Below, piece by piece: positions 1 through 38,727 of a stretch of DNA of 38,727 nucleotides; the first letter of the stretch is position 1; every line of letters begins with the position of its first letter. The notes under the pieces are model-generated. The model worked only from the letters and a program-made list of their open reading frames with translations. It did not search any database and had not been told where the DNA came from. This stretch comes from Bacteroidales bacterium (GTDB lineage: Bacteria; Bacteroidota; Bacteroidia; Bacteroidales; Marinilabiliaceae): the NCBI GenBank assembly GCA_017539645.1, contig JAFYCM010000078.1, positions 1-38,727 on the forward strand, in the 5' to 3' direction. A program made the position numbers and the translations under genes.

Positions 1-2
1 AA

Positions 3-1229
3 CACCCTGAATTTGAACGAACCAAAATTATCGAACGCCTTGTAGAGCCTGAACGCATCATCACTTTTCGTGTGCCTTGGGTCGACGATAAAGGCGAAGT
101 GCAGGTAAATATTGGCTATCGTGTTCAATTCAATAGCGCAATTGGCCCATACAAAGGTGGACTTCGCTTTCACCAGTCGGTCAATCTGAGTATTCTCAAA
201 TTCCTTGGATTTGAGCAGATATTCAAAAACGCGCTCACCACGCTACCTATGGGCGGTGGCAAGGGCGGTTCGGACTTCTGCCCTCGAGGCAAGAGCGACG
301 CCGAGATTATGCGCTTCTGTCAGGCATTTATGAACGAATTGTTCCGCTATATCGGTCCGGAAATCGACGTTCCGGCTGGCGATATAGGCGTTGGCGCAAG
401 GGAGATAGGCTATCTTTTCGGTCAATATAAGAAACTTACACGCGATTGGAGTGGCGTACTTACGGGTAAAGGACTTGAGTTTGGCGGTAGCCTCATTCGC
501 CCAGAAGCAACGGGTTTTGGCGGCCTATATTTTGTAAATGAAATGTTGCAGACTCATGGCCTTTCTATCGAAGGCAAAACGGTAGCAATCAGCGGTTTTG
601 GAAATGTGGCATGGGGCGCAGCCAAGAAAGCTACGCAGTTGGGTGCAAAGGTCATAACTATAAGCGGCCCTGATGGCTATATATACGACCCTGCCGGACT
701 CAACGACGAGAAAATTGCATACATGCTCGAACTACGTGCATCGGGCAACGACGTCTGCAAACCATACGCCGATAAGTTCGCGGGCAGTACTTTTGTGGCT
801 GGCAAACGTCCTTGGGAGGTTAAGTGCGACATTGCTCTCCCTTGCGCAACTCAGAACGAACTCAAGTGTGATGATGCCAATATGCTCATAAAGAATGGTT
901 GCATCTGCGTGGGCGAGATAAGCAATATGGGTTGTACGCTCGAAGCCATTGAGGCTTTTGTGAACAACAAAATGATTTTTGCTCCAGGTAAGGCCGTTAA
1001 TGCTGGTGGTGTGGCAACTTCAGGTCTCGAAATGAGTCAGAATGCTATGCACATCAGTTGGACCGCCGAAGACGTTGATAAGCATTTGCATAATATTATG
1101 CACAACATACATAAGCAATGCGTTCAGTATGGTCAACAGCCCGACGGCTATGTCAACTATGTGAAAGGTGCAAACATCGCTGGCTTCATGAAAGTAGCTA
1201 AAGCCATGATGGCTCAAGGGATTGTGTGA
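3..1229 (+). CDS. gdhA: NADP-type glutamate dehydrogenase, 5' end cut by window
   Basis: Class I hexameric glutamate dehydrogenase, which interconverts 2-oxoglutarate plus ammonium and glutamate in the cytoplasm. The frame is open from base 3, and the first residues read HPEFERTKIIERL, so about 35-40 N-terminal residues lie outside the window. Visible family motifs include GPYKGGLRFH, the PMGGGKGG segment with the catalytic lysine region, PAGDIGVGAREIGY, the substrate/cofactor segment TGKGLEFGGSLIRPEATG and the Rossmann motif SGFGNVAWG. The usual Asp after GGSDF is Cys here (GGSDFCPRG). The C-terminus is complete and followed by a terminator hairpin. Identity is very secure; cofactor preference is inferred from class. 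Confidence 0.96.
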   Translation, partial: HPEFERTKIIERLVEPERIITFRVPWVDDKGEVQVNIGYRVQFNSAIGPYKGGLRFHQSVNLSILKFLGFEQIFKNALTTLPMGGGKGGSDFCPRGKSDAEIMRFCQAFMNELFRYIGPEIDVPAGDIGVGAREIGYLFGQYKKLTRDWSGVLTGKGLEFGGSLIRPEATGFGGLYFVNEMLQTHGLSIEGKTVAISGFGNVAWGAAKKATQLGAKVITISGPDGYIYDPAGLNDEKIAYMLELRASGNDVCKPYADKFAGSTFVAGKRPWEVKCDIALPCATQNELKCDDANMLIKNGCICVGEISNMGCTLEAIEAFVNNKMIFAPGKAVNAGGVATSGLEMSQNAMHISWTAEDVDKHLHNIMHNIHKQCVQYGQQPDGYVNYVKGANIAGFMKVAKAMMAQGIV

Positions 1230-1276
1230 AAAGGATGCCTGTGCTGACTGTTCGTCAGGCTCATGAATAAATACGA

Positions 1277-1316
1277 AGAGAGCGGCCTCAATGGTTGCTC
1301 TCTTTGTTGTTTTTAC
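1277..1316 (+). terminator. Rho-independent terminator of gdhA
   Basis: AGAGAGC (1277-1283) pairs with GCTCTCT (1297-1303) across a 13-nt loop and is followed by the T-rich tract TTGTTGTTTTT. It begins about 48 bp after the gdhA stop. Confidence 0.75.
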
Positions 1317-1424
1317 ATGGATTTATCTGTTTATACTGCAAAAAAAGTCTCCTTGGAACCCGTTTTGGCAGTAGTAAGAATAAATAGTTCAATTCTAAAT
1401 AAGATATTTATCAAATTAGAGGCT

Positions 1425-1432
1425 TATCTTTG
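1425..1432 (+). promoter_or_regulatory. Candidate -7 box of the Fur-family gene
   Basis: TATCTTTG matches the Bacteroidota -7 consensus TAnnTTTG and lies about 21 bp before the preferred ATG at 1454. I do not see a convincing -33 TTG at the right distance. Confidence 0.45.
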
Positions 1433-1453
1433 CGTGAAACAAAAAAATGGCCT

Positions 1454-1882
1454 ATGTCTCATCAAGAAATAGAAAAGATTCTCGCAGAAGTCGGCATTCG
1501 GCCTACGTCGGTGCGACTGCTTGTGTATGAGGCTATTTCTAAGATAAATCACACTTTCTCGCTTGCCGATTTAGAGAAAGAGAACATCAACCTTGAGCAT
1601 AGTAGCATTTTTCGTACACTCACGCTTTTCCACGAACATCATCTCATTCACGAGGTAGACGATGGTAGCGGCTCTACTAAGTACTGTTTATGCACGGGTC
1701 ACGGTATTTGTCATGAGGGTGAAAGCCATCTGCATTTCTTTTGCGTGAAGTGTCATACCACCTTCTGTATTCGTGAAAATAACCTGCCGCAAATCTCTAT
1801 GCCAGAGGGATATACTGTTATGAGTACAAACTTCCTTGTGAAAGGAGTTTGCCCGCAGTGTGCGAATAAGAGTTCCAAGTGA
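1454..1882 (+). CDS. Fur-family metal-responsive transcriptional repressor
   Basis: Fur/Zur/PerR-type regulator of 142 residues. The N-terminal winged helix (about 10-70) contains the RPTSVRLLVYEAI and SSIFRTLTLF segments. The dimerisation/metal part has HLHFFCVKC and GVCPQC, giving two CxxC pairs (C97/C100 and C133/C136) that form the structural zinc site in this family. The frame can be extended upstream to a TTG at 1430, but ATG 1454 is preferred because the promoter box at 1425-1432 would otherwise overlap the coding start. The next gene, 36 bp downstream, is a metal permease, and a perfect inverted repeat lies in that gap. Local control of metal efflux is therefore likely. Whether it senses Zn, Fe or peroxide cannot be told from sequence. 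Confidence 0.88.
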   Translation: MSHQEIEKILAEVGIRPTSVRLLVYEAISKINHTFSLADLEKENINLEHSSIFRTLTLFHEHHLIHEVDDGSGSTKYCLCTGHGICHEGESHLHFFCVKCHTTFCIRENNLPQISMPEGYTVMSTNFLVKGVCPQCANKSSK

Positions 1883-1885
1883 ATT

Positions 1886-1902
1886 TTGCAACTTAGTTGC
1901 AA
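1886..1902. promoter_or_regulatory. Perfect 7-3-7 inverted repeat, candidate metalloregulator operator
   Basis: TTGCAAC-TTA-GTTGCAA sits between the Fur-family stop (1882) and the permease ATG (1919). Its size and position suit a dimeric Fur-type repressor. Binding by the upstream regulator is inference. Confidence 0.5.
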
Positions 1903-1918
1903 CTAATCCGCTGTAACT

Positions 1919-3238
1919 ATGCATCAAAAAATAATTGATGTCATGGAATACATATTTACACTCCTCAACCTGACGGGCGAAATGGCGCCATATCTGCTAC
2001 TTGGCTTCTTGATTGCCGGCTTGTTGCACACCTTCGTTCCGCAAAATCTTTATGCTCAGCATCTTGGTAAACCAACAATGGGTTCGGTGTTGAAAGCAGC
2101 ACTTTTAGGCATTCCGTTGCCGCTCTGCTCATGCGGTGTGATGCCAACTACAGCATCGTTACGCAAAGATGGGGCGAGCAAAGGCGCTTGCGTGTCGTTC
2201 CTAACAGCTACGCCTCAAACGGGCGTCGATAGCATATTGGCTACGTGGTCGCTAATGGGTCTGCCTATGGCTATAATCCGCCCAATAGCAGCATTGTTTA
2301 CGGCTCTTTTCGGCGGTTGGCTTGTAAATAAATATGACGATAATAACACTCATAAAACTAATATTGATGCACCCAAATGCGACTGCGGATGCGATGATCA
2401 TTGCGCTGATGATGAGCATATTACATTTTCGAAAAAACTTATAAATGCCTTCAAATATGCATTCATCGAGATGATGGCCGACATAGGCAAATGGCTTATT
2501 GTTGGTTTGCTTATTGCATCGCTCATAACTGTTTTTGTGCCAGATAGTTGGCTTGCCATATTTGCAGGTAATCCTTGGCTTAGCTACTTACTCGTGATGC
2601 TCATCGCCATACCTATGTATATATGCGCAACTGGTTCAATACCTATTGCCGTGTCGCTACTTATGAAGGGCATCACGCCGGGCGCTGCTCTTGTGATGCT
2701 TATGGCTGGTCCGGCAACGAATATCGCGTCGCTGCTCATAGTGTCGAAGATTCTCGGCAAGCGCACCACCATTCTCTACGTAATATCTATTGTGCTTGGC
2801 GCGCTCGGTTTTGCTGTAATTATCGACTACCTATTGCCATCGGCATGGTTTGCATTGCCACAAACCATTTCGGCTGACATCTGTTGCGCCGAAGAGGTGC
2901 TGACGCCATTCCAGATAGTTTGTGAAGTCATCTTAGGAGCGATGCTCGTCTATGCGCTCATAATACATAGGCACACCCATCACCATCATCACCACGAAGA
3001 CGATGATTGCTGCTGCGAGTGTGAAGCAGAGAATAGACTGGTGTTCAGCGTGAAAGGTATGAATTGCAGCCATTGTGCAGCCAATACCAAGAAAGCCATT
3101 CAGTCGGTTCGTGGCGTCACCGATGTTGATGTCGATCTCGCAGGAGCAAAAGCTTATGTATCAGGTAGTGACATAAATACCGATGAAATAATAAAAGCCG
3201 TAAGCGAACTTGGTTTTGAAATAGAACAAGAGAGCTAA
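1919..3238 (+). CDS. SO_0444-type Cu/Zn efflux permease with C-terminal HMA domain
   Basis: Inner-membrane permease of 439 residues, from the family annotated as SO_0444 Cu/Zn efflux transporters. Two hydrophobic blocks (about 20-135 and 180-340) carry the membrane helices. The first contains the hallmark PLPLCSCGVMP with C70 and C72. Between the blocks is a Cys/His/Asp-rich loop (KCDCGCDDHCADDEH). After the last helix comes a His-rich stretch followed by DDDCCCECE, then an HMA heavy-metal domain from about 372 with GMNCSHC (C383, C386). Three potential soft-metal binding segments support a metal transport role. It lies 36 bp after the Fur-family regulator and is followed by a strong terminator, so the two probably form one unit. 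The exact metal is unknown. Confidence 0.88.
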   Translation: MHQKIIDVMEYIFTLLNLTGEMAPYLLLGFLIAGLLHTFVPQNLYAQHLGKPTMGSVLKAALLGIPLPLCSCGVMPTTASLRKDGASKGACVSFLTATPQTGVDSILATWSLMGLPMAIIRPIAALFTALFGGWLVNKYDDNNTHKTNIDAPKCDCGCDDHCADDEHITFSKKLINAFKYAFIEMMADIGKWLIVGLLIASLITVFVPDSWLAIFAGNPWLSYLLVMLIAIPMYICATGSIPIAVSLLMKGITPGAALVMLMAGPATNIASLLIVSKILGKRTTILYVISIVLGALGFAVIIDYLLPSAWFALPQTISADICCAEEVLTPFQIVCEVILGAMLVYALIIHRHTHHHHHHEDDDCCCECEAENRLVFSVKGMNCSHCAANTKKAIQSVRGVTDVDVDLAGAKAYVSGSDINTDEIIKAVSELGFEIEQES

Positions 3239-3262
3239 CTATGTCATTGATATAAATATGAG

Positions 3263-3291
3263 AGCCTCACCTAAAAAGTGAGGCTTTTTTT
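3263..3291 (+). terminator. Rho-independent terminator after the permease
   Basis: AGCCTCAC (3263-3270) pairs perfectly with GTGAGGCT (3278-3285) around a 7-nt loop, followed by six T. Confidence 0.88.
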
Positions 3292-3410
3292 GTGCCCCTA
3301 TTTTAGGTCGAAACTAAAAAATAAGCTATTTTAGCACGATTTTTTGAGATGAGAGTCGATTTTCGACACCCCATCGACGAAACAATAACATAAAGAAAAA
3401 ACAACTCAAA

Positions 3411-5933
3411 ATGGCTTCAGAAGAAGAAGTATTAGGAGAAAGAATTATTCCGGTAAAAATTGAGGAGCAAATGAAAACGGCGTACATCGACTATTCGATG
3501 TCCGTTATCGTTTCCAGAGCACTCCCTGATGTGCGCGATGGTTTGAAACCAGTACACCGTCGTATCCTCTACGGCATGAACGAGATACACGTTACAGCTA
3601 ATTCCCCGACAAAGAAATCTGCACGTATCGTCGGTGACGTACTCGGTAAGTATCACCCACACGGCGACGCGTCTGTCTATGGCGCGCTTGTGCATTTGGC
3701 TCAGCCTTGGGCTTTGCGCTATCCGCTTATCGACGGTCAAGGTAACTTCGGTTCTATGGACGGCGACCAACCAGCTGCCATGCGTTATACCGAGGTACGT
3801 ATGCGCAAAATTGCCGAAGATATGCTCGTCGACATCGAGAAAGAGACTGTCGACATGGTGCCAAACTTCGATGAATCGCTCGTCGAACCAACCGTATTGC
3901 CAACGCGCATCCCATATCTTTTGGTTAACGGCGGGCAGGGTATTGCTGTAGGTATGGCTACTAATATGCCACCTCACAATATGCACGATGCTATCAACGC
4001 TATCATTGCATACATAGATAATCCTGAAATCAAAATCGACGATCTTATCAAAGTGATAAAAGCGCCCGATTTTCCAACAGGTGCTACTATATATGGCTAT
4101 CAAGGCGTAAAAGATGCATATCTCACAGGTAAGGGCAAGATTGTTATCCGTTCGAAATGCGAATTTGAGCAGATTCACGGCCACGATTGCATCATCGTAA
4201 CAGAGATTCCTTATATGGTAAATAAAGCCGAGATGATTATGCGTATTGCCGACCTTGTGCAAGAAGGCAAACTCTCGGAAATCTCCAATATCAACGATGA
4301 ATCGGACCAACGCGGTCTTCGTATAGTTATAGAACTCAAGCGCGATGCTGTGCCCAATATCGTTCTTAACCATTTGTATAAGAACACAGCACTTCAGTCG
4401 AGCTTCGGTGTAAACAACGTAGCCATTGTAAAAGGTCGTCCTAAGATTCTCAACCTCAAGCAGATAATCGAGTGCTTCTATGAGCATCGTATGGATGTTG
4501 TAGTTCGTCGTACTAAATACGAGAAACGCGAGGCTGAGAAACGCGCTCACATCTTGCAAGGTTTGATTATCGCTAGCGATAATATCGACGAAGTTGTACG
4601 TATTATTCGTGCCGCCGATTCACCCGACAAAGCTAAATCGGACCTTATTGCTCGCTTCGGTCTTGATGAGATTCAGGCTCAAGCAATCGTAGATATGCGC
4701 TTGCGTCAACTCACTGGACTTGAGCAAGATAAACTTCGCGCAGAATACGACCGCCTTGAGAAACTCATAGCATACCTCACCGATTTGCTTGCAAACGAAG
4801 ATTTGCGCAAAGGCGTAGTGAAAAAAGAACTCGAAGAGATTGCCGACAAATATGGTGACGAGCGTCGTACTAACATTGAGTACACCGCCGAAGAGTTCAA
4901 CCCAGAAGATTTCTATGCTGATGAAGATGTTGTAGTAACAGTTTCGCACGTTGGCTACATCAAACGTACGGCACTCAGCGAATTCAAGTCGCAAAGTAGG
5001 GGAGGGGTTGGCTCAAAAGGCTCAAGCACTCGCGACCAAGACTTCATTGAGCATCTCTATTCTGCTAAGATGCACGACACCATGATGTTCTTCACCAAAT
5101 CGGGTCGCTGCTTCTGGAAGAAAGTTTATGACATACCAGAAGGCAACAAAGCTTCAAAAGGTCGTGCTATACAGAATTTGCTCAATATCGAAACGGGTGA
5201 TTCTGTCAAGGCATTCATCACTGTTCGTGGCTTGAACGATACCGATTACACCAATTCGCACTACATAATTATGGCTACCAAGCGAGGCATAATCAAGAAA
5301 TCGCTCCTTGCCGATTACTCGCGTCCTCGTCAGAATGGTATCATAGCTATATCTATAAAAGATGGTGACGAATTGCTCCGCGCTACGCTCACCGACGGCG
5401 ATTCCGACTTGATGATGGCTACACTACGTGGTCGTGCAATACGCTTCAACGAGAATAAGATTCGTTGCATAGGTCGCACAGGCGCTGGTGTTCGAGGCAT
5501 CACGCTCGAAGGAGACGACGATGCTGTGGTTGGTTTCGTTTCGCTTCCACAAGACTCTACCGATAATGTATTCGTACTCTCGGAGAAAGGTTACGGTAAG
5601 CGTTCGTCAATCGATGAATATCGTATCACCAACCGAGGTGGCAAGGGCGTTAAGACGCTCAATATCACCGATAAAACTGGTCTTGTAATAGCTATCGATT
5701 CTATCAACGACGATAATGATCTTATGATTATCAATCGTTCGGGCATAACTATACGTATTCCAGCAGTAGAAATTCGCGTAAGCGGACGTGCAACGCAGGG
5801 CGTTAAGTTGATAAACCTCACCAAGAAGAACGATAGCATTGCCTCTGGTACCGTTGTTCCTCATAGCGATGACGAACCAGAAGATATGGAAGAGGGTAGT
5901 GCTACCCCAGTAGAACAGCCTACTAACGAATAA
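3411..5933 (+). CDS. gyrA: DNA gyrase subunit A
   Basis: Breakage-reunion subunit of DNA gyrase, 840 residues, usual length. The N-terminal domain holds [20 protein letters not shown] and the catalytic tyrosine Y126 in [10 protein letters not shown]. The C-terminal beta-pinwheel begins around residue 500 with [10 protein letters not shown] at the GyrA-box position, the form I associate with Bacteroidota, and ends in an acidic tail. In the quinolone-resistance region the sequence is [13 protein letters not shown]: Ala87 and Gly91 stand where E. coli GyrA has Ser83 and Asp87. ATG 3411 fits the known N-terminus. Upstream lie a terminator and a 119-bp leader with two copies of CTATTTTAG and the dyad GTCGA-TTT-TCGAC (3355-3367). 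A secreted TPR protein follows 37 bp downstream. Confidence 0.97.
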
Positions 5934-5970
5934 ATATTTATATAGTTAACATATAAAACAGAACAAGAAA

Positions 5971-7161
5971 ATGAAAAAGATAGTATTAGTTATGACAGCC
6001 TTGGTTGCTGCCAGCACAGCTACTTGGGCTCAGAAAGCCAAAGTAAAATCGGCTGAAAATTGCGTGATACTAAAGCAATTCGATAAAGCTAAATCGGACA
6101 TTGATGAAGCTATGGTTCACCCTAAGACTGCAGAAGAGCCAAACACTTGGCTTACCGCTGCCGACGTATATATCGAATGCGCCATCAACGGCAAGGGCGA
6201 AGCTGATTTTCTCGACAAAGCTAAAAGCTTCATCGAGAAAGCTGAAGAGCTCGATGCAAAAGGCAATGCCAAAGGCAAGAATATTGGCAAAGCTCAAAAA
6301 GCTATTCTGAAATACTACCAGCAGTTCAACGGTAAGGCTCAGCAGTATGGTAGCAAAGCTTGGGGCGACAAGGACTTCAAGAATGCCAAAAAAGCTTTCG
6401 ACTACGCTATTTGGTCGAACAAACAGCGTTTGAAAGAGGCTTACAACGAGATTGCAGATACCACCGAAATCTACAACTCGGCTCTCGCAGCTATGCAAGA
6501 ACCTGATTACAAGTTTGCTGCAGAACGTTTCATGAAAACTGCAGAACTTGGCTACGATGGTCCAATGTCGATTCTTCGTGCAAACTATTGCTTCGAGCAA
6601 ATGGGCGATTCTGCAAGCATGGAAAAAACTCTCAAATATGGTTTCCAAAAATATCCTGAGAGCAAAGATGTGCTCACTACACTTATTCAATACTATTTGA
6701 GCGCACAACGTTCGTCAGAAGCTCTCGTTTATTTGAATCAAGCTATCGAGAAAGATCCTACAAATGTTCAATACTATTTCGCTCGTGGCTGCTTGAACGA
6801 GAAAATCGATGTAGAAAAGGCTATTGAAGACTACAACATCGCTCTCGAAAAAGATCCTAAATTCTTCAACGCGCTCTACAACCTTGGCGTTGTATACTAC
6901 AACAAAGGCATTGAGATTATGAACGTAGCAAGCGGCGAACGCGACAACAAGAAGTACGACGCATTGGTTAAACAAGCTAACGACCAATTCATGAAATCGG
7001 CACCTTACCTCGAAAGAGCTGTTGAGGCTACCGATAGCAAAGAGAACAAAAAATACTCTCTCGATGCTTTGAAATCTATCTACTATCGTCTTGTTAGCGC
7101 AGAACTCGTTCCCGATGAAAAATATTCTTCAGTAATGAGCCGCCTAAGAGAGCTCGAGTAA
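5971..7161 (+). CDS. Secreted tetratricopeptide-repeat protein
   Basis: A 396-residue protein with a clear signal peptide (MKKIVLVMTALVAASTATWAQ, probable cleavage after TWA) and no later membrane segment, so probably periplasmic. TPR-like helical pairs occupy most of the chain, best seen at about 235-300 (ALVYLNQAIEKDPTNVQYYF, then IEDYNIALEKDPKFFNALYN). Codon use is rich in Lys/Ala/Glu. It follows gyrA by 37 bp and ends at a strong terminator, so the two may be co-transcribed. A TPR protein after gyrA is an arrangement I know from other Bacteroidales. No enzymatic motif is visible; a protein-binding scaffold role is inferred from the repeat type. Confidence 0.85.
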   Translation: MKKIVLVMTALVAASTATWAQKAKVKSAENCVILKQFDKAKSDIDEAMVHPKTAEEPNTWLTAADVYIECAINGKGEADFLDKAKSFIEKAEELDAKGNAKGKNIGKAQKAILKYYQQFNGKAQQYGSKAWGDKDFKNAKKAFDYAIWSNKQRLKEAYNEIADTTEIYNSALAAMQEPDYKFAAERFMKTAELGYDGPMSILRANYCFEQMGDSASMEKTLKYGFQKYPESKDVLTTLIQYYLSAQRSSEALVYLNQAIEKDPTNVQYYFARGCLNEKIDVEKAIEDYNIALEKDPKFFNALYNLGVVYYNKGIEIMNVASGERDNKKYDALVKQANDQFMKSAPYLERAVEATDSKENKKYSLDALKSIYYRLVSAELVPDEKYSSVMSRLRELE

Positions 7162-7191
7162 TTGATGTAAATATCGTTATTTTACATACTT

Positions 7192-7225
7192 AAGACCGTT
7201 GAGAACCCTCAGCGGTCTTTTTTTT
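7192..7225 (+). terminator. Rho-independent terminator after gyrA-TPR unit
   Basis: A 12-bp stem (7192-7203 with 7208-7219, one G-T pair) built on AAGACCG/CGGTCTT has a 4-nt loop and runs into eight T. Confidence 0.88.
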
Positions 7226-7415
7226 GCATTTTATTACACCTCAATATTCTATAAATCGGAGTTAGTTTATAATTTCGCATGCTAACAAATGATAGGATAA
7301 GGCTTGTGGCATACACATTGTTATTTCGCAAAACCACTATAAATATGAATAATCAACCTAACACCATTTCGCCTTTTTTATCATAAGACAAGCACTATTT
7401 ATTCTCATAACTATT

Positions 7416-8816
7416 ATGACTACAACACATTCAATTAACAGTACGAAAATCGAGGACGAGAAAGTCATCATACGTCGTATAGAAGAAATTATCGAGCTGC
7501 TATTGTTTTCTACAGCATTCTATTTTATGTGTCTGCACTTTTATTCAGACATTGTGCTTGGCATAAGAGTATATGGTAGGGTAGCGGAGGTTCTGCTTTA
7601 TGGCATTCTTTGCTTCTTGGTTATACATATAAATGAAGGTTTCCGCTTTGGCTATATGCGATTCCAAGAGATTCTAACTTCGCAAAACATTGCAATGCTG
7701 ATAGTTAATAGCATCAGCTACATACTTCTATGTTTGGTGTCTGTTTCGGTGCTCAACGTTGTACCATTCTTGATACTTATGGTTGTTGAGTTTGTTATTT
7801 CCTACGTATGTGTATACTTCTCGACACGATTCTACCATCAATTCCACGTTCCATTCAACATGCTAATGATATATGGCGCTGAGAATTACAACGATTTGAA
7901 AATCAAGGTCGATGGACGTCCCGATAAATACCGCATCACTAAGATTGTTCCAGCAACACTTCCATTCGAAGAACTCACCGCAATGATTCCCGAGTTCGAT
8001 GCAGTACTTATTTCGGATATACCTGCCGAGCCGCGTAACAACCTGCTTAAATGGTGCTATACCAATAGCATACGTACATATCTAACGCCCAAAATATCAG
8101 ACGTTATAGAGGCTGGTTCGCAGGATATTTACCTATTCGATACTCCGCTCAAATTGGTCAAAGGCTTAGGTCTGTCGATAGGCGACCGCATAGCAAAACG
8201 TACATTTGACCTGATTGTCAGCTGCTTAGCTTTCATAGTACTTAGTCCGATTTTCCTCATAGTAGCAATAGCAATAAAACTTGAGGATGGCGGTCCTGCA
8301 TTTTATATGCAAGAGCGAGTTACACAAGGCGGCCGACGCTTCATGATTTATAAATTCCGCTCAATGATAGTCAATGCCGAGAAGAATGGCGAGGTTATAC
8401 CTGCTACCGACCACGATTCGCGCATCACCAAAGTTGGCCGTATCATCAGAGCTTGCCGCGTGGACGAACTTCCACAGCTCATCAATATTATCAATGGCGA
8501 TATGTCAATCGTTGGTCCACGTCCAGAGCGTGTTGAGCACGTCGAGAAATACACCGAATTGATTCCTGAATTTCAACTTAGAACCAAAGTAAAAGGCGGT
8601 CTCACTGGTATGGCGCAGATTTATGGCAAATACAACACGTCGCCGCTCAATAAGCTCAAATTCGATCTTATGTACATCGAGAATTACAACTTCATGCTCG
8701 ATTTGAAGTTGATAATTATGACCATCAGAATTCTTTTCCAAAAAGAATCAACTGAGGGATTCGACCAAACTGCCAGCATGCTTATGCACGACAGCGTGGC
8801 AAACAGCAACAAGTAG
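7416..8816 (+). CDS. Polyprenyl-phosphate sugar phosphotransferase (WcaJ/WbaP-like)
   Basis: Initiating sugar-1-phosphate transferase for exopolysaccharide or O-antigen-like glycans, acting at the inner membrane on undecaprenyl phosphate. Its 466 residues contain four N-terminal membrane helices (about 25-135), a central CoA-binding-like/Rossmann segment (about 148-235), a further helix (264-288) and the C-terminal catalytic bacterial sugar transferase domain. That domain shows ERVTQGGRRFMIYKFRSM, VDELPQLINIINGDMSIVGPRPE with the conserved Asp-Glu pair D350/E351, and KVKGGLTGMAQ. ATG 7416 follows a 190-bp leader. No other glycan genes are adjacent, so it may serve a locus elsewhere. The sugar specificity cannot be read from sequence. 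Confidence 0.92.
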   Translation: MTTTHSINSTKIEDEKVIIRRIEEIIELLLFSTAFYFMCLHFYSDIVLGIRVYGRVAEVLLYGILCFLVIHINEGFRFGYMRFQEILTSQNIAMLIVNSISYILLCLVSVSVLNVVPFLILMVVEFVISYVCVYFSTRFYHQFHVPFNMLMIYGAENYNDLKIKVDGRPDKYRITKIVPATLPFEELTAMIPEFDAVLISDIPAEPRNNLLKWCYTNSIRTYLTPKISDVIEAGSQDIYLFDTPLKLVKGLGLSIGDRIAKRTFDLIVSCLAFIVLSPIFLIVAIAIKLEDGGPAFYMQERVTQGGRRFMIYKFRSMIVNAEKNGEVIPATDHDSRITKVGRIIRACRVDELPQLINIINGDMSIVGPRPERVEHVEKYTELIPEFQLRTKVKGGLTGMAQIYGKYNTSPLNKLKFDLMYIENYNFMLDLKLIIMTIRILFQKESTEGFDQTASMLMHDSVANSNK

Positions 8817-8837
8817 AAATAATAATTATAAATATTG

Positions 8838-8870
8838 ATGCGTGGCATCCACAAGATGCTGCGCATTTTT
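8838..8870 (+). terminator. Rho-independent terminator after sugar transferase
   Basis: A 12-bp stem (8838-8849 with 8855-8866, two central G-T pairs) encloses a 5-nt loop and is followed by five T. Confidence 0.82.
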
Positions 8871-9015
8871 ATTTTACGATTATCTATCACAATGGTTTCT
8901 TAGCGCCTCGATAATGTGCTCATAATAACTTCTAATATTTGTCTTAGAATTTGCATTATGTTAAGTTGGGTGTTGGGGGAGTGCAAAACACAGATTTCTG
9001 GACAGAAAGAAACGA

Positions 9016-10437
9016 TTACTCTGAGCGCTGCGAAATAGATTGTAGATTGTCGCAACCGTAGAATACTTCTGGAGAAACGGATAGATGGGCAGGAATGGAG
9101 ACAAACGTCAAATTTGGGCACTCTGCAAAGGCATATTGACCAATCTGTTGGACGCTATCTGGAATATATATTTCACGCAAATCGCACATCGAAAATGCAC
9201 CGTGGCCAATGACCTTCAGATTCTCAGAAAAATTGATTGTCTGCAACTTCTCGCAACCACTAAAAGCTTCATCGCCAATAAATTCGAGTGTATCTGGAAA
9301 TTCTATGGTTTCTATTGAGCTACAATCGGCGTATGCATTGGCTTCGATGGTCGTCAAACCATCAGGAAAATAAGGACTTGGAAGACTATGGCAACCTACG
9401 AATGCGTGATGTTTAATGATAGTTAGATTCTGAGGTAAATCACACTTAATTAGCGAATTACAATTTGTAAAAGCATGACTGCCAATAACTTCTACACAAG
9501 CAGGCAGTATGACTTCTCGCAACGATTTTGCTTTATATGCAAAGCGCTTACTGATGGTAACTATTGTTGATTTTATTATGATTTGTTCTATTGAACTATT
9601 ATACGCAAACGCGCCATCGTCGATAGTTGTGGCAGTCTGCGGAATGGTGATGCTTGTGGCAGAAATGCGTGGTGGACAAGCGATTAGACGTGATAATGAA
9701 GAGGAATAAAGTATGCCATCAATGGTTGTAAAAAAATCGTTATCGCTAAGTGCAAATTCGCGAAGATTTGGACAATTTCTGAATGCATAAGTACCTATAT
9801 CAGAGATAGTTGACGGAATTGTTAGAGACTCCAAATTTTCGCAATCAGCAAAGGCAAAATCGTCTATTTGCACTACCCCATACGGAATTTCAAAACACTG
9901 ATTTACAGCCTTCTGTGGCGCATAAATAAGAGTCAAACCATCGGAAGAATAGAGAATGCCATCAACAGATTTTAGACGTTGGTTTCCTTGCGTAACTATT
10001 ACGTTTCTCAGTGCGCTACAGCCACGAAACATTGAGCCAGATACATATTCGATAGATTTAGGAATAGTAACCGTTTCAAGTTGAGTGCAATAGGCAAATA
10101 GATAATCACCAAAATCTTCTATCGACTCTGGGAATGTAAACGAAGTTATGGCAGTGTGCGCAAATGCATAATTGCCAATATATTGCAGCGTGTCACATAA
10201 AGTAATTTGTGACATATTTATGCAGCCGAAAAAGGCATCATCGCCTATGAACACTACCCCACTCGGTAACACAATATTATTCAGTGACTTACAACCGTAG
10301 AATGCGCCACGACCTATGGTTTGCAGCTGTTTTGGTAGCAGAATCTCGCACAGAGACTCAAAGCCAGCAAAGGCGCCTTCTTCTATCGATGTAATATGAT
10401 CATCGAGGGTAATATGTGTGTCGGAGTTTTCGGGCAT
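9016..10437 (-). CDS. BspA-like leucine-rich repeat (LRR_5) protein
   Basis: About 473 residues made almost entirely of LRR_5 (BspA/TpLRR-type) repeats of roughly 23 residues, with the recurring pattern I-x-x-x-A-F-x-x-C-x-x-L-x-x-I-x-L-P (for example IGRGAFYGCKSLNNIVLP). Two DGILYSS loops interrupt the array around 145 and 240. I prefer the ATG at 10437 (MPENSD), 14 bp after the ybaK stop; a TTG at 10467 would overlap ybaK by 17 bp. No signal peptide or membrane segment is visible, whereas many BspA-type proteins are exported, so this one may be cytoplasmic. It is probably the last gene of the minus-strand run. Function unknown; a protein-interaction surface is the family expectation. Confidence 0.85.
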   Translation of the reverse strand: MPENSDTHITLDDHITSIEEGAFAGFESLCEILLPKQLQTIGRGAFYGCKSLNNIVLPSGVVFIGDDAFFGCINMSQITLCDTLQYIGNYAFAHTAITSFTFPESIEDFGDYLFAYCTQLETVTIPKSIEYVSGSMFRGCSALRNVIVTQGNQRLKSVDGILYSSDGLTLIYAPQKAVNQCFEIPYGVVQIDDFAFADCENLESLTIPSTISDIGTYAFRNCPNLREFALSDNDFFTTIDGILYSSSLSRLIACPPRISATSITIPQTATTIDDGAFAYNSSIEQIIIKSTIVTISKRFAYKAKSLREVILPACVEVIGSHAFTNCNSLIKCDLPQNLTIIKHHAFVGCHSLPSPYFPDGLTTIEANAYADCSSIETIEFPDTLEFIGDEAFSGCEKLQTINFSENLKVIGHGAFSMCDLREIYIPDSVQQIGQYAFAECPNLTFVSIPAHLSVSPEVFYGCDNLQSISQRSE

Positions 10438-10450
10438 AAGTATGCTTATT

Positions 10451-10936
10451 CTATTGATTATCAACAATTAGGTCGGCAATCGTAGCTCTTACGACATGAA
10501 CAAGGTCATTGGAAGACAACTTCAATTGAAGGCCACGCTGACCAGCGCTGATGTAGATATAATCGAAATCGGCAGCCGTTTGATGAATGAAAATCGGGAA
10601 TGGCTTTTTGAGACCAATTGGAGAACAGCCACCACGGATATAACCCGTAGTTGGCAAGAGTTCCTTCATTGCTATCATTTCTGCACTTTTGTTGGCAGAT
10701 ACCTTAGCCGCCTTTTTCAAATCGACTTCACTATCGCCAGGAACAACGCAGACGAAAATGCCATTCTTATCGCCGCGTAAAACGAGCGTTTTGAAGACAC
10801 GCTTTATATCTTCACCAAGTTCAGCAGCCACGTGAATAGCAGATAAATCGCTCTCGTCGAACACGTATGGAATGAGTTCGTAGGCAACTTTCTCCTTGTC
10901 GAGAAGGCGAGCGGCATTAGTCTTATTTATCTTCAT
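10451..10936 (-). CDS. ybaK: YbaK/EbsC-family Cys-tRNA(Pro)-type deacylase
   Basis: Trans-editing hydrolase that clears mischarged Cys-tRNA(Pro), 161 residues, full length for the family. Characteristic segments are VFKTLVLRGD with the conserved lysine, the VCVVPGDSEVDLKKAAK segment, and the GYIRGGCSPIGLKKPFP loop. It lies 21 bp downstream of the MBL-fold gene and just upstream of the LRR protein, all on the minus strand, suggesting co-transcription. ProX- or EbsC-like specificity is possible, but the GGCSPIG loop fits YbaK well. Confidence 0.92.
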   Translation of the reverse strand: MKINKTNAARLLDKEKVAYELIPYVFDESDLSAIHVAAELGEDIKRVFKTLVLRGDKNGIFVCVVPGDSEVDLKKAAKVSANKSAEMIAMKELLPTTGYIRGGCSPIGLKKPFPIFIHQTAADFDYIYISAGQRGLQLKLSSNDLVHVVRATIADLIVDNQ

Positions 10937-10957
10937 AATTATACTTACTATCGGAAA

Positions 10958-11719
10958 CTAACACTCTATTTCAAGGCCATCGTAGCCGAGATATACATTA
11001 GGCGGAAGCGTTGGTTGAACCTCTGCATGAAGCCCAATTTCGTGAGACATGTGCGTGAGATAAGCACACTGAGGCTTGATAGTATTTATAACATCAATAG
11101 CCTGTTTCAGTGTGAAGTGCGACATGTGCTCGTGGTGACGCAATGCGTTAATTATAAGAGTTTTACAACCTTGCAAAAGACCCATTGAAGAATCAGGAAT
11201 GAACGATGCATCGGTTATGTATGCACAATCACCAATTCGATAGCCAAGTATGGGCAATTTGTAGTGAAGTACACGAATAGGAGTAATCTCTATATTGTTG
11301 ATATAGAATCGATTTTCGTCAATTACATTTAGTAATAATTGAGGCACACCAGGGTATTTATTAGCCGTAAACACATAACTAAGATTCTTACGAATTGCGT
11401 CTGCGGTATGATTTTCGGCATAAATAGACACTGAGCAACCCATAGTATAATTAAGTCCACGAACATCGTCCAAACCGCCAACGTGGTCGTAATGCTCGTG
11501 CGTAATTAGAATTCCATCAATTTTGCGACATCGAGAGCGTAGCATCTGCTGACGGAAATCGGGGCCAGCATCCACGAGAAGCGTATTATCGCCAATCTCC
11601 CAAAGAATTGACGAACGAAGCCTTTGATCGTGGCTATCGGAACTTTGGCAGACGCGACAATCGCAACCAATAACGGGCACACCAATAGATGTGCCCGTAC
11701 CAAGGAAGGTTATCTTCAT
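10958..11719 (-). CDS. MBL-fold metallo-hydrolase, PhnP-like
   Basis: Metallo-beta-lactamase-fold phosphodiesterase-type enzyme of 253 residues. The metal motif HxHxDH appears as THEHYDHVGGLDD (about 74-86), with further ligand candidates in VLHYKLPI, YITDAS and LTHMSHEIG. An N-terminal cysteine cluster GCDCRVCQ (about 18-25) resembles the additional zinc site of PhnP-type proteins. The start MKITFLGTGTS is typical of the family. It is 21 bp from the preceding dehydrogenase gene and 21 bp from ybaK. Cyclic phosphate hydrolysis, as by PhnP, is a reasonable guess, but there are no phn genes in view and the substrate remains open. Confidence 0.88.
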   Translation of the reverse strand: MKITFLGTGTSIGVPVIGCDCRVCQSSDSHDQRLRSSILWEIGDNTLLVDAGPDFRQQMLRSRCRKIDGILITHEHYDHVGGLDDVRGLNYTMGCSVSIYAENHTADAIRKNLSYVFTANKYPGVPQLLLNVIDENRFYINNIEITPIRVLHYKLPILGYRIGDCAYITDASFIPDSSMGLLQGCKTLIINALRHHEHMSHFTLKQAIDVINTIKPQCAYLTHMSHEIGLHAEVQPTLPPNVYLGYDGLEIEC

Positions 11720-11740
11720 TTATGACTAAAAATCAGAATA

Positions 11741-12934
11741 TTACAGTTCCAAATCGACGTCGAATTTCTCGTGCCAAGGCAAACCTTGTTCGCCAAGACG
11801 CGCGAGAAACGGATCTGGATCGAAATCTTCGACATTCCAAACGCCCGGCTTCTTCCAGATGCCCTTCATAAACATCTCAGCACCCAATGCGCAAGGAACG
11901 CCAGTAGTATAGCTAACGGCTTGTGTACCAGTCTCTTTGTAGGCGGCTTCGTGGCTACAGTTATTATAAATATAATATGTACGCTCTTTGCCATCCTTTA
12001 TGCCACGGATGCGACAGCCGATAGAGGTGTAACCTTCATAATTCTCGCCAAGTTCGCCCGGATTTGGCAGCACAGCTTTGAGGAACTGAAGCGGAACAAT
12101 CTTTACGCCATTGAAATCGACCTCGTCGATGCGAGCCATGCCAATATCTTGAATAACACGCAAATGCGTTAGATATTCCTGACCAAAAGTCATCCAGAAA
12201 CGAGCGCGTTTGAGCGAAGGGAAATTCTTCACGAGCGATTCGAGCTCCTCATGGAACATAAGATACGACTCGCGTTCGCCAATCTCTGGATAATTAAGAC
12301 CCTTGTGGATTTCTAGAGCACCCGTCTCAATCCATTTGCCATCTTGATAATAGCGACCTTTTTGGGTGATTTCGCGAATATTTATTTCAGGATTGAAGTT
12401 CGTAGCGAAAGCCTTGTGGTGGTTGCCAGCGTTGCAATCGACGATGTCGAGATATTGAATCTCATCGAAGTGATGCTTAGCAGCGTATGCAGTAAAGACG
12501 CTCGTCACACCCGGGTCGAAACCACAACCGAGAATTGCAGTGATGCCGGCATCTTCGAAACGTTTTTTGTAGGCCCACTGCCAGCTGTATTCAAAATGAG
12601 CTACATCTTTAGGCTCATAATTGGCAGTGTCTAAGTATGATGTATGTGTAGCCAAACAAGCCTCCATAATAGTGAGATCTTGATACGGAAGGGCCACATT
12701 TACAACCAAATCGGGCTTAACCTTATTAATCAAGGCTATGAGTTCATCGACATTATCAGCGTCGACTTGCGCTGTTTTTATTATATCGCCGCCAATTTTC
12801 TTGGCTACAGCGTCGCACTTCGATTTTGTGCGACTCGCGAGTGTGATTTCAGTAAAAATTTCTGGCAAAGCTGCCATTTTGTGAGCAACAACAGTACCTA
12901 CACCGCCTGCTCCAATTTGTAATACTTTTCCCAT
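11741..12934 (-). CDS. Saccharopine dehydrogenase family, probable carboxynorspermidine synthase
   Basis: NAD(P)H-dependent reductase of 397 residues. The N-terminal Rossmann motif is QIGAGGVGTVVAHK (about 6-19). The segments DTANYEPKD, ILGCGFDPGVTSVF, DCNAGNHH and NNCSHEAAYKETGTQAVSYTTGVP match what I know of carboxy(nor)spermidine dehydrogenases (CASDH), which condense aspartate semialdehyde with a diamine in the alternative spermidine route. Length also fits that group better than lysine-pathway saccharopine reductases. The partner decarboxylase (nspC) is not in the window. The gene sits 51 bp after the serine hydrolase and 21 bp before the MBL-fold gene on the same strand. Confidence 0.85.
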   Translation of the reverse strand: MGKVLQIGAGGVGTVVAHKMAALPEIFTEITLASRTKSKCDAVAKKIGGDIIKTAQVDADNVDELIALINKVKPDLVVNVALPYQDLTIMEACLATHTSYLDTANYEPKDVAHFEYSWQWAYKKRFEDAGITAILGCGFDPGVTSVFTAYAAKHHFDEIQYLDIVDCNAGNHHKAFATNFNPEINIREITQKGRYYQDGKWIETGALEIHKGLNYPEIGERESYLMFHEELESLVKNFPSLKRARFWMTFGQEYLTHLRVIQDIGMARIDEVDFNGVKIVPLQFLKAVLPNPGELGENYEGYTSIGCRIRGIKDGKERTYYIYNNCSHEAAYKETGTQAVSYTTGVPCALGAEMFMKGIWKKPGVWNVEDFDPDPFLARLGEQGLPWHEKFDVDLEL

Positions 12935-12984
12935 TTTGAGCTATAATTTCAGGTGCAAATCTGACAAAAAAAAACAAGATATTA

Positions 12985-14313
12985 TCATTCAATCTCAACC
13001 AATCCTCTTTTATATGCTTGCCACTGCTCATCGTTTTGCCACAAATCGATGTCGGGCCAATGGTCGATGCTATTTATAAGCGTATCCATCAATCTGCGCA
13101 AGGCAAGGGCAAGGTTCGGGCCGCGCGAAGTATTTAGCAGCACCACAAAGCAGATATTATCTGGTCTACGTTCTATTATGGCAGATGTGGCAGCAAGAGT
13201 TCCCGTTCGATACCAAATGGAATCGCCAATTGTTCCGCGCCAACCAAGTGGATCGAACCCCACTTGACGATGAATCATAGTATCGATAGAGACAGCAGAC
13301 AACTGGTCGGGCACATCATCGAATCCATCGATAGTGAGCGTAAGTTTCAGCAAATCTGTGGCCGAAGCTACCCAACCGCCAGCAGAACCAAGAGTCTGAA
13401 TATCAACGCCTCCGTATGAACGTGGAACGCGAACATCACCATCTGTATAATCGGCAACGCCCGACGTATCTGGCTCATAGTAAACTACCTCGCGTGGTAG
13501 GCAATGCGACTTGTGAGAATAGCCAATCTGCATATCGTAAATACCAAGCGGAGCAAGCACATTGCTACGAACATATGTCTCGTATGGCATAGAAGAGGCC
13601 TTAGCAACCACCTCGCCCAGAATGCCATAACCAAAATTAGAGTAAACCGAAGCCGTTCCTGGCGTAAAATGCATCGACTTATCCTGCATAAAACGAATAA
13701 TAGTATGCATATCAATTGGTAGTTGTTTACCCATCAAGCGCGCAATGGTATGCGACATAAACATCGGGTCGCCATAGCGAGGTAACCAACCGCCAGAGTG
13801 ATTAAGTAGTTGATATACTGTAATATCGCCCATGCGACGGTCCTTATAAGTGAGATACTCATCATTGTTGAGCACACCCACATTACCAAAAACCTTCTGA
13901 TGTAAACAGATGCGATTCTGCTGAATTAGACGCATAATAGCAGTTGCCGTTATCAACTTGGAAACACTCGCAACACGCATTCTGTTATAAGGTTCCATAG
14001 GTACAGAATCGGCCACATTGCTAAATCCATATCCCTTGGCATAGACGAGACGCCCATGGTAACTAATAGCAACTACTGCACCACCTTCTAAGTATTCGTG
14101 GTGAAGGAAACGCTGAATATTATCATCAATTACCTTATATGTAGTATCGTTGTCGGAGTTATGTATGGGCGTAAGAGGTGATTCTGTATTATCTGTGTTA
14201 TTATTTACAGAGACATCACCATTAGTAGACGTAAACCAGCAATAAGCAACATAAACACCAACAACAATAGCAAACGAAACTGATAACTTAACAACAAACC
14301 AATAGTGTTTCAT
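12985..14313 (-). CDS. Beta-lactamase-family serine hydrolase, membrane-anchored
   Basis: Class C/AmpH-like serine hydrolase of 442 residues with one N-terminal membrane segment (about 8-27) that likely anchors the enzyme in the periplasm. The active-site SxxK motif is S116-V-S-K119 in RVASVSKLITA; the second motif is YSN in ASVYSNFGYGILGE; the third is RTGTLAA in place of a KTG/HTG box. Family members act on peptidoglycan peptides, D-amino-acid esters or lipids rather than necessarily on antibiotics. Its ATG overlaps the stop of the upstream DUF4105 gene (ATGA at 14310-14313), so translation is probably coupled and the two products may act together in the envelope. Confidence 0.9.
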   Translation of the reverse strand: MKHYWFVVKLSVSFAIVVGVYVAYCWFTSTNGDVSVNNNTDNTESPLTPIHNSDNDTTYKVIDDNIQRFLHHEYLEGGAVVAISYHGRLVYAKGYGFSNVADSVPMEPYNRMRVASVSKLITATAIMRLIQQNRICLHQKVFGNVGVLNNDEYLTYKDRRMGDITVYQLLNHSGGWLPRYGDPMFMSHTIARLMGKQLPIDMHTIIRFMQDKSMHFTPGTASVYSNFGYGILGEVVAKASSMPYETYVRSNVLAPLGIYDMQIGYSHKSHCLPREVVYYEPDTSGVADYTDGDVRVPRSYGGVDIQTLGSAGGWVASATDLLKLTLTIDGFDDVPDQLSAVSIDTMIHRQVGFDPLGWRGTIGDSIWYRTGTLAATSAIIERRPDNICFVVLLNTSRGPNLALALRRLMDTLINSIDHWPDIDLWQNDEQWQAYKRGLVEIE

Positions 14314-15464
14314 CTGATTCTATTATAAAGACAGATATTTCGTAGAAACAGTGAAATGGAAAAGAGAATTGCCAAAGTAGGTGGTTCTTGAACTCCAAAT
14401 ACGGTTAACATAATAAAGACGACGAAAAACAGAACGTTTCCTGCGATTGACCACATCATCAAATTGTTTCCAACGAGAGATTTTCTACGAATAAGTTCAA
14501 TAACCATTGGTAAGTATAGTAATGATGCCCAAAGAACATTGATATTCATATCCGTCACACTATGGTTGGTAAACAGCCACAAGAACCAAAACAACAATCC
14601 CAATAGAAAGGCAGCGCTAAACAAAATAGAATCGAATAGTTTACATACGATATGTTTACGGAAGCCAATATACGAAACGAATAGTGTAAACAGCAGAATG
14701 AGTAAACCAATAGAAGTTGGTGAACCGATAAAGTTTACACTATTGTCGACATCGCCTTGTTTACTAATAATAGTATGTGAACTCTCAATCAAACCTGCTT
14801 GAAGAAATAGAGAATCTACATACATAGGTAAGTATGCCTTATCGTATAGCGATATTGGGGCATCAGTCTTAGCACCTAAGATCAAATCTATGCCTTGTGC
14901 CGACCACGATTTGGGGCTATTGCAAATATGTAAGAGGTCACGAAATGTTTCATTTGTAACCTTTTTATACATACTTCCGTCAATATTTGCTACCTGAAAA
15001 ACCAAATCTCTGATGCGCGTTGCACAATTGTCGTAGAAGAAGTCATAACGATAGTAGCGATTTTGTGGACGAGCATTCTCAGCAAGAAGCATAAAAAGTC
15101 TGTCGCGCTGTTCGCTGTTGAGTTTCAACTCGCTCTCTACAACTTGTCTATTTTCAGCTTTATAGCTGTATGTAAAACGGCTCATAAACCCCGTAGATAA
15201 CATATAATCGAGGTCTCCACGGACAAATTTTGCTATAAAGAATGGGGTATCGAAATCGAATGTTCCGTAATTGAACACTACATCTATGCCAAGCGAATCA
15301 TCTTTTACACGCAAAGCACTATGGCCAAACGAAGTATACAACTCTTCACCAGATGAGCATGTCAACAATGAAATCGTCGATTTAGACGATAATGCAAATG
15401 TGTTTACCGAAATTGTGTTTACAATAACAGCAAACAAAACTGCCAAGCGATGTTGTAAACTCAT
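14310..15464 (-). CDS. DUF4105/Lnb-type membrane protein, candidate lipoprotein N-acyltransferase
   Basis: A 384-residue protein with a signal-like N-terminus (to about 26), a periplasmic DUF4105 domain (about 30-200) and four or five C-terminal membrane helices (about 250-380). The domain, which I know as the N-terminal periplasmic domain of the Lnb lipoprotein N-acyltransferases, shows its conserved His in TSFGHSALRV (H48) and Cys in FYDNCATRIRD (C147), the expected Cys/His pair of a papain-like active site. It lies 5 bp after pyrD and overlaps the serine hydrolase by four bases. Acylation of lipoproteins is inferred from the domain; the architecture matches. The coding sequence contains many GTTTAC/GTAAAC hexamers. 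Confidence 0.8.
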   Translation of the reverse strand: MSLQHRLAVLFAVIVNTISVNTFALSSKSTISLLTCSSGEELYTSFGHSALRVKDDSLGIDVVFNYGTFDFDTPFFIAKFVRGDLDYMLSTGFMSRFTYSYKAENRQVVESELKLNSEQRDRLFMLLAENARPQNRYYRYDFFYDNCATRIRDLVFQVANIDGSMYKKVTNETFRDLLHICNSPKSWSAQGIDLILGAKTDAPISLYDKAYLPMYVDSLFLQAGLIESSHTIISKQGDVDNSVNFIGSPTSIGLLILLFTLFVSYIGFRKHIVCKLFDSILFSAAFLLGLLFWFLWLFTNHSVTDMNINVLWASLLYLPMVIELIRRKSLVGNNLMMWSIAGNVLFFVVFIMLTVFGVQEPPTLAILFSISLFLRNICLYNRIR

Positions 15465-15469
15465 TATGA

Positions 15470-16381
15470 TTATGCTTGTAAACTACCTATAATTTCTTTT
15501 ACTGATGTAAACTGATGACGAACCATATAATCTTTTATGCCGTCAACAATCTTTATAGTAATAGAAGGATCAATGAAATTGGCTGTACCTATTTGTACTG
15601 CAGAAGCGCCTGCAATTATGAATTCTACAGCATCTGTAGCATTCATAATACCGCCAAGACCGACAATAGGAATCTTTACTGAGTTGTAGACTTGCCAAAC
15701 CATTCGCAACGCAATCGGTTTTACAGCAGCACCAGACAAACCACCTGTAATAGTAGATAATAGTGGTTTACGACGTTCTGCATCGATAGCCATAGAAAGA
15801 ATGGTGTTAATCAACGAAACCGAATCGGCACCAGCAGCTTCCACTGCTTTGGCAATTTCGGCAATACTTGTAACGTTGGGCGAGAGCTTCACCATCAAGT
15901 GTTTCTTGTAAACTTTTCGTACCGCATCTACTACTGCCGAAGCCTGTTCGCAACTTGTTCCGAATGCCATTCCTCCTTGTTTTACGTTAGGACACGAGAT
16001 ATTTAGCTCGATAGCAGGTATATGCTCTAACTCGTTAATTCGCTCAGCGGTAGCCACATAGTCGCTAATAGATGAGCCTGAAACGTTTACAATTACATTG
16101 GTATCGTAGTCTGTCAACTTTGGGTATATGTTTTTACAGAAGTAGTCTACGCCTTTGTTTTGCAAACCAACAGCATTAATCATACCTTGAGGAGTCTCAG
16201 CCAAACGCGGATAATCATTACCCTCACGCGGATTTAGGGTTGTGCCTTTTACTATGAAACCGCCTAAATCCGATAAGTTTATAAAATCCTCATATTCATA
16301 TCCATAGCCAAAAGTACCAGACGCTGTAAGCACTGGATTTTTTAGCTTCAATCCGTTTATATCTACGCTTAGATCTACCAT
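15470..16381 (-). CDS. pyrD: Dihydroorotate dehydrogenase B, catalytic subunit
   Basis: Class 1B dihydroorotate dehydrogenase, 303 residues, which oxidises dihydroorotate to orotate in pyrimidine synthesis and passes electrons to PyrK. Visible motifs: [13 protein letters not shown], the lysine in [28 protein letters not shown] carrying the catalytic cysteine C130, VKLSPNV, and the FMN phosphate-binding [20 protein letters not shown]. It overlaps pyrK by 7 bp, the usual pyrK-pyrD arrangement, and the DUF4105 gene starts 5 bp after its stop. It holds five of the GTTTAC-type hexamers, including two at its 3' end. Confidence 0.96.
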
Positions 16382-17148
16382 TCTAATTGATTTATATTGA
16401 AAACTGGGCCTTCAGAACAAACGCACCGATGACCTTCTGTTGTTTTAGTTACGCAGCAGAGGCAAACACCAATGCCACAAGCCATTTTATTCTCGAGAGA
16501 GACTTCACATTGTACGTTAACAGTCTGGCAAGCCTTGCCTACAGCCTTCATCATTGGCGTTGGCCCACAAACCATAACAGCGTCAAAATCAGTGAGATGA
16601 TTCATAATATCATGGTTCGTAACCATTCCTTTGGTACCAACCGAACCATTCTCTGTGGTTATGTTTACTTTGCCAACTTGCTCAAAATCAGCAATACAAA
16701 GTAAACCTTCGGCATCGCGAGCGCCAAAGAGGTACTCAACATTTACACCTTTACTCTTCAATACTTTACCTAAGTATAAAAGAGGAGCAGTACCAACGCC
16801 GCCACCAACGAGCAAAACTTTTCTGTATTGAGTGTCAGTTGTAAATCCATTTCCAAGTGGGTAAACAACGTTTACAGTGTCACCAACATGTAGTTTACTG
16901 AGTAAATTAGTGCCATTGCCAACGTTTTTTACAAGTAAACTAACAATATTATCACTATAGTTTACATCATGAATGGAAATAGGACGGCGTAAAAATGTAT
17001 GAGCAGTATCAGGTATTTGAACCTCGACGAACTGCCCTGCATTAATCTGCGGAAGTTTACTTGGATGCTGTATAACTAACCTAAAAAAGCCAACACCAAT
17101 AGGACTATTCTCTACTATTGTAAAGTCGGTAATAAAGCGTTTCAACAT
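16375..17148 (-). CDS. pyrK: Dihydroorotate dehydrogenase B, electron-transfer subunit
   Basis: FAD/[2Fe-2S] subunit of 257 residues that links PyrD to NAD+. The FAD-binding domain has RRPISIHDV (about 55), the NAD-binding part has [17 protein letters not shown], and the C-terminal cluster motif has C224, C229, C232 and a fourth Cys at 242 or 244 within [10 protein letters not shown]...CVCSEGPVF. It overlaps pyrD by 7 bp. A perfect -7 box (TATATTTG, minus strand) lies 30 bp upstream of the ATG, so this is probably the first gene of the pyrK-pyrD-DUF4105-hydrolase unit. Eight of the GTTTAC-type hexamers lie in its sequence. Confidence 0.95.
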
Positions 17149-17177
17149 ATATTTTGGTTATATTTTGCTATTACGCA

Positions 17178-17185
17178 CAAATATA
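17178..17185 (-). promoter_or_regulatory. Candidate -7 promoter box of the pyrK operon
   Basis: On the minus strand TATATTTG matches TAnnTTTG exactly and is 30 bp from the pyrK ATG. The -33 element is not obvious. Confidence 0.5.
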
Positions 17186-17238
17186 ACTGCATTGTCTAAT
17201 ATAAACTCATTGTTTTTGTTGCTTAGTAAAGAACACTG

Positions 17239-17269
17239 CTATTATCACCTAATTATCATGTGATAATAG
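17239..17269. promoter_or_regulatory. Perfect 10-bp inverted repeat between HTH gene and pyrK
   Basis: CTATTATCAC (17239-17248) and GTGATAATAG (17260-17269) flank an 11-nt spacer, 6 bp beyond the stop of the HTH gene and about 90 bp upstream of pyrK. It lacks a T-run on the minus strand, so an operator or mRNA-stabilising stem is as likely as a terminator. Confidence 0.5.
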
Positions 17270-17274
17270 ATGTA

Positions 17275-17847
17275 CTATTTATCGGTTGACTTTGGTAAGT
17301 ATTGACTAAATGTGCCATCGTTGTAGAATATCACAATGCGCTCTATAGCAGCAACTGGCTTCTCTACGCTTTTAGGGTCGATAGCTATGTATTTAGCTGC
17401 AAACTCAGCAGCATTGTCCGTTTCCTGATTTATAGAGCTGTTTTTTACAGTTGTGTATGGTTTTTCATCCTTATTACGGTTTACAGATGTACGTGTCTTT
17501 GGTAATGTGCTTATCGGCTTTTCTGAATTTACATCAACCTCTTCTGTGTTTACATTGTTTGCTTTTACTACTTCAGGTTTACTCAAATTACTAAACAGAG
17601 AAGGAGTCCCATCATGTAAACTGTCATCGGCAATAGTCATGTTACCAATGCCATTTACAAACCAATCACGACTGACATTGGGAAATGCCTCGAGAATCTT
17701 TTCGATTGTCTCTTCGCTAAAATGACCGCCACGGCCATTGGCTGACGTTATATGCGAGATAGTTGCTTTGGAAATGCCACAGCGTTGCGCAAAGTCCGAT
17801 TTACTTATAGCATAGTGCTGTAAAAGTTCATTTAGACGATCCTTCAT
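17275..17847 (-). CDS. Cro/CI-type helix-turn-helix regulator
   Basis: A 190-residue DNA-binding protein. An XRE/CI-like helix-turn-helix occupies about residues 4-62 (LNELLQHYAISKSDFAQRCG, then ISKATISHITSANGRGGHFS) followed by WFVNGIGNM, a common continuation in Bacteroidota regulators. A polar, probably disordered linker (about 75-155) leads to a short hydrophobic C-terminal block, IERIVIFYNDGTFSQYLP, of unknown role. ATG 17847 is chosen because the HTH begins immediately after it; upstream in-frame codons run through AT-rich, low-complexity sequence. Six GTTTAC-type sites lie within 150 bp upstream, and one (17884) overlaps a promoter-like ACTTTG. Self-binding to that motif is my inference. 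Confidence 0.8.
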   Translation of the reverse strand: MKDRLNELLQHYAISKSDFAQRCGISKATISHITSANGRGGHFSEETIEKILEAFPNVSRDWFVNGIGNMTIADDSLHDGTPSLFSNLSKPEVVKANNVNTEEVDVNSEKPISTLPKTRTSVNRNKDEKPYTTVKNSSINQETDNAAEFAAKYIAIDPKSVEKPVAAIERIVIFYNDGTFSQYLPKSTDK

Positions 17848-18588
17848 ATTGTAAATGATTAACTGAATAAACAATAGTTCAAAGTAAACAATAAAATATT
17901 TACAAACAAAATTATCATTTGCAAAAACGGTGTTTACACGGATTAATAAATCACTATGTAAACCACAGTACATAAATGGTAGTTTACGTAGATAAAGTAT
18001 TTATATAATGCTATTTGTTTACAATGGTAAACTATAATTTATATGTATGGAGTGTTGATCTATCAGAAATGTATGTTTGAGCAATCTGATGTCACTTATT
18101 GACATATTGTTAAAATTCCTTTCTAATTAGTTGATTTTTAGAGGTCAGATAATTATCAACAAGTGTTAATAACCTCATTTGTGAATATATACATAACTAT
18201 AAAAGCTTAGAAAATAAAGGCTTGCGTTATATGCCGATCAATCGCTTTACATGATCGTTGTATATCATTGTTTTTTAGATAGTTAGAAATAAATATAGGT
18301 ATAATTCTTTATTAGCAGGCTAATTTTTAGACATCAATGTATTATATTACTTTATATGATCGTTATAAATAACTGATTTTATGTATTTTATATATGCATA
18401 AACGATAGATTTCTCTATTGAATATAAATTCACTATGGGTAAAATGGTTGTAATTTTACCTGTTTACATCTGTAAAAAAGTGTAAATGCTATCAACATGC
18501 TACTCCCCCACTCCACTTTATGTTGCATTGCTTCGGTTTGGTGTGTGCTGATATAATTTTTGCTAACTTTAGGTATTAATTTATAGTT
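17848..18588. other. 740-bp AT-rich divergent intergenic region
   Basis: No gene is visible between the HTH gene (-) and DUF4301 (+). It contains seven GTTTAC-type sites, six of them at 17884-18032 and including the inverted pair GTTTAC-AATG-GTAAAC (18017-18032). There is one TTATCAACA (18153-18161), one base off the DnaA-box consensus TTATCCACA. ATGATCGTT occurs twice, about 105 bp apart (near 18250 and 18357). A dyad cluster lies at 18438-18490. Near the DUF4301 start, TTTG (18537-18540) and TAACTTTA (18564-18571) form a weak promoter match. Divergent promoters are certain to be needed here; an origin-like role is only a possibility. Confidence 0.6.
18438..18478. promoter_or_regulatory. Stacked inverted repeats upstream of DUF4301 gene
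   Basis: GGTAAAAT (18438-18445) and ATTTTACC (18453-18460) form a perfect 8-bp dyad with a 7-nt spacer. It is followed immediately by TTTACA-TC-TGTAAA, which includes the last GTTTAC site (18462), and then by a half copy, TGTAAA. The layout resembles an operator for dimeric regulators. Confidence 0.45.
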
Positions 18589-20100
18589 ATGATTACAGAA
18601 CAAGACAAAGCGCTGCTTGGAGCTAAAGGCATCTCTGAGCAACAGTTAGAAAAGCAACTCGCACAGTTCAAAACAGGCTTCCCATTCGCTGATATTCAAC
18701 GTCCTGCAACGATTTCGGACGGCATTGCACAAGCCGATAAATCGTCGCTTGACAGACTTATTGCCACCTACGACAAGGCCATTTCAGATGGTGTAAAAGT
18801 GGTAAAATTCATACCTGCATCTGGCGCGGCTACTCGAATGTTTAAGAATATGTTTGAGTTTATGAACGCTCCTGCCGAAAAACAGGCCACAATGAAGGGT
18901 GAAAAGCCGTATAGCGACTTCTTTGGCCGATTCGACGATTTCGCTTTTGCTGAAGCATTGAAGGCTACAAAGCCAGCTAATGATGTTGACATCATTACTA
19001 AAATGTTGACAGATAGCGGTTTGAATTACGGGCAAAAGCCTAAAGGCGTGGTTTTGTTTCATAGATATGGCGATACTTCGCTCACTGCTGCTGAGGAGCA
19101 TATATACGAGGGCTTGAGCTATGCCAAGACTAAAGACAACGAAATTAATTTACACTATACCGTTAGTCCACAACACCTCGAACTCTTCAAAGAGGCAACT
19201 CAAAAAACGAAGGAATTGGTAGAGAAAAAGCATGGCTGTAAGGTTAACATAACATTTTCATTTCAAAAGCCATCAACTGACACCATTGCAGCCACGATGG
19301 AGAATGAGCTATTCCGCGATGAGAAGGGTAATTTGGTTTTTCGACCGGGTGGACACGGCGCGTTGATAGAGAATTTGAACGATATCGATGCCGATATTGT
19401 CTTCATAAAAAATATTGACAACGTTGCACATCAATATTTGTTGCCAATAGCAACTCAGTATAAAAAAGTTATCGCTGGATATGGCATCGAGCGCAAACAA
19501 CGTATCGATGGCATTTTGAGTAGATTGGACAAAAACGACTTTAGTGCTATAGCTGAGGCGCTCGATTTTATGAAGAGCGAGCTCAAGACTACCCTGCCAG
19601 CCGACTTCGACAAGAAGAGCGACAAAGAAAAATCGGCCTTCATATTTGATGTGCTCGATCGTCCATTGCGCGTGTGTGGTATGGTGAAGAACGAAGGCGA
19701 GCCTGGTGGCGGTCCATTCTGGGTGAAAGGTAGCAACGGACAAGTTACGCTTCAGATTGTGGAGAGCGCGCAGATAGACACCAATGATGCGCAGAAAGCT
19801 GCCATTATGAAGCAGAGTACACATTTCAACCCAGTGGACCTCTTCTGCTGCCTACGCGACAGAAACGGCAAGAAATACGACCTGAAAAATTTTGTAGATA
19901 CAAACGCAGGCTTCATATCATACAAGAGCCTCAACGGTAAAGACTTGAAAGCTATGGAGCTCCCTGGACTTTGGAATGGTGCCATGGCTAATTGGCTCAC
20001 GTTTTTCGTGGAAGTGCCTATCGAGACATTCAATCCGGTGAAGACCGTTGTCGATTTGCTTCGTCCACAGCACCAGCCGAAGAAGTTGAAAGTTATATAG
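18589..20100 (+). CDS. DUF4301 family protein
   Basis: A 503-residue cytoplasmic protein of the Bacteroidota DUF4301 family, recognised from its N-terminus (MITEQDKALLGAKGISEQQL, then FKTGFPFADIQRPATISDGI), KFIPASGAATRMFK, GVVLFHRYG, FRPGGHGALIENLNDIDADIVFIKNIDN and EGEPGGGPFWV. The SGAATRMF and GGHGALIENLN stretches recall nucleotidyl-transferase/phosphosugar-binding loops, and the family may be enzymatic, but I know of no established function. No signal peptide or membrane helix. It stands alone on the plus strand, with its own terminator, between the motif-rich divergent region and dnaA. It contains no GTTTAC-type hexamer, so the field stops sharply at its 5' side. Confidence 0.85.
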   Translation: MITEQDKALLGAKGISEQQLEKQLAQFKTGFPFADIQRPATISDGIAQADKSSLDRLIATYDKAISDGVKVVKFIPASGAATRMFKNMFEFMNAPAEKQATMKGEKPYSDFFGRFDDFAFAEALKATKPANDVDIITKMLTDSGLNYGQKPKGVVLFHRYGDTSLTAAEEHIYEGLSYAKTKDNEINLHYTVSPQHLELFKEATQKTKELVEKKHGCKVNITFSFQKPSTDTIAATMENELFRDEKGNLVFRPGGHGALIENLNDIDADIVFIKNIDNVAHQYLLPIATQYKKVIAGYGIERKQRIDGILSRLDKNDFSAIAEALDFMKSELKTTLPADFDKKSDKEKSAFIFDVLDRPLRVCGMVKNEGEPGGGPFWVKGSNGQVTLQIVESAQIDTNDAQKAAIMKQSTHFNPVDLFCCLRDRNGKKYDLKNFVDTNAGFISYKSLNGKDLKAMELPGLWNGAMANWLTFFVEVPIETFNPVKTVVDLLRPQHQPKKLKVI

Positions 20101-20139
20101 TTATACATACGTATGCAGTGTATGTAGCATTGCAAATTC

Positions 20140-20171
20140 AAGAGCAGTCACATTTGTGGCGGCTCTTTTTG
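20140..20171 (+). terminator. Rho-independent terminator of DUF4301 gene
   Basis: AAGAGC (20140-20145) pairs with GCTCTT (20162-20167), with an inner CACA/TGTG pairing, followed by a T-run. Confidence 0.7.
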
Positions 20172-20194
20172 TATATATGAATACGATATAAAAC

Positions 20195-20234
20195 AAAACC
20201 CTCCGAACTTGAATATTCAAATTCGGAGGGTTTT
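20195..20234. terminator. Bidirectional terminator between DUF4301 and dnaA
   Basis: AAAACCCTCCGAA (20195-20207) pairs perfectly with TTCGGAGGGTTTT (20222-20234), and TTGAA/TTCAA extend the stem inside. A-tract and T-tract flanks make it work for the convergent DUF4301 (+) and dnaA (-) transcripts. Confidence 0.88.
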
Positions 20235-20263
20235 AGGTTAGTAACTATAATATTAGCTGGTTG

Positions 20264-21673
20264 TCAGCCTTTTATTTTCATCTCGATTTGCTTCACCTCG
20301 TTGGCGTAGGCTTTGTTTACGTCTATTTGATTAGCGACTGTCTGACATGCGTAGAGAACAGTAGCGTGGTTGCGATTGCCAATCTTTGTACCTATGCTGC
20401 TAAGGCTCATCTGTGTCATCTCGCGGCAAAGATACATAGCCAATTGGCGAGCCGACACGACCTCATGCTTGCGCGTATTCTTCTGAAGTAATGACGGATC
20501 GATATTGTAGTGCTCACAAACTACTTCTATTACGCGGTCTGGCGTAACTTTCGCAGATACAACCTCTTTGTTGTTGGCGTAATTGCTGACCACCTTCAAC
20601 ACGAGATCCATCGTAATTTCGCTACGAAGCACAGTAGCATGGGCAAGTAGCGAAGCTATTGCGCCATCAAGTTCGCGCGCACGGTCGATATTATTAGCAA
20701 TATATTCCACAACATCGTCGGGGAATTGTATATCGTCTTTCTGAATCTTATTCTTGATAATCTCCACACGCAAGTCGTAGTCGGGCTTCTGCATTTCGGC
20801 AATCAAACCAGCTTTGAATCGCGAAATAAGTCGATCTTCTATACCTACTATATCCGAAGGGCGCTTATCTGCAGCAATTACAATCTGCTTGTTATTCTGC
20901 TGCATGTGGTTGAAAATCTGGAAGAACGCATTCTCCGTACCGCTTTTACCAGCAAGATCTTGAATATCGTCGATAACTAAGACATCAATATCTTGATAGA
21001 AATTCATGAAGCCAATCTGCGAATTGTCTTTCGATGCCTTCATAAACTGTTGCATGAACTTAGCTGCCGAGAGGTAAACAACCTTACGATCTGGCTTTAC
21101 ACGCTTTGTTTCTGCGGCAATAGCTTGAATGAGGTGCGTTTTACCTACGCCACTCTCACCGTATATAAATAGCGGATTGAAAGCAGTAGCACCTGGTTTT
21201 TCGGCAACGGAATATGCCACCGAACGTGCGAGTTTGTTGCTTTCGCCCTCTACGAAATTATCAAACGTATAGTTCTGATTGAGGTGCGGATCTACCGTGC
21301 AGTTGATAGCTACAGCGGCAAATGGATTGAATTGTCCGTCACTTTTGGGCATAGCAGTATTAGGACGATATCCGCCACTTGGAGCTGATACTGTAGGACG
21401 TCGATCTATCATTGGAGCAGCACTATAAAGCTGATATTCCAGACGCACATTAGGACCTATAACTTGTACAAGAGCCGACTTGAGAGGATTGAAAAAACCG
21501 CGTTTTTCGTCTTCCAACACGTCCACAAAATTTGTCGAAGGCACTCCAATAGTAATGGTATTATCGGAGAGATTTACAGGCTTTATTGGCGCAAACCAAC
21601 GCTCGTAATCATCTTTTGACACACCTTTACTAATCACACCCAGGCAATTCTCCCAAGTCTTAACACAATCCAT
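20264..21673 (-). CDS. dnaA: Chromosomal replication initiator protein DnaA
   Basis: Replication initiator, 469 residues. Domain I (about 1-85) begins with the usual W-containing helix; a linker follows to about 130. The AAA+ domain has NPLFIYGESGVGKTHLIQAI (Walker A 172-179) and VLVIDDIQDL (Walker B 231-236), with RLISRFKAGL as the sensor/arginine-finger region. Domain IV ends with the DnaA signature, here IGNRNHATVLYAC (about 431-443). Compared with the usual G-x-R-D-H-x-T-V-L-H form, the base-contacting Asp is Asn435 and the later His is Tyr441. The gene is monocistronic: terminator at 20195-20234 downstream and a 374-bp gap upstream. dnaN is not adjacent, as is common in this phylum. Confidence 0.96.
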   Translation of the reverse strand: MDCVKTWENCLGVISKGVSKDDYERWFAPIKPVNLSDNTITIGVPSTNFVDVLEDEKRGFFNPLKSALVQVIGPNVRLEYQLYSAAPMIDRRPTVSAPSGGYRPNTAMPKSDGQFNPFAAVAINCTVDPHLNQNYTFDNFVEGESNKLARSVAYSVAEKPGATAFNPLFIYGESGVGKTHLIQAIAAETKRVKPDRKVVYLSAAKFMQQFMKASKDNSQIGFMNFYQDIDVLVIDDIQDLAGKSGTENAFFQIFNHMQQNNKQIVIAADKRPSDIVGIEDRLISRFKAGLIAEMQKPDYDLRVEIIKNKIQKDDIQFPDDVVEYIANNIDRARELDGAIASLLAHATVLRSEITMDLVLKVVSNYANNKEVVSAKVTPDRVIEVVCEHYNIDPSLLQKNTRKHEVVSARQLAMYLCREMTQMSLSSIGTKIGNRNHATVLYACQTVANQIDVNKAYANEVKQIEMKIKG

Positions 21674-22047
21674 AATACTATAAATACGTTTTTCTTTTGA
21701 CGGTACGAATGTCTATGTTTAATTGTTGAAAAAAAAATCGAATCTGTATTGTTTTTTCAGAAATGTCATTGATTTTTGATAATCAATCAATTAAGATGAT
21801 TGCATGTAATATACTCATTATTAGATAGTTTCAGACTTGCATGCTTGCATATAAGAAAGTCAATAACTTAGTTATCACATAGTTATACGTAATAATACGC
21901 CCAAATGTACATTTCTCATAATTGCGTTTTTTGTACTACGGAATCAACTATACTGTAGATTATTATTCTATATATCCTCGTTTCTCGCTCAATATCAGGG
22001 TGTTTGAACGCCTCAAAGTGTTAACGAAAGTTATAGAAAAAGAGTAA
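21674..22047. other. 374-bp dnaA upstream region
   Basis: No gene is seen. The stretch is AT-rich and repeat-laden: CTTGCATGCTTGCAT (two copies of CTTGCAT near 21837-21850), the palindrome ATAACT-T-AGTTAT (21863-21875) and a further AGTTAT at 21881. It must hold the dnaA promoter and the 3' end of the amidase-MCE transcript. I found no perfect TTATCCACA box. Confidence 0.5.
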
Positions 22048-23247
22048 CTATTCAACTTCTTCGCCGTTGTTGTATGAAACAATCTGAGAATCAGGATATT
22101 TCACAATAAGCTTTTTCTGAAGTTCTTCGGCTTCCTTACGAGTTGCGTAAGTTCCTATTAGATAGTTATATCGCTTGCCACTATAATGCTCAATCACTTT
22201 ATGACCATCAATTTGCGACTCGATGTTTAATGGAGTCTTCGATTGCGCAATACGTACCGTATATATAAGTCCAACGAACATCGCAGCATCGGGCGAAGCG
22301 AAATAGACATTCTTGCCACCGAATTTGAATGCCGATACATTTACATAGCGCGAAGGATTTACTCGTATATCTGTCATCAGGCGATTGAGGTTAATTGCCG
22401 ACTCGTTTAGATTGTTGTAGAGTTCGGTATCGGAGAGCAATAGACCTAGCGAACCTTTAGCGCTGTCGAGCTGATTTACGACATTTTCGATACCATCGAG
22501 AGCGGCCTGCATAGCTGGCATTGCGGCATCGAGATTTGCAGCAATGTTGGCAAAATGGGTAAATATGGTATCAATCTCGTTCGATTGGCTATTTATAATA
22601 GTAAATGTAGAATCGGCACTGCGCAGCACTTGATTGAGCATTCCATTGCGCGCGGTAAGTTCCGACAAATTACGCGACACAACCTCGAAATTCTTCATTG
22701 TGGCATTGAGTGCTTCGATACTTTGGCTTAGATATTTACCGTCAGGTCCGCCAAAGAAATTCGCCATGTCGGCTAACACCGTATCCACACGCGCCATAAG
22801 CACTTCGGCTTTATCCTTCATAGGCAAAATTTGTTGCGTGAGGTCTTTGCGAACAAACGAAGCAAGCGTATCGCCACGCGAATGCATCTTCTGCGACTGC
22901 GAAAAGACAATACTTATTCCTCGGCTGCCAAGCAAATCAGTACTAAAAATCTCAGCCACAGAACCTTGCGGAATCTCGCTAAGTTTCTCAATATTCATAG
23001 CTACGCAGAATCGGTGGCCGTTTGGTGCCGTGTGATTTATAGATATGGAACGCACAGTTCCTATTTGGTAACCATTGAAGTAAATAGGCGACGAATCGGT
23101 GATTCCGTTTACGTCGGCAAAGCAGGCATAATAGATACTACCACGCGAAAAAGCATTGTGTCCTCGGAGGTAATTCATGCCGAGAATAAGTATAGTAATG
23201 CCACAAACGGCAAAGATGCCAATGCGAAGATTTCGATTGATAGTCAT
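22048..23247 (-). CDS. MlaD-like MCE protein with C-terminal SPOR-like domain
   Basis: Periplasmic lipid-transport protein of 399 residues. An N-terminal membrane anchor (about 7-27) precedes a single MCE domain (about 35-115: YYACFADVNGITDSSPIYFNGYQIGTVRSI). Then comes a long helical segment (about 140-300), as in MlaD-type subunits that present lipids to an ABC transporter. MCE proteins of this phylum are, as I recall, nearer 300 residues. Here about 74 residues are added (326-399), reading IYTVRIAQSKTPL ... KRYNYLIGTYATRKEAEELQ ... KYPDSQIVSYNN, which has the layout of a SPOR peptidoglycan-binding domain. The upstream amidase, 11 bp away in the same operon, ends in a similar domain. mlaE/mlaF are not in the window. 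Confidence 0.85.
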   Translation of the reverse strand: MTINRNLRIGIFAVCGITILILGMNYLRGHNAFSRGSIYYACFADVNGITDSSPIYFNGYQIGTVRSISINHTAPNGHRFCVAMNIEKLSEIPQGSVAEIFSTDLLGSRGISIVFSQSQKMHSRGDTLASFVRKDLTQQILPMKDKAEVLMARVDTVLADMANFFGGPDGKYLSQSIEALNATMKNFEVVSRNLSELTARNGMLNQVLRSADSTFTIINSQSNEIDTIFTHFANIAANLDAAMPAMQAALDGIENVVNQLDSAKGSLGLLLSDTELYNNLNESAINLNRLMTDIRVNPSRYVNVSAFKFGGKNVYFASPDAAMFVGLIYTVRIAQSKTPLNIESQIDGHKVIEHYSGKRYNYLIGTYATRKEAEELQKKLIVKYPDSQIVSYNNGEEVE

Positions 23248-23258
23248 AGCTTTAGTAT

Positions 23259-24347
23259 TTATTGTTTTGAACGTTTGCGCGCATGACGCACGCTAATTTT
23301 CTCTGCGCCATCGAAAGCTACAATGAAGCAATCGGGATAGAGTTTTCGTACACGGTCGAGGTTCTTCTGAGCTTCGTCGTACGATGTTGTGCGGCTTACA
23401 AGATACTTATACATACCATTCTCCACAAGTTCCTTCACCTCGCCAAGCGACGCGGGGAAATCCTTCTGTTGGCTTTTCGACGAGATTATTTGTACGTAGA
23501 ATGAAATGCCTGTAGGCTCTTCTTCTTTAGCAACCGATTCTTTTACAATAGGTTGAGAAGGCATAAGTGCTATATTACTATTATCGTAGCTTTCTTTGTA
23601 ACTACGGAACGAGTTGAATATCGAGCGCGCAATTTCTGTCTGACCAGCGGCAGAATTGATGTATTTCTCCTCTTCGGGATTGCTAATGAAGCCAATCTCT
23701 ATAAGTACGCTCGGCATCGACGTTTGACGAAGCACCAAGAAACCTGCCTGCTTCACACCGCGATTACCGCGATTAGCCGCTACGAAAGCATCTTGCACCG
23801 TGGATGCGAAGTTTATACTTTGCCCGAGATAGGCGTTCTGCATAAGTTCAAATATTATGTATGACTCAGGTTCCGACGGATCGAAGCCCTCATATTTATT
23901 GCTATAGTCGTCCTCCAAGACGATAACCGAGTTCTCTTTTTGTGCTACGGCAAGGTTGTCTTTAGTGCGATGTAGACCGAGTACGTATGTCTCAGCACCC
24001 GAAATCTGCGGACTTTTGGCAGAATTGGCATGAATAGAGATGAACAAATCGGCACTCGATTTATTAGCAATTTCGGCGCGCTCATTGAGGGTGAGATACT
24101 CGTCTGTCTTGCGTGTATATATAACATTAACCCCCTGAATACTATCAGTAATATACTGCCCTACTTGAAGCGCAACTGGAAGTACAATGTCCTTCTCCTG
24201 ACTCACCTTACCTAACGCACCACAATCTTTACCGCCATGGCCAGCATCGATGACGACAGTGGTTAGTTTCTTTATCTGAGCGGGGGCGTCGATACTCAAT
24301 AGTAACGCAAAGAGAGTAATTATAGAAAAATGTAGTTTAGTTGTCAT
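23259..24347 (-). CDS. N-acetylmuramoyl-L-alanine amidase (Amidase_3) with SPOR domain
   Basis: Zinc amidase that cuts the glycan-peptide bond of peptidoglycan, 362 residues from ATG 24347. Longer reading is possible upstream but adds an implausible N-terminus before the signal peptide MTTKLHFSIITLFALLLSIDAPAQ. The catalytic domain shows VIDAGHGGKDCGALG (H37), SQEKDIVLPVAL (E51), FISIHANSA (H106) and VLIEIGFISNPEEEKYI (catalytic Glu), the full AmiABC set. A C-terminal SPOR-like domain (about 282-346, SFYVQIISSK ... YKYLVSRTTSYDEAQKNLD ... YPDCFIVAFDG) should direct it to denuded glycan at division sites. It is the first gene of a two-gene unit with the MCE protein. Confidence 0.93.
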   Translation of the reverse strand: MTTKLHFSIITLFALLLSIDAPAQIKKLTTVVIDAGHGGKDCGALGKVSQEKDIVLPVALQVGQYITDSIQGVNVIYTRKTDEYLTLNERAEIANKSSADLFISIHANSAKSPQISGAETYVLGLHRTKDNLAVAQKENSVIVLEDDYSNKYEGFDPSEPESYIIFELMQNAYLGQSINFASTVQDAFVAANRGNRGVKQAGFLVLRQTSMPSVLIEIGFISNPEEEKYINSAAGQTEIARSIFNSFRSYKESYDNSNIALMPSQPIVKESVAKEEEPTGISFYVQIISSKSQQKDFPASLGEVKELVENGMYKYLVSRTTSYDEAQKNLDRVRKLYPDCFIVAFDGAEKISVRHARKRSKQ

Positions 24348-24365
24348 TGCTAATAATGTAATATG

Positions 24366-24373
24366 CAAAAGTA
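24366..24373 (-). promoter_or_regulatory. Candidate -7 promoter box of the amidase-MCE operon
   Basis: On the minus strand TACTTTTG fits TAnnTTTG exactly, 18 bp upstream of the amidase ATG; the -33 element is weak. Confidence 0.45.
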
Positions 24374-24525
24374 ACGTATTTAGTTCAATAACACAGATTA
24401 GAATCGTTTTAGTTTTAGTAATAGTATAGCCGAATGAACAACACTGAGTTCGCACATTTATATCGACAAAAAAGTTTTATAAAACACTGATTATATGCCA
24501 TCTGTGCGATTGAGAAAAGTAAACA

Positions 24526-24556
24526 TTGAAAAAAGAGTATTTCTACACTATCTTCG
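24526..24556 (+). promoter_or_regulatory. Candidate dnaX promoter
   Basis: TTG (24526-24528), 20 bp spacing, then TATCTTCG (24549-24556), one mismatch to TAnnTTTG, 18 bp before the dnaX ATG. Confidence 0.5.
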
Positions 24557-24574
24557 CGACTGAAAGTAAAAGCA

Positions 24575-25678
24575 ATGGAATACGTAGTATCAGCACGAAA
24601 ATATCGCCCCGACACATTCGATATGGTTGTTGGGCAGCAAGCCATAACCACCACCATAAAAAACGCCGTAAAGACGCAGAGAATAGCGCACGCGTACCTG
24701 TTTTGCGGGCCACGTGGTGTGGGCAAAACCACTTGCTCCCGAATATTTGCAAAGACAATCAATTGTCAGAATCTGTCGGAAAACATCGAACCTTGCAACG
24801 AATGCGAGTCGTGCCGCGCTTTCAACGAAAATCGTTCATTCAACATTCACGAGCTTGACGCTGCCAGCAACAACTCGGTGGACGACATACGTATGCTGAT
24901 TGACCAAGTGCGCGTCCCGCCGCAAGTGGGTAAGTATTCCGTGTATATCATCGACGAGGTGCATATGCTTTCGCAACAGGCGTTCAATGCGTTCCTCAAG
25001 ACGCTCGAAGAGCCGCCTGCATACGCCGTTTTCATCCTCGCTACTACGGAGAAGCACAAGATTATCCCTACAATCATATCGCGCTGCCAAGTGTTTGATT
25101 TTAGCCGTATTACGATAGATGATGCAACAAAACACTTGAGCTACGTAGCCAGCAAAGAAGGCATCACCGCCGACATAGATGGACTGAGCGTGATAGCCCA
25201 AAAAGCTGATGGCGCAATGCGTGACGCGCTCTCGATTTTCGACCAAATTGTGGCGTTTTCGGGCAAGAACATTACGTATAAAGATGTGGTGAGCAACCTG
25301 AATGTGCTCGACTACGACATATTCTTCGAGGTTGTAGACAATATCATGGCGCACGACTTTGTGAAAGCCCTACTTGCGCTCGACAATGTGGTTCGCCGCG
25401 GCTTCGATTTGCTCAGCTTCCTCAGCGGACTTTGCCACCACTTGCGCAATTTGCTTGTGGCGCACAACGAAGAGAGCGTCTCGCTCCTCGACGTCAGCGA
25501 GAAAACGGGGCAACGCTACAAAGAGCAGTCCGCCAAGATGGATGTCAACTACATAATTAGGTTGATTGAAGGCACAGCAAATGCCGAACTGAATTACAAG
25601 CAGGCGCGCGACAAACGCCAACACGTGGAAATCTGCTTATTACGTTGCTGCATGGTAGGCGACGAAAAAAAAAAGTAA
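24575..25678 (+). CDS. dnaX: DNA polymerase III clamp-loader subunit, gamma-like zero-frame product
   Basis: Clamp-loader ATPase of the replicative polymerase; the zero-frame product is 367 residues. The AAA+ module shows Walker A GPRGVGKT (45-52), a four-cysteine zinc module (C64, C74, C77, C80 in NCQNLSENIEPCNECESC), the Walker B-like YIIDEVHML (124-132), LEEPP and the sensor ATTEKHKI. Domain III is complete to about residue 360. The reading frame then meets ten A (25665-25674) and stops immediately as GAA AAA AAA AAG TAA. The stop removes the C-terminal tau region, which continues in the -1 frame from this point. Zero-frame termination would yield a gamma-like protein. An indel error in the A-run is the competing explanation. 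Confidence 0.93.
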   Translation: MEYVVSARKYRPDTFDMVVGQQAITTTIKNAVKTQRIAHAYLFCGPRGVGKTTCSRIFAKTINCQNLSENIEPCNECESCRAFNENRSFNIHELDAASNNSVDDIRMLIDQVRVPPQVGKYSVYIIDEVHMLSQQAFNAFLKTLEEPPAYAVFILATTEKHKIIPTIISRCQVFDFSRITIDDATKHLSYVASKEGITADIDGLSVIAQKADGAMRDALSIFDQIVAFSGKNITYKDVVSNLNVLDYDIFFEVVDNIMAHDFVKALLALDNVVRRGFDLLSFLSGLCHHLRNLLVAHNEESVSLLDVSEKTGQRYKEQSAKMDVNYIIRLIEGTANAELNYKQARDKRQHVEICLLRCCMVGDEKKK

Positions 25679-25691
25679 TTGAGCAACTCAA
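25665..25691 (+). promoter_or_regulatory. Putative programmed -1 frameshift/slippage site in dnaX
   Basis: Ten A (25665-25674) followed by G make the heptamer A AAA AAG in the zero-frame phase required for tandem -1 slippage, with TAA (25676-25678) as the next codon. A small perfect stem, TTGAG-CAA-CTCAA (25679-25691), follows directly. E. coli dnaX uses the same heptamer, and Thermus dnaX uses transcriptional slippage on an A-run. Confidence 0.65.
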
Positions 25692-26313
25692 CGCGCTCAT
25701 TACGAGGTTAGGCGTAGCTAAACCACAGCAGAGTCAGCCACAGCCACAAAGCGCTACCCCATCACAAATTACGCAACAACCATCTGAGGCTCAAAAAATT
25801 AACTATGCGAAAGTATCGGCTGCATCGGCAAGTTCTATTCGTGGAACTTCGCTGAAAAATCTTTATAACAAAGTTTCGCACAATGGTAATGATGCCCCAC
25901 AACAAGCGCAAGAACCTGATGCAAAGCAAGTTACTACTCAGACAGAATCGCAACCAGTTAATGCAGAGCAACTTAATCTGCAATGGCTGAATTTTGCCGA
26001 AAGTGTCATAAAATCGGATAACGAATTATACCTACTTCTGCGCAGCACTAAGCCGCGAATCGAAGGTTCTATTATAAATATTGAGGTCACGGCAGACCAA
26101 AGTCAGAAGATTTTGGGCAGTCAAGAGCTGATTAATTATTTACGTAAGTATCTGCATAACAGTCAACTCAGCATAAATACTACTATAAAAACAGAAACGG
26201 CTGAGACTGCAGAATTGGTGTATACGCCGCGACAGAAACTCGATAAGATGGTTGAGACGAATCCCGAGATTCTTAATTTGATAAAGATGTTCGATTTAGA
26301 CCTCGAAGGCTGA
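25675..26313 (+). CDS. dnaX: dnaX tau-specific C-terminal region in -1 frame
   Basis: Open frame of about 212 codons that continues dnaX after a -1 shift (DEKKK-VIEQLNALITRLGV). It has no start codon of its own that makes sense, so it is not an independent gene. The sequence has a Gln/Pro-rich linker (QQSQPQPQS region), a basic segment, then a folded C-terminal part with LQWLNFAESVIKSDNELYLLLRS and INIEVTADQSQKILG, resembling the tau domain that binds the polymerase alpha subunit and DnaB. Together with the zero-frame part the product would be 579 residues, a normal length for Bacteroidota DnaX. Its stop overlaps the next start by one base (TGATG at 26311-26315). Confidence 0.8.
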   Translation, partial: VIEQLNALITRLGVAKPQQSQPQPQSATPSQITQQPSEAQKINYAKVSAASASSIRGTSLKNLYNKVSHNGNDAPQQAQEPDAKQVTTQTESQPVNAEQLNLQWLNFAESVIKSDNELYLLLRSTKPRIEGSIINIEVTADQSQKILGSQELINYLRKYLHNSQLSINTTIKTETAETAELVYTPRQKLDKMVETNPEILNLIKMFDLDLEG

Positions 26314-27917
26314 TGTTCCATAAGTTTTTAGATGACACAAGCAAAATAGCTCTGCCAGAGCAACTTAACTGTCCAACTAACTACACGCCGCATCCTCTTG
26401 CTCGGATGGCTGCTCGACAACTTATGCGCTACCTTGAAGGCAAGACGGAGTGGGCTCAAGAGTTGCAAAATGGTAAAATGTTTGGCGTTTTGGTGGTTGA
26501 GAAAGATGGTGAACTCGGATTTTTAGCTGCATTTTCTGGCAATCTCGATGGAAAAAGCTGCATCGACTATTTTGTGCCGCCCATATACGACTGCCAAGAT
26601 CCGCAAGGAACGTTCAAGCGCGAGGAACGAAACATAAGCATCATTAATCATAATATTGATAATGAGGAACATTCGATCGCAAGATCTGACGCCCAGCAAA
26701 ATATACAAAAGTTACTTTTGGAAAGAGACAACGCTATAGCCGCTGGGAAAGAGATAATTAAGCGCAAAAAGGCAGAACGTGAGGCGCGTCGAAAAGAGAT
26801 GCTGACGGCCGAAGATGAAGCTAAACTTATTCGCGAAAGTCAATACGAAAAGGCGGAACTACATAGGCTAAAATTGTCGTACAATACTAAGATTAACGAA
26901 GCCCAAGAACGTCTGCAACATATTGATAATGAGATTCAGAAGCTCAAAAATGAGCGACATCGGCGTTCGATAATTTTGCAGCGTTGGCTCTTCTCTCAAT
27001 ATGTAGTTACTAACGGTTTGGGCGCAAGTCGCACCATTGGCGACATTTTTAGGCTCGGTCTGCATCGCGATCCGCCATCGGGAACGGGCGAATGTGCAGC
27101 TCCTAAACTACTTCAATTTGCCATACGTAATAATTTGAAACCAATATCGTTAGCAGAATTTTGGTATGGCAATTCTCCGCGCGGTGTAGTGCGTCAGCAT
27201 GGGGCATTCTACCCTGCTTGCCACCAAAAGTGCGAGCCAATTTTAGGTTTTATGCTCGAAGGCATCAACCACGATGCCGATAAGCGTTTTGAGCGAAACA
27301 CAGATGCACTTGAAATTATATATGAAGACGCTAATATGCTCGCCATAAATAAGCCAAGTGGACTCGCGAGCGTCGATGGAAATGAAACGGCAGATTCAGC
27401 CGAGCGCCGCATTTCGCGCTATTTGGGTCGCGAAGGACATTTTGTGGTTCATCGGTTAGATATGGAAACGTCTGGCGTACTGCTTGCTGCGAAAGACGAA
27501 CGCACATTTAGCGCGCTTCGAGCGATGTTTGAACAACATAAAATAAGTAAGACGTACATAGCCATAATTAGTGGGAATATCGCTAATAATGAGGGTGTTA
27601 TAAATATTCCAATTCGTCCAGACTTGAACGATCGCCCGAGACAAATGGTAGATAGCGAGCATGGCAAGCAGGCCGTTACAAAATACAGAGTTTTGGAACG
27701 GATGGACGGTTATACTCGCGTTGAATTTCAACCACTTACAGGACGCACGCATCAATTGCGAGTGCACTCGGTTGTTGGATTGGGCTACCCTATTGTTGGT
27801 GACAATCTTTATGGCTCAAACAACGGCAAGCGGTTGATGCTTCACGCAGAGCAAATCGCCTTTATTCACCCTATTACTAACCAAAAGTTAGTAATCAGTT
27901 GCGACGCCCCTTTTTGA
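26313..27917 (+). CDS. RluA-family pseudouridine synthase with long N-terminal extension
   Basis: rRNA-modifying enzyme of 534 residues. The catalytic RluA-type domain fills the C-terminal third (about 330-534), with LAINKPSGLASVDG, the active-site motif HRLDMETSG (D383), and LTGRTHQLRVH. It is preceded by a roughly 325-residue N-terminal part. That part consists of an alpha/beta segment (1-125), a highly charged coiled coil (about 130-220, rich in Lys/Glu/Arg) and a domain with GTGECAAPKLLQFA and PACHQKCEPILGFML. I know this large architecture from other Bacteroidales, but the N-terminal role is unclear; RNA or ribosome binding is a guess. It is translationally coupled to dnaX and converges with the lipid kinase gene, overlapping it by 23 bp. 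Confidence 0.9.
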   Translation: MFHKFLDDTSKIALPEQLNCPTNYTPHPLARMAARQLMRYLEGKTEWAQELQNGKMFGVLVVEKDGELGFLAAFSGNLDGKSCIDYFVPPIYDCQDPQGTFKREERNISIINHNIDNEEHSIARSDAQQNIQKLLLERDNAIAAGKEIIKRKKAEREARRKEMLTAEDEAKLIRESQYEKAELHRLKLSYNTKINEAQERLQHIDNEIQKLKNERHRRSIILQRWLFSQYVVTNGLGASRTIGDIFRLGLHRDPPSGTGECAAPKLLQFAIRNNLKPISLAEFWYGNSPRGVVRQHGAFYPACHQKCEPILGFMLEGINHDADKRFERNTDALEIIYEDANMLAINKPSGLASVDGNETADSAERRISRYLGREGHFVVHRLDMETSGVLLAAKDERTFSALRAMFEQHKISKTYIAIISGNIANNEGVINIPIRPDLNDRPRQMVDSEHGKQAVTKYRVLERMDGYTRVEFQPLTGRTHQLRVHSVVGLGYPIVGDNLYGSNNGKRLMLHAEQIAFIHPITNQKLVISCDAPF

Positions 27918-28977
27918 AGCGTTTGCGGAGTTCATCACCAACATTTTGCGATGCATTGGTGAGTGTCGCTTTTATCTGGTCGACTTGTGAAAGCACATCG
28001 TTGCGAAACTCATCGCGAGCCTTTGTAATCTCTAATACTTTCTTATTGATACTGTTATTTAGTTTAGCTACACTAAAGCGCGATGACTCGTAGAAATTGC
28101 TATTCGGCACAACCACCGAAAGTGCCTCGGACAACACGTTGATAGTCACATCGCCCGAGAGCATAATAGGTTCGCCATCGATATGGGCCATTGTACCCTC
28201 GCCGCAGTCGAGCTTCACTTGGTTTGTGCGGATAATCTCGTCGTACTCATTCTTATCGATATGTTGGCTCAGCAGCGATACCGCCATCGACGGAATGGCA
28301 TAATTAGGAAACTGATTTATGATGCACACGTCCATCAATCCATCGTTCATGACAGCTTGTGGCGCGATATGTATGTTGTAGCCCCATTGAGACGAATTGG
28401 CAAAACTTATCAAAAATGCCTTACGCACAAAGAGTTGCGAATTCATATCGAGAGTATACTCTTGCGGCTTGTAAAGCGGAAACTCAGTAGAAATGAGACG
28501 CATATATTGGATTGGTCCACGAACCTTGAGCTTGGCAAACTTGTGACCGATGAGTGCATCGAAACCAATGCCAGCCACATTGAACGAATAGCGATTATTA
28601 CCAAAGCTAAGAACGTCGATTTTCGACACGCACATTTCGTTGATAATCTGCACTGCACGAGCCGGTTGCAGCGAAATGTCGAGTGCGCGCGCAAAGCCAT
28701 TGCCCGAACCTGCCGGAATGATGCCAAGCGCTGTATTACTACCTACTAGCGCCGATGCAACGCTGTTTACCGTACCATCGCCACCAACGGCAACAACCAC
28801 ATCTGCAGCATCGCGAAGCGAACGAGCTAATTCGTATGCATTGACATCTTGTTTTAGCTTAATAATCTCTAACTCAATAAGTTCTTTATTGGTATTTTCC
28901 TTTATTATTTTGGTTATGGCACTCTTACCGCCAATGCCCGAGCGAGGATTTATTATGTATACAACCTTCTTTTTCAT
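27895..28977 (-). CDS. YegS/DagK-family lipid kinase
   Basis: Diacylglycerol kinase-like protein of 360 residues that would phosphorylate a membrane lipid. The nucleotide-binding signature is VVAVGGDGTVNSVASAL (GGDGT at 65-69), followed by LGIIPAGSGNGFARALDI. NPRSGIGGKSA near the N-terminus and GLMDVCIINQF and AHIDGEPI later are typical of YegS/BmrU proteins. About 50 C-terminal residues beyond the usual end form a charged helix ending in RKRFKKGRRN. The 3' end overlaps the convergent RluA-type gene by 23 bp, and the extension encodes this overlap. It lies 18 bp after pncC, probably in one operon with it and the PrsW gene. Confidence 0.9.
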   Translation of the reverse strand: MKKKVVYIINPRSGIGGKSAITKIIKENTNKELIELEIIKLKQDVNAYELARSLRDAADVVVAVGGDGTVNSVASALVGSNTALGIIPAGSGNGFARALDISLQPARAVQIINEMCVSKIDVLSFGNNRYSFNVAGIGFDALIGHKFAKLKVRGPIQYMRLISTEFPLYKPQEYTLDMNSQLFVRKAFLISFANSSQWGYNIHIAPQAVMNDGLMDVCIINQFPNYAIPSMAVSLLSQHIDKNEYDEIIRTNQVKLDCGEGTMAHIDGEPIMLSGDVTINVLSEALSVVVPNSNFYESSRFSVAKLNNSINKKVLEITKARDEFRNDVLSQVDQIKATLTNASQNVGDELRKRFKKGRRN

Positions 28978-28995
28978 AACTCAAAACTAATTATT

Positions 28996-29481
28996 TCATT
29001 TCGCCGCTTGTTCAAGTAATTCTACGAGCAATTTTGCAGCAAAATTAGCAGCTTCGGTCATCACCGTGTATCTATCACCATCGATATGTATGATACGTGT
29101 CGTAACCTTATCGTTGAGAAGCGCTGCAGTCCATACAGTTCCGTGCTTTACAGCACCTTGATCTCCAGGACCTGCTACGCCTGTTGTAGCTATTGCACAT
29201 TGCGTATGCATAACCTTAGCTACCCCTTGAGCCATAGACTTGGCTACTTCGCTGCTGACTACTCCATATTTGCTTATAACATCGGCAGGCACACCAAGTA
29301 TTTGTGTTTTTATGCGAGCATCGTATGCTACTACCCCACCGCGGAAATACTCCGAAGAGCCTGGCGTAGAGGCAATCAGCGCCGACACATTGCCAGCCGT
29401 GCAACTTTCGGCGGTTGACACTGTCAGTTGCTTGGCGAGAAGTAGATCGTGAAGTTGATGACTCGTTTCGATTTTGTCCAT
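28996..29481 (-). CDS. pncC: Nicotinamide-nucleotide amidohydrolase (CinA C-terminal type)
   Basis: Stand-alone CinA C-terminal domain, 161 residues, which deamidates NMN to nicotinate mononucleotide in pyridine-nucleotide recycling. Motifs: TVSTAESCTAGNVSALI (the usual ESCTGG is ESCTAG here), GSSEYFRGGVVAYDARIKTQILGV, YGVVSSEVAKSMAQGV and ATTGVAGPGDQG. No N-terminal molybdopterin-like domain is attached. It is 17 bp after the PrsW gene and 18 bp before the lipid kinase. Confidence 0.93.
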   Translation of the reverse strand: MDKIETSHQLHDLLLAKQLTVSTAESCTAGNVSALIASTPGSSEYFRGGVVAYDARIKTQILGVPADVISKYGVVSSEVAKSMAQGVAKVMHTQCAIATTGVAGPGDQGAVKHGTVWTAALLNDKVTTRIIHIDGDRYTVMTEAANFAAKLLVELLEQAAK

Positions 29482-29498
29482 TTTATGAATATGTATTA

Positions 29499-30569
29499 TC
29501 AGATACTTCCGTTTAGTCTCATTTGCAGCTGTTTACCACCGCGTAAGTATGTCATAAGTAGCACAACGGAGAGTATCATTATAGTTACACGTATACATAG
29601 GAAGATGAACGAATCGTAGCTACACGACACATCGTAGATGCCATGAAGCAATGCAGGCACGAAGACTGCGAGTGCGAGCAACGATTTTTTATACGTAGGA
29701 TAAAGCAATGCAAACGACACAAAATAGCCCGCTATGGCTGCCCAAATGGCGTGAATGAAGGGCAACGACGTCAGACGCGAGATGTTTGCCATGAACGACG
29801 ACACATAGTCGAGTTGCGCGTTGATGGTGAGCTGATATTGCACGCCTTCGTATACACCAAAGGCAATGCCAGACATCAATCCGTAGTACACAAACGTCTG
29901 TGGCACAAGTGGTTCACGAGCGCGCAGCATAAGTATGATTAGTGGCGATGCCTTCACAAGTTCCTCCGTAAATCCGACGCCAAGAATGTAGTAGATTAGG
30001 CGTTCGGTGAGCGCTCCTTCGGAGTCGAACCAATAGAAGGGGTTGAGACCAACGAAGCCAATGAGCGTCCAACCAATGAATACGAAAATCTGGGTACCGA
30101 AAAATATAGTGAGCGTCACTCGCACCGACACTTGACGCGTTTTGAACAAATAGTAGAAAAATAATCCCCAAATAACTGAAAAATAGAGTGCTATGCCGTA
30201 GAATGCAGCATAGTCGCCAAAGATTGAGAACACGCCCAAAACCATAGGCAACAAACCTATGCATACTATAAGCATGAGGTTCTGATTGCTACTCCACACC
30301 TCGCGGCGCATAACATTTTCTGGAAAAATGAAATTAGAGCCTATATGCGCCAACTGTTGCCCAAGCGAACCTATAGCACGCACCTTCACTCGGCGACGAT
30401 GCGCCTTCAACACATCGTCGACAATTAGACCTTTGTACACATTGGCATCATCGGTTATTTTGTCACACTTGAGTATGTTGCCGCGCTCCACTTTTTCTGT
30501 CAGATTATCAAGTGTGTATGGACCAAACGTCGTGTTGTTTCTAATTATGTAATACATCTGAGGATTCAT
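29499..30569 (-). CDS. PrsW-family intramembrane protease with N-terminal GYF-like domain
   Basis: A 356-residue membrane protein. The first 50 residues (YYIIRNNTTFGPYTLDNL ... ) resemble a GYF_2 domain, a small ligand-binding module. Seven or eight membrane helices follow (about 97-350). PrsW-type catalytic positions are visible: GFTEELVKA (E202, E203, K206), FGVYEGVQY, LPFIHAIWAA and VPALLHGIYD, whose Glu and His residues form the metal-like active site of the CPBP/PrsW superfamily. PrsW cleaves an anti-sigma factor in Bacillus; the target here is unknown and no anti-sigma gene is adjacent. Start 30569 or the internal ATG at 30557 are both possible. First gene of the PrsW-pncC-kinase unit. 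Confidence 0.85.
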   Translation of the reverse strand: MNPQMYYIIRNNTTFGPYTLDNLTEKVERGNILKCDKITDDANVYKGLIVDDVLKAHRRRVKVRAIGSLGQQLAHIGSNFIFPENVMRREVWSSNQNLMLIVCIGLLPMVLGVFSIFGDYAAFYGIALYFSVIWGLFFYYLFKTRQVSVRVTLTIFFGTQIFVFIGWTLIGFVGLNPFYWFDSEGALTERLIYYILGVGFTEELVKASPLIILMLRAREPLVPQTFVYYGLMSGIAFGVYEGVQYQLTINAQLDYVSSFMANISRLTSLPFIHAIWAAIAGYFVSFALLYPTYKKSLLALAVFVPALLHGIYDVSCSYDSFIFLCIRVTIMILSVVLLMTYLRGGKQLQMRLNGSI

Positions 30570-30718
30570 GTATATAAATGTGCCCCTAAGTTAACGCTAA
30601 ACGTCAATATTCCTCTTCCAAAATCTGCCGAAATGTTGCGCCGGCTTCTTTTTGTATATTTATAAATACATAACTTTACCAACGAATCAGATCTGTAACA
30701 AATTTACATCTAATAGAA

Positions 30719-31285
30719 ATGAAAAAACTTGCTTTTATTGGAGTGCTTATTGCCTCAATGTCTCTTGCCGCTCCAATTGCCAACGCTCAAGAAGAACATC
30801 ATGCTCCGGGAACTCCCGACAAACGTTACTCTCCCGAATTTGGCGTTATCTACGACCATACTCATTCATATTCAAGCATTGCCCTTAGCGGAGGCATCAG
30901 AACGCAGCGCTTCAACGTATTCGGCTTAGAGCTTGGTTATGCTCAAAAAATGATGGATAGCCAAAAGGCCGATTTTGCTGGACGATTGCATTGCATAACT
31001 AAGAATTACATTCTGGCTGATTTGCACTATCGCCGCTACATTCCCAATCGCCGCCGTAACCGCATGGCTTTCTATCCCGACATAACTATTGGTGGACGAT
31101 ATATTTACAATGTAGAAGGCAAAAAACATAATGTGGACGATGACCTAAATTACGGCAAAGGAACTGTGGAACTTGACGTAAAAGCCCGATTCGGTATAGA
31201 GATTCGTCTTTGGCGCGAGTCGCGCTTATCTGTAGGTATGACAACTTGGCCTTCCTTCGGCTTTCACGCCGGTCTGACGATATAA
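30719..31285 (+). CDS. Small secreted beta-barrel-like protein, hypothetical
   Basis: A 188-residue protein with a signal peptide (MKKLAFIGVLIASMSLAAPIANAQ). The mature part alternates polar and aromatic/hydrophobic residues in strands: FGVIYDHTHSYSSIALSGGI, RFNVFGLELGYAQK, ADLHYRRYIPNRRRNR, PDITIGGRYIYNVEG, RFGIEIRLWRESRLSVGM. It ends in GFHAGLTI, as expected for a small outer-membrane barrel. I do not recognise a named family. It stands alone between the divergent PrsW gene and the GH115 gene (111 bp downstream). Confidence 0.7.
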   Translation: MKKLAFIGVLIASMSLAAPIANAQEEHHAPGTPDKRYSPEFGVIYDHTHSYSSIALSGGIRTQRFNVFGLELGYAQKMMDSQKADFAGRLHCITKNYILADLHYRRYIPNRRRNRMAFYPDITIGGRYIYNVEGKKHNVDDDLNYGKGTVELDVKARFGIEIRLWRESRLSVGMTTWPSFGFHAGLTI

Positions 31286-31338
31286 ATATTTACATACATA
31301 ACACAATAGTTCAACGCATGAGAATCGCCAAAAGGTTT

Positions 31339-31367
31339 TTGTGCGTTTTTCGTATTTATTACATTCG
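31339..31367 (+). promoter_or_regulatory. Candidate promoter of the GH115 gene
   Basis: TTG (31339-31341), 18 bp, then TACATTCG (31360-31367), one mismatch to TAnnTTTG, about 30 bp before the ATG. Confidence 0.35.
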
Positions 31368-31396
31368 CACGAAATCATTTTTACATAATTATATAT

Positions 31397-33835
31397 ATGA
31401 AGTTTCTAACTACACTACTATTCTTACTTATAGTAACAAACACAGTCGCAGCTGATTTTGTTTGGTACAACGGCACCCAAGCGGTCGATTATCAACTGAT
31501 GACCAAGACTTCGCCTGTTGTAGAAATTGCGTTGGATATGTTTTCGAGCGACATTGAAGCAGTGACAGGTAAACGCGCCACTCAGGCCAAACGCAATGCC
31601 ACAATTCGCATCTGGCAAATGGACAAAATGTCGACGGCAGAACAAAAAAAACTGCAACTAAGTCACGACGTATTGAACTCGTTCGATGCATTCTACATAC
31701 GTATAAACAACAATGCCATAGAGATTTACGGCAACAATGGACGCGGTGTAGCATACGGCATTTTGGAACTCTCGCGCCTGGCTGGCGTCTCGCCTTGGAT
31801 TTGGTGGGGCGATGCCGAGCCTGAGCATAAAGACCGATTGACATTCGAAGCTGATTTTCAGACGTTTCAAGCGCCATCGGTGAAGTATCGCGGCATATTT
31901 ATAAACGACGAAGATTGGAGTTCGCGCGTGTGGTCCGAGAAGAATATCGAACATGGCACCGCCTTTGGTCCTACCACCTATAAGCTTTATTATAAGCTAC
32001 TTCTGCGACTGCGCGCCAACACACTTTGGCCTGCTATGCACCCAGGAACAGTGGCATTTTTCGCCTACGAAGGCAATAGAGCTGCAGCCGACAGTTTTAG
32101 TATAGTTATAGGAACATCGCACTGCGAACCGATGCTCCGCAACAACGTTGGCGAATGGGATTTCAAGCAGCGCGGCGACTTCAACTACATAAGCAATCAA
32201 AGTTCGGTAGATAATTATTGGCGCGAACGTGTAGTAGAGACTTGCAACGGCGAATATATATATACGCTCGGTATGCGCGGCATTCACGACGACTCGATGG
32301 AAGGCGTAAATACGCTCGACGAGAAGACTGCTGCCCTACAAAAAGTCATTGACAATCAGCGTTATATACTCAGTAAAGAGGTAACAAAAAATGTTGAGCG
32401 TTTGCCACAGATTTTTGTGCCATACAAAGAGGTTTTGCTAATTATGGAGAATGGGCTGAAAGTTCCCGACGACGTCACGCTCATGTGGTGCGACGATAAT
32501 TACGGCTACTTAACTCGCCTCAGCAACGACGAGCAACGCAAACGCAGCGGCGAATCGGGCGTATATTATCACCTTAGCTACTGGGGCCGACCACACGACT
32601 ATCTATGGCTCACCACCACGCAGCCTGGCTTGCTCTACCACGAAATGCGCACCGCCTACGACCACGGCGCTAAACGCATTTGGATTGTAAACGTTCACGA
32701 TGTTCGTGCTGCGGCCTATCAGATGGAGCTTTTCCTTGATATGGCGTGGAATGTGAACTGTGTAAACGAGAAAACACTCTCGACGCACATGCAAAATTGG
32801 TATACACGAGAATTTGGCAGTCAAAATGCTAAAGATATTGTTCCAATCATGCGTGAATACTACCGCCTAACGGCAATTCGCAAACCAGAATTTATGGGAT
32901 GGAATCAAGTGGAACTTAGTAAAACAACATTTGATAGAGGACTCTCACCTGTGCGCAATACTGAATTTACTGATGCTTTTGGCAGCGAAACAGAACGATA
33001 CATTGCTGAATACAAGGCAATTGCCGACGAAGCATTTCGTATTGCCAAAAACACTGATAATAATAACTACGATAAATTCTTCGCATTCGTAAAATACCCT
33101 ATAAATAGCGCAGCGTTGATGGCCGAAAAGATGCTTTACGCTCAGAAAGCTCGGCAGACTGAGGGCGAAGAAAGGAATTACTATTCCACCAAAAGCCTTG
33201 CAGCATACAATCACATTCAATTCATTACCTCACACTATAACGAAGGACTATCAGACGGCAAATGGAACGGCTTGATGTGCAGCGCACCGCGCGACTTGTT
33301 CACATTCTACCCTCCTCTGTTGCCATCGCTTCAAGTGAATTACAATTACAATAATGGCGATACAGCTTTCGGCAAACCGACCGAAAATTTCATCGCTCGT
33401 AATGCCTCTTCATTCAACGCATCGCAAGGCAATATCTGCACTATAGATATGCTCGGTCATAGCATGTCGGCTGTTGCGGTAGACAAAAACGGTCATATAG
33501 ATTTCGACTTCGAGACTGACAATAGTTACGAAAATGCACAATTATACGTAGCCGTCATACCTACGCAGCCAAACGACACGGGCGACATTCGTTTCTCCGT
33601 CGCCATCGACAATGGTGAGGAGCATATAATCTCCATAAAAGAGCCATTCCGTTCAGAACGCTGGAAGACGAACGTTCTCCGTGGTCAAGCTCTCCGCACT
33701 ATCGACGTAAACATTCCTGCTGGAAAACACAAACTTACCTTGCGAGCCTTAGACGACCACATAATTTTCGACCAATGGATGCTCGACGAGAAACGTGGTC
33801 GAAAATTCTACGTCATTCCTGTTGGTTTGAAGTAA
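31397..33835 (+). CDS. Glycoside hydrolase family 115, alpha-glucuronidase-like
   Basis: Secreted enzyme of 812 residues, related to GH115 xylan alpha-1,2-(4-O-methyl)glucuronidases. The signal peptide is MKFLTTLLFLLIVTNTVAA. The family's recognisable order is present: the N-terminal alpha/beta domain (DAFYIRINNNAIEIYGNNGRGVAYGILELSRLAGVSPW), then the catalytic barrel (YRGIFINDEDW, LRLRANTLWPAMHPG, GTSHCEPML, GMRGIHDDSM, LMWCDDNYGYL, YHLSYWGRPHDYLWL, IWIVNVHDVR, FLDMAWNV), a helical region, and a C-terminal beta domain. It lies outside any visible polysaccharide utilisation locus; there is no SusC/SusD pair or other xylanase within the window. A terminator follows. Confidence 0.9.
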   Translation: MKFLTTLLFLLIVTNTVAADFVWYNGTQAVDYQLMTKTSPVVEIALDMFSSDIEAVTGKRATQAKRNATIRIWQMDKMSTAEQKKLQLSHDVLNSFDAFYIRINNNAIEIYGNNGRGVAYGILELSRLAGVSPWIWWGDAEPEHKDRLTFEADFQTFQAPSVKYRGIFINDEDWSSRVWSEKNIEHGTAFGPTTYKLYYKLLLRLRANTLWPAMHPGTVAFFAYEGNRAAADSFSIVIGTSHCEPMLRNNVGEWDFKQRGDFNYISNQSSVDNYWRERVVETCNGEYIYTLGMRGIHDDSMEGVNTLDEKTAALQKVIDNQRYILSKEVTKNVERLPQIFVPYKEVLLIMENGLKVPDDVTLMWCDDNYGYLTRLSNDEQRKRSGESGVYYHLSYWGRPHDYLWLTTTQPGLLYHEMRTAYDHGAKRIWIVNVHDVRAAAYQMELFLDMAWNVNCVNEKTLSTHMQNWYTREFGSQNAKDIVPIMREYYRLTAIRKPEFMGWNQVELSKTTFDRGLSPVRNTEFTDAFGSETERYIAEYKAIADEAFRIAKNTDNNNYDKFFAFVKYPINSAALMAEKMLYAQKARQTEGEERNYYSTKSLAAYNHIQFITSHYNEGLSDGKWNGLMCSAPRDLFTFYPPLLPSLQVNYNYNNGDTAFGKPTENFIARNASSFNASQGNICTIDMLGHSMSAVAVDKNGHIDFDFETDNSYENAQLYVAVIPTQPNDTGDIRFSVAIDNGEEHIISIKEPFRSERWKTNVLRGQALRTIDVNIPAGKHKLTLRALDDHIIFDQWMLDEKRGRKFYVIPVGLK

Positions 33836-33859
33836 AATAGCTCTTACTCATAACTACAT

Positions 33860-33892
33860 ATAGGGTTGTCACTCAGTGGCAGCCCTATTTTT
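33860..33892 (+). terminator. Rho-independent terminator after GH115 gene
   Basis: ATAGGGTTGTCACT (33860-33873) pairs with AGTGGCAGCCCTAT (33875-33888) with two G-T pairs and then T-rich sequence. Confidence 0.8.
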
Positions 33893-33990
33893 ATATCTAC
33901 AATTCGGCCACTTATCGCTCATAATAGTTAATAATAGCTAACAAGGACAATATTTTATACATATAAATATTTTCCAACGTAAAATATATT

Positions 33991-33998
33991 TATTTTTG
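33991..33998 (+). promoter_or_regulatory. Candidate -7 promoter box of the MarR gene
   Basis: TATTTTTG matches TAnnTTTG exactly, 15 bp before the ATG at 34013. The same TATTTTTGCAGC string recurs before the acyl-CoA ligase gene at 37658. Confidence 0.5.
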
Positions 33999-34012
33999 CA
34001 GCGGTAAAATGA

Positions 34013-34414
34013 ATGCAGGATCTAATGGAGAATAACAAAATATGCCGATTGCGTCAGATCTATTTGGCTGTAGGCGAGTTCGAAAATTCGATAATAAAGA
34101 ACTTCGGGCTCAACTATAACGAGCTTTCGCTCTTGGCAACACTAAACACAGCCGATTGCCTCACAGCAAGCGAATTGGCCGAAAAATTAGGATTGAGCGC
34201 TTCGTGCACTTCTAAGGTGATTGGCAGCGTGGAGAAGAAAGAGCTGATTTTGCGCGCATTGTGCAAAGAAGACAAGCGCATGATGCGATTCTGCCTCACC
34301 GAAGCTGGCAAAAAGAAGATCGCAAGCGTCGACTGCAGCCAAGTGGAAGTGCCCGGAATATTGAAGTGCTTTATCGATGACAAATGCCCTCTGAGAATTG
34401 GAATTGAGAGTTGA
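34013..34414 (+). CDS. Cysteine-rich MarR-family regulator
   Basis: Winged-helix regulator of 133 residues; an internal ATG at 34025 is an alternative start. The MarR fold is visible in LNYNELSLLATLNTADCLTASELAEKLGLSASCTSKVIGSVEKKELI (helices and recognition helix), then the wing RALCKEDKRMMRFCLTEAGKKK. It contains eight cysteines in 133 residues (KIC, ADC, SASC, ALC, RFC, VDC, LKC, DKC), two in or next to the DNA-binding helices. That is unusual and suggests thiol-redox or metal sensing. The following genes encode thioredoxin and iron-sulfur proteins, which supports redox control. Regulation of that operon, 116 bp away, is inference. Confidence 0.85.
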   Translation: MQDLMENNKICRLRQIYLAVGEFENSIIKNFGLNYNELSLLATLNTADCLTASELAEKLGLSASCTSKVIGSVEKKELILRALCKEDKRMMRFCLTEAGKKKIASVDCSQVEVPGILKCFIDDKCPLRIGIES

Positions 34415-34530
34415 AAATTCTCGCGTTTAGGTCATAATCGATACATAAACTGTGCGCTTTATAGTAACTCATAATTACACGCAAATGTTTTCAACTGGAA
34501 ATAATTTCTAACTAATAATTTTATACAACA

Positions 34531-34884
34531 ATGGCAACAATTTTGACAAAGGCCGAATTTATTGAGAAAGTGGCCGATTACGAAAACAACAATGGCGAGT
34601 GGAAATTCAAAGGAGCACGTCCTGCCGTGATAGACTTTTTTGCCACATGGTGCGGTCCATGCCGTGCTTTGTCGCCGTTAATCGATGAAGCAAGTGAAAC
34701 GTATGCAGGAAAAATTGATGTCTACAAAATTGACGTTGATGCAGAGCCCGAATTAGCAGGTTTGTTTGGCATTCGTTCCATACCATCGTTACTATTCATA
34801 CCAATGAACGGAGAGCCTCGCATGTCGGTAGGAGCATTGCCACGAACACAACTCAAAGAGCAGTTGGAGGCTCTGTTGGCATAA
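34531..34884 (+). CDS. trxA: Thioredoxin
   Basis: Cytoplasmic thiol-disulfide oxidoreductase of 117 residues with no signal peptide. The active site is FFATWCGPCRALSPLIDEA (WCGPC), followed by KIDVDAEPELAGLFGIRSIPSLLFI with the cis-proline. A 10-residue insertion before the first strand (NNNGEWKFKGARP) is common in Bacteroidota thioredoxins. It shares one base with the next gene (TAATG at 34882-34886), so the thioredoxin, polyferredoxin and C_GCAxxG_C_C genes form a tightly coupled unit. Confidence 0.94.
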   Translation: MATILTKAEFIEKVADYENNNGEWKFKGARPAVIDFFATWCGPCRALSPLIDEASETYAGKIDVYKIDVDAEPELAGLFGIRSIPSLLFIPMNGEPRMSVGALPRTQLKEQLEALLA

Positions 34885-35522
34885 TGCTTTGGATTATCCT
34901 ACTAATCTACATCGTAGTAGGTTGGTTTTTCCCGATAGTAGGTTGGATTGCGCTTATATGTATGATTGGCCCCGTGTTGATGGCAGCGTTTCGTGGGCGT
35001 TATTGGTGTGGAAACATCTGTCCGCGAGGCAACTTCTATAGCAATATTATAGCACGAGTCAGTCGCAATAGGCGCATTCCTAATTGGTTGCGCTCCAATG
35101 GGTTTCGCATGTTTATGCTTGCCTTCATAATGTTTATGTTTGCTCTACAATTCTATTTTGCTTGGGGCGATTGGAGTGCAATGGGGAATGTGTTTTGGCG
35201 CTTAATTGTAGCTACTACAATAGTAGGCATTGCTTTGGGGATAGCCTATTCGCCACGTGCATGGTGTACATTTTGTCCCATGGGAACGTTATCGAAAATG
35301 GTTACAAGCAACTCGCTAAGTGCCGCAAAATGGCGCATCGAAGTGAATAGTTCGTGCCGCAGTTGTGCTTTGTGTAGTCGCAATTGTCCGATGCAACTTG
35401 CGCCACACACTGCCAAAGGCAAGGTTGCTGGCTATGATAACCCCGACTGTTTACGATGCAATTTATGCGCTAGTGCATGTCCCATAAATGCTATAAAATC
35501 AAAAAAAAGAAAACAACAATGA
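34884..35522 (+). CDS. Membrane 4Fe-4S polyferredoxin (NapH/NosR/CcoG-like)
   Basis: A 212-residue inner-membrane electron carrier. Helices lie at about 2-35, 72-95 and 103-122. Two CxxxCP-type motifs typical of NapH-like proteins appear as WCGNICPRG (C42, C46) and WCTFCPMGTL. Two C-terminal 4Fe-4S cluster motifs follow: CRSCALCSRNCP and CLRCNLCASACP. The family moves electrons between quinol or cytoplasmic donors and periplasmic or assembly partners; the specific partner here is unknown. It overlaps thioredoxin by one base and the next gene by four bases (ATGA at 35519-35522), suggesting coupled translation and a shared redox process. Confidence 0.9.
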   Translation: MLWIILLIYIVVGWFFPIVGWIALICMIGPVLMAAFRGRYWCGNICPRGNFYSNIIARVSRNRRIPNWLRSNGFRMFMLAFIMFMFALQFYFAWGDWSAMGNVFWRLIVATTIVGIALGIAYSPRAWCTFCPMGTLSKMVTSNSLSAAKWRIEVNSSCRSCALCSRNCPMQLAPHTAKGKVAGYDNPDCLRCNLCASACPINAIKSKKRKQQ

Positions 35523-36007
35523 CTAAACCAATTGACAAAGTGCAACGAATGACAACTGCCATCGAGCACTATTTGTCGGGCTACAACTGCGCGCAAGCTG
35601 TAGCTCTCACTTTTGCCGACCTATATGGACTTACGCCAGATTTGGCGCTTAAACTGAGCTCGAGCTTCGGTTGCGGCATAGCGCGCATGGGCGAAGTGTG
35701 TGGCGCTGCTTCTGCTATGTTTATGCTTGCTGGCTTGGAGTGCGGCACCACAAAACCTGCCGATAATGAAGGTCGCAAACTCAATTTCGACACGGTGCGT
35801 ATGCTTGCCGACAAGTTCAAAACCATGCACCACGACACAATGCTTTGCCGCGAGATATTGCAACTCTCTAAAGGCGACAAGCCCGAAGCTCCCACGCCTC
35901 AAATAGCAGAATATTATGCTAAACGCCCATGCACATATCGCGTTGGCTCGGCAGCCGAGATATTTTGTGATTATCTGAACGCGAAACAGCAGAACGAAAT
36001 GGATTGA
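35519..36007 (+). CDS. C_GCAxxG_C_C family redox protein
   Basis: A 162-residue protein of the C_GCAxxG_C_C family. ATG 35519 overlaps the upstream stop; a longer reading from 35477 would run into the ferredoxin gene. Motif cysteines are visible in SGYNCAQAVALTFAD, SSFGCGIARMGEVCGAASAMFMLAGLECG, MLCREILQL and AKRPCTYRVGSAAEIFCDYL. The family is proposed to bind a metal or iron-sulfur cluster or to undergo thiol chemistry, often next to redox enzymes. It is the last gene of the thioredoxin operon and is followed by a terminator. Confidence 0.9.
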   Translation: MTKPIDKVQRMTTAIEHYLSGYNCAQAVALTFADLYGLTPDLALKLSSSFGCGIARMGEVCGAASAMFMLAGLECGTTKPADNEGRKLNFDTVRMLADKFKTMHHDTMLCREILQLSKGDKPEAPTPQIAEYYAKRPCTYRVGSAAEIFCDYLNAKQQNEMD

Positions 36008-36041
36008 ACAAGTTTATAGTTAGTATTAATATTCGTATCTG

Positions 36042-36079
36042 AATCAGCCGTTAGGATAGTTGTTCTGACGGCTGATTTT
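36042..36079 (+). terminator. Rho-independent terminator of the thioredoxin operon
   Basis: AATCAGCCGT (36042-36051) pairs perfectly with ACGGCTGATT (36068-36077); an inner extension is possible with wobble pairs. A short T-run follows. Confidence 0.82.
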
Positions 36080-36137
36080 ATGTTCTAAAAATCACTTTTA
36101 TTCATCTTAGGGACTATCTTGTACATACCATTTACAA

Positions 36138-36178
36138 TTGAAATCTCGTCGTTTTTTATATATCATTGCGACAATGAT
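36138..36178 (+). promoter_or_regulatory. Promoter with overlapping 7-3-7 dyad, WG-repeat gene
   Basis: TTG (36138-36140), 20 bp, then TATCATTG (36161-36168; one mismatch to TAnnTTTG). The -7 box overlaps the perfect dyad ATCATTG-CGA-CAATGAT (36162-36178), 20 bp before the ATG. This is a repressor-type layout. Confidence 0.5.
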
Positions 36179-36197
36179 GACTGTATTGTAATCGACG

Positions 36198-37280
36198 ATG
36201 GATAAAGGTCAAAAATCAAACAACGAAAAAGTAAAGCTGTTTCCAGCCCAAGGCATAACACCCAAAGACGAATCTCTATGGGGATACATAAATAATGACG
36301 GCGTTTTCATTATAAAACCACAATTTGAAGACGCATATGGGTTCTATAATGGCACAGCTGTAGTTTATGCTGTCAATAAAAAATATGGCATTATAGATAC
36401 TGAAGGAAATTATATCATTGAACCTAAATTCGAAGACCTGACCTCCTTTTATGATGGGCTTGCAAGAGTAAAAATCAACGGTAAATACGGATATATTAAT
36501 ATGAAATCCGAAATTGTTATTGATCCTATATATGAAGAGGTTCACAATTTTTATGAAGATGTCGCTTGGGTAAGAAAATATAAATGGTTTGGATTGATTG
36601 ATAGAACAGGGGAATATCTGATTTCCCCCCGACCTTCGTGTACTTATGTAAACGACTTCAGTGAAGGTTTGGCTTGTATTGGCTTTCGGGATATTGGCTT
36701 TGTAAAATTTGGATATATAAATAAGGCGGGTGAATGGGTAATCAATCCTCAATTTCTTCAAGCAAGCAATTTTAGTGAAGGTTTGGCAGCGGTTGGATTC
36801 GGAGATGGAGATTGTGATATGCGAGGCTTTTTTTTAGGATACATATATGGCTTTATTAATAAAGACGGTCAATTTGTTATAGAACCGCAATTCGAATTGG
36901 CCGGTCCCTTCCACGAAGGATTAGCTACAGTTAAGAGTGAAGGTAAATGGGGCGCTATTAATAGAAATGGAGAATTTGTTATTAAACCACAATTTGATTT
37001 TATGTGCTCTTTTAGCCAAGGTTTGGCTGAAGTGAAAAAAGATGGCAAATGGGGCTATGTTGATAGAGATGGAAATGTAGTCATACCTCTGCAATACGAC
37101 ACAACTTGTTCGTTTCAGAATGGCCTCGCCATAGTAAAACGTTCGTTTGGTAAGTTTCGATATATCAACACATTTGGCGAACGCATAATTATCCAACCAT
37201 ATTCCAATAAAATATTAAGGCTTTTGAGCGATCTGGAGAATCGTATCATTAACGCATATTTCTATATTATAGACAAATAG
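36198..37280 (+). CDS. WG-repeat protein
   Basis: A 360-residue protein built of about eight WG/KWG beta repeats, each roughly 35-45 residues: LWGYINNDGVFIIKPQFED, KYGIIDTEGNYIIEPKFED, KYGYINMKSEIVIDPIYEE, WFGLIDRTGEYLISP, FGYINKAGEWVINPQF, YGFINKDGQFVIEPQF, KWGAINRNGEFVIKPQFDF, KWGYVDRDGNVVIPLQYD. A short helical tail follows. No signal peptide or membrane segment, so probably cytoplasmic. Base composition is more AT-rich than its neighbours by eye, and it stands alone with a promoter-dyad upstream and the palindromic element downstream. Such repeats are thought to mediate binding; the function is unknown. Confidence 0.85.
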   Translation: MDKGQKSNNEKVKLFPAQGITPKDESLWGYINNDGVFIIKPQFEDAYGFYNGTAVVYAVNKKYGIIDTEGNYIIEPKFEDLTSFYDGLARVKINGKYGYINMKSEIVIDPIYEEVHNFYEDVAWVRKYKWFGLIDRTGEYLISPRPSCTYVNDFSEGLACIGFRDIGFVKFGYINKAGEWVINPQFLQASNFSEGLAAVGFGDGDCDMRGFFLGYIYGFINKDGQFVIEPQFELAGPFHEGLATVKSEGKWGAINRNGEFVIKPQFDFMCSFSQGLAEVKKDGKWGYVDRDGNVVIPLQYDTTCSFQNGLAIVKRSFGKFRYINTFGERIIIQPYSNKILRLLSDLENRIINAYFYIIDK

Positions 37281-37396
37281 TGAACGGTAAAAGCTAACAT
37301 TCAACATTTTCCTAACTCGAACCCCGAGTATTCAATAGTCAAATCATTAACCATTTTTATGGCATAAATACTATTTGCCAAACCTCACTTATAACC

Positions 37397-37624
37397 TTAT
37401 CTCGCACAGACAATGCGAGATAACACAGATATGTAACTTTTTATGTCGCCTTAGTCGGGTGAGCGTGAAGAAAATTATCGGAGTGAAGCGTATAAAACGA
37501 TTTGCTGTCCGAGCGTAGCGAGTTCTAAATCGTTTAGCGGAACGCAGATAATTTTTAGCGAACCGACTACAGCGACGAGTTCTCTTTTGTTTTACTTTTC
37601 TCTGTCGGCACAGAGAAAAGTAAA
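37397..37624. repeat. Nested palindromic element, MITE-like or structured RNA
   Basis: Three structures lie in a row. First a perfect 10-bp hairpin, TTATCTCGCA (37397-37406) with TGCGAGATAA (37414-37423). Then a long nested stem: GTCGC 37445-37449/37572-37576, TAGTCGG 37452-37458/37563-37569, AAAATTATC 37471-37479/37547-37555 and AAACGATTT 37495-37503/37527-37535, separated by internal loops that repeat GAGCG/AGCG. Last a perfect 15-bp hairpin, TTTACTTTTCTCTGT (37591-37605) with ACAGAGAAAAGTAAA (37610-37624), loop CGGC. No protein is plausible. I believe similar sequences recur between genes in related genomes, but cannot check that here. Confidence 0.75.
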
Positions 37625-37635
37625 GAATCATATCC

Positions 37636-37665
37636 TTGCGAAAACTGACTTAATAACTATTTTTG
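37636..37665 (+). promoter_or_regulatory. Promoter of the acyl-CoA ligase gene
   Basis: TTG (37636-37638), 19 bp, then TATTTTTG (37658-37665) matches the Bacteroidota promoter exactly, 21 bp before the ATG. It begins 12 bp after the palindromic element. Confidence 0.65.
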
Positions 37666-37686
37666 CAGCCGACTTAATTATAATTG

Positions 37687-38727
37687 ATGGCATTAGTAAA
37701 TGATACTGTGGGCGGCCTACTAAATCACTGGGCTGAAGTATCCCCTAATAAGAATTTTATTTCGTATACAGAGCTAAATTTGCATTGGACTTATGCTCAA
37801 TTCAACGAACGCGTCGACCGTTTTGCGAAGGGACTTATGGCGCTTGGCGTCACCAAAGGGTCGAAGGTCGGTATTTGGGCTAACAATGTGCCCGATTGGC
37901 TTACCGTTTTTTTCGCTTCCGCTAAGATTGGCGCATGGCTCGTAACGGTAAATACGAATTATAAAATAGCTGAGCTTGAATTTCTTATGCGCAACGCCGA
38001 TATACATACTATGTGTATCATCGACCATTGGCGCGATAGCGATTACGTAGGTATGATACGCGAACTTGCACCCGAAATTTCGCAAGAGACGCGCTCGAGC
38101 ATTCATGCTGAGAAACTTCCCGAGTTGCGCAACGTGGTTGTGCTTGGCGAGGCAACTTACGATGGCATGTACAACACCGCAGAACTTCTTGCTCTTGGCG
38201 ATGCAGCTGACGATGCTCGTTTTCAGGAACGCTATGCTGTCACCGACTGCCACGACGTCGTAAATATGCAATACACCTCTGGAACCACTGGTTTCCCTAA
38301 GGGTGTGATGCTTACCCACTATAATATCGTAAATAACGGCCTTGCCATTGGCGATGCCATGAAATTCACACGCGACGAGAATTTGCTCATCTGCGTGCCG
38401 CTCTTCCACTGCTTCGGCATTGTGTTGGCGCTCATGGCAGTACTTACGCACGGTTCATCGATGACGCTCACCGAAGATTTCGATGCAAAGAAGGTACTTA
38501 CATCTATAGAAAAAGAGCGTTGCACTGCGCTATACGGCGTACCTACAATGTTCTCGCTCGAACTCAGCCTACCAGAATTCGACTCGTTCGACCTTACGTC
38601 GCTACGTACGGGCATTATGGCTGGTTCGGTCTGCCCTATAGAACTGATGAAGAAGGTGATGGATAAGATGCACATGAAGGACATCATCAGCGTGTATGGC
38701 CTCACCGAGTCGTCGCCTGGCATGACG
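37687..38727 (+). CDS. AMP-forming acyl-CoA ligase, 3' end cut by window
   Basis: First 347 residues of an ANL-superfamily acyl-CoA synthetase that activates a carboxylic acid through an acyl-adenylate. ATG 37687 starts [18 protein letters not shown] and the frame is open to the last base. Visible motifs are [28 protein letters not shown], the phosphate-binding loop [31 protein letters not shown] and, near the edge, [11 protein letters not shown]. About 200 residues including the hinge and C-terminal domain lie outside. The N-terminus resembles medium/long-chain fatty acyl ligases, but substrate cannot be fixed from the part seen. Confidence 0.93.

Follow-up and report, generated by a model that had tools for sequence, protein, structure and literature searches.

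What keeps a dense field of one hexamer running across neighbouring genes, and which protein reads it, are the questions raised by a locus of a Bacteroidales bacterium, analysed herein within a window of 38,727 nucleotides (the whole stretch of DNA under study). The window harbors 56 GTTTAC/GTAAAC hexamers, 35 of them within 14231..18467 and 21 outside, which corresponds to 8.3 per kb in the field and 0.61 per kb in the remainder. An earlier note on this DNA had counted the same 35, and the strong excess it described holds, although its figures of about 17 sites elsewhere and a roughly 16-fold difference give way to 21 and 13.6-fold. Recounting also agreed that the sites use both orientations and all three codon phases, that the field tapers on the left (13480, 13642, 13725, 13902), and that it stops abruptly, the last site lying at 18462, ahead of DUF4301 at 18589. 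Among all hexamers, GTAAAC/GTTTAC is the most enriched in the 13.4-18.5 kb region compared with the remaining window (39 vs 2.65 expected).

The tapering edge falls in a minus-strand beta-lactamase-family gene (12985..14313; 5 sites vs 1.8 expected from codon shuffles). On the same strand, the field continues through an lnb-like lipoprotein N-acyltransferase gene whose match lies below the NCBIfam cut-off (14310..15464; 10 sites vs 1.8) and which is the most site-rich field gene across the genus, pyrD of the class 1 family (15470..16381; 5 vs 1.2, codon shuffles), pyrK (16375..17148; 8 vs 1.8, codon shuffles), and a gene encoding a helix-turn-helix (HTH) protein (17275..17847). Seven further sites are located in the AT-rich intergenic DNA preceding the HTH gene (17848..18588), among them the one palindrome-spaced pair that remains, at 18017..18032, whose GTTTAC and GTAAAC lie 10 bases apart.

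Base composition or codon usage might yield such a field as an artefact, and the AT-rich composition (GC 0.34-0.40 per kb), together with a GC3 a little below that of the flanks in several loci of the genus, speaks for it. Nevertheless, codon-preserving shuffles over 13 loci, the refuting comparison suggested by the earlier note, predict far fewer sites than are present in the lnb-like gene (18.1 vs 77), pyrK (9.8 vs 39), and pyrD (8.4 vs 29). Five hundred dinucleotide shuffles of the field gave a mean of 3.3 sites and a maximum of 9 against the real 35, while the one-change neighbours of the hexamer are enriched at most 3.6-fold, compared with 14.9-fold for the hexamer itself. When orthologues were checked for retained sites, 18 of 39 were found in the nearest relative, compared with a retention of 17% among comparable hexamers. 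These shuffles and the site retention already refute the artefact, to which virtually no credence is given. By these comparisons, the field is an array kept by selection as DNA and running across genes, as had been claimed. Counted in coding sequence alone, GTAAAC leads all hexamers at only 7 of the 14 loci.

Similar density elsewhere, the other proposed refutation, was sought in a sample of the same genome (376,121 bases in 20 stretches, ~11% of the genome), where the hexamer occurs at 0.54 per kb and reaches a maximum of 8 among 1461 overlapping windows of 4237 bases. Same-orientation site pairs separated by at most 30 bases number 24 genome-wide, nine of them inside the field; reversing the pattern as a control yields 29 across the genome, so that pairs outside the field represent background. 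Convergent pairs number nine genome-wide, three of them in the field, against 14 in the control. No second field or regulon was seen in the genome-wide pair searches, the 376-kb sample, or a palindrome search of 20 genomes. Pair distances scatter within the fields of the genus and have no dominant spacing, which disfavors iterons, and the two short tandem repeats detected are insufficient to explain the field.

The candidate reader is the product of the minus-strand gene at 17275..17847, a Cro/CI-type HTH protein of 190 aa recognized by Pfam HTH_3 (PF01381, 27.6 bits, cut-off 23) and by orthologue alignment, from which the start at 17847 is inferred in a reading frame open to 17973. It is constructed of an N-terminal HTH, a variable linker, and a conserved C-terminal tail, IERIVIFYxDGTFxxYxP. 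Pfam detected HTH families only, with no MatP, MerR, or ParB domain, and solved structures gave weak HTH matches only. The family mostly has one match per genome. The search of 262 relatives, from which 79 orthologue loci were kept, relied partly on a C-terminal peptide, so the presence of the tail in 96 of the 99 orthologues read is a count biased upward. One locus with no HTH match (L113) was left out of the field, upstream-site, spacing, and tail counts, and one genome (G042) was counted twice (L058, L169) in the latter three. The tree was built from joined PyrD and PyrK protein rows, with stop signs dropped and L159, which has no pyrK, left out.

The field, present in 9 of 12 genus relatives, tracks the HTH gene rather than dnaA and stays with it at loci without dnaA, which agrees with the earlier suggestion of this protein as a reader. 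The reported distance of 2-6 kb between field and dnaA is correct for this genome and fails as a general feature: among the 12 genomes of the genus that yielded both genes, dnaA lies less than 10 kb from the HTH gene in three (G000, G001, G006), some 32 and 95 kb from it in G004 and G008, and on another contig in seven. A single DnaA-box-like site occurs in the window, at 1096, far from the field. A functional link to dnaA or the origin was therefore dropped. The ParB/Noc analogy met the same fate, as 14 of the 15 genus genomes encode a separate ParB and no ParB domain is seen in the HTH protein. The recognition helix begins with SK in all ten genomes with the GTTTAC field, and with SQ, SS, and GK in G003, G006, and G005, respectively, where GTTTAC is not the leading word; this covariation of helix and field rests on three exceptions. 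The sister pair G003/G006, the GC-richest of the genus, has no field.

Outside the genus, palindromic TGTTTACANNTGTAAACA sites immediately precede the HTH gene at orthologue loci of other Bacteroidota. Across 86 such loci, the upstream 600 bp contain 267 GTAAAC vs 29.6 expected, with sites in 79 of the 86, and a second half-site stands at a constant spacing, at distance 8 in 63 cases. Moreover, 22 of the 46 near-exact palindromes in 20 named genomes were assigned from their coordinates to the HTH locus, spread over 13 genomes, while the remaining 24 do not exceed the 38 control matches. A palindromic operator at the gene's own promoter is thus found outside the genus; within it, half-sites are mostly single and isolated, without a second half. 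The intergenic region at 17848..18588 occupies the position of these operators. On the best reading, palindromic operators became dispersed half-sites in the genus.

A landmark outside the reach of the earlier note lies in the same window, namely a predicted dif, the site at which chromosome dimers are resolved, TTGTCTTAGAA-TTTGCA-TTATGTTAAGT, at 8939..8966 on the plus strand and 5.3 kb away from the field. For Bacteroidota, dif predictions were already available, covering 14 plus 5 strains according to PMC3025954. The core pattern has its single match in the whole genome here and is present as a single copy in 13 of the 15 genus genomes (genome-wide control, 0). A family version gave one match apiece in 40 of the 65 family genomes, with three control matches in all, and had no match in 13 of the 53 family genomes outside the genus. 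In 41 of the 47 genomes with both, dif lies on the contig of the HTH gene, 4.7-41.2 kb from it; the two are on separate contigs in six, and six genomes with a dif match have no HTH match. The site is downstream of the HTH gene in all 30 genomes outside the genus. At 16 Cytophagales and Rikenellaceae loci, a dif-like site lies 0.3-5.5 kb away, and the HTH neighbours are other than pyrK in five of these. The profile was seeded with 11 sites near HTH genes, and the seed pattern matched 17 times in HTH loci and once in other stretches. In 34 Flavobacteriia loci, the profile built on Cytophagales and Bacteroidales sites yielded no convincing dif, the best score being 17.8 (L080) vs a best of 14.4 in 1.74 Mb of background.

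Raw GC skew turns from positive to negative across the HTH gene in nine of ten genomes picked for long contigs, four of which had been sampled earlier. In the adjacent 10 kb, raw skew is higher on the left in 43 of the 72 loci that extend 7 kb or more to each side of the gene, and GC3 skew in only 35, which places the gene near, not at, the skew switch. Together, dif and skew support a terminus location, in keeping with MatP among the analogies named earlier. The dense field occurs in one genus only, while other genera, with few upstream sites, still keep the HTH gene near dif, so the field cannot be a requirement for a basic terminus role.

Read directly from the sequence are the hexamer array and the selection on it, its association with the HTH gene, the palindromes upstream of that gene in other Bacteroidota, and the closeness to dif and the GC-skew maximum. 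We give even odds to the field being an expanded half-site array for the HTH protein, a member of a conserved, terminus-located, dif-near Bacteroidota family with sites clustered at the locus of its own gene. The fuller reading, to which a probability of about 0.4 is assigned, proposes a Bacteroidota-specific terminus system, in which a Cro/CI-type protein with a docking tail, its gene adjoining dif in much of the phylum, would bind chiefly there and tie the terminus to division or dimer resolution, the operators having grown into a 4-kb half-site field in one genus. On the even-odds reading, the N-terminal HTH would bind GTTTAC sites, and many molecules would coat several kb of DNA beside dif. 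The conserved tail on its variable linker may dock the coated DNA to a partner, for which the divisome, FtsK/XerCD, or SMC are candidates, and docking would anchor or arrange the terminus around cell division and dimer resolution, in the manner reported for MatP and ZapT. In the genus, the few palindromic operators would have been replaced by dozens of single half-sites through pyrK, pyrD, and lnb.

The main rival is autogenous control, in which the HTH protein represses its own gene and pyrK-pyrD-lnb, intragenic sites act as roadblocks or in cooperative silencing, and the nearness of dif reflects inherited gene order. It is favoured by palindromes preceding the gene's own start in many Bacteroidota, by field edges coinciding with the HTH-pyrK-pyrD-lnb unit, and by the lack of a second cluster in the searches above, and sites at the own locus alone would be compatible with plain autoregulation too. 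However, site orientations relative to pyrD are near equal (145 vs 133, summed over genus loci), the field persists in four genus loci where the HTH gene is divergent from pyrK, and neighbours vary across the phylum while dif stays near; this rival is considered rather unlikely.

Far less probable is a replication fork trap like Tus/Ter or RTP, in which bound sites beside dif would stop forks. It accords with the terminus position and with sites adjoining the protein's own gene, but the orientations are mixed with none shared, and no opposed cluster is seen past dif in the three stretches extending well beyond it (window 1-8938, with 3 sites; L020; L022), DNA farther out being covered by the pair searches. 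Marginally behind it is a titration array absorbing the HTH protein to set its free level: many isolated half-sites per locus suit it, whereas 18 of 39 conserved positions do not, nor does it need adjacency of the sites to the gene or dif. Another reader, such as XerD in an SMC-unloading role or DnaA, is very improbable. The terminus position and a predicted dif arm, TGTTAAG, two differences from TGTAAAC, speak for such a reader, yet TTATGTTAA is retained in the dif arm, unlike the TGTAAAC of the field, sites accompany the start of the HTH gene at 79 of 86 loci, and DnaA has only the distant box-like site.

The locus, near the terminus in many Bacteroidota, points to an undescribed system handling that region. 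Among the literature matches listed, the HTH protein, the word, and a Bacteroidota terminus-binding protein are unreported, which is not proof, with subscription journals thinly covered. If the terminus reading is true, Bacteroidota, a major gut and marine phylum, own a terminus-bound protein with a single gene, site word, and locus. Apart from that, the field clearly exemplifies a DNA-binding array under selection inside coding sequence, with positions turning over, and offers an evolutionary test of operator spread.

Known systems resemble the locus in part. RTP and Tus terminators have a gene beside its sites in the terminus, as here, but their polar paired sites flank in opposition, which was not seen in the three stretches past dif. 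SinR of Bacillus is likewise a Cro/CI-type HTH protein reading short words in several arrangements, though in biofilm-regulon promoters with no terminus link. MatP offers a terminus-specific protein with its own site in several copies near dif; its fold differs, and matS is palindromic and spread over about 800 kb, in contrast with half-sites in one locus and palindromes beyond it that do not exceed the control. According to PMC7188993, MatP and ZapB are confined to enteric bacteria, and terminus marking and its tie to division are unclear outside these bacteria and Caulobacter. The immunity repressor of cluster A mycobacteriophages binds stoperators, many asymmetric single sites located genome-wide in promoters and short intergenic spaces and aligned with transcription (PMC9283540); the HTH protein would share the asymmetric single sites, which here are intragenic, in one locus, and untied to transcription in orientation. 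ZapT of Caulobacter crescentus, a MerR-family protein annotated as a transcription regulator and reported to link the terminus to the Z-ring, has mostly intra-ORF, terminus-biased sites, with all but one of 10 ChIP peaks in 1.3-2.2 Mb and no consensus motif (PMC7188993). The HTH protein, which falls outside MerR, shares this regulator annotation and terminus bias of intra-ORF sites, and perhaps works like MatP or ZapT as a self-targeted DNA-binding protein at the terminus, its candidate sites forming a single 4-kb array of one exact word next to dif.

GTTTAC/GTAAAC occurs 56 times in the window, and 35 of these copies were counted at 14231-18467, where the earlier note had described a 35-site field. 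Between 13.4 and 18.5 kb this word is the most enriched of all hexamers (39 copies vs 2.65 expected), and the enrichment belongs to the exact word, which was 14.9-fold enriched vs 0.2-3.6-fold for its one-change neighbours. Dinucleotide shuffling of the field (n = 500) gave a mean of 3.3 sites and a maximum of 9. In 376,121 bases sampled from this genome, the density was 0.54 copies per kb, and none of 1461 windows of 4237 bases had more than 8. A genome-wide search placed 9 of 24 same-orientation close pairs and 3 of 9 convergent ones in the field, and neither genome-wide total exceeded its reversed-pattern control (29 and 14, respectively). A 22-base tandem repeat with four GTTTAC at G000:C53:6075-6146 is unrelated to the field.

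Codons within genes were shuffled with protein and codon use held constant in the window and 12 genus relatives (13 loci). The observed sites exceeded the shuffled expectation in the lnb-like N-acyltransferase gene (77 vs 18.1), pyrK (39 vs 9.8) and pyrD (29 vs 8.4), and the HTH gene (17275-17847, minus strand) had 18 vs 7.0, which points to selection on the DNA itself. Fewer loci were available for the beta-lactamase-like gene at the left edge (7 vs 4.8; 8 loci), the DUF4301 gene beyond the right edge (1 vs 2.2; 6 loci) and dnaA (3 vs 1.2; 3 loci). When pyrK, pyrD and lnb only were considered in the 13 genus loci and the related G019, GTAAAC headed the hexamer ranking in 7 of 14 loci, came second or third in 2 and fell outside the best six in 5. 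The nearest relative, G001, keeps 18 of 39 window sites, compared with 308 of 1784 for hexamers that contain two G/C (P 3e-5, binomial); 18 of the 26 G001 sites are common to the window, so individual sites are both retained and turned over.

An HTH orthologue is present in 13 of 15 genus genomes, none being detected in G002 (88% complete) or G007 (74% complete), and it adjoins pyrK, pyrD and lnb in all 12 genus relatives fetched. Around it, GTAAAC ranks first or second by enrichment in 9 of 12 relatives; the exceptions are led by GTATAC (G005), TGTAAA (G006) and GTGTAA (G003). The recognition helix starts with SK in the ten field genomes and with GK, SS and SQ, respectively, in these three, and a pairing of changed helix start with changed leading word is suggestive only, because the pyrD-pyrK tree places G003 and G006 as sisters and their GC is the highest among the genus loci. 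G003, 98% complete, has neither field nor ParB match. G019 groups with the genus, with 6 upstream sites and an NK start, and QR was found in family loci outside the genus (16 loci with the helix printed). The field goes with this HTH gene, and a tie to dnaA was not supported, as dnaA lies within 10 kb of the HTH gene in just 3 of 12 genus genomes with both genes.

The HTH family extends further, with matches in 58 of 65 family genomes, own genus counted (a single match in 47), and in 79 named loci kept of 262 relatives when bacterial and archaeal genomes were searched; judged by title, these loci are Bacteroidota, including Flavobacteriia, Cytophagales and Bacteroidales. The protein consists of an N-terminal Cro/CI HTH, a variable linker of 16-131 residues (median 62) and a C-terminal tail conserved in 96 of 99 orthologues read, with close variants in the other three, a count biased because the search for relatives used two peptides, of which the tail was one. 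None of the NCBIfam models scored above cut-off, and solved structures gave weak matches only.

Within 600 bases upstream of the HTH gene, 86 non-genus loci (G042 included twice) contain 267 GTAAAC vs 29.6 expected, distributed over 79 loci, and the sites form the palindrome TGTTTACANNTGTAAACA, with 63 pairs at fixed spacing, which is read as an older operator. Among the 278 genus sites the second palindrome half is at background level, orientations are even (145 vs 133, summed) and spacing has no dominant value. Across 20 named genomes, 46 palindrome copies with at most one mismatch were found, 22 of them, in 13 genomes, at the HTH locus by coordinates; the remaining 24 are no more than the reversed-pattern control yields (38), and the protein's own locus therefore seems, from these site counts, to be its one main target. 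Plain autoregulation is the main rival to a role at the terminus. Six near-identical hairpin-like elements starting with GTTTACAGCCGCTCC or its mirror, on G011 contigs C5, C9, C17, C20, C22 and C34, are likely a dispersed repeat.

The position of dif, the chromosome-dimer resolution site, bears on the terminus. In the window, a 28-mer resembling dif, with XerC and XerD arms, is predicted at 8939-8966, between a sugar transferase gene (ending at 8816) and a BspA-type LRR gene. Of the 15 genus genomes, 13 have exactly one copy of its core pattern (control 0); a family version has one match in each of 40 of the 65 family genomes, these 40 all lying outside the genus (3 control matches overall). 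Among genomes with both dif and the HTH gene, the two lie on one contig in 11 of 12 from the genus (4.7-29 kb apart, median 9.5) and in 30 of 35 from outside it (4.9-41 kb, median 8.3). In the remaining six, all draft assemblies, they fall on different contigs; a further six genomes have dif but yielded no HTH match. In all 30 non-genus cases dif lies downstream of the HTH gene; within the genus it is downstream in 7 of 11 and upstream in the four genomes whose HTH gene has been inverted with respect to pyrK, so that genus dif is always on the pyrK side. With a profile built from Cytophagales and Bacteroidales sites, a dif-like site was located 0.3-5.5 kb from the HTH gene in 16 Cytophagales and Rikenellaceae loci (scores 18.5-39.7 vs at most 14.4 across 1.74 Mb of background), five of which were read and have HTH neighbours other than pyrK; no convincing dif was obtained in Flavobacteriia with this profile.

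Six Flavobacteriia and four family members were picked for their long contigs, and GC skew was compared over 130-150 kb on each side of the HTH gene in these ten genomes. Raw skew was higher on the left in all ten, positive on the left in nine and negative on the right in ten, and GC3 skew changed sign in eight, G076 and G081 being without the change. At coarse steps of 155-320 kb, the cumulative peak fell within about 0.45 Mb of the gene in G033, G038 and G077; in G081 the raw peak lay on the other side at a distance of about 0.35 Mb, and the GC3 peak was about 0.27 Mb away. Against this, in the adjacent 10 kb no more than 35 of 72 loci had the higher GC3 skew on the left, and 43 of 72 the higher raw skew. 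As dnaA lies away from the cumulative minimum in G033 and G038, it may be a poor origin marker in the family.

Among neighbouring genes, gyrA lies at 3411-5933 in the window and close to the HTH gene in several family genomes. Flavobacteriia loci L061, L063, L065, L072, L089, L104, L107 and L122 have, 2.8-4.8 kb away from the HTH gene, a gyrA-related gene that is 27-30% identical to the window's gyrA and may encode topoisomerase IV subunit A. In L159, L076, L082 and L093 the HTH gene is followed by a distant pyrD (28-29%), perhaps of the quinone type, so that the HTH-pyrD link may span two enzyme classes.

The simplest account of these sequence patterns would be a terminus-bound protein whose site array lies next to both its own gene and dif, and whose tail could tie the DNA of the array to a partner. 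As the field occurs in one genus only, it is an elaboration of such a terminus system rather than its core. Although it falls outside the MatP and ZapT systems on fold, site spread or motif, the candidate HTH protein is like them in position.
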